A DNA stretch of 64,000 nucleotides, taken from Parascardovia denticolens DSM 10105 = JCM 12538 (lineage in GTDB: Bacteria; Actinomycetota; Actinomycetes; Actinomycetales; Bifidobacteriaceae). Positions 1-64,000 of the stretch are shown one piece after another. How positions within the stretch are numbered: position 1 is the stretch's first letter; every line of letters begins with the position of its first letter. The stretch spans positions 1,674,001-1,738,000 of the forward strand of contig NZ_AP012333.1 in the NCBI RefSeq assembly GCF_001042675.1. The letters are read 5' to 3'. The translations under genes were made by a program, and so were the position numbers. The notes beneath the pieces were generated by a model that was not told the origin of the DNA, did no database searches, and saw only the letters and a list, made by a program, of their open reading frames with translations.

Positions 1-13
1 AAAGACAAACAGC

Positions 14-92
14 CGTGTATACGAAACGAGGTTACAGAAAACAGGCCGCCATTCCCAACCCCGATTTTTTGTAACCTCGTTTCGTATACACG
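14..92. repeat. Perfect 23-bp inverted repeat with 33-nt spacer
   Basis: Positions 14-36 and 70-92 are exact reverse complements (core GTATACGAAACGAGGTTAC), separated by 33 nt. Six T residues overlap the inner edge of the right arm. The arms are far longer and more exact than those of an ordinary terminator and no gene lies between them. It could be a large hairpin, a paired protein-binding site, a MITE-like end or part of a recombination site. I see no other copy in the window. The rest of 93-295 holds no convincing gene, only short repeats of the type ccttgatcaaccctgatcaa near 120-146. Confidence 0.8.
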
Positions 93-295
93 TCATCAGC
101 CTTGGCCAACCTTTTGTCTACCTTGATCAACCCTGATCAACCTTGGTCTACACAACCCCATCCCCCCTACCTTATGCAAATCCACTTCCCGGCCCTGCCC
201 AAGTCAAAAATTGATATGATGAGACCGGATGATTCCACTGTGAGGTGGAAATTCCACAGGAAATTTCTTATGAAGCCTTTTATGAAGGAGCGATC

Positions 296-974
296 ATGGC
301 AAAGAGTGAAAGCCAAGCGGAAAACCAGCCAGAGAACAGGCCAAAGCCGAAAGGAAGAATCAAACAATCAATAGGGGGGGTTGACTGGCTTTCTTGTTGG
401 TATCGTGGTGACTTGCATCCTGGTTAGTGTCGCCCCTCGCATGTTCAGCGCGATGCCGATTTTCTCGCAAGACAATTCAACCATCCAGACTTATGCCGTT
501 TTCAAACAAATTAAATCGGAGAATGAGCTGACAACCGCCTCCCAAGCATATGATATCGCCGACTGGTATGGCGGTTCAACGAAGATCAAGAATTTCAGCA
601 TCCCCTTCACCTCCAGCGGCTTTGTTTACCGCTATTCCGGGACCATCAAGGCCGGGGTCAACCTTAAGACAGCCAAGTTCAAATTCCGGAAGAAGGACAA
701 GACCATCGTAGTCACTCTGAACCAGCCGATGATACTGTCGAATACGATGGACCCCAAACGTACGGGCGTTCGGTATGAGGAAAACAACATCTTCCATCAG
801 CTTTCCCCTTCTGATTTGGACATCCTGCAAAAGAAAATCATCAAACAGAGCGAGTTCGAATCAGTCAAGCTGGGGATTCTCAAACAGGCGAAGGCCAACG
901 CCGAGAAGAACTTGAGTCTTGTTTTCACCAGTGCATTAGGCAAGGATTATCAGGTGCAAGTGATTTGGAGATAA
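296..974 (+). pseudogene. DUF4230 membrane protein, frame broken at a G7 tract
   Basis: The ATG at 296 has a good ribosome site (AAGGAG at 285-290). It opens a basic, hydrophilic N-terminus (MAKSESQAENQPENRPKPKG). The frame is lost at seven consecutive G residues (374-380). One frame over, from the TTG at 381, comes a transmembrane helix (GFLVGIVVTCILVSVA) and a soluble DUF4230-like domain ending KDYQVQVIWR. A tract of six or nine G would fuse both parts into one 225-residue protein with a basic N-terminus followed by one membrane anchor, which is how this family is usually built. In the present state either nothing or an N-terminally shortened form from TTG 381 is made. Phase variation, a fixed mutation or a sequencing indel all fit. 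The family has no firm function; the neighbours do not help. Confidence 0.75.
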
Positions 975-1057
975 CAACCCAGAGATAGTCCAAAGGCAAC
1001 CCAGAGAGAGCGCGGAAATTGCCTGAAGATGACAAATAACAATCGCCGATAAAACAA

Positions 1058-1087
1058 GGGGCGGTACGGAGAAATCCGGGCCGCCCC
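1058..1087. terminator. Hairpin between two convergent genes
   Basis: GGGGCGG (1058-1064) pairs with CCGCCCC (1081-1087), with an inner stem CGGA-GAAA-TCCG (1067-1078). It lies between the DUF4230 gene and the convergent MFS gene and could stop transcription from both sides. There is no long T run. Confidence 0.55.
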
Positions 1088-1125
1088 AAACTATGATTAT
1101 TAGATCATTGAATAATCAAAATAGC

Positions 1126-2592
1126 CTAAAAATAGCCACGACCGACGAATCGCCCCTGGACTCTCTTGCCTTCCAAATTCTTGCGGAAGACGAAAACCAG
1201 AATCAGAGTGATGATAGACGCAGCCAGCATGATCCAGAACATGTTGGCGGTTTTGTTGATGGCCGCGTTCCCCGCCATGATCCAGCCATGAGAGGCGAAG
1301 CCCCTGTTGACCATCAGGCTGCTGTAAATGGCCAGACCGATGGAAGCTGCCGTGTTCATGGTCAGATCGCAAATGCCAATGCCTCGGCCATTCTCCTCGA
1401 CCGGCAAAGCGTCGGACGCGGCGTCGTAAATCGGCGTGTAAACGATGGTGATGCCGGCGATGAAAAGGCAGGCGAAGAAGGTCAACAAGACGAAGCTGGT
1501 CTTGATGCACAAGGCGCTGCCGCCGAAGCCAACAATCATGAGGACGCTGGAGAGAACCATGGTGTTGAATCTGCCCAGCTTATTGACAATCGGCCCGGAA
1601 ACCACGCCAAGGACAGTGGCCACCAGATAGACGAAAGTCAGGTAGAAGGAGACCTGGGTCAGCGAAATGGAGTAAATCCCCTCGCCAATGACCTGATAAA
1701 TGGGCACGCAGGCGAAGTTGAAGAAGTAGTAAACAAAGAGGATGAGGATGCTGCTCATATAGGCTTTGTTGGTCACGAACTTCTTACTGAGGAAGGGATT
1801 CTTGCCTTTGGCCACGTAGAAACCGAAGACCAGGGAGAGGACGACCGCGGCCACGATGTACCAAACGCTGGGATAAGAGAAATAGATGGCGATGAAGGCG
1901 GCGATCAGGGCGAAAATCAGGATGCCCAGGACGTCGATTCTGGATCCCTTCATGCTGATGTCGGGCGTGTTCTTGAGCAGCAGGGGCACAAAAAGCACGG
2001 ACAGAGCCGGAATGAGCAGAAGCCACTTATAGCCGATGGATTCCAGCAGGCCGCCGGCGAAGACTCCGATGGCTGCGGCCAGGTAATAAGCGGCGTTGTA
2101 GATGCCCAGATAGATGGCCTTCTCCTTATCGGTCAGATATTTGACTGACATGACCAGGAAGACCGACCCCGCAACTTGGCCGCCGGCCACCTGGATGATG
2201 CGGGCGACGAGAATCAGCCAGAAATCACCGGAGCCGAAGAAGCCCAGAAGACTGCCCAGAGTCAGGGCGCTGACCCCGAAAATGGTCATATGCTTGGGTG
2301 AGATGAAGTCGCACAGGGTTCCGTAAAGCATGCAAACCACCCCCAGGATGATGCCGGGCAGGGTGCTGATCAGGGAGGCGCTGGCCGACATGTGCAAGGA
2401 GTCGCCGATGTTCTGGTAGACCAGGTTGAAGGCTTGGATCATCAGGGTTCCCAGCACGAAGATGATAAGCAGAGCGGGAAGGGCCTTCTTCGTCTTGGCC
2501 CGGTTCTCTTCGAAATCAGATGGTTTGGCTTCGGAAATTCTGGTATCGGAAACCCTAGTGTCGGAAGGCTTGGTTTGATTTGCTCCAGTCAT
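1126..2592 (-). CDS. MFS transporter, probably nucleoside or purine related
   Basis: This is a 488-residue major facilitator superfamily protein with a hydrophilic N-terminal 35 residues and about 12 hydrophobic helices. The loop after helix 2 (GTLCDFISPKHM) is a variant of the MFS motif A. It starts 10 bp after the stop of the nucleoside hydrolase, with AGGAGG a few bases before its ATG, so the two form an operon. The context suggests uptake of a nucleoside or efflux of a base or sugar product, but the substrate cannot be read from sequence. It would act as a proton-coupled carrier in the cytoplasmic membrane. Confidence 0.85.
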   Translation of the reverse strand: MTGANQTKPSDTRVSDTRISEAKPSDFEENRAKTKKALPALLIIFVLGTLMIQAFNLVYQNIGDSLHMSASASLISTLPGIILGVVCMLYGTLCDFISPKHMTIFGVSALTLGSLLGFFGSGDFWLILVARIIQVAGGQVAGSVFLVMSVKYLTDKEKAIYLGIYNAAYYLAAAIGVFAGGLLESIGYKWLLLIPALSVLFVPLLLKNTPDISMKGSRIDVLGILIFALIAAFIAIYFSYPSVWYIVAAVVLSLVFGFYVAKGKNPFLSKKFVTNKAYMSSILILFVYYFFNFACVPIYQVIGEGIYSISLTQVSFYLTFVYLVATVLGVVSGPIVNKLGRFNTMVLSSVLMIVGFGGSALCIKTSFVLLTFFACLFIAGITIVYTPIYDAASDALPVEENGRGIGICDLTMNTAASIGLAIYSSLMVNRGFASHGWIMAGNAAINKTANMFWIMLAASIITLILVFVFRKNLEGKRVQGRFVGRGYF

Positions 2593-2602
2593 GGCCTACC
2601 TC

Positions 2603-3649
2603 CTACTCCTCGGCCTTGCCAGAAGTGCCAGCAGCGCCAAAAGTGCCGGCGTTGCTGACATTGCTAGCCTTCCCAGCACCGCTTGCGAGCGCGAAAAGAT
2701 GCTTCATGAAGAGGCCCTTGAAGCGTTCACGGTCCAGCTGCAAAGCCACCTTGGTGTTCTTGGGTTCGGCCAGCAGACGTCTGGGGTCGCCGATGGTCCG
2801 ACCGGCGGAAGGGCCTTCCGTTTCGCACATGAGGTTGATGGGGAAGGTCTTCACCAGGCTGGGGTCGATGGCCACGGCCGCGGCCAGGGGATCGTGCAGG
2901 TTGCAGCCGCCCAGGTAGGAGGGGTCGTACTTCTTGCTGACGCCCAGGTAGTAAAGCAGCATGTCATGGAGGAATCGCGCGGTTCTGGTGGGGATTTTGC
3001 CCAGCTCATCCACGTCTTCCTCCGTCATCAAGGCCTGCATGGTGACGTCCAGGCCGACCATGGTGATATCGGCCGCGGTGGAGTACATGTAGTCGGTGGC
3101 CTCAGGGTCGACGGTGGCATTGGCTTCGGCGAAAGGGCTGGCGTTGCCGGGCTGGGTCAGGGATCCGCCCATGGTGACGATGGTGATCTTATCGATGATA
3201 TCCGGCGCTTTCTTCAGAGCGGTGGCGATGTTGGTCGAGCAGCCGGTGGGGACGACCACCACTTCCCCCTCCGGATCCCCTTTGGGATGCTTGCGAACGG
3301 AATCGATGATGAAGTCGACCGCATTCCCTGCGGCCGGCCCGTGCTTGGGGGTCGCCGGGATGGTCACATCGCCGACTCCGTTATGTCCATGCCAGAGAGC
3401 GTGTTCTTCCCACGTCGGCTCGTAAGGCTCAGTCGCCGACAAGCCGCGGTCGCAGCCACGGTACACGGGCACGTCATCCCTACCAAACATGGCCAGAATC
3501 CCGAGGGCGTTCCTCACCCCCCGATCCACGTTGACGTTGCCGAAAGCCCCCGTGATTCCGATCAGCTCGGCGTCCGGCGCGGCCAACGTGTACACAATGG
3601 CCAAAGTGTCATCAATGCCTGTGTCAAGATCAAGGATGATCTTCTTCAT
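2603..3649 (-). CDS. Nucleoside hydrolase (IUNH family)
   Basis: The protein of 348 residues hydrolyses the N-glycosidic bond of ribonucleosides to base and ribose. The N-terminus KKIILDLDTGIDDTLAI carries the calcium-binding Asp cluster of the family (usual form DxDxxxDD), followed by ITGAFGNVNVDRGVRNAL and the central VVVVPTGCSTNIATAL (usual GPLTNIA region). The C-terminal 25 residues (SNAGTFGAAGTSGKAEE) are a low-complexity Gly/Ala/Ser tail beyond the normal fold. The start is supported by GAGGAG before ATG 3649. It is co-transcribed with the MFS transporter. Whether it prefers purines or pyrimidines is not clear. Confidence 0.9.
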   Translation of the reverse strand: MKKIILDLDTGIDDTLAIVYTLAAPDAELIGITGAFGNVNVDRGVRNALGILAMFGRDDVPVYRGCDRGLSATEPYEPTWEEHALWHGHNGVGDVTIPATPKHGPAAGNAVDFIIDSVRKHPKGDPEGEVVVVPTGCSTNIATALKKAPDIIDKITIVTMGGSLTQPGNASPFAEANATVDPEATDYMYSTAADITMVGLDVTMQALMTEEDVDELGKIPTRTARFLHDMLLYYLGVSKKYDPSYLGGCNLHDPLAAAVAIDPSLVKTFPINLMCETEGPSAGRTIGDPRRLLAEPKNTKVALQLDRERFKGLFMKHLFALASGAGKASNVSNAGTFGAAGTSGKAEE

Positions 3650-4005
3650 TTTCAGCTCCTCTGCTGTTTGGATCTGGCTTTCCCATCATACTCATGGCGC
3701 CGCGACCCTCTTCCTCTTGAACCGCCTGGCCCGCGTTCTGGCCGATCCGCGTCGCCGATGGGGTGGGCCGACAACCTCGGCAACCCCGGCAAGAGGCTGG
3801 CAAGAGGGGTGAAGACCGGGGAAGGCATCAGGAGGAGGAGTGGAAAGACTTTCCGATGTTTCTTCCCTTTCGGATGTCTCTTCCCGAGAACCACTGCAAT
3901 CATATTGTGAAAAGGGTTAAAATGATTGATAATGATAATAAGGACAGTTCATCGAGGGTCGCGGTCAGAGTGGACCGCATCAAGACGACCGAAAGGATGG
4001 CCTCC

Positions 4006-5181
4006 ATGAAAGTACTCATCGTTCCTATGTTCGCCCGCGCGACTACGAGCGGACCATGGTCACGGGCGCTCGCGATAAGTAAAGCATTGGATGACGCAGG
4101 TCACGAGATCCTCATGGGGGTCGCAACGGACGGTAATTGCGACCCGCCTGCGGGAATGGCGACGTTCCAGATCCCCGCCCCATCGCCCCTGGGACTTCCG
4201 AGCTTCCTGTCGCGGAACATGCTCCCTGCCCTCAGCAAATTGGGAGTCGTTGGCAAAGTGCGGATAAAAAGTTTCGAGGAGGTGCTGCATTTCGCCGGAG
4301 CTCTGGATTATCGCTACATATGCGATAGCGTTGAGCCCATCCGAAAAGCGATCCGGAGGTTTTCTCCAGATGCGATTTACTCCGAAGTCAATATATCTGC
4401 GATACTCGCCGCCAGGATCGAAGGCGTACCGGTTTTTGGATCATCCTCATATACAACCCGTAAAGCCTATGCAAGCGCCCCGAAGTACGCGTCTGGCGTC
4501 AGGCGTTTCATAAGCGAGTTCTCCTTGCCTCCGATAAATTCCTCCCTGGAGCTGTTCGACTGGTTAGAGCGAAAATTTATTCCGAGTACTCCGTCTTTAG
4601 AACCGGTGGATGATCCGAACGTCGTGTACTGCGGGTTTATGAAAAAGCCGGTGGATTTTGATGAGCGACAAAGAAAAGACCTCATATTAGTGTATATGGG
4701 GAATGGTTCGGTGAGCTCGAAGAAGCTCGAGAAGACGCTGACGGAAGTTTTTTCGGACTCTGACTATTCTGGTTATAAGGTCATCGTCGCCGGATCAAAG
4801 GGGAAAAAGCGAATTGGCAATATATTTTTCGAGAAAAGAGCGGAGTTCTCCCGCTTATTTCCCAGGACGAAGGTGTTCATTAACCACGGCGGCCAGAATT
4901 CCATGATGGATGGCATCAGCTATTGCGTTCCGCAAATCGTATTCCCCAGTAAGGCGTTTGAGAGGAACTTCAACGCCCAAAGCCTTGAACGGGTTGGGGC
5001 AGGAATTAATTTGAGCGCAAAAGGACTGAATCCCGACTCACTTCATGAGGCGCTCTCTGCCATAGAATCGAACGAAGCGTATTATAAAGACAACGCTCGC
5101 AGCCTGAGGGAGGAGCTGATCAGCCTTGGCTGCACAGACACGATAATCCGTACAATGCTTGATGTCCTGGACCGCGCCTGA
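4006..5181 (+). CDS. GT1-family glycosyltransferase (UGT/MGT type)
   Basis: The start is placed at ATG 4006 (MKVLIVPMFARATTSGPWSR) because GAAAGGA sits 8 bp upstream and the family begins with this first Rossmann strand; the open frame further upstream is not protein-like. The product has 391 residues in two Rossmann-like halves. The C-terminal half has the nucleotide-sugar signature INHGGQNSMMDGISYCVPQI, close to the HGGxNS...GxPxxxxP pattern of UDP-glycosyltransferases. It probably glycosylates a small molecule or lipid in the cytosol. It stands alone between a divergent nucleoside hydrolase and a small membrane gene. Its codon use is more AT-rich than its neighbours, which hints at acquisition. 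Confidence 0.8.
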   Translation: MKVLIVPMFARATTSGPWSRALAISKALDDAGHEILMGVATDGNCDPPAGMATFQIPAPSPLGLPSFLSRNMLPALSKLGVVGKVRIKSFEEVLHFAGALDYRYICDSVEPIRKAIRRFSPDAIYSEVNISAILAARIEGVPVFGSSSYTTRKAYASAPKYASGVRRFISEFSLPPINSSLELFDWLERKFIPSTPSLEPVDDPNVVYCGFMKKPVDFDERQRKDLILVYMGNGSVSSKKLEKTLTEVFSDSDYSGYKVIVAGSKGKKRIGNIFFEKRAEFSRLFPRTKVFINHGGQNSMMDGISYCVPQIVFPSKAFERNFNAQSLERVGAGINLSAKGLNPDSLHEALSAIESNEAYYKDNARSLREELISLGCTDTIIRTMLDVLDRA

Positions 5182-5388
5182 TGGGGGCCCCTCCTGCCTC
5201 ACCCGATCATGCGGATCCTGCAAATCTTGATTCATAACCCAATCCTTTCCTGGACATGTACGCTTCCATCCAAGCACGATCGACCAGCATACGGGGGACA
5301 TAAAAAAGGGCTGTAAAAAGGGCTGTTCCCACTCAATCTCAAATGAAAACAACCCTAAAAAAACATTTCAGCAGCCCAACAGCCACCG

Positions 5389-5601
5389 TCATCTTTTTCT
5401 CAGATGATAATAGAGAAAACCCGCAGTCCAGATAACAGCAAATCCGCACGCATAAAGCCATGTAGTCGCGTCAACCCACGACCGCCACCGGAACAAAGGA
5501 AAACCGTGCCCAAGAAGCACAAAAACCTTCGCCACCAGCACGCCCCATACAAACTGGAGAACCATGCTCCCCAGCAATTTCATCCTATCGCTGCGCCGCA
5601 T
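5389..5601 (-). CDS. Small two-helix membrane protein
   Basis: This is a 70-residue protein. A basic N-terminus (MRRSDRMK) is followed by a hydrophobic helix (LGSMVLQFVWGVLVAKVFVL), a short loop and a second helix (ATTWLYACGFAVIWTAGFLYY) ending HLRKR. GAGGAAGG lies at a good distance before the ATG. Both ends are basic, as expected with both termini in the cytosol. I do not recognise the family. Downstream (5300-5330 on the plus strand) is a direct repeat of AAAAAGGGCTGT. No other gene is seen in 5182-5388. Confidence 0.6.
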   Translation of the reverse strand: MRRSDRMKLLGSMVLQFVWGVLVAKVFVLLGHGFPLFRWRSWVDATTWLYACGFAVIWTAGFLYYHLRKR

Positions 5602-5778
5602 AGCCGCCTTCCTCGTGCATCATAGCGAACCTTCTTTAAACGAGCAAAAGGGATTTCATCCCTCATATACCAAATCCATGGTACAACATGCTTTCTCAAA
5701 GCTCATCGAATTCCAAACTCTCACGTCATTGTTTGCCTCCTTCTTCCTCAACTAATCAACCGGTTTCCGGCCGGTCGT

Positions 5779-5912
5779 CCGAAATCGGGCCTGTGGCCCG
5801 ATTTCGGAATAGCAAGGATAGCCTAGAGTACGTACTCTAGGCGCAACGATAAAAATCGTTGTCCTTGTGGGAGACCCACACCCCTCGCGGTTTTTCATTG
5901 CCAGCAATGAAA
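5779..5912. other. oriT: Probable oriT: five hairpins in 134 bp before mobC
   Basis: Five inverted repeats lie in tandem: 5779-5791/5795-5807 (13-bp arms, CCGAAATCGGGCC), a perfect 22-bp palindrome 5821-5842 (CCTAGAGTAC core), 5844-5850/5855-5861 (CAACGAT), 5866-5871/5875-5880 (TGTGGG) and 5893-5901/5904-5912 (TTTCATTGC). They are directly upstream of MobC and the relaxase, which is the usual place of a transfer origin in MOBP systems. The nick site cannot be named from sequence alone. The rest of 5602-6006 contains no gene. Confidence 0.7.
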
Positions 5913-6006
5913 GAAGATGAACGATCCCTTCGTATTTTATGTTCCTGATACGTGCGCGATCGTGTGCATGATGAGAATGTAGCTACGCATGAATAGGGGC
6001 ATATAA

Positions 6007-6402
6007 ATGAGTTGGAAAGGCAGCCGAACCAGAAATATTCGGAGAACGGTTCTCTTCACTGACGAGGAGTGGAATCATGTTTATGAGCGCTACCAAGTCG
6101 AAGCGGGGGACGGCCAATCCTTTAGTAAATGGGCGCGCTCCACTCTCTCGGAGCCTTTTGCCATCACGGTGGAAATCAACGCTGACACCGACAAGCTCCA
6201 CGAACAAATCAGAGGAATGGCAAACAATATTAATCAAATCGCGCACGTCGCCAATGCGAGGGGAAACATCAGTCAGGAAACGATACGCGAGGCCACGCTC
6301 CTACTCCGACTCGTACAGGAAAAACTCGATAGACTCCATGAAGAGAATCTCATTCTCATTGAAAAACAAGCAGCCCACGCGTACGGGAAACAGGCGGAAT
6401 AA
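6007..6402 (+). CDS. mobC: MobC-like relaxosome accessory protein
   Basis: The 131-residue protein has an N-terminal ribbon-helix-helix-like DNA-binding part (RNIRRTVLFTDEEWNHVYER) and the conserved MobC core MANNINQIAHVANARGNIS (NxNQIA motif, about residues 81-99), followed by a helical C-terminus. MobC proteins bind oriT and help the relaxase melt and nick it. The gene starts just downstream of the hairpin cluster and its stop is 2 bp before the relaxase start, so both are translated from one message. Confidence 0.85.
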   Translation: MSWKGSRTRNIRRTVLFTDEEWNHVYERYQVEAGDGQSFSKWARSTLSEPFAITVEINADTDKLHEQIRGMANNINQIAHVANARGNISQETIREATLLLRLVQEKLDRLHEENLILIEKQAAHAYGKQAE

Positions 6403-6404
6403 TC

Positions 6405-7877
6405 ATGGCGATCGTCAAGGTCGGGCAGATAAAAACGAGTCTGAATAAAGCCATTGCCTACATCACCAGAGATGACAAAACACAAGACAAATACTACGTG
6501 ACCGTTTCCTGGTTATTCCCCGATGACCCCGATATCTGGAATCCAAGCAATCTTGCCGAGGCGATGATGCCGGACGATAAAAACAGCATGGCAGGCGTGA
6601 AGAAGAACACGACCTTAGCCCGTCACGTGATCCAATCCTTTGACCCCAAAGACGATGTTGACCCGGTCACGGCGCATGGGCTGGGAATGGAATTCGCCAA
6701 CAGAATCACGGACAATGGAGCCTACAAGTATGTGATTGCCACGCACATTGATAGGAACCATATCCATAATCACATCATCATCTGCAATACGAATGGCAAG
6801 ACGCATTACAAGATGCGCTTGGATAAGAACACACTCATGAAAAGGTGGACACCCATCAGTGATGAACTGTGCCAGGAATACGGGTTCAGTGTCAGTCCAC
6901 GCCACGGACAAGACATGAAGACGAGCCAGAACCCAACCTTGTGGCTGCGTAGTGGCGACTATTACGCGAGCCTTCGTGGGGAAGGGCAGAAGCAACGTAT
7001 CCGTGACATGATTGACCGTGCATGCACGGAATCCAAAACCTTTACCGAGTTCAGCAATACGCTCAAAAAATATCAGGTGGAGGCGAACATTCGTGGCGCA
7101 CACATCACCTATACTGACCTGGCAACGGGGAGAAAGTACCGTGATAATCGCCTCGGCATGGCCTACGATGAGAGTGCTGTGATGATGAAACTGAACCATC
7201 AAGCCTTGAAGCATATCAGTGTCAATCAGAAACTCATAGACTACGAAGACCCCGAAAAAATCCGCATCATCATCCCACACACCAAGGGCAACAAACGTAT
7301 CACTGTGCCAAAGACCATGGCGACAAGAACCGGTACGACCATCCGTATCTATTTCGGACAGGACACCGGGATTCCTGTCTCCGACCGGCAGGGGAAGGGC
7401 ATGGGAAAAATGAGTATGCGTGACTTGTACGCGGCATTCGGACAGCCTGCGCAAACCTGGAATGACCTTAAAGACGTGCGACGCCATATGCCACGGATCG
7501 AATTGCATGGAAGCGCGAAACAGAACGGATGGATGAGGCATCAGATGCGTATGGCGGGCGAGATTTCCAGGCAGGCAACAGCGCTATCCCTGATCGCACG
7601 CAATGGTGGCAGTGCGAATGACGTGATACGGGAATTGACCGGTACGCTCCAACAGGCTGATGAAACACTGACCAGTTTGATGATTGCGCGCCAAGACGTC
7701 ATCAGCAGGATCGCGTTGGATGAGGATAACGAGGATAGTGGAATACAACTCTTTGAAATCGATGAGCACATGGACAGACTGGAAGACACCATCAGCACAC
7801 TCCGGACACGGATTCAAGCCGTCGACGAGTCAATACGTGAACATGATCAGAGGCAAAGACCGGGATTCTCCCGCTAA
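6405..7877 (+). CDS. MOBP-type relaxase (MobA/VirD2-like)
   Basis: The protein has 490 residues. The N-terminal relaxase domain has a candidate nucleophile Tyr19 (AIAYITRDDK), motif II-like LARHVIQSFDP (about residues 71-81) and the metal-binding triad in THIDRNHIHNHIIICN (His114, His119, His121, His123). These residues cleave one strand at oriT and stay covalently linked to the 5' end. The C-terminal part is helical and acidic with no recognised domain. It follows mobC with 2 bp between. The frame is intact, unlike several other genes of the element. Confidence 0.9.
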   Translation: MAIVKVGQIKTSLNKAIAYITRDDKTQDKYYVTVSWLFPDDPDIWNPSNLAEAMMPDDKNSMAGVKKNTTLARHVIQSFDPKDDVDPVTAHGLGMEFANRITDNGAYKYVIATHIDRNHIHNHIIICNTNGKTHYKMRLDKNTLMKRWTPISDELCQEYGFSVSPRHGQDMKTSQNPTLWLRSGDYYASLRGEGQKQRIRDMIDRACTESKTFTEFSNTLKKYQVEANIRGAHITYTDLATGRKYRDNRLGMAYDESAVMMKLNHQALKHISVNQKLIDYEDPEKIRIIIPHTKGNKRITVPKTMATRTGTTIRIYFGQDTGIPVSDRQGKGMGKMSMRDLYAAFGQPAQTWNDLKDVRRHMPRIELHGSAKQNGWMRHQMRMAGEISRQATALSLIARNGGSANDVIRELTGTLQQADETLTSLMIARQDVISRIALDEDNEDSGIQLFEIDEHMDRLEDTISTLRTRIQAVDESIREHDQRQRPGFSR

Positions 7878-7982
7878 AGATCCGTGTCCACAGGCAGGTG
7901 CCTTATGACCCTAAAATCATGAAAAAACGAGGACGATAAAAAGTAAAAGAGAACCAAGGAAATCAACGCTAAGGAGTCACAA

Positions 7983-8903
7983 ATGCCATTGGAGGAACAA
8001 ACGACCCAGGCCATCAAGGAAGGAACCGAGGCCGTGGCACGCATAGCGGTAAGACTGACAGCCCATGGTGCCCAGGCGCTTATCCAGGCGGTTTTCGGAA
8101 TCTCGAAAGCAGCGGTCCATAAGACCCATCAGGCAATCAAGGAGCATCGGACGACAGGAAAGATGAGCCTGAAAACCTGAATCGGAAAACAGGCGGAGCC
8201 ACCGCACGCCTTGACTTTGACTTCGAGCAAGGCAATAGACTCGCAGCCGAGCTGGGAAAGAGCGGGATCGATTTTCATATCAGCCAGAACAGGAAAAACG
8301 GTACGGCTCTTGTTGATTTCCCGCTGCAAGCATCGCAATTCGTGCAGGATACACTCTCGCGCATACACCCGACCATGAGCGCGGACGACATCAACCAAAC
8401 GATCACCGACGCCCAGGAAACAGTCAGGGAACTGAATGATCCCGATATGGAAAAGGTCGATGAACAGTCCCTTGCCCGCGAAGAAGTCGGGCTGAAAGAA
8501 GCAGGAATCCCCATGGAAGCGGGGGAGTGCGACCGTGTCGGCCGAACGGCCGGATTACTGGCACGCGACTCCCGCCACCTCGCGGCAGAAAGAGCTTATC
8601 GGTGAGCAAGTAGCCCAAGGATTCATCCCGGAAAAAGAGGCGCGGGAATTCCTCCAAGGCGAGCCGACCATCAGCCAAGCGAACGAGTTCTTGAATCAGC
8701 ATCCACAGACGGTAGACCATCTCGACCTGTACGGCCAAGACAACATCAGCCAGGTCAAAGCCCGGAAGAAAGGGCACAAGCTCACGAAAAAAGACGTGCA
8801 AAAAGCGGTAAGGAAAGGCGCCCAGGCCCGCTCGCAGGCACGCCGCACAACCGGCAACGCACAACGCCACACCATGAAGAAACCCGCAACAATAAAAAAG
8901 TAA
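7983..8903 (+). pseudogene. DUF3801/PcfB-like protein with two compensating frameshifts
   Basis: AAGGAG at 7970-7975 precedes ATG 7983. Segment 1 (7983-8180) is a helical N-terminus ending TGKMSLK. A -1 shift at AAAA (8172-8175) leads into NLNRKTGGATARLDFDFEQG and a mixed alpha/beta part (GIDFHISQNRKNGTALVDF) that I associate with DUF3801/PcfB proteins of Gram-positive conjugation systems. A second shift, at GGGGG (8521-8525), leads into ERPDYWHATPATSRQKELI and a basic C-terminus to 8903. Removing one G and adding one A gives a single protein of about 306 residues. PcfB-type proteins link relaxase and coupling protein. A separate second gene from GTG 8535 is an alternative reading. Confidence 0.6.
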
Positions 8904-8924
8904 CGGCGAAAGGAGCAGTGCGTG

Positions 8925-9255
8925 ATGCAAGCGCATGTCGGTGACATGGTATGGTGCGACGGCAAAATCGTGACGGTGCCGACCAAATACACTCCGGACG
9001 ATTCGACAGTCGTCTATTATCTCACCCTTGCATGCCATGACGAGCGGGGAAATACAACATATGTGGATGCAAAAGCCGTCAAAAAAAACAGCCCAATGGG
9101 TCAGCCTCCAGGAATGGGTGAAAGGTCAAGATGTCATCATCAAAGGCGTCGTAACCAGCCTGGAAACCGTCGGCCTCGACGGTAGAAGCGAAAACATGAA
9201 AATTCGTATCCTGAACATGGCCACCCACACCAGCAGACAAGCAGGACAGGCATGA
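8925..9255 (+). pseudogene. SSB-like protein, frame broken at an A8 tract
   Basis: AAAGGAG at about 8909-8915 precedes ATG 8925. The first part runs MVWCDGKIVTVPTKYTPDD...VYYLTLACHDERGNTTYVDAKAVKK and breaks at eight A residues (9081-9088). The +1 frame then continues TAQWVSLQEWVKGQDVIIKG...SENMKIRIL. The order of strands (LTLAC..., then a GQDVIIKGxV turn, then a final MKIRI strand) resembles a small single-stranded-DNA-binding OB fold, an inference from pattern only. With seven A the product would have about 109 residues. Its stop overlaps the start of the next small gene (ATGA). Confidence 0.55.
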
Positions 9256-9410
9256 GCATCACCATCGCAGACAGCCTGGCCAACCCGCATATCGTATGTA
9301 TGAGCGAGCATCATGCGCAACCTGAAGGGCCAAGCCATGCCCTCATCCACAGTCAGCTCAGGGACGAGACCCCCATAGTCGATGACGCCCGCACAAGAGG
9401 ATACACATGA
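9252..9410 (+). CDS. Small ORF of 52 residues, unknown
   Basis: ATG 9252 overlaps the stop of the SSB-like gene (ATGA), and its own TGA (9408-9410) overlaps an ATG at 9407. This chain of overlaps is typical of translational coupling in transfer operons. The product (MSITIADSLANPHIVCMSEH...) is acidic and His-rich with no recognised domain. It is too short to be sure of. Confidence 0.35.
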   Translation: MSITIADSLANPHIVCMSEHHAQPEGPSHALIHSQLRDETPIVDDARTRGYT

Positions 9411-9612
9411 ACCCTACGCTCCAGGAGCGCGCGGCAAATTCCAACCGCCAGAAGGGCAATGGACGAAAACAAGTCTCATCGAAACAATCAAACATGAGGC
9501 ACAGCGGCGCCAACGTGCGAAGACCCCGCCACCAGCCTCCATGAATCCATGGGCGGACCTGGCCACCGTGATGACGGACGACGATCAAGGAGGCACCAAT
9601 GACATCGAATAG
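9382..9612 (+). CDS. Small hydrophilic protein before virD4
   Basis: This 76-residue ORF (core GKFQPPEGQWTKTSLIETIKHE, then NPWADLATVMTDDDQGGTND) overlaps the coupling protein start by 14 bp. The true start is uncertain: the coupled ATG at 9407 lies in another frame, so either the gene begins at 9382 or its first residues are also frame-shifted. No function is recognised; the position suggests a transfer accessory protein. Confidence 0.4.
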   Translation: MTPAQEDTHEPYAPGARGKFQPPEGQWTKTSLIETIKHEAQRRQRAKTPPPASMNPWADLATVMTDDDQGGTNDIE

Positions 9613-11285
9613 GAAAATGAGCCCCATCACATGGCTCATCCTTACTCTCATGGGCTTTTATGCGGGCAATATCGTCAGCAGGCCGGTACGCGTATCCTAC
9701 ATAGCGTCCCACGATATTCCAGCCGCGATAAATGCAAGCCTGGATGCATATAAAAACCCGGTCCCCAGTATGAACCGCATGGACCTCATCGCAGGCGCCG
9801 CCACGGCAGCCATCGTGCTCCTGGCCTTGCTCTACCACTACAGCGGGCAACACGTCACAAGAGACGGTGAGGAACACGGCAGCGCCGCTTGGGCAAGCAG
9901 CACGGACATGCGACCCTACAGTGACAAAAACCCGGGTAACACACTCCTCATGACCCACAGTGAAGCCCTCGGCCTGGATACATATAGGACGAGGCGTAAC
10001 CTCAACGTCCTGGTCACCGGGGCATCGGGTTCGGGCAAGACGCGCGGCTATGTCCTACCAAACATGACCAACATGGCCACCCGTCACACTCCAATCAGTC
10101 TCGCCATCACCGATACGAAAGGCGAAATCCACCACCAAACGGCCGAAAAGATGCGTAAGGCCGGGTGGCGGATCAAAACCTTCAACCTCATCGACATGGC
10201 CACCTCAGACCACTTCAACCCGCTGAACTATATGAATCCCGATGATCCGGAAGGAAGCCTCATAAGGCTTGCCGATAACATCATCACCAACACAGGAGCG
10301 AACACCAAAAAACCATGGCGACTTCTGGGATAAAGCGTCCAAAAGCCTGCTGACCGGCCTGCTCGCCTACACGTATTTCGCGGAGGATCCGGAAACGCGC
10401 AACATGAACACCGTCATGAATATGCTCAGCCAGATGAGCGCCAGTGAATCCGACCCCGACCAGGCGAGCCCCATCGATGACCTTATGGCGGAAACGCGCG
10501 CCTTCATCGAGGACGCTGAAGAATCCGCGGATGATTATGACGGAGAAAGCCTTGCCATGCTTGAAGGCCTCGACTTCGCCTGCAGCCAATACCGAACCTA
10601 CGAGCAAGGCCCCGCAGAAACCCGCGCCTCCATTACCACAACACTTGCGAACCAAACAGCAGGACTACACGCAAGGCGTATTAAAACCATCCTGGATAAT
10701 GACACCATGCAGCTCGACCAGGTAGGGGACAAGCCCACCGTCATCTACATTATCATCAGTGACACGAACCAGACATTCACGTATCTGGCATCCATCTTCT
10801 ATCAATGCCTGTTCGAAACCACCATGTATAAGGCGGACCACAATGCGAGCGGCGCATTAACCATTCCATTGCATTGCATGCTGGATGAGTTCGCCAACAT
10901 CGGCAAGATACCAGGATTCCCGATCCTCATCTCCACCATGCGCAGCAGAAACATGAGCGTGTCGGTCATCCTCCAGACGATCAGCCAAATCAAGGCGCTC
11001 TACAAGGACGAGTGGGAAACCATCACCGCCAACTGCGACAGCAAGCTCTTCCTGGGAGGCAATGATGAGACAACCACGAAATGGTATAGCACAATACTGG
11101 GCAACCAAACCATTTGGACAACATCAACAACGGAAAACAAGGGAATGAACGGCTCCTACAGCATCCAACAATCCGCACAAAAGCGAGAACTCCTCACCGC
11201 GGACGAGCTCGGACGATTGGATAATGCGATGTGCGTCTATATTTTGCGCGGTCTCAAACCGTTCTACAGTCGAAAATTAAGCTAA
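9599..11285 (+). pseudogene. VirD4/TraG-type coupling protein, frame broken at A6
   Basis: AAGGAGG precedes ATG 9599. Two N-terminal membrane helices come first, then Walker A (VTGASGSGKTRGYVLP, about residue 140). The frame ends soon after NIITNTGANTKK at six A residues (10307-10312). The +1 frame resumes at NHGDFWDKASKSLLTGLLAY, and carries Walker B (LDEFANIGKIP, about residue 427) and the C-terminal ATPase motifs through MCVYILRGLKPFYSR. One A fewer would restore a protein of about 561 residues. The end (RKLS) also looks short against family members, which usually continue a little past the KPFxS motif. The protein would pump the relaxase-DNA complex to the secretion channel. Confidence 0.8.
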
Positions 11286-11406
11286 ATCTCTTAGGGTGGG
11301 GCGAAAGGCGATGCCCTGGCAGTAATCGAGGGCCTTGCCCATCAAGGATCAAGCCATCGGGACATATCCATGACAACAGGTACGTCCCGATTCATACAAT
11401 AGGTTC

Positions 11407-11988
11407 ATGAATATCGCAGTGCTTTACGCTTATCCCAATGACAACGGATACAACCACGCCATCCTGAACTCCGTCATGCAGGGGCTGGAAGACAACCCCG
11501 CCAGACATTCGGTGACCGTGGTCGATCTGTACAGGGAGAACTTCGATCCGGTCCTACGCTTCGATGAAAACCATCTGCGCCGCAACCTGAACATCGACCC
11601 GGATACCGAACGGTACCGTCGGATCATTACCGACGCGGACCTGCTCGTATTCATCTACCCGATCTGGTGGTCCGGCATGCCCGCCATCCTTAAGGGTTTC
11701 ATCGATCGTGTCTTCTCCAAAGGGTTCGCCTACGTGTATCGGGGAGTGCTTCCCAAGGGGCTGCTCAAGGGCAAGAAAGCATGGGTCGTCACCACGAACG
11801 ATACTCCGGGGTTCTACGCACGCCTATTCGAGCCCGACTATGGTAAGGTCCTCCATCACCAGATTCTCAAAATCATGTGCGGCGTCACGACCATCAAACA
11901 CCACCAGATGTCCTACTTACGTAGATCAACCCCACGCAAGCGCACACGATTCCTCACCAAGGTACGAAACTACGCAAGCAAATTGTAG
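11407..11988 (+). CDS. NAD(P)H-dependent flavodoxin-fold oxidoreductase
   Basis: The 193-residue protein has the Flavodoxin_2 layout: MNIAVLYAYPNDNGYNHAIL (first strand and phosphate loop), DLYRENFDPVL, and YPIWWSGMPAILKGFIDRVF, the hallmark of the KefF/MdaB/NQO1-like family. It should bind FMN or FAD and reduce quinones or similar acceptors with NAD(P)H in the cytosol. It follows the coupling gene after 120 bp and looks like cargo or a flanking gene, not a transfer function. Confidence 0.85.
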   Translation: MNIAVLYAYPNDNGYNHAILNSVMQGLEDNPARHSVTVVDLYRENFDPVLRFDENHLRRNLNIDPDTERYRRIITDADLLVFIYPIWWSGMPAILKGFIDRVFSKGFAYVYRGVLPKGLLKGKKAWVVTTNDTPGFYARLFEPDYGKVLHHQILKIMCGVTTIKHHQMSYLRRSTPRKRTRFLTKVRNYASKL

Positions 11989-12024
11989 CCAAACCGGCCA
12001 CGCCGGAATCGAGGGCCTCGCTTC

Positions 12025-12219
12025 TCAGGGAGACGATAGCGTCGCATCGCCAGCTCGTTCATCCTGAATCCGAGAGCCGTCTTCCACCCCTCCGAGGTGA
12101 GGTGTATCCGCTACGTCGCTGATTGAAGAAGACAGGGACACAGGTGCTTGGCAGGATGGACAGAAAAGAAGCCCCTCACTTATTATAGTGCCACACTTGA
12201 TATACTGGATGGCAACCAT
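12025..12219 (-). pseudogene. Degenerate zinc-ribbon fragment
   Basis: This 64-residue reading frame starts MVAIQYIKCGTIISEGLLFC and continues PSCQAPVSL. It matches the common N-terminal zinc ribbon (YCxxCGxxI...FCPxCG) but lacks the first Cys and the final CG, so metal binding is doubtful. The remainder is low-complexity. In related genes such a ribbon precedes a transmembrane helix, as found in the broken gene at 13511-14179, but order and spacing here do not allow a simple split. Remnant status is inferred. Confidence 0.4.
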
Positions 12220-12270
12220 TTAATTACTAAAACTTCCCACATGAAAAATCCAGAAAACAGGAGGTAAGTG

Positions 12271-13494
12271 ATGAAGAAAAATGAGGTCATTTTAAAAAGG
12301 CAATCCACTCGAATGTTTTTTAAGAATGGTGATACGGATTTTTTCTTTAATTGGTTGTTAGGTATTGGTGAAGTTTTTGGCTTTTCTCACGGAGAACTTT
12401 ATTATCTTGCCCAAAAGTTGGGCAAATCACCAAAGCCCGATGACTGGAAAAATGTTTTTTTATCACATGGGAACTATCTTGAACAAAAAGTAAGCAATTC
12501 AGATTTGAGTAAGCAAACAAAAGCACAGTATTATCTAGCACAGACCTATTCACTTCGTTCAGCAATCCAGTTTATCAATCCAGTTTCTAACGAATATCTG
12601 TCTACCGTTCATCAAATGGAGAGGGCGTTTTCTGACGCAATTCATTCACTAGGAGCCCCAGTCGAAAAACTAACGATTGATTATCAAGATTCCTATTTAC
12701 CGGGTTATTATCTTCACAGCGGCAATAATTGTCCAACCTTGATTATGGTTGGTGGCGGGGATACTTATCGCGAAGATTTATTTTACTTTGCCGGCTATCC
12801 TGGATGGATGCGAAGTTACAATGTTTTAATGGTTGACCTTCCTGGCCAGGGGACTAACCCTGGTAGAGGGTTAACCTTTGATGCGAATGCCGCTATTCCA
12901 ATTTCACTGTGCATAGACTGGTTGGAAGGCAGAAATCCCGAGCTGAATGATCTAGCCATTTATGGTGTCAGCGGCGGGGGATATTTTACCGCACAAGCTG
13001 CCGAAGAAGATCCAAGAATTCATGCATGGATTGCGAGTACAGCCATTTACGATGTTGCAGAACTCTTCAGAAAAGAATTTGGATCAAGCTTAAAAACTCC
13101 CAGTTGGTTAATGAATGCCATTTTAAAGTTAGCAGGAAATTTGAACGAATCTGCAAATTTAAACCTTAAAAAATATGCCTGGCAGTTTGGCACCTCTGAT
13201 TTTAAGAGCGCTATTGATGAGGTGTTTAGCCGTGCAAAGGTTGTAGACTATCAAAAAATTCTGTGCCCTTGCCTATTTATCATGGGAGAAGGTGAAAGCA
13301 GCGAATTACAACACCAAACCAGGACGATTTACGAAGCGCTTAAGTCTAAAAATCCGCAAACCAAACTTCAAATATTTGAGGCGGAAAGTGGTGCGGACGC
13401 CCATTGTCAAGTCAACAATTTGAGACTTGCCCATAATGCCGTTTTTGATTGGCTGGATACCTTATTTGAATGGAATCAAAAAAGGATAAATTAG
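12271..13494 (+). CDS. Alpha/beta hydrolase, FrsA-like, AT-rich cargo gene
   Basis: AGGAGGT (12259-12265) precedes ATG 12271, product 407 residues. A helical N-terminal cap (to about residue 130) is followed by an alpha/beta hydrolase core: PTLIMVGGGDTYREDL (oxyanion region), MVDLPGQGTNPGRG, nucleophile elbow AIYGVSGGGYFTAQAAEEDP (GxSxG) and a late GADAHCQVNN supplying His. This layout recalls the FrsA / dihydropseudooxynicotine hydrolase group. The substrate is unknown. The gene is much richer in A/T than everything around it and uses codons typical of low-GC Firmicutes, which points to recent transfer. It sits alone on the plus strand inside the transfer region. Confidence 0.75.
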   Translation: MKKNEVILKRQSTRMFFKNGDTDFFFNWLLGIGEVFGFSHGELYYLAQKLGKSPKPDDWKNVFLSHGNYLEQKVSNSDLSKQTKAQYYLAQTYSLRSAIQFINPVSNEYLSTVHQMERAFSDAIHSLGAPVEKLTIDYQDSYLPGYYLHSGNNCPTLIMVGGGDTYREDLFYFAGYPGWMRSYNVLMVDLPGQGTNPGRGLTFDANAAIPISLCIDWLEGRNPELNDLAIYGVSGGGYFTAQAAEEDPRIHAWIASTAIYDVAELFRKEFGSSLKTPSWLMNAILKLAGNLNESANLNLKKYAWQFGTSDFKSAIDEVFSRAKVVDYQKILCPCLFIMGEGESSELQHQTRTIYEALKSKNPQTKLQIFEAESGADAHCQVNNLRLAHNAVFDWLDTLFEWNQKRIN

Positions 13495-13510
13495 GGTTGG
13501 GAAGTTTTAG

Positions 13511-14179
13511 TTAATTATTTCCTTGCTGCTTAATGTCCCGCTGATAATCCTCAGGATTATAATCTATTGACATTACGAACCATGCGGAATCCTTATCTTT
13601 ACGGTTCAGTCGCAAATAGAGAACACCGGAATCCGGATACGGGTCAGAACTGTTAGGAATATTTTCCTTACCATGTTCCTTGCCATCCAAAGAGACCACG
13701 CAGCCGATAGCATTATCGTCTATCTTCGTACCCAATATATCGGCAGCAATATCCACGGGTACTGCCGTAAAGGGCGGATCACCATGGTTGATCCAGTGAG
13801 CGGTGGACTCCGGATCGACATCCGCGCTGATAAGGTTAGGAAGGAAGAACCGCTTATACAGCTCTTCCTCACGCTGACTGCCTGAACCACTGATGAGCCA
13901 GTATGCCGCTTCCACGCCTGCCTGCGTGCATGTGCGTTCCTTATCCATGCCCGATACACGCCCTCGCCGGATTCGCGAATATCCTTTCCATGCCACAACG
14001 ATTCGGACGACCCTGGTGACTCCTGCACCGTCTTCGACGATGAGGATGTGGCCTGCCGCGAGGAGCCTGCCATACGGCTGCCAATCAGCACGCCCGCACC
14101 AATACCCAACACAAGAAGCACGATAATGGCGAGAATGCCAAAGAGAATGATGCGACCTTTTTTCTGCGACCCACCCCAT
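13511..14179 (-). pseudogene. Membrane-anchored protein of the element, two frameshifts
   Basis: AGGGGG lies 9 bp before ATG 14179. Deleting one G of the GGGG at the start codon gives MGGSQKKGRIILFGILAIIV and a single transmembrane helix, then a Ser-rich linker and KDIRESGEG. A second shift at GGG (13961-13963) enters the frame DKERTCTQAGVEAAYWLISG...ISADVDPESTAHWINHGDPP...WFVMSIDYNPED, a compact extracellular domain resembling VirB8/TcpC-like or lipoprotein-like accessory domains only in general shape. Without correction nothing sensible is made. It follows the CHAP/transglycosylase gene in the same direction and is probably part of the same transfer operon. Confidence 0.5.
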
Positions 14180-14199
14180 AATGAAATTCCCCCTATGTT

Positions 14200-15841
14200 T
14201 TAATACCAATTTGTTTGCTGACTATGCGCCCAGGCTCGGGATGGCGTACCATACCTGCCTTTAATATACTTCAATCCCCCAATTGATCTGGGTTTGATAA
14301 TTCGTGCGCCAATCAACACCCATAGTTGCCATCTTATTACCAGGCAGACTCTGCGGAATACCATACGCGCCACTACTCTTATTCTCAGCCTTGTAATTCC
14401 ATCCGGACTCCTTATTCCACAGCTTCACTAACGCCTGGAACTCATCATCGCCCCACCCGTACTGCTCCTTCATGGTCTTCTTCGCGTACTCTTGAGCGGT
14501 CTTCGCATCCGCGGACGCCGCACCCGTATTCCCATCATCATTGACGGGGCATCCTACAGGCGCGTAGGACACTTCATTAGCGCCAGCGGGAGCATCATCA
14601 CCCGTAGTGGTGGAAGGAGTGGACCCGGTGGAATAAATATAGGTGTACTTACCCCGAGCTGCATCTAAGGCCGCTTTGGAATACTGATCGACAACAGGAG
14701 CACCATACGTATTAAAGAATCCGGTGCCTGACCCAGACACCCAGATACTACCATCCAAATCAATCTGCTCAACGACAGCGACTTGCCCGTAAGGGCCGGC
14801 AGAAGCGCCAAGGACACCACCTGACATACTCACGATAGCGCCAAGACGTGGCGTATCTCCCGTCGGATACCCGTGCTTTTTCGCGGACGCGGCCCAATCG
14901 ACACCATTGCCCATGTGATGGTCGACATGCAAGCCCAGCATCTTCCACCGGTTAGCGACCCACCACGTGCACTGCTGAAACTAGTACGCGGAAGTATCAT
15001 CCTCGAACCATGAAGGCTTGATACCCAAGGCTTGATAATCTACCGCGGTCACGCCGCGAACCCGTGTGGTCTTTAACCCCTCAAGCTTGCCACTGGTAGC
15101 GCCAAAACCACCCGCCGCAACGGCATTCCCGGCATCGCATCCCGATTGGCCGCTAAAGGAACTCATCAGTAAACCAATGGCGGCAATAAGCGCAACAATA
15201 ATGCCGGCAAGCGGAAGAAGCGCTAAACCGATACCACTCAAGCCAGAGGCAACCATCCGGGCGACCGCCTTGACCGTTTGCATGGTGGAGCGCGCATACT
15301 TCAACTGTTTTGCGGCAAGCTGGGCACGCCTGACTGACCCATGGGCTTTCCCGAGAGCCTTTGCGCCTGAGCGGATGGTTTTCACCCCTGCGCGTGGAGC
15401 CTGGGAAACAAGATGGGATGAGGATGCAGACAGCCGAGTAAGCTCATCATCCGCACCCGACTCCATGCCATGCATGGAAGCGCCTACCGTGTTCGACACG
15501 CCTTTTCCATACGCTCCGGGAGACTTCCTCAGTCCCGTGCCTACGCCCTTGAGTATGGATCGAGGAGACTCCTTCAATCCTTTTCTCAACAGGAAAATAC
15601 GACGAGACACGCGGCCCTTAAATGTCATCTTAGGGCCGAGAGGTTTACCATATTTCACCCTTCCGACCACGGTCCTGATACCCTGATATGTGTGAGCGGC
15701 AGCACCACCCACAGCACCGGCGACCCCCTGGACGGCTTTCACACTCGTTTTCGCACCCATTCGAGTGACCTGGGTTGCGCTCGTCGCCTGATCATACAGG
15801 CTGTCGGAGGCCTGATGCCCTCCGGGCTCATACGCAGGCAT
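14200..15841 (-). pseudogene. CHAP + lytic transglycosylase (VirB1-like), amber codon and frameshift
   Basis: The start overlaps the virB4 stop. A long basic N-terminus is followed by a transmembrane helix (LLPLAGIIVALIAAIGLLM). The frame then meets TAG at 14981-14983, directly before FQQCTWWVANRW, the catalytic Cys region of a CHAP amidase/peptidase. The same frame continues through the CHAP domain and a lysozyme-like domain (LVKLWNKESGWNYKAENKSS, catalytic Glu). At GGGGG (14276-14280) it goes out of frame, while the +1 frame gives the family's normal end, INWGLKYIKGRYGTPSRAW...TNWY, stopping at 14200-14202. Intact homologues locally open the cell wall for the secretion channel. Here only the membrane part can be made without readthrough. 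Confidence 0.75.
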
Positions 15842-18261
15842 CAGAGCACACCTCCCGCTTGCGGTAGGCCGTCGCCGAACCTGATCGAATACAATTTCGC
15901 TAAAAGATTCCTTTGATTCATACGATTATTGAAACCGAGGGAGACACCGTTCGTGTTGAGCAGACCACATCCCGCTTGCGCGGTCGTCATCAACCGCACC
16001 TGTTCATCCGACAGTTCGAGGAGATCCTGGAGCATTTCCGCATCCGTCGTCTTCTGATTCATCAGCAGAAGAAAATCCGCGTTCGACAGCATCAAACGTG
16101 CTTGATCATTGCCCAAGAGCTCATCGATGTTCTGAGTGATGCCGGTAACGCCCAGGCCATATTTGCGTGCCCTCTTATAAATGTCCAGGAAAGTGCGGAT
16201 GGAATACTCGTTATGGAAGAAACGGTGGAACTCATCCACATACAACCATGTGCGCAAACCGGTATCACGGTTCGCACGTACCAGGCTCCAAATCTGGTCG
16301 AGAATGACCATCATGCCGAACGTTTGAATCTGACCGGCCAAAGCGGACACGTCAAAAACAATGAACTGTCCGGAAAGATCAACATTCGTCAGGTGCGCGA
16401 AACCGGAAGAGGAACCAGTCGTAAACATCTCCAGCTCGGTGACGAGATCCTGTGCTTCGGGAGAAGGGTTCTCCACGTCCACATACACGCGTTTGATCTG
16501 CTCCTTCAGATCCACCAAGGTTGGTTGCGTATACGATCCGGTCGAATCCAATTGAGCGCGCGTATCCCTGTACACGTTCATCGCGGCCGTATCGATCATG
16601 CTTCGTTTGAGCTGGCTTAAACCTGTCGTGCCGCCCATCAGGGCACCTAACAGATCCAAGACAACCGATACCTTGGAGCGCACGGGGTCGGTATCATCGC
16701 TACCCGTCAGATTAATATCCATCGGATTCATATGTTGCGTCGAGTCCGCGGAAATGGTGATGACCTGTCCGCCCAAAGCCTGCGCCAGCGGCACATACTC
16801 ATGTTCGGGATCGATGATGACCACGCGATCGGCGGAATTCAATACACGCTGCGCGATCTCGGCCTTAGCGGACTGGCTCTTACCTGAGCCGGTCGTTCCC
16901 AGGATGAACCCGTTGGAATTCATATGCTCGCTACGATTCACGATTACGGGGTTGCCGCTGCGTTCGTTGATCCCATAGAACTGGCCGTGAGGCTCCATGA
17001 TTTCCTGAGCGGTGAAAGGGATGAGAATCGACGCACTATCCGTTGTCAATGCTCGCCTCATCGGCAGTCTATCGACGCCCAATGGCAGCATAGCGTTCAG
17101 GGCTTCGGGCATCATGTAACGCGTCACGCTCATCTTGCATGACAGTCGACGTGCGACACGTTCCACTTCCAGAAGCGTTTGCTTGAGCTCATCCTCACTA
17201 TCGGCGCTCATGCTCACCAAAACAAGCGTGTCCAGTATACGCTGGTTCGACGTACGAAGCTGATCAAGCAACGTAGTCATTTCATCCACACGCTCGGTAA
17301 TGGAATCAGGCACGCTCTCTGCGCCCAATCCCTGCCTGGCGAGCTTTTGTACGGTCCTGTCATATTCGCCCTTGACGCCTGCCTGCTTCGTCTTGACCTT
17401 TTCCAAGCCGGACGCGCGATCCCATGGCGCGATATGCACGTTGACCACTATCGGAGCGGTGATATCGGCCAGATCGGAGATAAGGGTATCCGTTAACTGT
17501 GCCGGCCATGCCTCCAACCACACATGGGTCATGAACGTCTCACTTCGGGACGATAGAGTAATCTGATCCTTGTTCCTGAAATCCATGCTCCATGGAGTGA
17601 CGAAATCCTTCGCCCGCATATTCTTCGGCGCTTGCTCGAAGAGCTCCTCGCTAAAGGTGAAGGGCTCATCCGGTTGCAGCATCGAGCCCAGGACACGAAG
17701 GCGCTCACCGCGATCAAGACGATGTGCCGTGCAGCCACTCATGGAAGCAAGCTGCGTCTTCAACCCTGACAGGAGACGATTGAGCCTGACGACTGCCTTG
17801 TCCTGGCCGATCTCCTTGACGCTCATGGTAATATACTTGTCCGTCACCGTGCTCGACGCCAGGCCTTTGAGTTGGTCGGCGGCGAGCTCATTAAACGACC
17901 GGCGATACGAATCCAAACCATCACGACCCTCGGCATCCATGTACACGCCACGCGTGACGCTACGCCCGTTGAGCATACGATTCGCACTCGTCACCTGAAT
18001 ACGCGTATTCTCGTCAAACATGTTCAACGTACTCATCCATGCGTTCAAGATCTTCTTCCGCGTATCTACGGAGGCAAGCTGATAATTGACATCACTAATC
18101 AGTGCCGTCGCGCTCCACCAGCCAGCCCCGACATAGGCGATGCCATCCTTACGGATACCATGCAGAAACACCATGGATGCCGCAGTCAAAGCTTCCCTCT
18201 TCGCCTTCCGCGCATGCCCCTGATCCACATGAGACCCACGATTCCCACTCAATCCGAACAT
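15841..18261 (-). CDS. VirB4/TraC-type conjugation ATPase
   Basis: The start is placed at ATG 18261 (MFGLSGNRGSHV) because AAGGAG sits 6 bp upstream; the product has 806 residues. Walker A (ILGTTGSGKSQSAKAEI, about residue 457) and Walker B (RTWLYVDEFHRFF, about 674) are present, plus the family's N-terminal domain. VirB4 powers pilus or channel assembly in type IV secretion and works at the inner face of the membrane with PrgI. The gene is intact and followed without gap by the CHAP/transglycosylase gene. Confidence 0.92.
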   Translation of the reverse strand: MFGLSGNRGSHVDQGHARKAKREALTAASMVFLHGIRKDGIAYVGAGWWSATALISDVNYQLASVDTRKKILNAWMSTLNMFDENTRIQVTSANRMLNGRSVTRGVYMDAEGRDGLDSYRRSFNELAADQLKGLASSTVTDKYITMSVKEIGQDKAVVRLNRLLSGLKTQLASMSGCTAHRLDRGERLRVLGSMLQPDEPFTFSEELFEQAPKNMRAKDFVTPWSMDFRNKDQITLSSRSETFMTHVWLEAWPAQLTDTLISDLADITAPIVVNVHIAPWDRASGLEKVKTKQAGVKGEYDRTVQKLARQGLGAESVPDSITERVDEMTTLLDQLRTSNQRILDTLVLVSMSADSEDELKQTLLEVERVARRLSCKMSVTRYMMPEALNAMLPLGVDRLPMRRALTTDSASILIPFTAQEIMEPHGQFYGINERSGNPVIVNRSEHMNSNGFILGTTGSGKSQSAKAEIAQRVLNSADRVVIIDPEHEYVPLAQALGGQVITISADSTQHMNPMDINLTGSDDTDPVRSKVSVVLDLLGALMGGTTGLSQLKRSMIDTAAMNVYRDTRAQLDSTGSYTQPTLVDLKEQIKRVYVDVENPSPEAQDLVTELEMFTTGSSSGFAHLTNVDLSGQFIVFDVSALAGQIQTFGMMVILDQIWSLVRANRDTGLRTWLYVDEFHRFFHNEYSIRTFLDIYKRARKYGLGVTGITQNIDELLGNDQARLMLSNADFLLLMNQKTTDAEMLQDLLELSDEQVRLMTTAQAGCGLLNTNGVSLGFNNRMNQRNLLAKLYSIRFGDGLPQAGGVL

Positions 18262-18310
18262 TGAAAACTCCTTAAGAACCATATTTTTTTAACCATTGAC
18301 TGATGAACGT

Positions 18311-18703
18311 TCAAGCGTCCTGGACGGTAGGCGCTATTTCGACGTGCTCGTTGACGATCTTGAGTTCGCGCCGCGTGGCATGCCTGTCATGAGGGATCTC
18401 TCCCTTACGGATGAGAGGCTTACGCATCAACACGATGCGCCACTGCCAATACCGGACAAGAAAATCCTCCACAGGCAGTCCGGATTTTTTGAACCAGCCC
18501 ACCAATACCAAAAGCGCGATAGGAATGATGATGACCTGATTAACAGCCTGACTCACCTGGCTGGGGGCGAGGAACTGGCAGACGATCGCGCCCACGGCGC
18601 ATAGGACAACACCGTTCATGCAGAGGAACTGGCGACCAGTCAGCCCGAACCATTGCTTCGGGTCTATTTGGTTGATATCGGTAGGGACATCCATCACAAG
18701 CAT
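18311..18703 (-). CDS. PrgI family conjugation membrane protein
   Basis: The 130-residue protein starts MLVMDVPTDINQIDPKQWFG, typical of the PrgI family, then two transmembrane helices (FLCMNGVVLCAVGAIVCQFL and VNQVIIIPIALLVLVGWF) and a basic tail. PrgI is the VirB3 counterpart and lies directly upstream of virB4 in Gram-positive transfer operons, as here. AAGG lies about 7 bp before the ATG. Confidence 0.9.
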   Translation of the reverse strand: MLVMDVPTDINQIDPKQWFGLTGRQFLCMNGVVLCAVGAIVCQFLAPSQVSQAVNQVIIIPIALLVLVGWFKKSGLPVEDFLVRYWQWRIVLMRKPLIRKGEIPHDRHATRRELKIVNEHVEIAPTVQDA

Positions 18704-18725
18704 GGTGAGCCTTCTTTCCTCTTCC

Positions 18726-19598
18726 CTAAGCTTGGCCGAACAAGGCTTTGGACGCTTTCTGACTAATCAGCACGAGAGCGACCATAAGCACACTGACCGT
18801 GACCAGATCCATCCAATGAGTAAACACCACCTCATTAAGCGACAACGAGCCTAAATTCTTATTCCCCGCGAAGAGACTATTCGCAACAGGCTGATATACG
18901 GCTAGGCCTATCAGGAGCGTGATATTGCTAAACGCACACGACGCGTACTCGCGGATATACGCCTCACCCCAACTTTTCGTCCCGTCATAGGACAGGAAGG
19001 CGATGGGAAGAGAGCCAAACGCGGTCAAGATCAGCAATTCCACGAAACGTGCAACAATGAGAACCTGGACAGCAAGGCCGGCCAGACGAGCGATAAGAAA
19101 AGGAATAAGCAGCATAATGATTGCGACTAATTGTTGGCCAAGATTCGCCTGTCCCAAAGCTCCACTGTTTTCCAAAGCATCGCCTAATTTAGTAGCCTTA
19201 TCGTCCGCACTAGCAGTATTTGGCAGGGTAATGAGCCTGCTGACTCCCGTGCCGATCTGCTGAATCAGATACGTGATAAGCTCACACAGCCATGACGCGT
19301 TCATTGCAGCCATATACACGATAATGATTTTGAATAACAACTTCGTAATCGTGCGTACACCTTGCGTACCATCCTGATCGATGCTCTGGCTGGCATGAAG
19401 GATTTCCAGACTGAACACCACCGCCAACACGGTCATGGCGACGGGCTTGACCGCGGTGGTAGCGATATTCGTCACCGTCCGATAGGCGTCGGGATATTTA
19501 CCCGCCGGAGTCTGAGTCAACAGGCTTGATATTGTCGGATCCATCCCCTGGCTGATCTGGTTCAGCAGGGATCTTAACCCATCCTTGAAATCAAACAT
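18726..19598 (-). CDS. TrbL/VirB6-like polytopic membrane protein
   Basis: The 290-residue protein has about six hydrophobic helices, among them AVKPVAMTVLAVVFSLEIL, LVAIIMLLIPFLIARLAGL and a Cys-containing segment ASCAFSNITLLIGLAVYQP. This is the usual arrangement of the TrbL/CD0411-type channel proteins located before prgI. It would form the membrane pore of the transfer apparatus. Confidence 0.8.
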   Translation of the reverse strand: MFDFKDGLRSLLNQISQGMDPTISSLLTQTPAGKYPDAYRTVTNIATTAVKPVAMTVLAVVFSLEILHASQSIDQDGTQGVRTITKLLFKIIIVYMAAMNASWLCELITYLIQQIGTGVSRLITLPNTASADDKATKLGDALENSGALGQANLGQQLVAIIMLLIPFLIARLAGLAVQVLIVARFVELLILTAFGSLPIAFLSYDGTKSWGEAYIREYASCAFSNITLLIGLAVYQPVANSLFAGNKNLGSLSLNEVVFTHWMDLVTVSVLMVALVLISQKASKALFGQA

Positions 19599-19616
19599 GA
19601 TACGGTCGGACCTTCG

Positions 19617-19871
19617 TTACACAAGAGTCTTGAACAAGCCGGCAGCGGCAATGACGATCGCGCCGCCGACGATCTTCCACACGCCATTTTGAATCTGGGG
19701 AGAGTTATGGTCGGACAGACCGCCACCCAAGGTGACGGCACCCCACACCGCCCAGAAACCGCCACCGACAACGACCCAGGTCGCAAGCGTGCTCAACACG
19801 TTCGTCACGACACCATTCGCGTCGGCGGCAAGAACCGCCGAACCCGCCTCAATAACCGTAGTGGTAAACAT
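19617..19871 (-). CDS. VirB2/Maff2-like small membrane protein
   Basis: ATG 19871 is preferred over upstream starts because AAGGAG lies 6 bp before it. The product of 84 residues has two hydrophobic helices (TWVVVGGGFWAVWGAVTL and GGAIVIAAAGLF) separated by a short hydrophilic loop. This matches small Maff2-type proteins that occupy the VirB2 (pilin-like) position before TrbL. It may be the channel or pilus subunit. Confidence 0.7.
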   Translation of the reverse strand: MFTTTVIEAGSAVLAADANGVVTNVLSTLATWVVVGGGFWAVWGAVTLGGGLSDHNSPQIQNGVWKIVGGAIVIAAAGLFKTLV

Positions 19872-19994
19872 TATTTTCTCCTTAGCGATCTCTTTCCAAT
19901 ACCCGTGAGCGCACATGGGTGCGCTCACGGCCTGCTCATTCATCATCCCCGAAACGTTCCGGGGATGAAGGACATAAGGACAACGATGAATTTT

Positions 19995-20129
19995 TCAGCG
20001 GTCGAACGTTCGACGAGCCATGAGACCCGCCCCGGCTAAGACCATCAAACCGGCCGAAACAACAGCAAGTGGAACAATGGACGCACCCGCTGCGACGGCG
20101 GCGGCAACACGTGAATGATTCCTGATCAT
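19995..20129 (-). CDS. Small single-helix membrane protein
   Basis: The start at ATG 20129 (MIRNHSRVAAAV) is chosen because AAGGAGG is 8 bp upstream. The 44-residue product has one long hydrophobic segment (IVPLAVVSAGLMVLAGAGLM) and ends MARRTFDR. It lies between WhiB and the VirB2-like gene in the same direction. Function unknown. Confidence 0.5.
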   Translation of the reverse strand: MIRNHSRVAAAVAAGASIVPLAVVSAGLMVLAGAGLMARRTFDR

Positions 20130-20173
20130 CCTCATTTCCTCCTTAGATCGATTGGTGGTAAAACTTAAAAACC

Positions 20174-20698
20174 TTAGAAAAGAGCCGGCTGGACACAACG
20201 GCCCGGAACAGGCTCAATGTCGGCTACACGAATAATCCCATTAAGTTCGATATCCCCAGCCTGGACACTGACCATGCGTGCACGCTTCCTCCGCCAGTAC
20301 GCGCGATTATGCGAGTGGCTGGCATGATGGATGGCCCGACCGATCACACTGGGATCCTTTTCTATCCATTCGGCGAATCTCGTGAAACGTTCGTCTTCGC
20401 TCAATGCGGCCGTGTCCTCATCGGGATGAGCCTGCCGGTACAGACTCACCAGACTTTTACGCGCATACGACGGCACGCCGCCATAGACGCCAAACTCGGC
20501 ATTGATGGCCGCGCCCCACGCGGCGCACTGAGCCTTGACGGGACACGTGGAACAATACGTTTTCGCATGCGCCACCGTGTCGGGATGCGCGCCATCCGCG
20601 AAAAACAACTCATCGGCACGAGCCGGTGGGAGTGTCGAACACTTCGATGCCGAACGCCACGACCGCGTTGAACCGGTTGATCCAAATCCTTCCATCAT
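20174..20698 (-). CDS. WhiB-like iron-sulfur regulator
   Basis: The 174-residue protein has the four conserved Cys residues (Cys20, Cys49, Cys52, Cys58 in CSTCPVKAQC) that hold a 4Fe-4S cluster, and the GVYGG turn (residues 70-74). A helical, basic C-terminus follows. WhiB proteins are restricted to Actinobacteria and their phages and control transcription with the sigma factor. On a mobile element it may tune transfer genes to redox state. It is inside the transfer operon, upstream of the small membrane proteins. Confidence 0.9.
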   Translation of the reverse strand: MMEGFGSTGSTRSWRSASKCSTLPPARADELFFADGAHPDTVAHAKTYCSTCPVKAQCAAWGAAINAEFGVYGGVPSYARKSLVSLYRQAHPDEDTAALSEDERFTRFAEWIEKDPSVIGRAIHHASHSHNRAYWRRKRARMVSVQAGDIELNGIIRVADIEPVPGRCVQPALF

Positions 20699-20737
20699 TA
20701 ACCCCTTAAACCTTGGGAAAACATTGAAAACATGGGC

Positions 20738-21211
20738 TTATCGAGCCATGGGAGTGACTTCGCGCGCGGCAAGGGTCTCACGAATCCGTTCGACGCCATA
20801 GCCGAATCGAAGCAAATCCAGGACGCGCGCTGCGCGTGAATCCACCACGCAATCCCCGGGATTCGTGTATCCCAGAACCTGCTGCACATGCTCGCAACCA
20901 CGGGAATGCACATGAACACGGGAGACCGGGGAAGAATCCGCGAAAGCCCCTGTGGAAGGCCGTGGAACACTCATCCGGCCCGTAACCTGCGTCCAGTTAC
21001 GCTCCAACCGTTCGGGAGTGAACGCCACGGACCTCCAAAACGGCTGGCCGGCATCCAACGCCCACCGAGCGGTACGCTCCACCCGCTCCACGCCAAACGC
21101 GGCCACAAGACGGGCGGCCGCCGCAAGCTGCCTGCGCTCGAACCTCGTGCGGGCCTTCTCGGATTTGAACGGCGCGAGCTCAACACGAGCGGACTCACGC
21201 AGTGAAGCCAT
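20738..21211 (-). CDS. Unknown basic helical protein after rep
   Basis: The ATG at 21211 overlaps the stop of the preceding gene (TGATG), so the two are translationally coupled. The 157-residue product has a strongly helical N-terminus (SEKARTRFERRQLAAAARLV) and a C-terminal part (GYTNPGDCVVDSRAARVLDLL, then RIRETLAAREVTPMAR). I do not recognise a family. Its place after a putative replication initiator suggests a replication or partition accessory role. Confidence 0.6.
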   Translation of the reverse strand: MASLRESARVELAPFKSEKARTRFERRQLAAAARLVAAFGVERVERTARWALDAGQPFWRSVAFTPERLERNWTQVTGRMSVPRPSTGAFADSSPVSRVHVHSRGCEHVQQVLGYTNPGDCVVDSRAARVLDLLRFGYGVERIRETLAAREVTPMAR

Positions 21212-21837
21212 CAACGAAACAACCCGCTGCGCATCCCCACCCTCATCCCGAGCGGTGGGGGGGCATCGTCCCCACGGATGGCATCGGGTATCCGTCCGTC
21301 AGGCCCATCCGGGAAACCACCGTCGGGAATCGCCGCCACATCGCCTTCATCCCCTTCAAGGGGATAAAGAGGTTTAATGGATGGTTTGTGGTCCACCAGT
21401 GAACCCCCGCTCCGTGCACCGGTGAACCCTCGCTCCTCGTCGGAATCAGACGGGGGCTCATTTTGAACCCCCGCGGAAACCGCGGAATCATGCGATTCTT
21501 CACGGGGGTTCATTTTGGGCCCCCGCTCCTCCCGTGAGCTATCCACGGTCAATTCCACATGCAGATCCCAGACCACGGGACGACGGTCGATACGATAATG
21601 GGCGACCTTTAACTGGTCGCCACGACTGATGAGCCCCCGCTCTTCAAGACGCCTTAAAATACGCTTGATGGTGCTTCTGGACAAGTGGGACTGCTCGACA
21701 AGGGTGACAATGCTCGGGAAGGCATCCCGCCCTTCATCGTCCGCACGGTCCGCAAGATACACGAGTATCAGACGCGCGGACGCATCCGCACCTACAGGGG
21801 CTCGCCTCAACGCCCAATCAACTGCCGCGACACTCAT
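21211..21837 (-). CDS. HTH replication-initiator-like protein with internal repeats
   Basis: The 208-residue protein opens with a winged-helix domain of the type found in phage and plasmid replication proteins (AVDWALRRAPVGADASARLI, then FPSIVTLVEQSHLSRSTIKRIL, RRLEERGLIS). The second half is disordered and Pro/Gly-rich, and its DNA contains palindromic and direct repeats at 21394-21525, the classic sign of an origin carried inside the initiator gene. Coupled by ATGA to a 44-residue ORF upstream. Role as initiator is an inference. Confidence 0.7.
   Translation of the reverse strand: MSVAAVDWALRRAPVGADASARLILVYLADRADDEGRDAFPSIVTLVEQSHLSRSTIKRILRRLEERGLISRGDQLKVAHYRIDRRPVVWDLHVELTVDSSREERGPKMNPREESHDSAVSAGVQNEPPSDSDEERGFTGARSGGSLVDHKPSIKPLYPLEGDEGDVAAIPDGGFPDGPDGRIPDAIRGDDAPPPLGMRVGMRSGLFR
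21394..21525. repeat. Origin-like repeats inside the rep gene
   Basis: Two 20-bp direct repeats, 21394-21413 (CACCAGTGAACCCCCGCTCC) and 21417-21436 (CACCGGTGAACCCTCGCTCC), differ at 2 positions. They are followed by two related near-palindromes, 21452-21472 and 21503-21525, both of the form GGGGGyTCATTTTGrrCCCCC. The shared core is GAACCCCCGC. Repeats of this kind in the 3' half of an initiator gene normally serve as initiator binding sites. Confidence 0.7.
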
Positions 21838-21968
21838 TGGTGCTTCCTAACCATAAAAGTTCCGGTATTCCTCGACCATCGTCCGCAATGAACCACTTCG
21901 GCCCTAGAATCGTGTATAGTGAGAAGCGGTTCATGGGTTTCCTCGCTTTGGGCCCATGGCCAAAACAT
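21834..21968 (-). CDS. 44-residue leader-like ORF coupled to rep
   Basis: ATG 21968 follows GGGAG at 8 bp and reads MFWPWAQSEETHEPLLTIHD...TGTFMVRKHQ; its TGA overlaps the rep ATG (ATGA). A G/C-rich hairpin (21977-21984 with 21997-22004) lies just upstream and could attenuate transcription. An alternative 38-codon frame starting ATGAACCGC inside it also has a ribosome site. Expression is unproven. Confidence 0.35.
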   Translation of the reverse strand: MFWPWAQSEETHEPLLTIHDSRAEVVHCGRWSRNTGTFMVRKHQ

Positions 21969-22022
21969 TGAAAACTCTCCCTCCTGCCTAACCCCGGGAG
22001 GGAGCTTCCATATACAAACTGA

Positions 22023-22262
22023 TCACGCATTTTTCACATCCCGCGAGCGACCTAATAGTGAATCTGTAGAAATCTGAAATAAATCTGCAATGATGTTTAT
22101 TTCCGCTGTTGTAAATGCAGTCTGATTATTGATTTTTCTTGTTACTGCTGATCTAGATATATTGAGTGCTCTAGCTAAGTCGGATTGTGACATGCTATTT
22201 GCAATTAGTAGAAGTCTGATAGTTTTACCTATCGTATCTGATGATAACTTTATGTAATTCAT
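22023..22262 (-). CDS. XRE-type repressor, AT-rich
   Basis: The 79-residue protein contains one helix-turn-helix (MSQSDLARALNISRSAVTRK) and a dimer-like tail (NIIADLFQISTDSLLG). It is clearly more AT-rich than its neighbours. It is divergent from a second XRE gene at 22353 across a 90-bp region holding GGTAACATAT and GGTTACCATATG, a possible shared operator. The pair resembles the decision switch of prophages and ICEs. Confidence 0.7.
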   Translation of the reverse strand: MNYIKLSSDTIGKTIRLLLIANSMSQSDLARALNISRSAVTRKINNQTAFTTAEINIIADLFQISTDSLLGRSRDVKNA

Positions 22263-22352
22263 GGTAACATATAATAGTCAACATTGGTCATTTCTGAGAT
22301 CATCGGAGTGTCGTCTTGCTAATTTAGGGAATTTCTGGTTACCATATGTAAT

Positions 22353-22628
22353 GTGGAAACAGTCGAAAAGAAACCAGTGGCGACGAAGAAACGCGGTTTG
22401 CAAGACCTCGTTAGTTTTAATCTGCGAATGATGATGGCCGCAAGAAGCATGAACCAGCAGGACATGGCGGATGTCCTTGGTGTTACAAGGCCAGCAGTTT
22501 CGCAGAAGTTCTCTGGGAAACATCCGTGGAGCTTGGACGATATAGAAAAAGCCTCAGACTTCTTTCATGTGAAACCTGAGGCATTGGTAGCGGGGCATGG
22601 ATTTGAACCATGGACCTCTGGGTTATGA
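22353..22628 (+). CDS. XRE-type HTH protein whose 3' end lies in a tRNA gene
   Basis: GTG 22353 is the probable start. The 91-residue product has an HTH (MNQQDMADVLGVTRPAVSQK) followed by FSGKHPWSLDDIEKASDFFHVKPEAL. The last residues (AGHGFEPWTSGL) are read from the antisense strand of the initiator tRNA gene, and the stop lies inside it. That suggests the natural C-terminus was cut off or replaced when the element joined the tRNA 3' end. Confidence 0.6.
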   Translation: METVEKKPVATKKRGLQDLVSFNLRMMMAARSMNQQDMADVLGVTRPAVSQKFSGKHPWSLDDIEKASDFFHVKPEALVAGHGFEPWTSGL

Positions 22629-22661
22629 GCCCAGCGAGCTACCGAGCTGCTCCACCCCGCG
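22585..22661 (-). tRNA. tRNA-fMet (CAT), CCA encoded
   Basis: The minus strand begins CGCGGGGTGGAGCAGCTCGG and folds as a cloverleaf: acceptor CGCGGGG/CCCCGC with the unpaired C1 of initiators, anticodon arm GGGCTCATAACCC (CAT, with the three G:C pairs of initiators), and T arm CATGGTTCAAATCCATG. It ends CCCCGCTACCA with the CCA encoded. Its 3' side faces the mobile element, the usual attachment side. Confidence 0.95.
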
Positions 22662-23049
22662 TCGGCACGTCCTGTGAAGGACAGCTCTTACAAGAGTAAT
22701 GGGAAATTGAAATTTGTCAAATCGCGTGTCGCCACCAGCGAATTCCGTCATATTGTCGAATGGGTTGCTGCCGCCGGAGATTGTCGGAGGAGCCACCCAC
22801 CGGTCATAGCCAAGCCAAGATAGCCAAGCAAGTTTGATATCGGTCGGGGCAGGCGGAGTCCTTGGCGGCAGGAAAAGTCGGAGATATTGGCGGACAAGGC
22901 CGCACCCGTATTCCTCTGGAGGAAAATCTTTCTCCCCTGCGAGCCGGCGAACAGGTCAAGGCATGAATCTCATTTCGGGACGGATTATGTTAGACTGAGG
23001 CCAATCAACGATTGAAAACGGAATCGAGCCGAAGACGGAAGAGGTCAGT
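22662..23049. other. Intergenic region, no gene seen
   Basis: This stretch of about 390 bp lies between the initiator tRNA and the ABC exporter genes. I see no gene, no strong hairpin and only minor repeats (GCCAAG around 22809-22828). A promoter for the ABC operon is probably near GGATTATGTTAGACTG (about 22981-22996), a weak match. Confidence 0.5.
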
Positions 23050-24042
23050 ATGATCAAGGAAAATCCGATGATGCAGACACCGCAGCCGCAGCAAGAGTCA
23101 CAGTCGGTCCCGACCGGCTGGCAGCAGGAACGGCTCCGGCGGCAGCCGCCTCAGCCGCAACCAAACCCGGGACAAATCCAGCAGCCGGCACCCTATAACG
23201 CCGAAGCCGCCATGAGCATCCGGGGCCTGGCCAAGGTCTTCGGCAAGAAGTTGGCGGTCAACCGAATCGATCTGGACATCCCGGTCGGCTCTTTCTACGG
23301 GCTGGTCGGCCCGAACGGCGCCGGCAAGACGACCACCCTCAAAATGGCGACCGGACTCCTTCGGCCGACCGCCGGAGGAGCGGCCATTCGCGGCACCGAC
23401 GTGTGGGCCCATCTGAACGAATGCAAACGCAAGATGGGGGTCATGCCTTCCAGCGACGAACTTTTCACCCGTCTGACCGGCCTGCAGACCTTGGTCTACG
23501 CCGCCATGCTGCGTGGAATCAACCGGGCCACCGCCAAGGACCGGGCAACCGACCTGCTCGCCGCCCTCGACCTGACGGATTCGGCCAACGCCCTGGTACA
23601 GGACTACTCAGCCGGAATGACCAAGAAAATAGCCCTGGGCACCGCCCTCATCCACTCCCCACAGCTTCTGGTCCTCGACGAGCCTTTCGAAGCGGTGGAC
23701 CCCGTTTCCGCCGCCAACATCCGACAGATCCTCAAACAGTACGCATCCACTGGCGGCACGGTCATCATCTCATCGCACGTCATGGCCCTCGTGGAGCAGC
23801 TGTGCGACCATGTGGCGGTCATCTCCCAGGGGAACATACTGGCGGCCGGGACGACGCAGGAGGTCAGCGGGGGCATGTCCTTGGAAGACAAATTCCTCAG
23901 CCTGGTCGGCGGCATTCATAGCGAAAACAACCTGACCTGGTTGAACCAGCAGTCCGCTCCAGAGAATGGGCAGGAGCCCGGTCTGGCGCATCCCGCGCCG
24001 ACTGCCACAGCCAGCCCCCCATCCACCCGGCAGGAAGATTAA
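23050..24042 (+). CDS. ABC transporter ATP-binding protein (ABC-2 exporter)
   Basis: The 330-residue protein has a Pro/Gln-rich N-terminal 50 residues, then a complete ATPase domain: Walker A GLVGPNGAGKTTTLK, signature YSAGMTKKI (in place of LSGGQ), Walker B LLVLDEPFEAVDP and a switch His (IISSHVM). The C-terminal 40 residues are Pro/Thr-rich and disordered. AGAGG lies before the ATG. It is 12 bp from the permease gene and energises it. Confidence 0.9.
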   Translation: MIKENPMMQTPQPQQESQSVPTGWQQERLRRQPPQPQPNPGQIQQPAPYNAEAAMSIRGLAKVFGKKLAVNRIDLDIPVGSFYGLVGPNGAGKTTTLKMATGLLRPTAGGAAIRGTDVWAHLNECKRKMGVMPSSDELFTRLTGLQTLVYAAMLRGINRATAKDRATDLLAALDLTDSANALVQDYSAGMTKKIALGTALIHSPQLLVLDEPFEAVDPVSAANIRQILKQYASTGGTVIISSHVMALVEQLCDHVAVISQGNILAAGTTQEVSGGMSLEDKFLSLVGGIHSENNLTWLNQQSAPENGQEPGLAHPAPTATASPPSTRQED

Positions 24043-24054
24043 GGAGGGCGTCGT

Positions 24055-25752
24055 ATGGAAGGCACTTTGGTCAGTCTGCGTTACGCCCTCACCTTCTCCC
24101 GCATGAAGAAAAGCAAATGGGCGGTTTTCTCCCTCATCCTCAGCATCCTCATCGCCGTGGCCGTAGTCGTCGGAGCGGTGGTCATCGCCATCCTGCTCGC
24201 CCCTCGCCTGTCTTTCCCCGCAAATGCGGCGGCCCTGGGGATGGGGGTCATCATCATATCAACCATCATTGGATTCTTCTGGCTTTTGTCGGTCCTCCTC
24301 ATCAGCGGCCAGAGCGGTTCCTTCAACCTGCGCCAATTCAGCATCTACGGAATCGAAGACGGGACCCTGACCCGAGGGATTTTCCTATCCAGCCTTCTGG
24401 GCATTCCGGCCATCGGCACCCTGGCGGCCTCGGCCATCCTCGGGCTCCTCTGGTGCCCCGCCTCCCCCTGGCTTGGCCTTGCGGGTTTCCTCGGCGGTCT
24501 GCTCTCGGCGGCCACTGTGATCATCATCCCCCGTACGGCTGCCCAAATGGTCGACACCCTTGTCCTCAGCCCCCGGGGACGGTTTTTCCTTAATGTACTT
24601 GAGTACGTCCTCCTCATCGCCATCTTCGAACTGCCGGCCATCCTGTCCACATGGTTTTCCTCCTCTGTTTCCGGCACGAGCTCGGCGGCGGCCAGCGGCC
24701 AGATCTCCCACCTCGTGAATTCCTTCCTCTCCGGTCAAGTCCCCCTGCCGGCTTTTCTGAAGGTTTTAGGATGGCTTCCTTTTTCCGCCGGTTTCATGAT
24801 TCCTTCCGATTTCCTCGCCGGTTCCCCCTTTCTGGCCCTCCTTCGCCTGCTGGTCATCGTCGCCAGTCTGGCCCTCTGCTACGGAATCTATAGCCTTTGC
24901 CTGGACAGGCAGGCCAAGAATCCCCCGATGGTCAAAAACGTAAAAGTAAAGGGCTTGGGCGCCTTCAACCTCGTTTCCGACAGTCCTCGCGGGGCCGTTC
25001 TCGCCCGGCTGATCATCTCCTGGCAGCGTGATTCGCGTTATCTCCTCTCCGCTTTCAGCTACCTCGTGCTTATCATCATCTATACCGTCATAGCTTTGAC
25101 CAACAAGGAATTGCGGAGCGTGCTCCTGGCGACCCCTCTGATCATCGGCCTGCTCTTCGGGATGAGCGAATACAACAATCTCGCCTTCGACGGCAAGGCT
25201 TTCACCCTTTTCGCCTTGTCAGGAGCCGCCGGCCGAGTGGATCGCACCGGCCGCCTGCAGACGACGGGAATCCTCGGAATCGTTTTCCTGGCCGTTTCCA
25301 ACCTGATCATGGTCAGCCTGCACCCTCTGGAAGCCATGGGGGCGCCCGCCCTTCAAGCTGGAATCGGTTACATGGTCGTGGCCGTCACCTCCCTATGTCA
25401 GCTGCTTGCTGGATTGGGGATTTGCGCCGTCTTTTCCACTCATTTCATCTTCCCTGTCCCTTCAATCGACCAGCCCTTCAAACGCCCCCAAGGGGCCCCC
25501 GCGTCCATGGCGGCCGTCGCCCTGCTTCTACCTCTCGGCATTTTCCTTTGCTCCCTTCCCGGAGCTATCGTGGGGGTTATCGCGGCGTTCACCGCCAACG
25601 CCTCTTTGGGAATCCTCGGCATAATCATTTCCCTGGCTGCAGGAGTGGGAATCCTGATTGGAGGGACCAGGGCCGGAGGCAGGTCCATTGATCAGCGGAC
25701 ACCGGAGATTTTGGAGAAGTTGGAGACCGTCGTCGCCAATTCCAACGACTGA
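24055..25752 (+). CDS. ABC-2 type permease
   Basis: The 565-residue protein has about 12 hydrophobic helices arranged in two similar halves; the first is WAVFSLILSILIAVAVVVGA. It is translated from a ribosome site AAGGAGG 8 bp upstream, within the same operon as the ATPase. The substrate (lipid, peptide or drug) cannot be told from sequence. A strong terminator follows at 25790. Confidence 0.85.
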   Translation: MEGTLVSLRYALTFSRMKKSKWAVFSLILSILIAVAVVVGAVVIAILLAPRLSFPANAAALGMGVIIISTIIGFFWLLSVLLISGQSGSFNLRQFSIYGIEDGTLTRGIFLSSLLGIPAIGTLAASAILGLLWCPASPWLGLAGFLGGLLSAATVIIIPRTAAQMVDTLVLSPRGRFFLNVLEYVLLIAIFELPAILSTWFSSSVSGTSSAAASGQISHLVNSFLSGQVPLPAFLKVLGWLPFSAGFMIPSDFLAGSPFLALLRLLVIVASLALCYGIYSLCLDRQAKNPPMVKNVKVKGLGAFNLVSDSPRGAVLARLIISWQRDSRYLLSAFSYLVLIIIYTVIALTNKELRSVLLATPLIIGLLFGMSEYNNLAFDGKAFTLFALSGAAGRVDRTGRLQTTGILGIVFLAVSNLIMVSLHPLEAMGAPALQAGIGYMVVAVTSLCQLLAGLGICAVFSTHFIFPVPSIDQPFKRPQGAPASMAAVALLLPLGIFLCSLPGAIVGVIAAFTANASLGILGIIISLAAGVGILIGGTRAGGRSIDQRTPEILEKLETVVANSND

Positions 25753-25789
25753 AATCTTCATAACTGGGAAATAAAAAGATAAATGAAAA

Positions 25790-25817
25790 AAAATAGGCAG
25801 GTCACCCTGCCTATTTT
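25790..25817. terminator. Bidirectional terminator between convergent genes
   Basis: AAAATAGGCAGG (25790-25801), loop TCAC, CCTGCCTATTTT (25806-25817). The A-run on one side and T-run on the other serve both the ABC permease and the convergent adhesin gene. Confidence 0.9.
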
Positions 25818-25847
25818 TCATGTGGAACCCTTATCCAGGAATCTCTT

Positions 25848-27104
25848 TCAGGATCTCATGGAAGCGGCACGCATATGCCACATCACAAGCGCGGCTCCAA
25901 GGACGAAGACGATCGCCGAAGAGAGGGAGATAAGGGTGACATCGCTCCCGGTCTTAGCCAGCGCAGGCTTCTGATGAGCGACCGGAGTCCGGGGCGCGGA
26001 AGGCTTGCTTGGTTGCGAAGGCTTCACAGGCTTGCTGGGCGTGGGCTTATCAGGGGTCACAGGTGTGTCGGAGGAGTCGGCCGGAGGAGTCGCAGGGGGA
26101 GTGCTCGGAGGCGTGGTAGGCGGAGTCGTCGGAGGAGTCGTCGAGGGCGGAGTCGTCGGAGGCGTTGTCGGCTGCTTCTCGTCCACGACCTTCAAATTGA
26201 TTCCCTGAGGAGCGTGAAAATCGGTCGTCAGGAGGCTCTGGAAGCCTTCCAACTCACGCTCGAAATTCTTCCAACGCGGTTGGTAGATATTAAGAGTCTG
26301 CCCTTCAGGAGTCTGATCGGCACTTTGAACGAGGGCGAGCGCGGCTTTCCGTTCATTCTCATACACCCGACGAGAGGTATTCAGATCCTCGGAGTCGGTA
26401 TAGTGCCAGATCGCCGCCTGCGTGGCCCAATAGAAACCTTCGTCGCTCAGGTGGAATCGTGCCTGGATACCAGCCTTATCAACGGTCTGCCCGTTTTCCT
26501 TCCGATAGCCATTGTAAATCACACGAAGCACGTCCTGATAAAGAGTCGACTTCTCCCGAGGCGTCTGCGCGGTGGAAGCAAAGAGATTCTCAGATCCCTC
26601 TTGCTTTAAATACTCACTCCCAACGGAGGGACCTCGCTTGTGGAGATTGAAGCAATAAATCGGTTCGATGATCGCCTTGTTGTCATCGCCCACGAGCTTC
26701 TTTTCGAACATCCCCTTCGTAGAGCCTTCAATATGGAATCGAATGGCGGAATCGACGTGCTCCGACGCCTTCACCGTAAAGTGCTGGTCAGCCGCTTTCT
26801 TATATCCCGCAGGCGCTTCCACCTCGGAAAGGGTGTAGTCGCCATCGGCCAGTTTCACTTCGTGGACGCTTCCATCGGACACCCATTCCGCAACCACCTG
26901 ACCATTGCAGGTGATCCGGAGTTTCGCGCCTTTCAGGGGTTCACCGGAGTCATCGGTCTTAGTCACGCGGACCACTGTAGCCGGAGGGGCGACGTTGTTC
27001 TTGGGTTTACACGCCATAGCCGGGGTCGCGGTTGCCCCGAACATAAAAGCGATGGCAGCGAATAAAGCGAGGAAAACCGCTATTCGCTTCGATATGAGCT
27101 TCAT
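25848..27104 (-). CDS. Thioester-domain surface adhesin with LAKTG anchor
   Basis: This 418-residue protein has a signal peptide (FLALFAAIAFMFGATATPAMA) and a SpaA/Cna-B-like domain (VVRVTKTDDSGEPLKGAKL...YTLSEVEAPAGYKK, with the E-box Glu). A thioester domain follows, in which Cys of PIYCFNLHKRG (about residue 151) and Gln of WATQAAIWHYTD (about 228) can form the internal bond used for covalent binding to host proteins. Next comes a Pro/Thr stalk of repeated TTPP units, then LAKTG, a membrane helix and a short basic tail. LAKTG points to a different sortase from the pilus enzyme upstream. The gene is intact, unlike the three before it. Confidence 0.85.
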   Translation of the reverse strand: MKLISKRIAVFLALFAAIAFMFGATATPAMACKPKNNVAPPATVVRVTKTDDSGEPLKGAKLRITCNGQVVAEWVSDGSVHEVKLADGDYTLSEVEAPAGYKKAADQHFTVKASEHVDSAIRFHIEGSTKGMFEKKLVGDDNKAIIEPIYCFNLHKRGPSVGSEYLKQEGSENLFASTAQTPREKSTLYQDVLRVIYNGYRKENGQTVDKAGIQARFHLSDEGFYWATQAAIWHYTDSEDLNTSRRVYENERKAALALVQSADQTPEGQTLNIYQPRWKNFERELEGFQSLLTTDFHAPQGINLKVVDEKQPTTPPTTPPSTTPPTTPPTTPPSTPPATPPADSSDTPVTPDKPTPSKPVKPSQPSKPSAPRTPVAHQKPALAKTGSDVTLISLSSAIVFVLGAALVMWHMRAASMRS

Positions 27105-27299
27105 AATCCTTCTTTCAAAAATTCAATTTTTGGATTGTATATTGACTTATTGCCTTGAGTCCATCCACATGAGCTTCCGATATCATTCTTCAGCTCTTCA
27201 TGGACGACTGTGGTACTCAGCATACTCCCAGGTATGGAAATTGCTGAAGAACGCTGAGGAAAGGCGCAGCCACTCTTGCGGCTTGCCTCAGCGCGGAGT

Positions 27300-28182
27300 T
27301 TACGGCCTGCCATGCAAGGCGCGGGGAAACCTCGGACGGGACAGAATCCTGATCAAAGAGATGATGACGACCAGAATGATGGCGATGACGGCCCCGAAAA
27401 GACCATAGAACCAGATCCTGCGAGGAGTGTTGTCGAGAGTGGGAGACGCCACATGCGACCGCTTATTCCATCCTGGGGGCAACGGAGCCCTCCGGGCGTG
27501 CACCAGAAGCCGATGCGTGTTCACCCCGTAAGGCGTGCAGGTGACAAGAGTGACCAGATCCTGTGAATTCCTGATGGCAAGACTGCCCGCATCGGTAGGA
27601 AGGACGGTCTCAACGCTGTAAACCTGATAAGCGTGATCTTCACCAAGCACTCGGATGACGAACCAATCGCCGACCTTCATCTCGTTGAGCCTGTCGAAAA
27701 GCCTGGCCGTCGGCAAGCCGGTGTGCCCGGCGAGGACGGAATGCGTGGATCTGCCGCCGATGGGAAGGCTGCTTTTTATGACATGCCCTGCCCCCCCGGG
27801 TCAGACTCGCATCGACAGTACGATGGAGGATAGGCAGGTCAACGCTGATTTTAGGGATAATCAATTCCCCCATCACCCCATCGCCATTAAGATTCAGGGT
27901 GTCATCATATTCGATGTCGCTCGGCGAGACCGTATTCGGATCAAAGGGGTCGGTGACCTGGGAGGTGCCCTGCAAAAGACGCCGGTTGTAAGCCTCGGCC
28001 TTTTTCTTCTCCGACTCCAGTCTTCGATCGGGAGTGGCCCTGACCCTGTTCTCCAAGACTTTCACCGTCTGGCTTTGCGCGCGCTGATTGATGATATCAC
28101 TGACGAAGGGATAAAGAAGAAGGCCCAGACCCGCCATCATGATGAGCAAAGGCCCGATGAGGGAGAAAACCCGACGTTTCAT
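27300..28182 (-). pseudogene. srtC: Class C (pilus) sortase, frame broken at a G7 tract
   Basis: ATG 28182 (MKRRVFSLIGPLLIMMAGLG) follows AGGCAGG and gives an N-terminal membrane helix and MGELIIPKISVDLPILHRTV. At seven G residues (C7 at 27791-27797 on the plus strand) the frame is lost. The next frame has GHVIKSSLPIGGRSTHSVLA, catalytic His in AGHTGLPTARLF, catalytic Cys in LVTLVTCTPYG, Arg in RLLVHARR, and a second membrane helix. Six or nine G would give a normal class C sortase of about 293 residues. These enzymes polymerise pilins. As written, no active enzyme is made. Confidence 0.85.
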
Positions 28183-28287
28183 TAAAACCTGCCTGACATG
28201 TCCCTGCGATTGACCGGCCGCGTCATGACCGATGCCATGACTCCCCACTGTTCATGGAATGATCCATTCGATTCATCCTCTTTCGCA

Positions 28288-28334
28288 AAATGACCGGACC
28301 ACACGCATGATTCCATAGCGCAGTCCGGTCATTT
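28288..28334. terminator. Hairpin between pilin and sortase genes
   Basis: AAATGACCGGAC (28288-28299) and GTCCGGTCATTT (28323-28334) are perfect 12-bp arms around a 23-nt loop. It may lower read-through from the major pilin into the sortase gene, a common way to set the pilin:sortase ratio. Confidence 0.65.
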
Positions 28335-28365
28335 AATCATTATCACCCCTTGCCGCCGAAGGCGA

Positions 28366-29794
28366 TTAGGAGTGGGACACTTTCCTGGAGGAACGGATGA
28401 CAAGGGCTGAGCCGCCGCCCAACAAAGCGATACCGGCAAGGACCATGGGGTGATGTCGGCGGCGCCGGTCACTGGCAGGGTGGGGAGCTTCTTATCAACC
28501 ACATCCTGCTGGGAGACGGCGTAATTGTTTTCAGCGATGTTCGCCGTCGCAGGGTTATCCGATTTGGCTGTCTGACCATTCAGAGTGAATCGCAGGTCAG
28601 GGGTCTTCTGGTAACCGGAAGGCACTCCGGTCTCTTCCGTCGTATAGTCGCCGGCGGCCAGGTCTTCAAAGAAGACGTAGCCATTATCGTCAGAAGTGGA
28701 AGTCAGGACCTTCCCATTCGAAAGCTTGAGGGTAAAGGTGGCCCCTTTCAGGGCTTTGCCTGCTTCGTCCACCTTCTTGAAGACAAACCCGTAAGTCTTC
28801 ACGGTGACAGGGATGGTCGCGTTGTCCACGGTCGTGTCGGTGTAAGGATTGGGGTTGAAGGTCACAGTCGCGGTGTTGCCCGTCGTGCCTTGCGCGTTCG
28901 AAAAAGCCTTGTCCGTCAGTTTGGCCTTGTAGGTAACGGTGACGGGGTCCCCCGGATGGGCCAGGATATAAGTCTTCGCGTACTTGATCTTGAAGGAGTC
29001 GGCGGAAGCGGTGAGAGTGTAATCAGCCCGGATACGGCCTTCTGTCCGTTGACTTCGATAGACGCAGGGTCGATCTCCAAACCTTCTGTCGGCTTATCTC
29101 CGATGATGAAGGTAGCATTTGCGGAATCAGCGGGATAAGAAGGGACCGCGGTCGAAACGGTGAAAGGAACGGAGTCCCCCACGCTGTGCTTGTCAGTCGA
29201 CGATTCGCCTTCATCAACCGTCTTCGTCACATTGACGTCCGTCTTCTTGACGTTGATCGGGTCCAAACGGCGCGTCTCATACCTCTGAGCGCCGGGAACG
29301 GTCTGAGAGGTGGCGTCGATCACCATGTTCTGATAAACGCGGGTCTTGCCGCTTGTGCTGGTCATGCGGACCAGGTAATAGCCGGACCCCAGGGTTAGGG
29401 TCGCGCTGGTCCCCTGGGCGGTCGCGGACGTATAAGCCGCTTTACCGGTCATTGCGGTGGCGATCTTTGCGGCCGCGTTTTGCATAGCGCTGCCCTGTTT
29501 GAAGGACGTGCCATCAGTAGCGACGGGGGAAAGCTCATCGGCGGAGTCATATTCCGCAGGAAGTCCTGAAACGAAATGATAAGTCAGATTGTTATGGGCG
29601 TCGATATCAGCGTCGGCAATCTGGTAAGCGCTCACGGTATCCCCGTTCAAAAGATCGTTGACGGTGAGCGTTGAGTCGGCGACGTCAGTGCCACTGGTCG
29701 GAGCGGCCATCGCAGTCATGGGCGCCAGAGCGACAGCCGCGAGCGCGGCTGTGATGACAGCGCTTATTTTCTTAGCGGAAGTGGTGAATTTCAT
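28366..29794 (-). pseudogene. Major pilin (FimA-like, LPVTG), two frameshifts
   Basis: ATG 29794 follows AAGGAG. The signal peptide (AVITAALAAVALAPMTAMAA) and first pilin domains read in one frame to NGQKAVSG. A missing base near CCC (29027-29029, plus strand) moves the frame to ADYTLTASADSFKIKYAKTY and the SpaA-like domain with E-box (YTTEETGVPSGYQ), then LPVTGA. A second missing base at GGGG (28447-28450) is needed to obtain the membrane helix MVLAGIALLGGGSALVI and tail RSSRKVSHS, ending at 28366. Corrected length is about 476 residues, normal for a backbone pilin. As written the protein lacks a membrane anchor. Confidence 0.8.
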
Positions 29795-29845
29795 CACTTG
29801 TCTCCTTATCTTTAATTTTTCCCCAATTTTTGGAAAATCCTGATT

Positions 29846-32184
29846 TTATCGGTTCCTCTTTCGCCTGCCCAGCAAGGAGCCAAGCCCTAGGACGAGGAGG
29901 AAAGCGCCTGCGAAGACGAGGTAAAGGATGCCAGGTCCGGAAGTGCTTGGCAAGGTCTTGATCTTCGAATCCGTGATGGTCACTGAGTAGATGTCGTCGA
30001 CTGTATTGACATCCGCTGTCGAGCCGTCTTCATGGGAAATCGTCATCTTTCCCTGAGCCGAGATGCTGAGCTTGTAAGCGTGGGGATCCAGGTTGTAGCC
30101 GGAGGGCGCCTTGGTCTCTTTGAGCCAGTAAACGGCTTCAGGGTTCAGCCCATGGTAGAGGATGGTCCCTGAAGAATCTGTCACGGCGTAACCTTGGTTG
30201 ATCGTTGTCGTGAGGCCGGGGTCGGAGTAGACGGTGGCCGCTTGATCGTCAGAGCCGAATCTGCCGTCCCATTGTCCTGATAAAGGGTGAATCCTGCCTG
30301 GGCCAGCGCCTGGCCTTTGTCGGAGCGTTTCATCACTTCCAAGGACGTCTTGTAGATATTTGTGAAAGTCTCACCATCCGCGTCATAGACCGGGGTCACC
30401 GCGAGCTTACCATTGCCGGCGTCGGCCACAGTGATAGTGATGATCTCTTTATGCGAATCGAAGACATAACCGTCTACCCGCTCCTGCATCTCGGTTATGG
30501 CATATTGGTAGCTTTTGCCGATATCGTCCTGAGTGAACTCCAGAGGTTTGAAAACCACGCTCCCATCGCCGCGGTTCTTTTCCGAGTCCACGGCTTTCCC
30601 AGCTGGATCGGTGAGGATGAAAGTGAATTGGTCCGCATGCAGATCATGCCCTTTCACCTTCTTCAGGGCCTTCAGCTCGACGCTTCCTTTCGCTTCGTAA
30701 GGCACATCGACATGAACCGTTTCCGTTCGTTTCTCGTTCGGCACCCCGTTCGCGTCCACGATGGTCACGGAGGCAGTATTGGGAATGCGCCAGTACGGTT
30801 TGCCGTCAATGGTGTCCCGGTCGTGCCGCGTCAGATCGGCGGTCGCGGAGACCGGGACTACGATGTGAAAGATATGAGCCGATTCCGCGAATCCGTGTCC
30901 GGTGTTCTTCGCGGAGGCGGTTATGGTGCGCGTCGCCGCGTCCAACCGTATCGTCCAATTGCCGCTGACGTCCCGGGTGATTTCATTCCCGTTCTGGTCC
31001 TTCCCCGTGACCTGGGACACGGTGACAATCGCTTTCGACGCGTCGAAGCCTGGACTGAGGGTATCGGTCATGGTGATGGACCGCGCCTGGTTGGAAGAGG
31101 ACACGTAGGGGAAGGTCTCCCTCACATCGAAAGCGGCCTTGTCTGTACGCTTGAGTATCTGCGTCGCTCCTGGATGGGGCACATCGTCACGAGGGGTCAA
31201 AGCCTTGTGGGGCGAATCCCATGCAGGGTACTGGATGACTTTCGTGTCGTAGCCGATGCCGGTCACGCAGTTCTCCCCGCGCCATTCCGTCGTGAAGGAC
31301 GGCCCCGCCTCCGTGACGACGCTGGAGACATTGTGCGGGACAGGGGAATCATCGACTCGGGTGGACCTGAACCAGGTGCTGCCGTCCTCGGTCTCCGTGC
31401 TTATGCTGGTGGACCTGTCAAGGGTGGCATGGCGATACCCGCTGATTAGCCCTACGCCTTCCGGGTAAGGCGATCTGAAGTCGTCATGACCGTACCCGTA
31501 TGTATGAACTGGCTGATCGATGTCCCAGTAGACTATATCGACCGTGTTGCCGTCGTCGATTCTGGTATCCGTTCCTGATTTGACGAATGTGGTCGAGTAG
31601 GTGGAATCAACGCCAATTGGAGAGTCGCCAATCGAACGGGCGGAGAGGAAAGGACCATCGTTCTGGGATATCTCAAAAGGACGGACTCCGTAGGCAGGAG
31701 GGTACGCATCCCGTTTCTGCCATGCTTTCACGCTGGTGAAGTCGATGATGGAATCGATATGCTCTCCCTGGGAGGTATACCCCACATCGTTGAACCTGAT
31801 TTTGAAACCGGGGAAGGTCTGCGCCCTCTCGCCCGAATCCGGCAGCCGCTTGTCTATCTGACGGTAAACATGATAGCCGCTTGCATCAATTCCGCCGGTA
31901 TTGTCCCCATACCATCCGATTCGCCAGCCTTCCGGCAGCGAGGCAGATCCATAGGTTCCTATGCTGGATAAATTCCGCCATGCGGACCCGTCCCAGTATT
32001 GTCCGTTGGTTATCCAATCGTACTTGCCTGAACTGCTGCTTGAATCCCCTATGTAGACGGAACCTTTGACGCTTTTGAGCAAATCGGCGGATTGCGCAGG
32101 CGTAATCGAATCAGCGTATGAGGGATGCGCTCCCACCAACAGGATGCTCAGGCATGCGAAAAGAGACAAAAATGCCTTCCACAA
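29846..32184 (-). pseudogene. Large tip pilin/adhesin (FimB-like, LPSTSG), one frameshift
   Basis: Probable start TTG 32184 (KAFLSLFACLSILLVGAHPS, signal peptide) with a weak ribosome site; the true start may lie slightly upstream in another frame. A large N-terminal adhesive region, an isopeptide pilin domain (VELKALKKVKGHDLHADQFT ... TFTNIY) and a SpaA-like domain follow. The frame breaks near GG (30255-30256, plus-strand CC); the next frame gives DDQAATVYSDPGL, YWLKETKAPSGYNLDP (E-box), LPSTSG and a membrane helix. One added base yields about 779 residues. It is first in the pilus operon, matching the FimB-FimA-SrtC order. Confidence 0.8.
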
Positions 32185-32487
32185 CGCAGGAAAGGCTTCG
32201 CGGCCTCCTTCATCCTTGGAGAGAGAATTTTTTTCTTATACGCACAATCAAAATCTTTCTTCATTCCGACAACGACCCTTCATGCGGGAGCGCACTCACA
32301 AAGAGAACGACCAGCACCTTCTCAAACTGATATTCATACCAGCACACAATCTGGACGTTTCTCCTCTGTCGACGGAAAATCGCCATCATCATAAGCGGAG
32401 GTTCTCTCCTTTCGGCACCCCTCGGCCTTTGCTTCCAACGATGCCGATCGTCGAGAATCACGTCAGCCGCATGACCCCGCCGCCGCT
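32185..32487. other. Intergenic region before the pilus operon
   Basis: About 300 bp with no convincing gene. It contains A/T-rich stretches (TTTTTTTCTTATAC near 32229-32243) that could hold the pilus promoter. Open frames on the plus strand here are by-products of the ATPase gene on the other strand. Confidence 0.4.
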
Positions 32488-34521
32488 TCACGCCTTCCTG
32501 TCGAAGGCGGCCCGCAAGGCCCAAAGGATGCTGGTGGCGTCGATCAGCTCCTGCAAAAGAGCGCCGACGATGGTGGGAATCAGGCCGAAAGCGGCCAGCA
32601 TCATGCCAATCAAAGCCGCGATGATGCCCCCCAAGACGGCCTGCAGCATGATGCGCACGGTCCGGCGGGAGATGGCGATGGCTGTGTTCAGCCCTTCCAG
32701 GTCGTTGCTCATGATGACCACTTTCGCGGTTTGGGCCGCTGCCGTGGACGAACCGTCGGTCATGGCCACGCTCACGTCGGCGGCGGCCAGGACAGGGGCG
32801 TCGTTCACCCCGTCGCCCACCATCATGGTGGTCACCTGTTTATCGGTGGAGGAATCGGCCTCCCTGGCGAAGCGGACGGCGTTGTACTTGTCTTGAGGCA
32901 AGAGGGCGGCCCGGACATCGGAAATGCCTACCTCCTGGGCCACCACGGCAGTGGATTGAGGCCGGTCCCCGGTGAGCATGGTCACATGCCTGACCCCATC
33001 GGCAAGGAGCTCCCCAATCACCTTCCTGGCGTTGGACCGGGGCACGTCGCGCAAAGTCAGCCGTGCCGCCAGGGCCCCGTCGACGGAGATATAAGTGGCC
33101 ATCTCATCGGCCTTGAGGGCGGGGAAAAAACCAGGGCTGTGAGTGAGGGCCGGGTCCACGAAGGCCAGACGCCCGACCTTCACCTGGTGGCCGTCCACCA
33201 TGGCGCTCAAACCCTTCCCTGAGGACTCACTCACGTCCTGAGCCACGAAACGACGCAGGGAGGACTGGCCCTCTTTGGCCGCTTCCGCCCGGCCGGCGGC
33301 GATGATGCCCTTGGCCAGGATATGCAAGGAGTACGCCTCCACAGCCCCGGCCGCCTGGATGATCCAGGAGGAGTCCAGCCTCTCCCCCGTCCGCGAGGAG
33401 GGGGCTGGTCGGGAGGATGGGCCTGGCTGATTGGGCGACTCGGCCAATGCGAGCCGGGCCTCCTGGGCTTTCTCCCATTCGGGCAACAGGTGGATGGCCG
33501 TCACCTGGGGCTGTGTGGTGGTCAGGGTGCCGGTCTTGTCGAAGAAAACATGGGTGACGTGGGTCAGGCTTTCGATGATGGCCTGGTTCTTGATGATGAC
33601 GTGCGCCTTGGCCAGCTGGTTGGTCCCACCGATGAAGGCGACCGGGGCCGCGATGAGCAGGGGGCAAGGCGTGGCCAGAACCATGACCTGGGTGAAACGG
33701 GTGGCGTCTTTGGTGACGATCCAGGAGATGATGCCGATCAGCAGGGAGGCGATGGTGAAAGGCACGGAGATGCGGTCGGCCAGGCGGACGACGGGGGCCT
33801 TGGACGCCTGGGCCGAAGCCACTAGGTCGATGATCTTCTGGTATTGGGAATCCTGCGGAGCGGCCGTCACCCGCATGGCCAGGGAGGATTCGCCGTTGAT
33901 GGACCCTGACAGGAGCTTGTCCCCCGCCAGGGCCTGCTGGGGCAAAGGTTCGCCGTTGATCATGGACACGTTGAGCTCGGCGGCGTCGGTCAGGAGCTGG
34001 CCATCGGCTGGGACCGTCTCCCCCGGACGGACCAGAAGGGTGTCGCCTATGCGGACGTTCTTCACCCCTACCGTCTTCCACTGTTTGGTCAAGGCGTCGG
34101 AAGGGCTGTCATAAGGTTCGAAGATGACGTTGGCGGTCATGGGGGCCGCGGCCGCCAAGGCGGAGACGCTCTTTCTGGCCCTGTGCTCGGCGAAGGTCTC
34201 GATCACGTCCCCCGTGCAGACCATGACGCACAAGATCCAGGCAGCGGGGAATTGCGCGGTCGCCAAAGTGGAAATCAAGGCGATGATGGCCAGCATGTCG
34301 GTGCCCACGTTCCCTGATTTGAGGCTGGTCATGATGTTGCCCAGGATGATGAAGGCTATGTATATGGACAAGGCGGCGATGACGACGATGGAAGCGGTCA
34401 CGAAACCGCCTTGCCCGGACGCCTTGCCAATGCCCCATAGGATAAGGCTCACCAGCCCCGCCCCCAGGGTGATGACCATATTCCTATACGATTCCAAAAG
34501 GTGCTTTATCCGCGCCATCAT
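32488..34521 (-). CDS. P1B-like metal-transporting P-type ATPase
   Basis: The 677-residue protein has the phosphorylation motif DKTGTLTT (about residue 330), the TGES-equivalent MINGEPLPQ, and the hinge MVGDGVNDAPVLAAADVSVAM. The membrane metal motif is ATPCPLLIA (about 284), so TPC replaces the usual CPC. The P1B marker SEHPLA appears as SLHILAKGI, with the Pro lost. There is no N-terminal heavy-metal domain. It will move a soft or transition metal across the membrane; the ion is uncertain because of the unusual motifs. AGGAGG precedes two adjacent ATG codons. Confidence 0.85.
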   Translation of the reverse strand: MMARIKHLLESYRNMVITLGAGLVSLILWGIGKASGQGGFVTASIVVIAALSIYIAFIILGNIMTSLKSGNVGTDMLAIIALISTLATAQFPAAWILCVMVCTGDVIETFAEHRARKSVSALAAAAPMTANVIFEPYDSPSDALTKQWKTVGVKNVRIGDTLLVRPGETVPADGQLLTDAAELNVSMINGEPLPQQALAGDKLLSGSINGESSLAMRVTAAPQDSQYQKIIDLVASAQASKAPVVRLADRISVPFTIASLLIGIISWIVTKDATRFTQVMVLATPCPLLIAAPVAFIGGTNQLAKAHVIIKNQAIIESLTHVTHVFFDKTGTLTTTQPQVTAIHLLPEWEKAQEARLALAESPNQPGPSSRPAPSSRTGERLDSSWIIQAAGAVEAYSLHILAKGIIAAGRAEAAKEGQSSLRRFVAQDVSESSGKGLSAMVDGHQVKVGRLAFVDPALTHSPGFFPALKADEMATYISVDGALAARLTLRDVPRSNARKVIGELLADGVRHVTMLTGDRPQSTAVVAQEVGISDVRAALLPQDKYNAVRFAREADSSTDKQVTTMMVGDGVNDAPVLAAADVSVAMTDGSSTAAAQTAKVVIMSNDLEGLNTAIAISRRTVRIMLQAVLGGIIAALIGMMLAAFGLIPTIVGALLQELIDATSILWALRAAFDRKA

Positions 34522-34943
34522 GCCTCCTGTCCCTCGCCTGAGCGAAGGTCGTCAACGTGTTCGTTCGTCCCGGCCACCTCGGCCGGCCGTTTGGGTCCCT
34601 CTATCTTATATGCCTTCATCTACCCCCGAAGACGGCGACACACGCAGGAGGTGGAAGAAAGCGAGACACGCCTCATAAGACAAGCCTTACAGTATGAATG
34701 TGAGACGAATCACATCGGATCTTCCCCTTGGAAACCCTTGATTTTACTGGCCTCGCGGGGCCTTCATCAAATCTCCAAATTTGATTTCCGCCCCTCCGAC
34801 CTTCCTCCTTCGCCTGAGGGGAGAAAAAGAGACCCAAGATATGACCGAAGGAGGAATCCGTCCCCAACGGAAAATCAAGGATGAAAAATCACCTCAAGCC
34901 TTGGAAATCCTCAAATTACACTCGTGAAAGATAAAAGCAAACA

Positions 34944-34959
34944 ATACTATATCTAGTAT
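34944..34959. promoter_or_regulatory. NrdR-box-like palindrome upstream of nrdD
   Basis: ATACTATATCTAGTAT has perfect 6-bp arms and the 16-bp length and TAT centre of NrdR boxes, which control ribonucleotide reductase genes. It is 162 bp before the nrdD start. A typical partner box one to three helical turns away was not found. Confidence 0.5.
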
Positions 34960-35024
34960 TCGTCCCCAAAAAATACATCTACATTTCGTGTCTTGAGCCT
35001 GATGGAAGATAGATATCACCTAAA

Positions 35025-35038
35025 TTACACAGGTGTAA
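35025..35038. promoter_or_regulatory. TTACAC-AG-GTGTAA palindrome
   Basis: A perfect 14-bp palindrome 83 bp before the nrdD start. It could be a second regulator site (NrdR-like or an oxygen/redox regulator). No further support is visible. Confidence 0.4.
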
Positions 35039-35120
35039 AACCCAAGGTTTCACGCCTGTGGCGGCCCTTCCCGAATGAACGGGGAGGACGGAAACCGGCG
35101 CACGAAGTAAGGAGCAAGCC

Positions 35121-37514
35121 ATGGAACAGCTGGTAGCAGACGCAGCCGTCAGGACTCATGACGTAGACGAAACCATCAAGGTGGAGAAGCGCGACGGTCG
35201 CATTGTTCCTTTTGACCGCGTGAACATCATCCACGCCATCGAGGGCTCTTTCAAAGGTTCCCATGTGGAGGTCGGGCCCGAAGAAGAGCGCCTGATCGAG
35301 CAGATGGCCCAGCGCGTCGAATCCGCTGTGACCGGCCGTTATAACGGCCCCGTCCGCATCGACGACATCCAAAGCCTGGTTGAGCATGAGCTGGTCAACG
35401 AACACCTGTACGACATCGCCAAGGCCTACACCTCCTATCGCCTGGATAAGGACATCAAGCGGGCCAAGGCCTCCGACGTGAACGAAGCCATCAAGAAGCT
35501 CATCAACAAGGATGAGAGCCTGGTGCGGGAGAACGCCAACAAGGACAGCAACGTCTACGCCACCCAGCGCGACCTGCTGGCCGGAACCGTCAGCAAGGCC
35601 TCCGCCATGAAGATGCTCCCCGCCGACGTAGCCAACGCCCACATGAAGGGCGATATCCACTTCCACGACGCCGACTACTCCCCCTTCACTCCTATGACCA
35701 ACTGCTCCCTGCCCGATTTCGGCGACATGCTGCGCAACGGTTTCGAGCTGGGCAACGCCATGATGGACTCACCCAAGTCCATCGGCACCGCGGCCACTCA
35801 GATCACCCAGATCATCAAGGACATCGCCGGCAGCCAGTACGGCGGACAGACCGTCAACCGGGCCGATGAGATGCTGGCCGAGTACGCCCAGCTGGATTAC
35901 CAGAAGCACCTGGACATGGCCGAAGCCGTCTTCCCCGATGACGAAGACTTGGACATCGCCCATACCGTCCTCGCCGGATTCAAGGCCCGCGAACCCAAGT
36001 GGCTCCACTTCGAGAACCGCGCCCCCCTGCCCATGGACGAGCCTTTCCATGACGATGTGGACAAGCTGCAGCAGATCCGCGAGATCTATGCCAAGATCAT
36101 GACCCGCAAAAGCATCTACGACGCTATGCAGACCATGGAGTACCAGATCAATTCCAACCGCGTGAGCAACGGGCAGACCCCCTTCGTGACCGTCGGCTTT
36201 GGTCTGGGCACTGATTGGTTCGCCCGCGAGATCCAGCGCGCCATCTTCCTCATCCGTATCCGCGGACTGGGCAAGGACCGTCACACCGCCATCTTCCCCA
36301 AGCTGGTCTACACCATCAAGCATGGCCTCAACGACAAGCCCGGGACCCCCAACTACGACATGAAGGAAATGGCTCTGGAGTGCTCCACCAAGCGCATGTA
36401 CCCGGACATCGTCTTCTATGAGAACATCGTGAAGATCACCGGCTCCTTCAAGGCCCCCATGGGCTGCCGCTCCTTCCTTCAGGGATGGATCGACCCCACC
36501 ACCGGCGAAGACGTGGAAGATTCCCGTCTCAACTTGGGCGTGGTCACCGTGAACGTTCCTCGCATCGCCCTGGAATCCCATGGCGACAAGGACCGGTTCT
36601 GGAAGCTCTTCGACCAGCGTATGGAGGTCGCCCACGAAGCCCTGCAGTTCCGCATCAAGCGCTGCAAGGAAGCCACTCCCATCAACGCCCCTACCCTCTT
36701 CGAGCATGGCGCCTTCGGCCGCCTCAAGCCCACCGACAACGTGGACGTGCTCTTCCGCAACAGCCGCGCCACCATTTCCCTGGGTTACATCGGCCTCTAC
36801 GAGACCACCGCCATGTTCTATGGCAAGGACTGGATGACCGACCATTCCTGGGATGAAGAAGGCAAAGAGTTCGCCCTCGAAGTGGTCCGCCGTATGCACA
36901 ACCTCTGCGCGGATTGGGAAAAGGCCGAGGGTTACCACTACTCCGTCTACTCCACCCCCGCCGAGAGCCTGACCGACCGCTTCGCCCGCATGGACAAGGA
37001 GAAGTTCGGCTCCGTGGAAGGCGTGACCGATCATGACTTCTACACCAACTCCTTCCACTATCCCGTGTGGCTGCGCCCCACCCCCATGGAGAAGCTGTCT
37101 TACGAGCGTGACTTCCCCTACCTGGCCAACGGTGGGTTCATCAACTACTGCGAGTTCCCCTCCCTGCAGCAGAACCCCAAGGCCCTGGAAACGGTCTGGG
37201 ACTACGCGCACAGCATCGGCATCGGCTACCTGGGGACCAACACCCCCATTGACCACTGCTTCGAATGCGGGTTCGAGGGCGACTTCGAACCTACCGAGAA
37301 CGGTTTCAAGTGCCCCGAGTGCGGCAACGCCGACCCCGAGAAGTGCAACGTGACCAAGCGCACCTGCGGTTACCTGGGCAACCCGGTCCAGCGTCCCATG
37401 GTTCACGGCCGCCACGAAGAGATCGCCCACCGCGTGAAGCACATGGCCGGCGAAACCGGACACGTGACCTTGAGCGACGGCACCGCCAAGGAATGGTGGG
37501 ACGACGCCAAGTAA
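35121..37514 (+). CDS. nrdD: Anaerobic ribonucleoside-triphosphate reductase
   Basis: The 797-residue enzyme reduces ribonucleoside triphosphates to deoxyribonucleotides without oxygen. An N-terminal ATP-cone (IKVEKRDGRIVPFDRVNIIH) precedes the glycyl-radical barrel. Near the C-terminus lie the zinc ligands (CFECGF and CPECGN) and the radical loop KRTCGYLGN, whose Gly is activated by NrdG. Length and motif order are normal. AAGGAG precedes ATG 35121. It is followed by a terminator-like hairpin and then nrdG. Confidence 0.97.
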   Translation: MEQLVADAAVRTHDVDETIKVEKRDGRIVPFDRVNIIHAIEGSFKGSHVEVGPEEERLIEQMAQRVESAVTGRYNGPVRIDDIQSLVEHELVNEHLYDIAKAYTSYRLDKDIKRAKASDVNEAIKKLINKDESLVRENANKDSNVYATQRDLLAGTVSKASAMKMLPADVANAHMKGDIHFHDADYSPFTPMTNCSLPDFGDMLRNGFELGNAMMDSPKSIGTAATQITQIIKDIAGSQYGGQTVNRADEMLAEYAQLDYQKHLDMAEAVFPDDEDLDIAHTVLAGFKAREPKWLHFENRAPLPMDEPFHDDVDKLQQIREIYAKIMTRKSIYDAMQTMEYQINSNRVSNGQTPFVTVGFGLGTDWFAREIQRAIFLIRIRGLGKDRHTAIFPKLVYTIKHGLNDKPGTPNYDMKEMALECSTKRMYPDIVFYENIVKITGSFKAPMGCRSFLQGWIDPTTGEDVEDSRLNLGVVTVNVPRIALESHGDKDRFWKLFDQRMEVAHEALQFRIKRCKEATPINAPTLFEHGAFGRLKPTDNVDVLFRNSRATISLGYIGLYETTAMFYGKDWMTDHSWDEEGKEFALEVVRRMHNLCADWEKAEGYHYSVYSTPAESLTDRFARMDKEKFGSVEGVTDHDFYTNSFHYPVWLRPTPMEKLSYERDFPYLANGGFINYCEFPSLQQNPKALETVWDYAHSIGIGYLGTNTPIDHCFECGFEGDFEPTENGFKCPECGNADPEKCNVTKRTCGYLGNPVQRPMVHGRHEEIAHRVKHMAGETGHVTLSDGTAKEWWDDAK

Positions 37515-37633
37515 GCAAGTAAAGTCGTAAGGTCGTAAAGACCAAGGCAAACTTAGGCGCCCACATCCAATCGATGCCTGCGCCCGACAGGTGAAGGGTT
37601 ATCAGAGATATAGGAAAAGATAAAAAGGGAATA

Positions 37634-37665
37634 AGTGGAGGCGGCCCGCGATGGTTGCCTCCACT
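37634..37665 (+). terminator. Hairpin after nrdD
   Basis: AGTGGAGGC (37634-37642) pairs with GCCTCCACT (37657-37665) and is followed by CTTTCTTTTCTTTAT. It may separate nrdD from nrdG or only reduce read-through. Confidence 0.8.
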
Positions 37666-37805
37666 CTTTCTTTTCTTTATCTATTCTTTATACCTATCTT
37701 TTGCACCCTTTCTTTGCATCAATACATCCTCATACCTTTCGCAATCCCTTTCAAGGCAATGACGATGGAAGCCGGATGAAAGATCCCAACGGTTAGGAAA
37801 CGCAC

Positions 37806-38615
37806 ATGAACGATTTCAGAAAAACATCCCCTTCCCCGGATGACCAGACGGGAAGCCCGAAGGCGACCCATCCCCTTCCTCTGAGCGAGCCCACCCCCAT
37901 GCCCGCGTCCCGACGCAGCGCCCACCGGGACTTCGCCGCGGGAGAGGAAGGGCGGGGACCGAGCGTCCCCAGTCCGTTGACGAATAATCCCAAAGCCGGG
38001 CAATGGGACGGGCGCAAGATGACCCGCAACATGATCGCCGATTACAAACGCTTCGTCGTCACCGATGGGGAGGGAATCCGCTGCTCCCTTTACGTCAGTG
38101 GCTGCCCTTTCCATTGCGATGAATGTTACAACTCGTCCATTTGGGATTTCTTGGCCGGTCATGAATACACGCAGGAATTGGAAGACCAGATCATCAAAGA
38201 CCTGGGCCTGAATTATGTTCAAGGCTTGACCCTCCTGGGAGGGGAGCCCCTCCTGAACACCCCCATGCTCCTGTCCCTGACCAACCGAATCCGCAAGGAA
38301 TACGGGAAGAGCAAGGACATCTGGTGCTGGACCGGTTACACCTGGGAAGAACTTATGCGTCCCGGCGAGACCGAAGACAAGATGGCCCTCCTGAAGAACA
38401 TCGACATCCTGGTGGATGGTCGTTACATCAAGACTTTGCACAACAGTCTCCTCCAATTCCGAGGTTCCAGCAACCAGCGCATCATTGACGTGCCCCGATC
38501 CCTGGAAAGCGGGGAGATCGTCACCTGGGCGAAGCTGCATGATCAGGAGCGCTTCATCCCCGAGATGTATGGCAAGGACAGGGATGCGGCCGACAACACA
38601 GAGAACCGGGAGTAG
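37806..38615 (+). CDS. nrdG: Anaerobic NTP reductase activating protein
   Basis: The radical-SAM enzyme makes the glycyl radical on NrdD. The iron-sulfur motif is SGCPFHCDEC (CxxxCxxC), followed by LGLNYVQGLTLLGGEPLLN (GGE motif) and DIWCWTGYTWEEL. The product has 269 residues, about 70 more than usual, because of an N-terminal disordered extension rich in Pro/Ser/Arg before RNMIADYKRFVVTDGEGIR. A start closer to MTRNMIADYK is possible. Confidence 0.95.
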   Translation: MNDFRKTSPSPDDQTGSPKATHPLPLSEPTPMPASRRSAHRDFAAGEEGRGPSVPSPLTNNPKAGQWDGRKMTRNMIADYKRFVVTDGEGIRCSLYVSGCPFHCDECYNSSIWDFLAGHEYTQELEDQIIKDLGLNYVQGLTLLGGEPLLNTPMLLSLTNRIRKEYGKSKDIWCWTGYTWEELMRPGETEDKMALLKNIDILVDGRYIKTLHNSLLQFRGSSNQRIIDVPRSLESGEIVTWAKLHDQERFIPEMYGKDRDAADNTENRE

Positions 38616-38760
38616 GCCACATCCCGTCCTTTCCTGCTCATCCTCTTCTTATTCCTTATCCTTTCTTACCCTTTCATGACCTTGTTTCCTTTCTTTGACA
38701 TCTCTTTTTTCCCCCCCTGCTCTTCGTTACCTTTCCCTTTCCCCCTTGCTTCCCCCCCCT
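38616..38760. other. Pyrimidine-rich stretch after nrdG
   Basis: Nearly the whole 145 bp is C and T on the plus strand, with runs such as TTTTTTCCCCCCC (38705-38717) and a C8 run near 38752-38759. No gene. It contains no obvious hairpin. Long homopurine/homopyrimidine tracts can form triple-helical DNA and stall polymerases; it separates two convergent genes. Confidence 0.6.
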
Positions 38761-41256
38761 TTACCCTTGATCGACCTCTGACTCGGCCTCTTCCATGCGC
38801 CGCATCATACGATGCCCGGCCATGAGAAGGAGCGTGGCCAGGAGGGCCAGGCTGAGACCAATGAAGCCGACGTAAGCGACTGCGCTTCCGGTTTTGGCCA
38901 GAGCAGGCTGCGAAGGAGTCCGAGGTCCCTGAGGCTGATGCGGGCTTTGAGGCTGGCCAGGAGTCACCGGCTGCGTGGGGACCGGAGGCTTTCCCACCGT
39001 CACCTGTTCATGTTTGGCGCCCAACTCGTGGGAAGCCAGGATCCGCCCTTGAGCCGACCAAACGGTCGCCTTCCAATAGGAGACACCGGCTTGGGCGGAC
39101 CTGGCCTGAGGGCTGGTCACCGTGCAGACCATGATGTCGTCATTCTTCCGCCCGGCTGAGCCTTCGCGAGCGCAGGAAGCCATATCGATGGGAACGCGAG
39201 CCTCGTCCAGAAGCTTACGGGCGGAGACGTCGGGCTTGCCAGAGGGAACGGCCTCATACACGGTGAAAGTGACATAGGCCCCTTGCTCCACATGGCCGGT
39301 CACCGTAGCCTTGTCGAAATACGGCTGACCTGTTTCCACCTTCTCCGTGGAAACCTGCGTGGTCACAGTGACCCGTTCCGGCTGGGGCTTGTCCCGGTCA
39401 TACACCCGGGTCATCTCCCATTCATCCCCGTAAGAGGAATGGGCCGGGGACACGCGGTCATCGCCGGCGAAAGTGTAAACGAACACGTAATAGCCATGCT
39501 TCTTGGCCTTGATGTTGACGGGTTTCCCGAAAGCGTCGGGGCTTCCTCCGCCCACCTTCAAGGAACCGTTCCGGGCGGGGTAAGTCCACTGACCGACCAG
39601 CTCATGGTTCTTATCGGCCTGAGGGGCGAGATCTCCGGAAGGCTTGAAGGCAACGTCGTCCTCCCCATCCCGATTGCTCCCGGCCCAATAGACCTTCACC
39701 TGGGCGTACTTGTCGTCTGCTCCGAAACCATACCTGGCATCACCGGTGAATGACCCGTGGTCGGCGGGGAAGCCGGCTATGGTGATGCGGTCGGTCAATT
39801 GCGCGCCGACGATGGCTGTATGTTCGGAGACGGTGGAATCCACGCTCAGGCGGGCCCGCTGGCTGACCGTCTCCTGAGCGTCTAGGAAATCGGAAAGCAC
39901 ATCCTTCTCTAGGAAGGACTGGGCTTGCTGGTTTTGCTGGGCCCGGTCGACCATCCAGACCCATGTTCCGAAGCAGGCTCCGGCTGGGGTCACCAACGTC
40001 CGGGCGGCCTTCGCGTCGGCGGAGGTCAGGGCGGTGACGGTCTTGGTCTGCCCGGATCCGGTGAAGACGGCCGTCGCGTAACCGCTGGGACGCAGCCCTT
40101 TATCGGACAGTTCTTTCAGGTATTCGCCCGCCGTCATCCTTTCCTGGAGGTTGACCTTTTGATGGATTTGCTCGGCGGTCAGATTGGTGAAGTAATACCC
40201 TTGGGCGGTGAGGGAGACCCCTTGCGGCCAGGTCTGCCCCTGCCCGGTGGTCATGGTCACTTGGTCGGATACAGTCCGGCCCTGTTCGATCCGGTTAGGG
40301 CGGGCAAGGGTGTGGATGGTCGGCAGGAAACTCTTGCGCACCTGGAAGCTGACCGACCGCAGAATCCGTTCCTTACCGGGAACCACCCGCAGATAATCCT
40401 GGGCGGAAACGAGCTTCTCCATGGAAGCCGGGGCAAACGAGGTGGCCAGGGAGACAGGCCCCTGCCCGGTGGCGGCCCAGGGGATATCGATGGGATTAGC
40501 CGCCGTAGTGACTTTCAGCTCTTTCGTCCCCGAAGCGTTGAAGGTCCCCGGCCCTTCCAAGTGAACGGTCACAGGGAGACCCGGCACTGGCTTCCCTGTG
40601 GAATCGAGGACCCGCAGGTGGAATTCTCCTGCCCGGAAGGAATCGGTATAGGAGTTCGTGACCGCAAGATTGGACAGGTCGGCCGCCCGGGCCTCCGCCC
40701 ATAAGGATGCGATCCTGCCCTCCAACTGGGGGTACTTCTTCAGGAAAGCGGCCCGGATCTTCCGGTAAGCCTTCATATCCCGCGCTTCGAAATTGTCTTT
40801 GACCAGGATGCCGATCGCTGTCTGAGTCATCTTATCGGTGCTGGCCTGGTATTTCTGCGCCAGATAGGCGACCCTGCGGAGTTGAGGGCTGTCCGGCATG
40901 GTTTTCGTATCGCTGTAGACGTAGGTGTTATCCACTCCTTCCTCGATGCAGTAGGCGTTGCGGCCCTGCTTGTCCCGGGCGATGACGCCCAGGTAGCGCA
41001 ACTTCCCATCGACCGTGACGGTCAGATACCGGCCACCGGGGTGGGCCAAAGTGCCCCCGGAGGCGGCGGATGCGAAATGGGTGGGGATGGTCATGAGCGA
41101 AAGGACCAAGGCCACCAGGCATAAGTAGGCGGGGGCCGCCCAGCGAAAAACCCGCCGCCTGTCTTTGGGACGGATGGATGCGGGCGGCAAGGATGAGGGA
41201 GCGTTTTCGCGGCTCCAAGGACGATGGGGTCCTGGCGAATCTTGCATTGTGTTCAT
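38761..41256 (-). CDS. Large LAKTG-anchored surface protein
   Basis: The 831-residue protein has a long signal peptide with a 35-residue cytosolic lead and the helix APAYLCLVALVLSLMTI. The N-terminal domain (LTVTVDGKLRYLGVIARDKQ..NAYCIEEG) resembles a thioester-type fold: Cys in AYCIEEG and Gln in TQTAIGIL, a possible ester pair. Several Ig-like domains follow, then a Pro/Gln linker, LAKTGSAVAYVGFIG helix and an acidic tail. AAGGAG is 5 bp before ATG 41256. It should be sorted to the wall and may be an adhesin. Ligand unknown. Confidence 0.75.
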   Translation of the reverse strand: MNTMQDSPGPHRPWSRENAPSSLPPASIRPKDRRRVFRWAAPAYLCLVALVLSLMTIPTHFASAASGGTLAHPGGRYLTVTVDGKLRYLGVIARDKQGRNAYCIEEGVDNTYVYSDTKTMPDSPQLRRVAYLAQKYQASTDKMTQTAIGILVKDNFEARDMKAYRKIRAAFLKKYPQLEGRIASLWAEARAADLSNLAVTNSYTDSFRAGEFHLRVLDSTGKPVPGLPVTVHLEGPGTFNASGTKELKVTTAANPIDIPWAATGQGPVSLATSFAPASMEKLVSAQDYLRVVPGKERILRSVSFQVRKSFLPTIHTLARPNRIEQGRTVSDQVTMTTGQGQTWPQGVSLTAQGYYFTNLTAEQIHQKVNLQERMTAGEYLKELSDKGLRPSGYATAVFTGSGQTKTVTALTSADAKAARTLVTPAGACFGTWVWMVDRAQQNQQAQSFLEKDVLSDFLDAQETVSQRARLSVDSTVSEHTAIVGAQLTDRITIAGFPADHGSFTGDARYGFGADDKYAQVKVYWAGSNRDGEDDVAFKPSGDLAPQADKNHELVGQWTYPARNGSLKVGGGSPDAFGKPVNIKAKKHGYYVFVYTFAGDDRVSPAHSSYGDEWEMTRVYDRDKPQPERVTVTTQVSTEKVETGQPYFDKATVTGHVEQGAYVTFTVYEAVPSGKPDVSARKLLDEARVPIDMASCAREGSAGRKNDDIMVCTVTSPQARSAQAGVSYWKATVWSAQGRILASHELGAKHEQVTVGKPPVPTQPVTPGQPQSPHQPQGPRTPSQPALAKTGSAVAYVGFIGLSLALLATLLLMAGHRMMRRMEEAESEVDQG

Positions 41257-41537
41257 ATTTCTCCTTCACTATCATCGGCGGCCCGCGAAGCCCAAACCTG
41301 CGGACGCCAGGATACATAAGGTTGATGGCGGTCGACGGCCGCCCAGCGACGGAAGCCGAAACATCCACGCCTGCATCCACTATGAAGGGCATCCGGCGGA
41401 AACTCCAGCGATGAAAGGCAATGTGGTCGAATGTGAATAACACGCCCCATCCCGGGCTTGACAAATCCTCCGTCCACCGGACGGACCCGCCGCATTGTGG
41501 ACAACATGGCCCATCTTTTTTGCTAGCGCCTTCTTCT

Positions 41538-41543
41538 TATAAT
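41538..41543 (+). promoter_or_regulatory. Candidate -10 element of glgE
   Basis: TATAAT, 65 bp upstream of the glgE start, with only a weak T-rich -35 region at about 41515-41520. Confidence 0.45.
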
Positions 41544-41607
41544 GGAAGGGCTAGTATTCAAAACAGGTGATAACTGCAGCATAGACAATGCATAAAGGAG
41601 AGATCGT

Positions 41608-43932
41608 ATGGCACGCAAGTCTACAAACCACGTGACCGGTCAAGCAGAACCAGCCGAAACGAAGATGACGAATACTGAATCCGCCACCGAGAAGAAGCCC
41701 CGTGGCCGGGTCAAGAAAGCGACGAGCGTCAGCACGGCCAGCAGCACCAGCAGCACCAGCAGCCGTCCCCGCAAGACGACCCGCGTTACCCGCACGACCA
41801 CCGCCGCAAGCTCCTCCCGCGCCCGGACCCATGCCAAGAGCGGGAAAGAAGCCCAGTCCGATTCCTTTGCCCGCACCAGTCCGCAAGAATTCGGGCGGGT
41901 CAACGTCATGAACGTGAAACCGGCCCCCCAGAACGGGTTCATCCCTCGGGCCGAACTGGGCGAACAAGTGGCCGTTCAGGCCAATGTCTTCATTGAAGGC
42001 CGCCGCCACGTCGGAGCGTCCGCCGCCGTCTACACCAAGTCCGGAGCCCTTTTCCAGCGGGTCCTCCTGACCTGCACCATCGCAGGCCTGGACCAGTGGA
42101 ATGGCCAAGTCCGCCTTGGGGAAAGCGAAACCGTCCTCCCCTGGGAACCCGGCTTCGCCGCCATGGCCAAGAAACTCGGCACGTGGAAGCTGGTAGTCGA
42201 AGGTTGGGAAGACAGCTACGCCGGCTGGATCCACGACGCCCGCATCAAGGTGGAGACCCAGGATGACCAGGAAAACACCTTGGAAGAGGGCCTGCATCTG
42301 TTCGAACGCTGGCTGGGAAGCAAAGACGCCCATCTTCTGGTCAAGGACAAGAAAGTCCTTCAAAAGGCCATTGACGCCTTGGGCGACAAAAGCCTGACCT
42401 TCGAAGACCGCCTGGCCGCCGCCGACAGCCTCGACGTGCATAAACTGCATGAGACCAAACCTCTGCGCGACGGGATCAGCCCTTCCAATCCGGTGAAGAT
42501 CGAGGTCCAACGCCCCCACTCCTCCTTCAGCGCCTGGTATCAATTCTTCCCTAGGTCCGAAGGCGCCTATGTGGACGAGAAAACCGGCAAAATCGTGCAA
42601 GGGACTTTGAAGACTGCCCTGTCCGGTCTGGACCGGGCCAAGACCGAAGGCTTCGACATCGTCTACCTGCCCCCGATCTTCCCCATCGGCGTCACCAACC
42701 GCAAAGGCAAGAACAACGCCTTGACCGCTGGTCCCGACGACCCCGGTTCCCCCTTCGGAATCGGCAGCGACTTGGGCGGGCACGACACGGTTGACCCCCT
42801 CCTGGGCACCATGAAGGACTTCGAGGCTTTCGTCGCTTACGCCCACAAGCTTGGCCTGGAGGTCGCCCTGGACTTCGCCCTGCAATGCTCCCCCGATCAT
42901 CCTTGGGTCGAGCAGCATCCCAACTGGTTCCACATCAAGCCCGATGGGACCATCGCCTTCGCAGAGAATCCGCCGAAGAAGTACCAGGACATCTACCCGA
43001 TCGATTTCGAGGCCGACATGCCCGGCATCGAGAAGGAAGTGGAACGGGTCCTGGACCTGTGGATCAGCAAAGGCGTGACCATCTTCCGGGTGGACAATCC
43101 CCATACCAAGCCCGTCCGCTTCTGGCAGGACGTGATCGCCAAAGTCACCAAGAAGCATCCCCAGACCCTCTTCCTGGCTGAGGCCTTCACCCGCCCGTCC
43201 ATGATGCGGGCTTTGAGCTACGCCGGATTCACCCAGTCCCACTGCTACTTCCCTTGGCGCAACAGCGCGGAAGAACTCAACGAATACCTGGCTGAGACCA
43301 ATTCCGACGAAGCCTTCTTCCAACACAACACCTACTGGCCCACCACACCTGACATCCTCACCGCCTATCTGCGCGACAACGGGATCGCCGGGCACGCGGT
43401 CCGGGCCGTCCTCGCCGCCATGGGCAGCCCCAGCTGGGGGATCTACAACGGTTACGAACTGATCGAGAACGTCCAGAGGGGAAGCTTCGAGGAGCCCAAC
43501 GACAACGAGAAGTACGAAGTCAAAGTGCGCGATTGGGGCCGGATCAAGGAATACGGCATCGCCAAGCTCCTCACCCGCCTCAACGCCATCCGCCGCGCCC
43601 ACCCGGCCACGCAGACCTACCATGACCTGCATATGCTCGAAACCCGGAATCCGGCCATGGTCGCCTTCTACCGCCACCTGCCTGCCGAGCTGAGCGAAAA
43701 CGGCAAGTCCGACACGGTCATCGTGGTCGTCAATCTCGACGGGCACAACGCCCAGCAAGGCCAGGTGCACATCGAGCTGGGCGACCTGGGTCTGACCGGA
43801 AGCGAGCTGAGGCTGAAAGACGAACTCACCGGGCGCGATTTCACCTGGAGCTACGACAACTACGTCTCTTTGGCCCCCTGGGCCGACGTGGCGCACATCC
43901 TCACCGTCCGTCATCCCGGCGACAAGGACTGA
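41608..43932 (+). CDS. glgE: Alpha-1,4-glucan:maltose-1-phosphate maltosyltransferase
   Basis: GlgE (GH13) extends alpha-1,4-glucan with maltose from maltose-1-phosphate. The N-terminal beta domain is followed by the (beta/alpha)8 barrel with the phosphate-site and catalytic motifs: nucleophile Asp in TIFRVDNPHTKP (about residue 497) and acid Glu in LFLAEAFTRP (about 524). Intact C-terminal domain (SYDNYVSLAPWADVAHIL). At 774 residues it is about 90 longer than usual because of an N-terminal extension rich in Ser, Thr, Arg and Lys (STASSTSSTSS). AAAGGAG precedes the ATG. No other glycogen gene is nearby. Confidence 0.95.
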   Translation: MARKSTNHVTGQAEPAETKMTNTESATEKKPRGRVKKATSVSTASSTSSTSSRPRKTTRVTRTTTAASSSRARTHAKSGKEAQSDSFARTSPQEFGRVNVMNVKPAPQNGFIPRAELGEQVAVQANVFIEGRRHVGASAAVYTKSGALFQRVLLTCTIAGLDQWNGQVRLGESETVLPWEPGFAAMAKKLGTWKLVVEGWEDSYAGWIHDARIKVETQDDQENTLEEGLHLFERWLGSKDAHLLVKDKKVLQKAIDALGDKSLTFEDRLAAADSLDVHKLHETKPLRDGISPSNPVKIEVQRPHSSFSAWYQFFPRSEGAYVDEKTGKIVQGTLKTALSGLDRAKTEGFDIVYLPPIFPIGVTNRKGKNNALTAGPDDPGSPFGIGSDLGGHDTVDPLLGTMKDFEAFVAYAHKLGLEVALDFALQCSPDHPWVEQHPNWFHIKPDGTIAFAENPPKKYQDIYPIDFEADMPGIEKEVERVLDLWISKGVTIFRVDNPHTKPVRFWQDVIAKVTKKHPQTLFLAEAFTRPSMMRALSYAGFTQSHCYFPWRNSAEELNEYLAETNSDEAFFQHNTYWPTTPDILTAYLRDNGIAGHAVRAVLAAMGSPSWGIYNGYELIENVQRGSFEEPNDNEKYEVKVRDWGRIKEYGIAKLLTRLNAIRRAHPATQTYHDLHMLETRNPAMVAFYRHLPAELSENGKSDTVIVVVNLDGHNAQQGQVHIELGDLGLTGSELRLKDELTGRDFTWSYDNYVSLAPWADVAHILTVRHPGDKD

Positions 43933-44048
43933 AAAGCCCACCGAGTCGGAAGACCGGCAGGCTTCATGCCTTGCCCTATAATGAAGACATCCCCAAGATC
44001 AACAAGGCGGGGCCACCTTTCCCGCCGGCCACACTCAAAGGAGCATTC

Positions 44049-44552
44049 ATGGCAGAAACATTCGACGTCTTGGTCGAGATCCCTCAGGGTTCCCACGATA
44101 AATTCGAAGTGGACCACGAAACCGGCCGCATCAAGCTGGACCGCATCCTCTTCACTTCCATGGGCTATCCCGATGATTACGGTTACATCGAAGACACCCT
44201 GGGCGAAGACGGAGACCCGCTGGACGCCCTGATCTACATGGGCGACCTGCGCCCCAACCTCTTCCCCGGCTGCGTGGTCGAATGCCGCGCCGTGGGCCTT
44301 TATCACATGGTCGATGAGGCCGGCGGCGATGACAAGGTCCTGTGCGTGCCCGCCGATGCCCGTTTCGACAAGTTCCAGGACATCGATGACATCCCCGATT
44401 ACCACAGGGATGTCATCGATCACTTCTTCAACCAATACAAGGCTCTGGAGCCCGGCAAGGAAGTACAGCCCGGCTCTTACTGGACCAACGCCTCCAAGGC
44501 CAACGAGGACATCGTGGCCGCTCGCCAGCGTCTGGCCGAGTCCGAAAAGTAG
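44049..44552 (+). CDS. ppa: Inorganic pyrophosphatase
   Basis: Cytosolic enzyme hydrolysing pyrophosphate to two phosphates. ATG 44049 is chosen because AAAGGAG (44037-44043) is at proper distance and the protein then begins MAETFDVLVEIPQGSHDKFE as in the family. The metal site GEDGDPLDALIYM is intact. 167 residues, normal for a soluble type I enzyme. Confidence 0.96.
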   Translation: MAETFDVLVEIPQGSHDKFEVDHETGRIKLDRILFTSMGYPDDYGYIEDTLGEDGDPLDALIYMGDLRPNLFPGCVVECRAVGLYHMVDEAGGDDKVLCVPADARFDKFQDIDDIPDYHRDVIDHFFNQYKALEPGKEVQPGSYWTNASKANEDIVAARQRLAESEK

Positions 44553-44950
44553 GTTTCTTCTTCTCCCTCCCGCTGGGATTCCCGCCTGGGCCGGGATTCC
44601 CACTTGAGTCAGGACTCCGCTTGGGTTGGGATTCACCCCAACCATGAATTCCTGATGGGAGTGAGGTTTTGCGGTGGTCGACCGTATGGCGGCCACCACT
44701 TTTCTTTGCCTTCTCTTTTGTTTTTTACTGTTGTCTTCTCCATTCTTCGCTTGACCCTTACCCGTCCATCGTTTATCTTTCTGCCTTTCCTCGCTTTCGT
44801 TCGCCCTTCCCCGCTTTCCTTTTCCTCCCCTGCATCGCGCCGCCCGGGAGAAACCCACAAATCTTCGTTGGACAAGGCGAATCAGACAGATCAAAAATCC
44901 ATCAAGCGCGATCATTCCTTAAAATCGTTACGGACGGGGATAATGAAGGC
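44553..44950. other. Intergenic region with repeats and terminator
   Basis: Directly after ppa are three repeats of GGGATTC in G/C-rich context (44575-44632). GGTGGTCG (44673-44680) pairs with CGGCCACC (44690-44697) and is followed by ACTTTTCTTTG, a probable terminator. Then comes a T/C-rich stretch to about 44830. No gene seen. Confidence 0.6.
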
Positions 44951-45571
44951 ATGGATAACGATTTGAATGAAATGGCCGAGGAAAACCGCTCGAACGCCGT
45001 GTGGACCCGCATGCTTCAAGGCAATAAACGCTTCGCCCTGGGACAGGCCGAGCATCCCTGGCAGGATGAGGAGACCCGCTTATCCCTTGTGGATAGCCAG
45101 AATCCGGATGCTGCCGTCCTGTCCTGCTCGGATTCCCGCGTCCCGGTCGAGGTGATCTTCGACGAAGGTCTGGGAGACATTTTCACCGTCCGCACCGCCG
45201 GAGCGACCATCGACCAAGCCGTCTTGGAGTCGCTGGAATACGCGGTGGACAGCCTGCATGTGAGCATCATCGTGGTCATGTCCCATCAGGATTGCGGCCT
45301 GCTGAAAAAGGCGACCGAGCTGGCCCGGACCAGCCAAGACACCGATTTCATGACTTACAGCATCAATCAGGCCTTGGAAACGGTCAAGACCGCCATCGAA
45401 TCCGAAGTGGACGAGCCGGCGGATATCGAACGCATCCATATCTCCCTGCTGATCGAGCGTCTGGTGGATCGATCGGAGATCATCCGCCGGGCCTTGGCCG
45501 ATGACAAGTTGAAGATCGTCGGCGCCCGCTACGTGATGACGACCGGCTTGGTGGAGGTCCTCAGCTTCTGA
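44951..45571 (+). CDS. Beta-class carbonic anhydrase
   Basis: The 206-residue enzyme interconverts CO2 and bicarbonate. Zinc ligands Cys59, His112 and Cys115 are in AVLSCSDSRVP and SHQDCGLL; Asp61-Arg63 form the usual dyad. Start at ATG 44951 (MDNDLNEMAEEN) or the Met 7 codons later; the ribosome site is weak in both cases. Bicarbonate supply fits the carboxylation needs of a fermenting organism. Confidence 0.92.
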   Translation: MDNDLNEMAEENRSNAVWTRMLQGNKRFALGQAEHPWQDEETRLSLVDSQNPDAAVLSCSDSRVPVEVIFDEGLGDIFTVRTAGATIDQAVLESLEYAVDSLHVSIIVVMSHQDCGLLKKATELARTSQDTDFMTYSINQALETVKTAIESEVDEPADIERIHISLLIERLVDRSEIIRRALADDKLKIVGARYVMTTGLVEVLSF

Positions 45572-45753
45572 TGACGTCCGCTTTAGCTGAAGCGACCCTG
45601 TGGGCGGTCTTCTCTCCAAGTCAGGCGACGAATCGAGATCGGCCGCTGGTGGATCCGCAAGCGAGACTCCAGCGGGGTCGATTGAAGTAAAGACAAACGC
45701 GAACGGTCACGACCATAGACCGAAAATCGAGGAATTAAGGAATAGGAACTGAC

Positions 45754-47406
45754 ATGTCATCGCTTTGGATCGACATCATCGCCATCATCATTTTCATGCT
45801 CATCGGGTCGGTCTTTTCCGGTACCGAGATGGCTCTGATCTCCTTGCGCACCTCGCAGCTGGAACAGCTGGAACAGGAGGACGAACGCGGGGCGAGAGTG
45901 GCCCGGGTGGCCCGGAATCCCAATCGTTTCCTGTCCACTGTGCAACTGGGAGTCACTTTGGCCGGCTTCCTTTCCGCCTCCTTCGGCGCCAGCTCCATCG
46001 CCCCCTTCCTCACCCCCGTCCTGGTCTCCTGGGGGCTGCCCCGGGGCTTCGCCAGCGGTCTTTCCACAGTCCTGCTCACCCTCATCATCTCCTACTTCTC
46101 CATCGTGGTCTCCGAGCTAACCCCCAAGCGCATAGCCCTGCAACAACCGGTGAAGATCGCCCGAGCCGTCGTCCCGGTCGTCGACGCCATCGCCACCGTC
46201 TGCGCACCCCTGATCTGGCTGATCAGCAAAAACATCAACGGTCTGGTCCGTCTGCTCGGCTTCGACCCCAACGAAACCGAAAGCGAAGTGTCCGACGACG
46301 AGCTGCGCGTCCTCGTCTCCTCCAACGAGCAACTGGGCAAGGATGAGCGGGTGATCCTGGACGACGTCTTCGACGCTTCGGAGACCATCGTGGCGGAAGT
46401 CATGCGGCCGCGAGCGGACGTGACCTTCATCAGCGGGGATATGCCCCTGCCCGAGGCGGCCGGCTTCGTGCGCGACCTGCCTTACTCCCGCTACCCGGTC
46501 ATCGGCAAGGATTTCGATGACGTGCTCGGCTTCGTGCATGTGCGCGACCTGCTGGACGTGCGTGACCTCCAGGCCCGGACCGTGCGGGACGTGACCCGGG
46601 AAGGGATCAGCCTGCCCGGAACGTCCAAGATCCTGCCGTCCATCAGCCTTCTGCGCAAGAAGGGGATCCACCTGGCCATCGTCATCGACGAATACGGCGG
46701 AACCGACGGAATCGTCACCTTGGAGGACATGACCGAGGAGCTGGTCGGCGACATCCGCGACGAGTATGACCTGCCCGAAGACGGTCCCGCCCACCAGGCG
46801 ACCGCCTTCCACGATGGCATGATGACCGTGGACGGCGGCATGACTTTGGAGGATTTCGCCGACATCTCCGGCATCGAACTGGAAGATGGGCCCTACGAGA
46901 CCGTGGCCGGCTACCTCCAGGCCCATACCGGCGAACTGGGCTACCCAGGCCAGGAACTGCGCATCTCGGGGACGGGGATCGTCTCCGGGGCCAATGCCGA
47001 AACCACGTCCGAGCTGAATCCCCGACCCGGCCGTGTGGGGGATCATGCGGACAATCGCACGGAGAATCATGCTGGAGGCCGCCCCGGCGACCGCTTGGGA
47101 GAGGACGACAAGAGCAAGAAGAACGACACTGGCGGCAAAGAGAAGAAGGGGAAAGGGACTCAGGCTGGCCAGAAGACCGATTCCGCCGCCGCGGACAACT
47201 TCGATGGCTTCACCATGACCGTCACCGCCATGGACGGTCGCCGCATCCAGACCGTGGAGGTCAGGCTGGTGCAACCCGACCAGCCCGCGGACGCCATCGA
47301 CCCCATCAAAGGAAGCCATGGGAATGGCCGAGATGCCGAAGGTACCGAAGCGGCCGAAGATACCCAGGATACCCAGGATTCCAAGGACTCCCCCGCCCAT
47401 TCGTGA
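45754..47406 (+). CDS. CNNM/CorC-like protein (DUF21 + CBS)
   Basis: The 550-residue membrane protein has an N-terminal DUF21 domain of four helices (IDIIAIIIFMLIGSVFSGTE, with ELTPKRIAL), a CBS pair (about residues 205-330, containing IVIDEYGGTDGIVTLEDMTEE) and a CorC_HlyC domain. The last strand of that domain (GFTMTVTAMDGRRIQTVEVRLV) is separated from its start by about 75 disordered residues rich in Asp, Lys and Gly. Family members move or regulate magnesium. The acidic, Asp-rich tail after the domain is lineage-specific. Confidence 0.85.
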   Translation: MSSLWIDIIAIIIFMLIGSVFSGTEMALISLRTSQLEQLEQEDERGARVARVARNPNRFLSTVQLGVTLAGFLSASFGASSIAPFLTPVLVSWGLPRGFASGLSTVLLTLIISYFSIVVSELTPKRIALQQPVKIARAVVPVVDAIATVCAPLIWLISKNINGLVRLLGFDPNETESEVSDDELRVLVSSNEQLGKDERVILDDVFDASETIVAEVMRPRADVTFISGDMPLPEAAGFVRDLPYSRYPVIGKDFDDVLGFVHVRDLLDVRDLQARTVRDVTREGISLPGTSKILPSISLLRKKGIHLAIVIDEYGGTDGIVTLEDMTEELVGDIRDEYDLPEDGPAHQATAFHDGMMTVDGGMTLEDFADISGIELEDGPYETVAGYLQAHTGELGYPGQELRISGTGIVSGANAETTSELNPRPGRVGDHADNRTENHAGGRPGDRLGEDDKSKKNDTGGKEKKGKGTQAGQKTDSAAADNFDGFTMTVTAMDGRRIQTVEVRLVQPDQPADAIDPIKGSHGNGRDAEGTEAAEDTQDTQDSKDSPAHS

Positions 47407-47522
47407 CCTAGGTGACATTTCTCCCTTAGCGAGAGCCTTTCCGGTACGGTTCCTGCGCCAATCTGGTTAAATGGATTGTGCGCGGTCGAAGAAACCAAGA
47501 ACCGGCCGCAAAGGAGGTCACG

Positions 47523-48002
47523 ATGGAACTCACTTATACCACTCCCGGTCTCAGCGAAGAAGCTTCCCAGAAGGCCATTGAGATTCTGCAAGGACGCCTC
47601 AGCCAGGAGCAGGAGGCGGCTTTGATTCTGAAGCACGCCCACTGGAACATGAAAGGGGCCAACTTCATCGCCATCCATGAGATGCTGGACCCGGAGGTCG
47701 ACTCCGTGCTCGAGCAGGCCGATGAGACCGCCGAACGCATCGCCCAGTTGGGTGGATGGTCCGATGGTCGGGCAGACGGGATCATCGCCCACCGCACTTG
47801 GGACCAGTTCTCCTTGACCGGGTCCCGTGACGCTTTGGATTACGTCAAGGCTTTGGCCGACTACTACGCCTCCTTCGTGGAGAACGACCGTCAGGCGATC
47901 AAGCAGTTGGATGACTTGGATGTGGTCAGCTCCAACATCATCCAGGACCACGTGCAGTCCTTGGAGAAGTTCCTCTGGTTCCTGCGCGCTCACCTGAACT
48001 AA
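47523..48002 (+). CDS. dps: Dps/ferritin-like protein
   Basis: ATG 47523 is chosen because AAAGGAGGT ends 4 bp upstream. The 159-residue protein has the Dps ferroxidase signature KHAHWNMKGANFIAIHEMLD and forms a hollow 12-mer in the family, storing iron oxidised with peroxide and protecting DNA. The C-terminus is short, without a Lys-rich tail. Confidence 0.92.
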   Translation: MELTYTTPGLSEEASQKAIEILQGRLSQEQEAALILKHAHWNMKGANFIAIHEMLDPEVDSVLEQADETAERIAQLGGWSDGRADGIIAHRTWDQFSLTGSRDALDYVKALADYYASFVENDRQAIKQLDDLDVVSSNIIQDHVQSLEKFLWFLRAHLN

Positions 48003-48353
48003 AGCGGAAGGGCGGTCTTGCCGGCTTCGGCGCGAGGCTAAGGCTGGGCAGGTCTTCAGCGCAGGCTTTTCGCTTTATGATTTCCCCATTATGATTTATG
48101 CGCATATGCAAGCATAAGGGCACCCTCGTGGACTCATTCGGAATCCACGGGGGTCCTTGTATAAGACCTTGTATTATCATGATGATTACCGCGAAGGCGG
48201 ACTCCGTCCGAGATTTCCGAGAGAGATTTCCAAGGAGGACAATATCAGGCATGCCATCATACGACTGCCGCTGAATACCGGATATCCCTGTCGGTCCTGA
48301 GGACTGACAGGGAACCGGCCCAGCTGCGGATGGCATCACATTAAGGAGCAGAT
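48003..48353. other. Intergenic region with two strong hairpins
   Basis: CCCTCGTGGA (48123-48132) with TCCACGGGGG (48144-48153) is a likely dps terminator. CCCTGTCGGTCC (48286-48297), loop TGA, GGACTGACAGGG (48301-48312) is a near-perfect hairpin 42 bp before the SPFH gene and may act in its mRNA leader. No gene is seen. Confidence 0.65.
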
Positions 48354-49301
48354 ATGGGCGGTCCAATCGCACTTATCATCATTCTGGTCATCATCCTGTG
48401 GATTTTCCTTGCCAGCCTTTATGTGGTCCCTCAACAGCGGGCCTACATCATCGAACGATTCGGGAAATTCCACTCGGTCTCCGGCGCTGGCATCCACATG
48501 AAAATCCCCCTTGTGGACCGCATCGCCACCAAGACCAGCCTGCGGGTCAACCAGCTGATCGTCAAGGTGGAAACCAAGACCCTGGATAACGTCTTCGTCA
48601 ACGTGGTCGTCTCCACCCAGTTCCGGGTCGAAGCCCCCAACGTTGCCAAGGCTTACTACGAGCTGCAGGACCCTGCCGGCCAGCTGCGCTCTTACATGGA
48701 AGACGCACTGCGAAGCGCCATCCCCATGCTGACTTTGGACGACGCCTTCGCCCGCAAGGACGACGTGGCCTCTGACGTCCAGAAGACCGTCGGCCAGGAG
48801 ATGGCCCGTTTCGGCTTCACCGTGGTCCGCACCCTCATCACCTCCATCGACCCGTCCAACCAGGTCAAGGCGGCTATGGACTCCATCAACGCCGCCCAGC
48901 GCGAGAAGGAAGCCACCCGCGAACGCGCAGAGGCCAACCGCATCGCCATCGAGACCCAGGCCGCGGCCGAGGCCGAGCGCACCCGTCTGCAAGGTGAAGG
49001 TCAGGCCAACTACCGTCGCGAAATCGCCAACGGTATCGTCGACCAGATCAAGAGCCTGCAAGGGGTCGGAATGGACATCGACGACGTGAACAACGTGGTC
49101 CTCTTCAACCAGTATCTGGATGTGATGAGGTCCCTGTCCGAGTCCAACAACGCCAAGACCGTGGTCCTGCCCGCCTCCACCCCTGGCGGTTACGGCGACC
49201 TCTTCACCCAGATGACCAACGCCTTGGTCTCCGCCCAGGAAGCCAAGGGGACCGAAACCCTGAGCAACGCCAGCCGCAAGGGCATCCACAACGCCGAGTA
49301 G
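48354..49301 (+). CDS. SPFH/band 7 (stomatin-like) membrane protein
   Basis: The 315-residue protein has one N-terminal helix (IALIIILVIILWIFLASLYV), then the SPFH domain starting VVPQQRAYIIERFGKFHSVS and a long Ala/Glu-rich coiled coil (QREKEATRERAEANRIAIET). Family members form large ring-like assemblies in the membrane and organise proteases or lipid domains. AAGGAG precedes the ATG. No NfeD-type partner is adjacent. Confidence 0.9.
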   Translation: MGGPIALIIILVIILWIFLASLYVVPQQRAYIIERFGKFHSVSGAGIHMKIPLVDRIATKTSLRVNQLIVKVETKTLDNVFVNVVVSTQFRVEAPNVAKAYYELQDPAGQLRSYMEDALRSAIPMLTLDDAFARKDDVASDVQKTVGQEMARFGFTVVRTLITSIDPSNQVKAAMDSINAAQREKEATRERAEANRIAIETQAAAEAERTRLQGEGQANYRREIANGIVDQIKSLQGVGMDIDDVNNVVLFNQYLDVMRSLSESNNAKTVVLPASTPGGYGDLFTQMTNALVSAQEAKGTETLSNASRKGIHNAE

Positions 49302-49456
49302 GCCCCAGCTCTGAGCTGAGCTGAGCCTGCGGACATATTGGCCCTGCGAGTGCATGATCGGCGCACTGCGCGCATGCTGGGCATGCTGAAATGCACGATA
49401 ACCGCACGATAACCGCATCATGGGCCAGGCCGAATTGCAGAGCTGGTACTAAAGTG

Positions 49457-49490
49457 AAAACCGCCGGGAGGATTCCTTCCCGGCGGTTTT
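49457..49490 (+). terminator. Strong terminator after the SPFH gene
   Basis: AAAACCGCCGGGA (49457-49469), 8-nt loop, TCCCGGCGGTTTT (49478-49490) followed by TT. Confidence 0.9.
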
Positions 49491-49536
49491 TTCATGCCTG
49501 GCGATGATTCCCTTACCAGGCGGAACGAGGCGAAAA

Positions 49537-50544
49537 ATGACGGATTCGAATTCCCAGACCATGAACATCACCATCGTCGGAGCTGGCGGGATGGGCAGCC
49601 GCTTCGGACTCATGCTTCATCAAGCAGGCAACAGCGTCAGTCTCGTCGACGGGTGGCAGGCCAACGTCGACGCCATCCGGACCGCAGGCTTGGTCGCCCG
49701 CTACAACGGCCGCGAAGTGGTGGACCGCCTGCCCATCTACAGTCCGCAGGAAGCCGGCCAGCTCAGGCCCCAGGTCATCATCCTCTTCGTCAAATCCCAG
49801 CAGTTGGACGCCATGCTGGAAGCCATCCGTCCCCTCATCGGGCCGGACACCTACCTCCTTTGCCTGCTCAACGGCCTGGGCCACGAAGACATCATCAAAA
49901 AGTACGCCGCCGAAGATCACATCATCCTCGGCGTGACCATGTGGACCGCCGGAATGACCGCCCCCGGCCATGTCACCCTTTTCGGGGACGGCAACGTGGA
50001 GCTGCAGAACCTGCGGCCCGGGGAGGCGGCGGAGACCTTCACCAAACGGCTGGTGACCGTGCTCGACGAGGCCGGGCTCAATGCCGTCTACAGCGAGAAC
50101 GTCAAATATTCCATCTGGCGGAAGGCCTGCGTCAACGGAACCATGAATTGCCTGTGCTCCCTGCTCGAATGCAACATCGGCCAATATGGGCGGACCTCCG
50201 CGGCTGCGGAGGTGATCCGCCGCATCGTCTGCGAATTCGCCGCCGTGGCCGCCTGCGAGCAGGTCCAGCTGGATGTGGACGAAGTGGTCGCGCACATCAC
50301 CGCCACTTTCACCGCCGACATCGCGGATCACTACCCGTCCATGTACCAGGATCTGGTGGTCAACCACAGACCCACCGAAATCGACTTCATCGATGGCGCG
50401 GTCTGGCGCAAAGGCCAGCGTTACGGCGTCCCGACCCCCTACTGCGCCTTGCTCACCCAGCTGATTCACGGGAAAGAGGAGTTGGGCAGGATCCGGCAGG
50501 AGGATTCCGCTATCCCTCTACCTCTCAGCAGGACTGACGACTGA
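49537..50544 (+). CDS. panE: Ketopantoate reductase family protein (PanE/ApbA)
   Basis: The 335-residue protein has the NADP-binding loop ITIVGAGGMGSRFG and VILFVKSQQLDAMLE, then the C-terminal helical domain with the catalytic Lys in YSIWRKACVNGTMNCLCSLL (conserved KxxxNxxxN). ATG 49537 with GAGG upstream is preferred. It would reduce 2-dehydropantoate in pantothenate synthesis, though paralogues with other 2-oxo acid substrates exist. Confidence 0.85.
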   Translation: MTDSNSQTMNITIVGAGGMGSRFGLMLHQAGNSVSLVDGWQANVDAIRTAGLVARYNGREVVDRLPIYSPQEAGQLRPQVIILFVKSQQLDAMLEAIRPLIGPDTYLLCLLNGLGHEDIIKKYAAEDHIILGVTMWTAGMTAPGHVTLFGDGNVELQNLRPGEAAETFTKRLVTVLDEAGLNAVYSENVKYSIWRKACVNGTMNCLCSLLECNIGQYGRTSAAAEVIRRIVCEFAAVAACEQVQLDVDEVVAHITATFTADIADHYPSMYQDLVVNHRPTEIDFIDGAVWRKGQRYGVPTPYCALLTQLIHGKEELGRIRQEDSAIPLPLSRTDD

Positions 50545-50574
50545 CTTGCCCTCGCGCTTCTCCCCTTTTTACCC

Positions 50575-50728
50575 TCAGTAAATCGGATTCCAATTCTTGG
50601 CAAATCGGATTTCCAGCCTCAGTAAATCAGATTCCTCGTCCTGAGTAAATCGGATTCCCCTTCCTTAGCAAATCAAACTTGTATCCTTAATAACTTGGAT
50701 TTTCATCCTTAATAAATCGAATACTGAT
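50575..50728. repeat. Seven degenerate repeats with 22-bp period
   Basis: Repeat starts are at 50575, 50596, 50618, 50641, 50664, 50686 and 50708, spaced 21-23 bp. The shared core is CTyAGTAAATCGGATTCC, decaying toward the right. The last copy overlaps the 3' end of the convergent ygjP-like gene. The period is close to two helical turns, so every copy faces the same side of the DNA. Confidence 0.75.
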
Positions 50729-51440
50729 TCAACTCCCTTCTGCGCGACCGCCAGTCGGGCAGGTAGAGGTCCATGCGATCGCGGAAGTTTTTCCCATGGC
50801 CTCTCTCGTAAAGGTGGGTCAGCTCGTGGACGGCCACGTACTCCACCAGCGGGTCCGGGACGGCGGCCAGGGCCAAGTTGATGCGGATGCGGCCAGTGGC
50901 GGGCGTGCAGGACCCCCAGCGGGACGTCATGGCCCGGAAAGTGATCATCTCGGGCTGACGGCCGATGGTCTGCCGGTAGGTCGCCAGAATCCCCTCAACC
51001 CGAGGACGCAGGTTCGTTTTAGCCTCTTCCCGAGTCCGAGAATCCCAGACGGTCACAGGGATGAGCCGGGGACGGTCCTGGTTGAAAGCGCCTTCCCCTT
51101 GAAGGAGGCTCTCCCCTTGCTGGAAGAGATTCCCCTGTTGATTGATGTCTCCCTGCAAGAGGATCTCCCTTTGGAGGAGGACTCCCTGCGCGAGCAGGAC
51201 TTCCCGCTGATGGTGAATCCACTCCGCACGGGACCGAACAAAATCCGCGATCGACCGCTTCGACGCCCGCATCGGGGCGGAAACCTCGACCCGGCCGCGG
51301 GGAGGCTTGACGCGTAAATACATGTTGCGGTTCCCCCTCCTGCGGGTCACAAAGACCTCGACGGGGCCCACAACTAGCCGTTCTTCAACCACTCCCCCAT
51401 TGTGACACGGGCGCAGGCCAGAGACGCAGATCCGGCCCAA
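50709..51440 (-). CDS. YgjP/M48-type metallopeptidase-like protein
   Basis: The protein of up to 243 residues has the zinc motif HELTHLYERGHGKNF (HExxH plus a third His) and MTSRWGSCTPATGRIRINLALA, both typical of YgjP/SprT-like (DUF45) proteins. The exact start is uncertain; a later GTG/TTG near VEERLVVGP is likely. Between the N-terminal part and the core lies a Gln/Leu/Gly repeat (LLQG, QQG units, about residues 84-120) not seen in the family's normal fold. Confidence 0.8.
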   Translation of the reverse strand: MGRICVSGLRPCHNGGVVEERLVVGPVEVFVTRRRGNRNMYLRVKPPRGRVEVSAPMRASKRSIADFVRSRAEWIHHQREVLLAQGVLLQREILLQGDINQQGNLFQQGESLLQGEGAFNQDRPRLIPVTVWDSRTREEAKTNLRPRVEGILATYRQTIGRQPEMITFRAMTSRWGSCTPATGRIRINLALAAVPDPLVEYVAVHELTHLYERGHGKNFRDRMDLYLPDWRSRRRELNQYSIY

Positions 51441-51699
51441 TCCTGACGAGGCTTAAAGCAAAAGGCTTGAAACAAAGATGCGAGCTCGGCACCAGCCGAC
51501 CCCAGTCCGCCCCGGGTCCAGGCCAAGGCATGACCAAGGCTAGCTTCAGTCATAATGAAGCTCGAGTAAAGACTAAGATCAAGGTCAACAAGCTCGGCCT
51601 CAGCCGACCGACACACCTGACACGAAAAATTTGACGTCTTCCAGACCCCCTTGTAAGATATCCACGTGTGCGGCTTGAGGGAACTTAGGCGGCTCGTGC
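51441..51699. other. Intergenic region before tRNA genes
   Basis: No gene is seen. TTGACG (51632-51637) with TAAGAT (51654-51659) is a plausible promoter for the tRNA pair. Confidence 0.5.
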
Positions 51700-51773
51700 G
51701 GGCCCATAGCTCAGCTGGTTAGAGCGCGTCCCTGATAAGGACGAGGTCGGAGGTTCAAGTCCTCCTGGGCCCA
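51700..51773 (+). tRNA. tRNA-Ile (GAT)
   Basis: Acceptor GGGCCCA/TGGGCCC, D arm GCTCAGCTGGTTAGAGC, anticodon loop CTGATAA (GAT), T loop GTTCAAGTC. CCA is not encoded. Confidence 0.96.
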
Positions 51774-51790
51774 CGGATGACTTCATCCCC

Positions 51791-51863
51791 GGGGGTATGG
51801 CGCAGCTGGTAGCGCATCTGCTTTGCAAGCAGAGGGTCAGGGGTTCGAGTCCCCTTACCTCCA
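51791..51863 (+). tRNA. tRNA-Ala (TGC)
   Basis: Acceptor GGGGGTA/TACCTCC with one G-T pair, anticodon loop TTTGCAA (TGC), T loop GTTCGAGTC. CCA is not encoded. The Ile-Ala pair is the one often found in rRNA operons, but no rRNA gene is adjacent. Confidence 0.95.
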
Positions 51864-52049
51864 CAAGATTTCCCTGCTTTCTACCCCATCAGGACGATTC
51901 GGTCATTTAGTCGCTGACTGCGAAAGCAGACGAGGATAAGCCTTCCCTCCCCTTTTCATCCGTCGTTGGCCATACAAATCCGTATATTCATAGCTGGTCA
52001 CGGCTTCTTTACTCGATCCATCGCTTGACGCGCGGGCGATAATCGACTT

Positions 52050-52337
52050 TTACTCGCTGGGGATGAAAGGCAACAAACCTCCCCAATGGAATCTCGCCGA
52101 TGCGCGAACGATGAAATCTCCGGCGGGCACGCATTGCAAATTGAGATCGGGCTTTTTCTCATGTGACTGCCGATGAGAGTTTTGACTGTGGATGACGACG
52201 GTGAAAACATGCTCTCCGGTCTGATTATGGATGAAAATCGACCACCTTTCTTCAAGGGGAACCGATTGATCCTCCATCTCCAAAAACGATGAATCCCGCA
52301 CAACGGCTACGCTTCTCCTCCTCCATGTCTTTTTCAT
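52050..52337 (-). CDS. Hypothetical protein, uncertain
   Basis: A 95-residue reading frame (SVAVVRDSSFLEMEDQSVPL, then WSIFIHNQTGEHVFTVVIHSQ) with protein-like composition but only a weak ribosome site. An overlapping frame to 52434 could supply an N-terminus if a shift were present. No family is recognised. The surrounding 51864-52456 contains nothing else convincing. Confidence 0.3.
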   Translation of the reverse strand: MKKTWRRRSVAVVRDSSFLEMEDQSVPLEERWSIFIHNQTGEHVFTVVIHSQNSHRQSHEKKPDLNLQCVPAGDFIVRASARFHWGGLLPFIPSE

Positions 52338-52456
52338 CTCGCTTTTGCTTAATTCGATTGAGGCGGCTCCTAAGAATCAGGACAGCAAAGGGCCCAGCGC
52401 GGTCGCAAACCGCCGCTTCTGTCGGAAATTCCATAATCTCCCAATCGCCGGGAAAA

Positions 52457-53389
52457 TCATTCTCCTTTTTCGGAAGGTGCGTCCGTCGATTCCACGAATT
52501 TCATGCAGGTTAAGGAGAAAATCAGGGCGAAAACGACCTTGATCGAATCAGCGGCGAGGAAGGGGAGGGAAACCATGATCAAAGAACTGACCGAGACATG
52601 GGTCAGGAAGGCCTGCATAAGAATCCCCATCGTATACTGGGTCAGCATCAGGCCGACGAAACAGGCGAGGGCGAAGCGGGAGAGCGTAAGAACCCGGCTG
52701 AAAACCTGTCTGGAAATCCGACTACCCCTGCGACCGCTGCCAATGCCCATGACGTCCCTTAATCCCCCATCAAACCGGCGTGCACTCGCGGCTGCGGCCA
52801 CATCCACCGCCGATCGGGATCGGGTCGCGCCAGCGATGACGGCCGTGACCAAGGTTGCCACCAGGAACCCCCAGATGTAGCCCGCCGTCGGCCCGACCAA
52901 AGCCGCGGCCGAAATGAATCCCGAGAAAACGGGGAAACCGGCGAGTCCCAAGGCGATATAGGAAGCCACGGCTGCGGTGATCTGCGGCAAGGACAGGGTG
53001 AGGGCCATGCACATGAGGACCGCGGTTTGGAGGGTGATAGGCACTGGATTGCCCGGAATCTGGATGCGGCCGGCAGCGGTGGCCAGGACCAGGCATAGAA
53101 GGGCGAGAAGGACCTTCACCACCGAGACCACGAAAGACTTCCCCGCATGGGTGAACAGTCTTCCCGGCTCCGCTTCCAGGGCCTTTGCCGGGGTTTTCGC
53201 CTCTTCTCGACTTTCCCATCGAGCGTTCTGCTGATTATTTTGCCGTGCGTCCTGCCGATCGCCTTGGTGGTTTCCTTGCCAAGCTCCCTCTTGCCGCGCT
53301 TCTTCTCGCCTAGCTTCTTGTTGCCGGACTTCTTCTTGCCAGCCTTGTCGGATGTTTTGTCGATCTCCACGATGAGTCGAAGGATTCAT
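52457..53389 (-). CDS. bioY: BioY biotin transporter (ECF S component)
   Basis: ATG 53389 follows GAGGT. A 75-residue N-terminal extension rich in Gln, Arg and Glu precedes the BioY core: GRIQIPGNPVPITLQTAVLM, YIALGLAGFPVFSGFISAAA, LVGPTAGYIWGFLVATL. About six membrane helices bind biotin; with a shared EcfAT module they drive uptake. A second basic insert (ARRFDGGLRDVMGIGSGRRG) lies in a cytosolic loop. No ecfA/ecfT is adjacent. Confidence 0.92.
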   Translation of the reverse strand: MNPSTHRGDRQNIRQGWQEEVRQQEARREEARQEGAWQGNHQGDRQDARQNNQQNARWESREEAKTPAKALEAEPGRLFTHAGKSFVVSVVKVLLALLCLVLATAAGRIQIPGNPVPITLQTAVLMCMALTLSLPQITAAVASYIALGLAGFPVFSGFISAAALVGPTAGYIWGFLVATLVTAVIAGATRSRSAVDVAAAASARRFDGGLRDVMGIGSGRRGSRISRQVFSRVLTLSRFALACFVGLMLTQYTMGILMQAFLTHVSVSSLIMVSLPFLAADSIKVVFALIFSLTCMKFVESTDAPSEKGE

Positions 53390-53446
53390 TTCTACCTCTT
53401 TTCCGCCCTTTTCTTTCCGTGTCCGGAAGGGCGTTTTTAATGGCAA

Positions 53447-53931
53447 GTGTTTTCAACGGCCGGTCATTCGCGAAGACGGACCTTCCCCGTAACGAATGCT
53501 TTTCACTGGCGGGCACTGCTGATGGGCGTTTGCGGGAAAAACACCCTAGCCCACGGCCACCATGACCGATATGTCAATCGTATTCGATCGTAGGTCCGTT
53601 CGCATCGGCCGAATTCATAAAAAATGACGATGAAAATTGTCGAATTCTACAAGAATCGATGAAATCCGACACCTCGTGGAGCCGGTCTGGGCCACCGGCT
53701 GTGGACTAAGTCGAAGTTCAAAAATTCAGGGGCTAAAAATAAGGGGTCTTTTCAGATACTTTGACTTAGTACACGCGCGGAGTGGCATAAGCTGCATAAG
53801 CGGCGAGAATAGCCTTAGTGACGAAAACGCCAAGGCAATAAGGTAGGGGGAAGCCAAGCGCGGGCATGAAAGAGGGCCCCAACCACTTGGTTGGGGCCCT
53901 CTTTCCGTTTAACCGTTTTATGAGGCGGAGG
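53447..53931. other. Intergenic region with bidirectional terminator
   Basis: No gene is seen in this 485-bp stretch. AGAGGGCCCCAA (53871-53882) with TTGGGGCCCTCT (53891-53902) and flanking T/A runs terminates the subtilase gene. A/T-rich motifs around 53610-53650 may belong to a bioY promoter. Confidence 0.6.
53871..53902 (-). terminator. Terminator of the subtilase gene
   Basis: Perfect 12-bp stem (AGAGGGCCCCAA) with an 8-nt loop, followed on the minus strand by TTTC. It lies 30 bp after the subtilase stop. Confidence 0.85.
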
Positions 53932-56900
53932 CTATTTCTGAGCTTGGCGCTTCATCCTCAAAACCACGGACAGGGTCGTCACGGCGGAAACGAAGGCGAC
54001 CGAGACGGAGATGACGACCAGGGCCAGGAGACCTTCCCGGGAGGAAGGATTGGTGGCGGTGGCGGTCGTCGCGGCATCGGCCTTGCGAACGGCGCCAGTG
54101 GCGCCAGAGGCGTTCACGGCTTGAGCCGCGGACTTGTCCTTGACTGTGCGGGCTTCCCGGGAAGCGGCCGCAGATGAATCTTGGCCCGCACGGGCGGACC
54201 CGAGCACCCTGGCATCTTTGGCATCCCCAGCCTTATCTGCGTCGTCGGCGGTCCCTGAGGGGTCAACCGAAGAAGCGGAAGCAGGAACCTTGTCCAGACC
54301 GGCCGCGGACTTCTTGAAAGCGGGCTTCCTGGAGGAAGACGGAGCGCGGTTCGCAGCGGACTCCTTAGCGGAAGAGCGCGCAGCACCCTTATTCTTCTCA
54401 GCCCTCTTCTTCACCTGGGCGTTCCGGGCGTTCCGAGAGGCCTTGCCCGCCTTGAAGATCACCCCGAGGGAGGAAGCGGGAACCCGCTTGCCGGCGTTGG
54501 GGTTGGCCTTGGCTGCGTCAGCGGCGGAAGAGACGATCCACTCGGCCTTCCGCACCTGCTGGAGGGCGGACAGCTTGCCGGCGACATCGACCGCGGCCAG
54601 GCCGGAGTTGCGGGCATCGGTGGCCCGCTTGGCCTGCTGCTGGGCGGTGGCCTTGGCCGAGCCGGAGGCGCCTGCCAGGGCCGAGGCATCCTGTTGTACC
54701 TTCTGCTGGGCCAGGTTCAGCTTGGCGTTGGCCAAGGCCCGCAGCTGAAAGTCCGCTTCCTGGGCGGTGACGGTACCGGCGTTCGCCTGGGCCAGGAGCC
54801 CGGCGCCAGCCTGGGGATCGCCGCTGACGGATCGTAGGGCGGCGATCTCATCCAGGGTGAAACTCCGGTCTTCGTCGTTCAGCTTGATGACGGCGCCATT
54901 GACCGCGGAGTCCAGATTGCGCTGGGCGGCGGCCAGGGCATCGTTGGATGCCTGGGGCGCGGCGGCGGCTGACTGGGCTGCGGCCAAAGCGGCCTGGACC
55001 TTGCTGACGGAGGCGGAGTCATACTTGCCGGTGGCGACCAGTTGACGGGCCCGGACCTCGGAGGCGGAAAGGAGGTCCTTCTGCTCCTGGCTGGCCGCGG
55101 GCGATCCGTCGGCGGTCGGCTTGACGGAGGTCACCTGGTAGGAGACGGCCTCGGACTCGTTGCCCGCGGCGTCCACGGTCTTGAAGAAGTAGGTGCCGTT
55201 AGCGGCCACCTGCACTCCTTCAGCCGGCAGGTCGCGGTAGGTGGCGCCGTCGTCGGAGCTGAAACGCACGGTCTGTGCCGCGGCCCCGGAAGCCCCGGCC
55301 GCCGCGTTCAGTTTCACCACGCGTCCCGAGTTCGCCAAGGAAGCCGTGACGTTCGGCTTATTCAGCGCCTTCTTCGGGGTGTAGTTGACGGTGACGACCT
55401 TGGTGACCTTGTTGCCGCCGAAGTCGGAGACGGTCACGGTAATCACGTTCTTGCCTTGCAACAGGTTGACGGTCTCATCGATGTCCATCTTGCCGGGCTG
55501 ACCGCTGTTCATATCGATGTCGGCGTACTGATTCTTCACGCTGCTGCCGTTGATGAACAGCTGCAGGTAGTTGAGATTGTCGGTAGCGGTGCCACGAATG
55601 CGATACTGCGCCTTGTTGACGTTCACCTCCTTATCGGTGGGGTTCTTCAAGGAGAGGGTGGGAGGAACGGAATCCAGCTCGAAGACCAGGGTGTCCTGGA
55701 CCACCTTCTCCTGGGAGGAATCGCCGTAGATGACGCTGAAAACCTTGCGGCCGGCCTGACCCAGCTTCAGCTGGACGCTGAAGGTGAGGTCGTCGTTGAT
55801 GTCCACATCCTTGCCATCGATCTTGAGGGTCGTGGTGGGGTGCTTGACCTTGCCGGTGATGGTCGCGATGCCGGTCTTGGCGTCGTAGAAGCGGGAGGTG
55901 AGGCCGACCTCGTTCTCGCCGAAGGTGATTCCGTTGTCGAAGGAGACGGCGTTCTTCAGCACATCGGGGTCGTAAGAGGAGGAAACGCTCTTACGGACCG
56001 AGGTCTGATTGCCGTCGGCGTCGGTAGCGGTCACGGTCACCGAGTTGTCGCCGTAGATCACGGGCACCTCGGCGCTGAAGCTGCCATCATCCGCGATCTG
56101 GGCGCGGACGGTGGAGAAGGAGCCGGAGGAGCGCAGGACGACCATGACGGCGTCGGAGCTGACTTTGCCCTTGACCTCGACCTTCTGCTCGGAGGTCTCA
56201 TCCTCGCCGCCGTTCACGGTGAGATCGGAGAAGACCGGGGCCTGCAGACGGACCTTGGCGGTCATCTTCTTGAGGACCTTGGTGCGGGCGGCGTTGGTGT
56301 ACAGGGTCACCGTGGTCTCGTAATCCTTGGCCTCCAGCGGCAGGCTGGCCGCGAACAGGTGGCTTTGGGGATCGTAGGAGACGGTCAGGTTCCGCATCTT
56401 GCCATCGGCGTTGGTATAGGTGCCGTAGACCCGGGCCGGGTAGGTGCCGGTGAAGACGAAGCTACCCCCGCTGACCCCGCCGCGGTAGCCGGACGTCAGC
56501 TGGGTGATGCTACCGGGCAGGCCGCCCTTGCTCAGGACCAGGCTGTAGACGACGGACTCGGGCTTCTGGGCGGTCACCACATCGTCGAAGACGTTGCTGG
56601 CGTTGTCGGTCAGATAGAGTTCCACGATGTTGTCCCCGTCGCCCAGGGTTTTGGCCTGGGCCGGGGTCAGCGGGATCTCGATCTGGGAGTAGCCGTCGGC
56701 GGTGGTGCCGGTGACGGTGTAGCTGGCGTCGTTGTTGACCACCTGGTTGATCGCCGTTCCCGCGTTCCTCTTGGCGTCGAGGCCGGACAGGTCGTCCTTG
56801 GTCTCGGCGGTCAGGTAGTAAGAAGTGGCGCCGTTTTCCGTCTTGGCCGCCAGATCGATGTTGCGGACCTGGGGGGCCTGGGAATCCAGGGTGAAGGACA

Positions 56901-59900
56901 CGTCGTAGGACTGTCGCTTGGCGCTGCCTTCAGGGGCGGCGGAGATGCGGTAGACGTACTTCCCATCGGCCGCCTTGACGGTCTTGCCGGTGGCCTGATC
57001 GTAGTAGCTGCCGTCCCAGCTGGGCGGGTGGAAGTAGACGAAGCGCTGCCCGTTGGAGTAATAGTAGCTCTTGGTCTCTTCCGCGGAAGTGGACAGGGTG
57101 GTCACGGACTTGCCTTTGGCGTCCAGGATCTCCACCTTCACGTCGTGCACGTTGCGCAGCAGGTAATACTGCATGCTGATGGCGTTGAAAGTTGCGTCAG
57201 GATTGGTGGAGAAGGCGAGGTGGGAGACGTCCACCTTCAGGTTCCCCTTCGCGTCCTGGGTGAGGCCGCCGTAATACTGGCTTCCGTTGGAGGCGTTGGT
57301 CAGCAGGGGGATGGTTCCGTAGTTGCCCACGGTCCCGTCGAAGGTGACGCCGTTGATGGCGTCCACGATGTCCAGGCCGGCCCAGTCGCCGAAGAATCCC
57401 AGGTAGGGGATGTTGAGACGGGAGCCGTCGTTCCCTTTGAAGTTGAGGAAGCCTTCCACATACTGGTCCTGATCGAAGGTCTTGGGCAGGGTAAGGGTGA
57501 AGGTGACCTTCACGGTCTTGCCCGCCTTGACCTTGATGCTTCGCTTGCCGGACTTGATGCTGGCCCCGGCGATCTTGGCGTCGTAAAGGACCCCGTTCTT
57601 GGGGTCGATGGCGGACGTGTAGACGCCGTCGGTGTCCTCATTGGAATCCATGGTGTAGACCAAGGTCTTCTTGGTCCGGTTGGTGAAGACCAGCTTGAAG
57701 GTCTTCCTGGTGGTGGTGAAGGACTTGAGCTCGACCGCGGGGTATCCGTTTTCGGAGACCACGGTGGAGGGGTTGTTCTCCAGGGCGTCGATGGCGGCCT
57801 TCACGTCGACCAGACCCGCGCCTTGGCGGCGGGGAGAGACGATGACGTTGTTGTAGGCCTCATCGTTGATGGGCTGGGCCGTATTCATCTCGATGGCCTT
57901 GATGAAGTCGGTCAGCTGGCTGCCCTTGAGGTTCTTATAGTAAGCCTCATAGAAAGCGTTCTTCTTGTTGTTGATCGCCTGCTTGAGGATCGCTTGGGAA
58001 CCGGCCACGAAGGGGGAAGCCATGGAAGTCCCGGACAGGTTGGTGTAGCCGTTGTTGTTCTGGGTCGACCAGATATTCCCGCCGGGGGCGGTGATGTCCG
58101 GCTTGAAGGAAAGGTCGGAAACCGGGCCGTAGGAGGTGAAGTCGGACATCCTGTCCACCGAATACTTGGCGTTGGGCAGGAGGGACAGTTTGATGGCGAC
58201 GCCGAACGTGTCGTTCGGGTGGGCTTTGACCCATTCCACCAGCTTCCGGCCGGACACTCCGGACAAGCCGAAGGTGGGGAAATCGGCGGACAGGGAGATT
58301 GAGGTCAGGGGAACGTCGGTGTCCTGGTTGTTGACGATGATCAGACCCGCGGCTCCGGCCGTCTTGGCGTTGGCCTGCTTGGCGGTGAAGGTCAGGCTTC
58401 CCCGACGGACGATGGCGATCTTGCCTTTGACGGCGTCGGTGAAGTCGCCGGGGCTGCCCAGGCTCAGGTTGCCCGAGGCGTCGGTGACGACGGCGAACTG
58501 CTTGCGGTCGAAGGCGGAGGCGTACTTGTTGTCGGACAGCTTGACGGCCTGGGGCCCCAGCTGGAAGTCACCATCCGTGATGGTGGCCGCCATGGTGGTG
58601 ACCTTGGTGTTCTCGCCCGAAGCCACGGTGGTGGCCCCGCGGGAGGTGCCCGGGTTGCCCACGGTCTCGTTGTCCGGCAGGCCGTAGTAATCCTTGTTCA
58701 CGCCTTCGGTGGACGAACCGGTGGTCCCCGCGTTGCCGGCGGAGATGACGGCGGCCGTGCCCGAGTCGTTGGCGTTCTGGACGGCTTGCTGCTCAGGGTC
58801 TTGCAGGCCTTGGTTGCCGGAGGTGGAACCGAGCGACATATTGAGCACGTCGGCCCCGATCTTGGCAGAATCCTCCACGGCCGCCACGATGGTGGTGGTG
58901 CCGGTGGTGGAGGAGGTGTTGGAGTTGGTGAAGACCTTCATGGCCAGGAGCTGGGATTCAGGCGCGACGCCCACGACGGAGGTGGCAGGGTCGCTGCCGG
59001 TGCCGTTGGCCCCGATGATGCCCGCCACGTGCATGCCGTGCTGCTCATCGACCGTGGTGTCGGTGATGATGGTGTTGTTGTCCGCGTAGTTGAAGCCGTA
59101 AGGCACCTTTTCGGTGAAGTACTTGCCATGTTTGGCTTGCTTGATGAACCGGGCCACGTCGGACTTCTTGAGCTTGACGACAGTGCTCTTGCTCAGACGC
59201 ATGTCCTTGTGGTTGGGGTCGATCCCGGTGTCGATGACGGCCACGACCGTCCCTTCGCCCTTGTACTTGTAAGCCGACCACACGGCCTGCACGTTGGCCA
59301 TGGAGTTGGCGTTGGCCTCCAAGGGGTAGAAGACCTTTTGCACGGTCACGGACTGGACGCCGGGCACTTGACGTACGCGGGCCAGGTTCTTCACCTGGAC
59401 CTTGGTGGAGAAACCGTTGATCACGTAACCGTAGCTTTCCCCGGCAGCCTGACCGGTGACGGCCTGGACGGCCTTCTTCACTCCGGCTTGGGCGGCGATC
59501 ACCTTGTCCGTCGCCTGTTCGATCTCGGCCGTACTGGAATAGTTGGCCTTGACGCTGCCGTTGGTGGAGGCCGGGGCGGCGGTCATCCGCACGACGACGT
59601 CCACGTAGGTGTTCTCTTGTTGGACTTTGCTCAGCTTGGAATAATCGATCTTCCTGGCGGCCAGCTGGGCCCGGATGGCCTGGGTGGTGGAATCGTCCTG
59701 CCCGTTGATGGCGGCCTGGACCGCTTGGTTGGCGGTCACCTTCCCGAGCAGTTGTTTCCCACCGGCCTTGGCTGACCGGGCGGTTCTCCCTGAGACCTGG
59801 GCCACCTGGGCGGCCTGGCTCCCGGGGAGGTCATCGGCGGCGAAAGCCTGCATCCCTGTGAATGGAACGCTGGCGAAGGTGCCGACCGCGACTGTCGCCG

Positions 59901-59937
59901 CTAGAAAAACCGAGAGATTTTTTCTTTGCGCTCGCAT
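53932..59937 (-). CDS. Giant lactocepin-like S8 subtilase
   Basis: 2001 residues from ATG 59937 (GGAGGGG upstream). Signal peptide (LAATVAVGTFASVPFTGMQA), inhibitor-type propeptide, then the catalytic triad: Asp in AVIDTGIDPNH (about residue 235), His in DEQHGMHVAGIIG (about 302), Ser in LSGTSMASPFVAGS (about 637). A protease-associated domain is inserted between His and Ser (about 475-600). Fn3-like and several Ig-like domains follow, then an Ala/Lys-rich coiled stalk and a C-terminal membrane helix (GLLALVVISVSVAFVSAVTT) with basic end but no LPxTG. This is the architecture of C5a peptidase/lactocepin-type cell-envelope proteases. It faces a PrsA-like foldase gene divergently. Confidence 0.93.
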   Translation of the reverse strand: MRAQRKNLSVFLAATVAVGTFASVPFTGMQAFAADDLPGSQAAQVAQVSGRTARSAKAGGKQLLGKVTANQAVQAAINGQDDSTTQAIRAQLAARKIDYSKLSKVQQENTYVDVVVRMTAAPASTNGSVKANYSSTAEIEQATDKVIAAQAGVKKAVQAVTGQAAGESYGYVINGFSTKVQVKNLARVRQVPGVQSVTVQKVFYPLEANANSMANVQAVWSAYKYKGEGTVVAVIDTGIDPNHKDMRLSKSTVVKLKKSDVARFIKQAKHGKYFTEKVPYGFNYADNNTIITDTTVDEQHGMHVAGIIGANGTGSDPATSVVGVAPESQLLAMKVFTNSNTSSTTGTTTIVAAVEDSAKIGADVLNMSLGSTSGNQGLQDPEQQAVQNANDSGTAAVISAGNAGTTGSSTEGVNKDYYGLPDNETVGNPGTSRGATTVASGENTKVTTMAATITDGDFQLGPQAVKLSDNKYASAFDRKQFAVVTDASGNLSLGSPGDFTDAVKGKIAIVRRGSLTFTAKQANAKTAGAAGLIIVNNQDTDVPLTSISLSADFPTFGLSGVSGRKLVEWVKAHPNDTFGVAIKLSLLPNAKYSVDRMSDFTSYGPVSDLSFKPDITAPGGNIWSTQNNNGYTNLSGTSMASPFVAGSQAILKQAINNKKNAFYEAYYKNLKGSQLTDFIKAIEMNTAQPINDEAYNNVIVSPRRQGAGLVDVKAAIDALENNPSTVVSENGYPAVELKSFTTTRKTFKLVFTNRTKKTLVYTMDSNEDTDGVYTSAIDPKNGVLYDAKIAGASIKSGKRSIKVKAGKTVKVTFTLTLPKTFDQDQYVEGFLNFKGNDGSRLNIPYLGFFGDWAGLDIVDAINGVTFDGTVGNYGTIPLLTNASNGSQYYGGLTQDAKGNLKVDVSHLAFSTNPDATFNAISMQYYLLRNVHDVKVEILDAKGKSVTTLSTSAEETKSYYYSNGQRFVYFHPPSWDGSYYDQATGKTVKAADGKYVYRISAAPEGSAKRQSYDVSFTLDSQAPQVRNIDLAAKTENGATSYYLTAETKDDLSGLDAKRNAGTAINQVVNNDASYTVTGTTADGYSQIEIPLTPAQAKTLGDGDNIVELYLTDNASNVFDDVVTAQKPESVVYSLVLSKGGLPGSITQLTSGYRGGVSGGSFVFTGTYPARVYGTYTNADGKMRNLTVSYDPQSHLFAASLPLEAKDYETTVTLYTNAARTKVLKKMTAKVRLQAPVFSDLTVNGGEDETSEQKVEVKGKVSSDAVMVVLRSSGSFSTVRAQIADDGSFSAEVPVIYGDNSVTVTATDADGNQTSVRKSVSSSYDPDVLKNAVSFDNGITFGENEVGLTSRFYDAKTGIATITGKVKHPTTTLKIDGKDVDINDDLTFSVQLKLGQAGRKVFSVIYGDSSQEKVVQDTLVFELDSVPPTLSLKNPTDKEVNVNKAQYRIRGTATDNLNYLQLFINGSSVKNQYADIDMNSGQPGKMDIDETVNLLQGKNVITVTVSDFGGNKVTKVVTVNYTPKKALNKPNVTASLANSGRVVKLNAAAGASGAAAQTVRFSSDDGATYRDLPAEGVQVAANGTYFFKTVDAAGNESEAVSYQVTSVKPTADGSPAASQEQKDLLSASEVRARQLVATGKYDSASVSKVQAALAAAQSAAAAPQASNDALAAAQRNLDSAVNGAVIKLNDEDRSFTLDEIAALRSVSGDPQAGAGLLAQANAGTVTAQEADFQLRALANAKLNLAQQKVQQDASALAGASGSAKATAQQQAKRATDARNSGLAAVDVAGKLSALQQVRKAEWIVSSAADAAKANPNAGKRVPASSLGVIFKAGKASRNARNAQVKKRAEKNKGAARSSAKESAANRAPSSSRKPAFKKSAAGLDKVPASASSVDPSGTADDADKAGDAKDARVLGSARAGQDSSAAASREARTVKDKSAAQAVNASGATGAVRKADAATTATATNPSSREGLLALVVISVSVAFVSAVTTLSVVLRMKRQAQK

Positions 59938-60277
59938 CAATCCCCTCCGTTATCTCATCGAATACCCATAAAAGATATTCTTATCAATCCTTATAACTTT
60001 GATAAATAATTCATATCCCCTAGAAGTTATGAAATATTTATCAGAAATTATACCCACAGTACCGACCATATATAAAGGGAGATGCAGGCCCATGTCCGCA
60101 TATCGGTCAGACGAAGAAAACCCTTATAGGCGATGGATGTTATTATGCAGAGCATAGGTTGAAGAAGCTGAATATTTTCTTCCCTCGCCTAAGCAGAATA
60201 AAATGCCGAAACGAACATCCGAAGACCGGCAGGGCCGCCCTCGGATGCCTGGATGCAAACGCAGAAGGAGATGCTTG
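59938..60277. promoter_or_regulatory. Divergent promoter region of protease and foldase
   Basis: About 340 bp, AT-rich between 59960 and 60080 (for example GATAAATAATTCATATCCCC), in contrast to the GC-rich genes on both sides. It must carry promoters for both directions. No gene is seen. No clear operator palindrome was found. Confidence 0.55.
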
Positions 60278-61180
60278 ATGCGGAAGATGAAGACCCCCTT
60301 GACCCCCATCCTCGCGACCCTCGCAGCCGCCACCCTCTTGTTGGGCGGTTGCGGATCGTCCCCCAGCGTGGCCACCTACCAAGGCGGGGACGTGAGCCAA
60401 GAGGCCTTCTACCAAGAGCTCAAGAGCTCCCCCAGCAGCAAGACCATCCTCGCCAACCTGCTCATCTACCGGGCCCTGGACCATGCCTACGGGTCTTCCG
60501 TCAGCCAGGCCCAAGTGGACAAGGCCTACAAGGGCTATCAGGACCAATACGGGTCCGGATTCGACTCCTACCTGAGCCAGAACAACTACACCAAGGACTC
60601 CTTCAAACGCAGCCTTCGCACCAATCTTCTGAGCGAAGTGGCCTTGAAGAAACTGAAGAAGGTCTCCCCCGCCCAGCTGGCGGACGCCTGGAAGGACTTC
60701 CACCCGCAGGTGACCGTCCAGCATATCCTGGTCAGCGACCAGGCCACGGCCCAGCAGGTGATCGACCAACTGGGCCAAGGCAAGGACTTCTCCGAATTGG
60801 CCAAGACCTATTCCCTGGACACCTCCAGCAAGGACGAAGGGGGCAAAGTCACCTTCACCTCCAGCAACCGGGCCTACGACTCCACCTTCAAAGACGCGGC
60901 CTACGCTCTGACCCAAGGCAAGTACACGACCAGCCCGGTCAAGGTGGTGGACGGGTACGAGGTGATCAAGATGGTCTCCAACCCCAGCAAGGGCACTTTC
61001 GCGAGCCGGAAGAAGGAGCTGACCGAGGCCGTCTACGCCAAGTGGCTGCGCGATTCCACGGTCATGAAGCAGGTGATCAGCCAGGTGCTCAAGAACGAGA
61101 AGGTGCAGATCCAGGACAAAGACCTGTCCAACGCCTTGGATTCCTACAAGGTCCCTGCGGCCACCGTTCAGACTAAATAA
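60278..61180 (+). CDS. PrsA/PrtM-like foldase lipoprotein
   Basis: ATG 60278 is chosen because AAGGAG (60265-60270) is 7 bp upstream. Lipobox LLLGGC with lipidated Cys25, SurA-like N-terminal helices, then a parvulin-type domain (VQHILVSDQATAQQVIDQLG ... FSELAKTYSLD ... EGGKV, about residues 146-240), and a helical C-terminus; 300 residues. Such proteins fold secreted proteins outside the membrane. Its place opposite a lactocepin-like protease mirrors prtM-prtP of lactococci, where PrtM is needed for protease maturation. Confidence 0.88.
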   Translation: MRKMKTPLTPILATLAAATLLLGGCGSSPSVATYQGGDVSQEAFYQELKSSPSSKTILANLLIYRALDHAYGSSVSQAQVDKAYKGYQDQYGSGFDSYLSQNNYTKDSFKRSLRTNLLSEVALKKLKKVSPAQLADAWKDFHPQVTVQHILVSDQATAQQVIDQLGQGKDFSELAKTYSLDTSSKDEGGKVTFTSSNRAYDSTFKDAAYALTQGKYTTSPVKVVDGYEVIKMVSNPSKGTFASRKKELTEAVYAKWLRDSTVMKQVISQVLKNEKVQIQDKDLSNALDSYKVPAATVQTK

Positions 61181-61869
61181 CCTCCGGCCGCCTTCTCCAT
61201 TAACCGGGACATGGTGTCCAGACTGAAGCCTTCGAAGCTGTTGATGGTCTCGAAGGCCCCGGCCTGGCGGGCCGCCTCGGTCGTGGTCTCCCCTTCCATC
61301 CGGACCACCGGGAGCCCCGCGGCCAGAGCGGAACGGATGCCGGGGGCCGAATCCTCAAAGACCAGGCAGGAGGAGAGGGTCCGGGGGTCATCCGGATCCA
61401 GGCCCAGGATCTCAGCCCCCATCCGGTAAGGGTAAGGCAGGGGCTTCTTGCGCTCGTCCGGCAAGGATTCATCGCAGACGAAACCGGTGAAGACCCCCTC
61501 CGGGGACTGATCCACCAACCCCTGCACCAGGATCCGGGGGGATCCGGTGACCAAAGTCGCGGGGATCCCGGTCTGCCCGACCAGACGCAGGAAGTCCTGG
61601 GCCCCCGGTAGCCAAGGCATCTGGGCCTTCTCCCGCTCATACATGTAGTCGATCATGCCTTGGATGGCCTCCTGCCGGCTCATGGGCAGGCCATGGTCGA
61701 TGAGAACCCGGGCCACGTTGTCCATGGAAGTGCCTTGCAACAAGGCGGGCAGGTCGTCGGTCAGCTCCAGCCCGTGTCTTTCCATGAGGACCTTTTCCGA
61801 CTGAGCCCAATAAGGCTCGGAATTGATGAGGGTCCCATCCATATCGAAGAAAATCGCTAACGGCTTCAT
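61168..61869 (-). CDS. HAD-family phosphatase (beta-phosphoglucomutase-like)
   Basis: Start at ATG 61869 (MKPLAIFFDMDGTLINSEPY), which places the nucleophile motif DMDGT at the N-terminus as usual. Motif II is ATLVTGSPR, and motif IV VFEDSAPGIRSALAAG. The helical cap lies between DMDGT and motif II. 233 residues. It probably dephosphorylates a sugar phosphate. Its end overlaps the convergent foldase gene by 13 bp. Confidence 0.88.
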   Translation of the reverse strand: MKPLAIFFDMDGTLINSEPYWAQSEKVLMERHGLELTDDLPALLQGTSMDNVARVLIDHGLPMSRQEAIQGMIDYMYEREKAQMPWLPGAQDFLRLVGQTGIPATLVTGSPRILVQGLVDQSPEGVFTGFVCDESLPDERKKPLPYPYRMGAEILGLDPDDPRTLSSCLVFEDSAPGIRSALAAGLPVVRMEGETTTEAARQAGAFETINSFEGFSLDTMSRLMEKAAGGYLV

Positions 61870-62173
61870 GCCGTCCATTCTCCCATAAGCAGCGGAGCAT
61901 GGCAACGGAGCGGCCGGAGAGAGGGAGGCCGCCCTAAGTATGAGCTATATGTGTCAAGCATACGCCAAGTATGAGCTAAGTCACACGGTCAAGGGGGAAT
62001 AGATCCCCTCCGCCAAGCGTTGACCTTCATGTTGCCCCGCCTGCGGGTCGTCCTGATGGGTTTCCTCAAGGATTCCCCCGCGGACTATCCTCACGACCTG
62101 TCCTTCCGACCTGTCTTGATGGCGGTCGGCCGGCGGGCATCATCCATCCGTCTCATTTCGCAAGGAGTCATAC
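61870..62173. other. Intergenic region with short direct repeat
   Basis: AAGTATGAGCTA occurs twice (about 61935 and 61968). The repeat may be an operator for either neighbour. No gene is seen. Confidence 0.45.
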
Positions 62174-62722
62174 ATGGCTAAGATTCTCATGGTCGTCGCT
62201 TCCAATCGTCAGGGGTCCTTCAACCGCCAGCTGGCCGACGTCATCGTGTCCGAGATCGGCGATCGGGCCGAGGTCAAATTCCTCGATTATTCCGCCCTGC
62301 CCCCGATGGACCAGGACGCCGAGTTCCCCGCCCCCAAGGCAGTGACCAAGGTCCGCCAGGAGATCAAGGACGCCGATGGCCTCTGGATCGTCTCCCCTCA
62401 GTATAACAACTCCTACCCCGGAGTTTTGAAGAACCTGCTGGACTGGGTCTCCCGCCCCGTCGAGGCCGGTGACCGCGACACGGCCGCCGCCGCCGGAGTC
62501 AAGGTGACCCTGAGCTCCATCGCCGGCGGGAACGCGGCCGCCCCGATGCTGGAGAAGCTGTCCGAGCTGGTCGAATTCATCGGCATGGACCTGCTCAAGG
62601 AACAGGTGAACGGCTTCATCGTCCCCATGGAAGCCTGGACCAACGGCATTGTGGTCCTCACCGACGAAGACAAGGCCCGCGTAGCCGCTCAGGTGGACGC
62701 TTTCCTCGACTTCATCGCCTGA
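62174..62722 (+). CDS. NADPH-dependent FMN reductase family protein
   Basis: The 182-residue flavoprotein has the family motifs ILMVVASNRQGSFNRQLADV (phosphate loop) and WIVSPQYNNSYPGVLKNLLDW. It reduces flavins, quinones or azo compounds with NADPH in the cytosol. AAGGAG is 8 bp before the ATG. Confidence 0.92.
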   Translation: MAKILMVVASNRQGSFNRQLADVIVSEIGDRAEVKFLDYSALPPMDQDAEFPAPKAVTKVRQEIKDADGLWIVSPQYNNSYPGVLKNLLDWVSRPVEAGDRDTAAAAGVKVTLSSIAGGNAAAPMLEKLSELVEFIGMDLLKEQVNGFIVPMEAWTNGIVVLTDEDKARVAAQVDAFLDFIA

Positions 62723-62767
62723 TCACCAATCGCTTCGTCGCCTGAACAGTCGGCATTTGTCGAGTCG

Positions 62768-62787
62768 GCGGTCCCCCCCGGGACCGC
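62768..62787 (+). terminator. Terminator after the FMN reductase
   Basis: GCGGTCCC (62768-62775), CCCC loop, GGGACCGC (62780-62787), followed by TTTTTCGTTTTG. Confidence 0.88.
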
Positions 62788-62798
62788 TTTTTCGTTTT

Positions 62799-62852
62799 GT
62801 TGGGAGAAGAGAAAGTGTTGGGAGAAGAGAAAGCGTTGGGCGGAGAAAAAGG
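62799..62852. repeat. 18-bp tandem repeat, three units
   Basis: GTTGGGAGAAGAGAAAGT (62799-62816), a second copy differing in the last base (62817-62834) and a third, diverged copy (62835-62852). It lies in the gap between two convergent genes. Confidence 0.75.
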
Positions 62853-62902
62853 ACGCGGGCGGGAACGAATTCCGGAGGAAAACTCAGGCAAGCCCCGGCT
62901 CC

Positions 62903-64000
62903 CTACTTCCCCTTTTTCTTGAGGTCCCGGTTCTTGCGCATGATGTCGAAGACGATCCAGGCGGACAGGATGAAAGCCACCACATAGCCGAGGAAGCCCA
63001 CGATGGGGATGCCGAAGATCACCGGTTTGATGCGGGCGTAATAGACGATGGACGAGCCTACGAAAAGGCCGACCACGATCAAGGCCATGGTCAGGCGGTC
63101 CACCATGAAGGAGAGCTGCCGGATGGGCTCCTCGGACCCCACCAGTTCGATGTTGGTCTTGAGCTGGCCCCGGGTGAGCATCTTCATGGCCGCGCCGGCC
63201 TGAACCAAAGCGTTGAGCCCCCCGTGCAAGGCCATCTGCGATTCCAGCCCTAGTTTGCGGGTCTCGTCCGCGACCGACCCCTTGACCGACCGGGAGGTGA
63301 GCACATGCTGGGTGATGATCTCGATCATGTTGGCCTGAGGCATGAGGTCGTCGATCAGGCCTTCCAAAGTGACCAAGGACCGGGCGACGGTGGTGATGGT
63401 CCCCGGCAGCTTGAGGTTGTTGCGGGAAGCCAGACGGATCATGGACATGATGAATTTGGCTATATCCAGCTCATCCAGGTCCACGTCCCCGTAATCGGCG
63501 ATGATCAGGTCGATGTCGGCCAGAAGGGTCGCCCGGTCGACGTTCTGCCCGGTCGAAGAGATGTCCGCCAGGCGCAGGAGGCCTTCCTGCAGGGTGACGG
63601 AGTCCTTCTGGGGGACGGCGAAGATCATCTGTTTGAGGATGGACCTCATCTCCCCGTTGATCCGGCCGACCATGCCTAGGTCGATGAGGACGATCTGCCC
63701 CCCGCGGATGATGATGTTGCCCGAATGCGGGTCGGCGTGGAAGAAGCCGGCGTCCAGGACCTGGGTGGCGTAGTTGTCCACCAGTTTGGTGCCGATTTCG
63801 GTGAGGTCGTAACCCTCTTCCTGCAGGCGTTTGGTCTGGGAGATGGCGATCCCGTCGATGTAATCCATGACCAGCACATGCTGGGTGCACAGGTCCAGAT
63901 AGGGCCGCGGGCAGTCCATGTAAGCGAAACCGTCGGCGAAGGCCTTGAATTCCTGCAGGTTCTTGGCTTCGATCATGAAGTCCGTCTCCGACTGGAAGGT
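62903..64000 (-). CDS. ABC1/UbiB-type atypical kinase, 5' end outside the window
   Basis: The frame stays open to the right edge, so the N-terminus is missing. Visible are the end of the kinase-like domain (FHADPHSGNIIIRG, IDLGMVGRINGEMR), a helical region and two C-terminal membrane helices (ALIVVGLFVGSSIVYYA and VGFLGYVVAFILSAWIVF). Members bind ATP and act in lipid or quinone metabolism at the membrane; the target in an organism without respiratory quinone genes here is unknown. Confidence 0.88.
   Translation of the reverse strand, partial: TFQSETDFMIEAKNLQEFKAFADGFAYMDCPRPYLDLCTQHVLVMDYIDGIAISQTKRLQEEGYDLTEIGTKLVDNYATQVLDAGFFHADPHSGNIIIRGGQIVLIDLGMVGRINGEMRSILKQMIFAVPQKDSVTLQEGLLRLADISSTGQNVDRATLLADIDLIIADYGDVDLDELDIAKFIMSMIRLASRNNLKLPGTITTVARSLVTLEGLIDDLMPQANMIEIITQHVLTSRSVKGSVADETRKLGLESQMALHGGLNALVQAGAAMKMLTRGQLKTNIELVGSEEPIRQLSFMVDRLTMALIVVGLFVGSSIVYYARIKPVIFGIPIVGFLGYVVAFILSAWIVFDIMRKNRDLKKKGK

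Follow-up and report, generated by a model that had tools for sequence, protein, structure and literature searches.

Two genes in the actinobacterium Parascardovia denticolens, one for a giant cell-envelope subtilase and one for a parvulin-type lipoprotein, diverge from a common intergenic region, as prtP and prtM do in lactococci. Is this a mere likeness of layout, or is it homology, and if so, how did the pair reach another phylum? We analyzed a 64,000-nucleotide stretch of the P. denticolens genome (the window) and compared the pair with its relatives in other bacteria. By sequence comparison, the protease and foldase genes are orthologues of prtP and prtM, which is homology and not mere likeness of layout. 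We propose, with a probability of roughly 85%, that the ancestor of P. denticolens, Scardovia inopinata and Scardovia wiggsiae (the scardovial bacteria) acquired the PrtP-PrtM unit in a single event, and that the unit was then kept and adapted. The locus contains the following features:

53872 to 53901, minus strand: strong GC-rich hairpin with a short T run, 30 bases beyond the protease stop, read directly
53932 to 59937, minus strand: prtP orthologue, cell-envelope subtilase (Pfam domains, identity to lactococcal PrtP, alignment with SK11 PrtP, tree)
59938 to 60277, no strand: shared divergent control region of 340 bp, between the ATG at 59937 and the ATG at 60278
60000 to 60015, plus strand: left arm of an inverted repeat, 16 bp, candidate operator (repeat search and shuffles)
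60028 to 60043, minus strand: right arm of the inverted repeat, 16 bp (repeat search and shuffles)
60278 to 61180, plus strand: prtM orthologue, PrsA-type parvulin lipoprotein (PRK04405, identity to plasmid PrtM, tree, active-site columns)

The protease reading frame (53932-59940, minus strand) would encode 2002 residues if its TTG were used as the start. Its second codon, an ATG at 59937 preceded by GGAGGGG, is the likelier start and gives a protein of 2,001 residues. This protein is laid out as a signal peptide, a prodomain, an S8 domain with a PA insert, fn3_5, two Glucodextran_B-like stretches, an Ala-rich stalk and a C-terminal hydrophobic segment, with the Pfam matches to S8, PA and fn3_5 exceeding their cut-offs. 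The PF05922 prodomain model matches the proteases of S. wiggsiae and S. inopinata; at the threshold used for these two, it did not match that of P. denticolens. The P. denticolens protein can be aligned with PrtP of Lactococcus cremoris SK11 as far as the stalk. Within this alignment the prodomain junction is conserved, and so are the catalytic motifs VIDTGID, HGMHVAG, ISAGN and GTSMASPF, whose key residues we take to be Asp, His, Asn and Ser, respectively. The hairpin downstream is a probable terminator of the protease gene, and our consensus terminator scan did not report it.

The closest relatives of this protease are found in lactic acid bacteria. Its best matches in a plasmid collection were lactococcal PrtP proteins, with 59.5-60% identity from residue 1 or 2 to residue 1707. 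Among the matches listed, the other long ones that follow the Levilactobacillus brevis plasmid have identities of about 37% or less, except for one broken lactococcal prtP copy (53.5%), and short local matches exceed that level. Over its 813-residue N-terminal part, the protease is 70-72% identical to the nearest proteins from Lactobacillaceae genomes.

The foldase shows the same affinity. Its longest reading frame spans 60203-61180 on the plus strand, and we favor the ATG at 60278, which gives 300 residues, because it agrees with the homologues, follows an AAGGAG ribosome site and opens with the signal peptide. By eye, the N-terminus reads as a lipoprotein signal, ILATLAAATLLLGGC, with the lipobox LLGGC and its Cys. 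The protein contains a PPIC/rotamase domain, for which both PF00639 and PF13616 exceed their cut-offs, and it scores 404 bits against the NCBIfam model PRK04405 (cut-off 339), with no other listed NCBIfam model above its cut-off. Its best matches in the plasmid collection were the PrsA proteins of lactococcal and Lacticaseibacillus paracasei plasmids, at 62-63% identity over residues 24-296.

We examined whether the pair stays together in relatives. The divergent protease-foldase order occurs in all three scardovial genomes, and in none of them are the two genes separated. The immediate neighbors of the pair differ among all three. Over stretches of about 43-54 kb on each side, P. denticolens shares with S. 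inopinata a single gene in addition to the pair, and with S. wiggsiae a loose block about 20-45 kb from it; a gene adjoining the S. wiggsiae pair has its P. denticolens match about 30 kb off. Since little else around the pair is common to the three genomes, the two genes have stayed linked as their surroundings changed.

The same linkage is found in lactic acid bacteria. In both of the lactococcal and L. paracasei plasmid records that we inspected, a prsA-type foldase gene divergently adjoins prtP. We also searched 397 genomes of the family of genome G559, which we took as Lactobacillaceae; this label and that of the casei group are inferred from G880, which in the trees described below is all but identical to the plasmid pair of L. 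paracasei. At least 72 of the 397 match the catalytic part of the protease, with scoring limited to two candidates in each genome, and our foldase check covered 31 of these 72 and a further four weaker ones. Wherever the protease match reaches at least 56%, in 17 of 17 genomes, a second foldase gene lies divergently beside the protease, giving 18 pairs (both lower bounds); protease copies of this level in a tandem (G951) and at a contig end that cuts the copy (G963) were not counted as pairs. In 14 genomes whose best match was 38-45%, no foldase gene lies closer than 9 kb on the protease contig; G1016 comes nearest, with one at about 9 kb. Ten comparison genomes, six without a protease match and four with a weak one, contain a single foldase in nine cases and none in one. 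Overall, the scardovial, plasmid and Lactobacillaceae pairs are divergent in 24 of 24 cases, with 151-530 bp between the longest reading frames, a count whose members are not independent because the plasmid pairs of lactococci and L. paracasei hardly differ. Judged from these sequences, homology and conservation in relatives far exceed chance.

The linked foldases also form a clade of their own. In a tree of 56 foldases, 25 paired and 31 unpaired, the paired rows make up a 25-row PrtM clade apart from the unpaired PrsA proteins (support 100/100). All 25 paired foldases have Glu at the variable position of GY-x-VIK, where the parvulin active site has its second histidine; the P. denticolens protein reads GY-E-VIKM. 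Among the unpaired foldases, 24 of 31 have His at this position and one, on a long branch, has Glu. Four PrsA chains from the PDB that we aligned have His (5htf and 4wo7) or Tyr (9ibn and 5tvl) in this column, so loss of the parvulin His is not unique to paired foldases. Even so, the fixed Glu of the protease-linked clade looks like a signature of this class. According to a title that PMC3307742 cites, the lactococcal chromosomal homologue PmpA lacks the isomerase motif.

The foldase is the only match to PF00639 in the P. denticolens genome, and S. inopinata and S. wiggsiae likewise have a single match each. In the same family and order, 36 further genomes gave no match to this model, whereas eight of 14 control genomes did. 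Because it is the sole parvulin of this kind, other exported proteins may use it, and this raises the alternative that it is a general envelope foldase whose position next to the protease reflects nothing but history. In that case the protease would mature by itself, like PrtS of Streptococcus thermophilus, which is described as unlinked to the PrtM homologue of that species and as maturing independently of PrtM (PMC8623714). We consider this alternative unlikely. A protein search found the foldase in three of 189 Bifidobacteriaceae genomes and did not find it in the other 186, which argues against a need for it in ordinary secretion across the family. Moreover, the foldase groups with the PrtP-linked clade and not with the unpaired PrsA rows, and it has remained beside the protease despite the changed neighbors. 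The PrtS case itself fits the idea that linkage marks foldase dependence, though PrtS is a different protease.

Lactococcal PrtM is a lipoprotein described as PrtP-specific, and active PrtP is said to require it (PMC3307742); the requirement is stated for some PrtP homologues (PMC10535647). Because the scardovial genes are orthologous to this pair, are linked and have a conserved prodomain junction, we assume the lactococcal maturation route for them, and PrtM-assisted maturation of PrtP is our best guess for P. denticolens. A more ambitious version, which we offer tentatively and rate at somewhat below even odds, is that PrtM represents a client-dedicated class of parvulins, recognizable by a fixed Glu in place of His, which has to move together with its protease. 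A lineage without PrsA could then use a giant lactocepin only through the foldase that came with it, both under one common palindromic control site.

To place the origin of the pair, we compared the foldase tree with a tree of the catalytic part of the protease, whose 42 rows include five actinobacterial S8 proteases. The protease tree contains a 24-row PrtP clade (99/100) with these five proteins outside it, and it carries a long-branch warning for the distant rows. The three scardovial rows join the casei-group and lactococcal-plasmid rows in both trees, with support of 100/100 for the protease and 99/98 for the foldase; branching within the scardovial trio is weak. Both trees are unrooted, and when the unpaired or distant rows are read as outside, the scardovial copies are nested within Lactobacillaceae, with further Lactobacillaceae branches outside the group of scardovial and casei-group rows. 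AU tests rejected a clade of the Lactobacillales pair rows without the scardovial rows for PrtP (p 0.0028) and just rejected it for PrtM (p 0.041), p-values that are weakened because the groups were named after seeing the trees. A single change of phylum explains each tree, with the five actinobacterial S8 rows excluded from the PrtP count.

The trees bear on the direction of transfer as well. The scardovial rows and the casei-group and lactococcal rows are sisters in both, and the copies on lactococcal and L. paracasei plasmids adjoin IS transposase genes, as might be expected if the pair had passed from scardovial bacteria to the casei group and dairy lactococci. We regard this reverse route as improbable, and clearly more so than a general role for the foldase, in view of the additional Lactobacillaceae branches that lie outside both sister groups, the one phylum change per tree and the outcome of the AU tests. 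In the samples searched, no further actinobacterial genome yielded close copies. A separate protein search returned no foldase in 34 family genomes of other genera or in 22 genomes of the order. In a sample of the phylum, 177 of 296 genomes gave some foldase match, but the best besides P. denticolens itself scored 70 bits compared to 640, and the other matching genomes belong to the same phylum only, outside the class. Apart from the three scardovial genomes, 19 of 56 genomes of the order encode distant S8 proteases, two of them within the family (2 of 34), and one of these family members, G005, has a protease with 37-39% identity; these proteases reach 262 bits at best, compared to 1,095-1,740 bits for the scardovial proteases. 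Such scores, and the position of both proteins inside the Lactobacillaceae pair clades, rule out that an actinobacterial subtilase and a foldase were juxtaposed independently of prtP-prtM, a convergence to which we attach almost no weight despite the S8 proteases available in the order.

The prtP-prtM-like arrangement that a sequence-only reading had proposed for this actinobacterium is therefore borne out, in a stronger form than originally put forward, by orthology, by matching placement in two trees and by the uniform divergence of the pairs. That reading was also right about a giant lactocepin-like subtilase and a PrsA-like lipoprotein on either side of a 340-bp AT-rich region. It erred in calling the pair sequence-divergent, as proteins that are 60% and 63% identical to their lactococcal counterparts across phyla are not. 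The simplest account of the trees is a single transfer in which both genes passed together from a Lactobacillaceae lineage to the scardovial ancestor and then adapted to the local base composition. Base composition gave no sign of a recent transfer: GC3 of the pair is 0.87, compared to a mean of 0.69 (SD 0.13) for 22 hand-picked reading frames of the window.

The region between the two genes has a GC content of 0.42 (computed on 59941-60277), compared to 0.57 for the window. It contains an inverted repeat (60000-60043) whose arms lie 12 bp apart and differ by one mismatch, where the best of 200 dinucleotide shuffles had three. The sequence block around the repeat is well conserved in S. inopinata; the repeat there is 81% complementary, and a single arm was found at up to two mismatches. 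We did not find the repeat in S. wiggsiae. The intergenic region of SK11 prtP-prtM likewise has AT-rich inverted repeats, and we infer that the P. denticolens repeat may be an operator that couples the prtP and prtM orthologues. A promoter consensus scan returned two sites, no excess over the 1.1 +/- 0.9 expected from shuffles.

We also considered a wider regulon for the repeat and rejected it on genome-wide counts. At up to two mismatches, the P. denticolens genome contains only the two arms (backward control, 1), S. inopinata has five sites including one that adjoins the pair (control, 4), and S. wiggsiae has one (control, 3).

How the protease is held at the cell surface appears to differ among the three species. 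The last 110 residues of the P. denticolens protein contain no L[PA]xT[GNAS] match, that is, no LPXTG- or LAXTG-like motif, and end in a hydrophobic stretch followed by RMKRQAQK. The S. inopinata protease also lacks a sortase motif and keeps the hydrophobic segment and basic tail, and that of S. wiggsiae has LAYTG. The plain membrane anchor claimed in the sequence-only reading thus holds for P. denticolens, where we found no motif, and not for the group as a whole. LAXTG is the motif of class E sortases. As the P. denticolens genome encodes one such sortase, the missing motif seems to reflect a loss from the protease itself and not the lack of a sortase. Among 21 proteases of Lactobacillales pairs, 12 match the pattern and three of the other nine have near-motifs. 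As nine of the 21 fail the pattern, we did not treat an LPXTG-type anchor as defining PrtP.

Taken together, these results suggest the following model. The donor would have been a lineage of the Lactobacillaceae close to the Lacticaseibacillus casei group, and the cassette would have entered the common ancestor of P. denticolens, S. inopinata and S. wiggsiae once, as a unit, to be retained and adapted. The protease would be exported as a pre-pro-enzyme, and the foldase would be expressed from the opposite strand of the common control region. Placed as a lipoprotein on the outside of the membrane, the foldase may help the pro-enzyme to fold, after which the pro-enzyme would cleave off its own prodomain close to ANANSMANVQ. 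In S. wiggsiae, the mature protease is probably attached to the surface by sortase via LAYTG; in P. denticolens and S. inopinata, the hydrophobic segment at the C-terminus would be its sole anchor. From the surface it would break down proteins outside the cell into peptides for a bacterium that lives in carious lesions.

All three scardovial species are described as associated with human dental caries (PMC5540593). An intact cassette in three caries-associated actinobacteria suggests a capacity for surface protein digestion that most of their relatives are without. L. paracasei PrtP is reported to degrade chemokines such as IP-10 (PMC3716772), which makes the scardovial protease a candidate actor in carious lesions. 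Having no other PF00639 parvulin, the scardovial bacteria also offer a clean system for asking whether PrtM serves a single client and if the His-to-Glu change has any effect. If PrtM is client-dedicated, the scardovial transfer would be a natural experiment on the coupling of foldase and client. Among the open-access papers covered by our search, we found no report of the pair in Parascardovia or Scardovia, and we claim no priority; the main text of the family-wide comparative paper PMC5540593 does not use the words "protease", "foldase" or "peptidylprolyl".

Among known systems, the nearest PDB structures by sequence, C5a peptidase (245 bits) and Chemokine protease C (221 bits), both streptococcal, are not specifically close, their best stretches spanning only residues ~206-874 of the protease. 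The pair of L. brevis plasmid pPUL102_1 falls in the same clades as the P. denticolens pair, with identities of 46% (protease) and 50% (foldase) and a foldase gene divergent from the protease gene; unlike P. denticolens, that plasmid has a second foldase gene that overlaps the far end of the protease gene, and its protease has only 1,516 residues. The best counterpart is prtP-prtM of dairy Lactococcus plasmids, such as that of L. cremoris SK11, and of L. paracasei. These pairs are divergent around an AT-rich control region of ~300 bp, like that of P. denticolens, and their proteins are orthologous to the P. denticolens ones at 60% (PrtP) and 63% (PrtM) identity. In contrast to them, the P. denticolens pair is chromosomal and high in GC (GC3 0.87), its protease has no sortase motif, unlike lactococcal PrtP, and its genome has no second PF00639 parvulin. 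The pair is of a known lactic-acid-bacterial kind, found in an unexpected phylum.

The window has two minus-strand genes, close to each other, for proteins with a Gln-rich or Gln/Arg-rich part, and an adjacent tRNA pair on the plus strand:

50709-51440, minus strand, YgjP-like protein with a Gln-rich repetitive stretch
51700-51864, plus strand, tRNA-Ile(GAT) and tRNA-Ala(TGC), adjacent
52457-53446, minus strand, BioY protein with a Gln/Arg-rich N-terminal extension of about 130 residues

This tRNA pair usually sits in rRNA operons; we found no rRNA genes within the 64-kb window that holds it.

A pilus-type locus elsewhere in the window (25848-32184, minus strand) looks decayed. Its thioester-domain adhesin ORF carries an LAKTG motif, and its pilin-like genes seem to be divided among frames. 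The class C sortase ORF spans no more than the first half of its model, and the genome match of this sortase contains an in-frame TGA.

In a genome taken as Lactobacillaceae (G951), contig C4 holds two tandem PrtP-class protease matches with a foldase in between (36484-45775). On the Levilactobacillus brevis plasmid pPUL102_1, PrtM-class foldases lie on both sides of a single protease, whose ORF is only 1,516 aa long, and one of the two foldases overlaps the protease end:

2748-4109, foldase
4045-8595, protease
8920-9858, foldase
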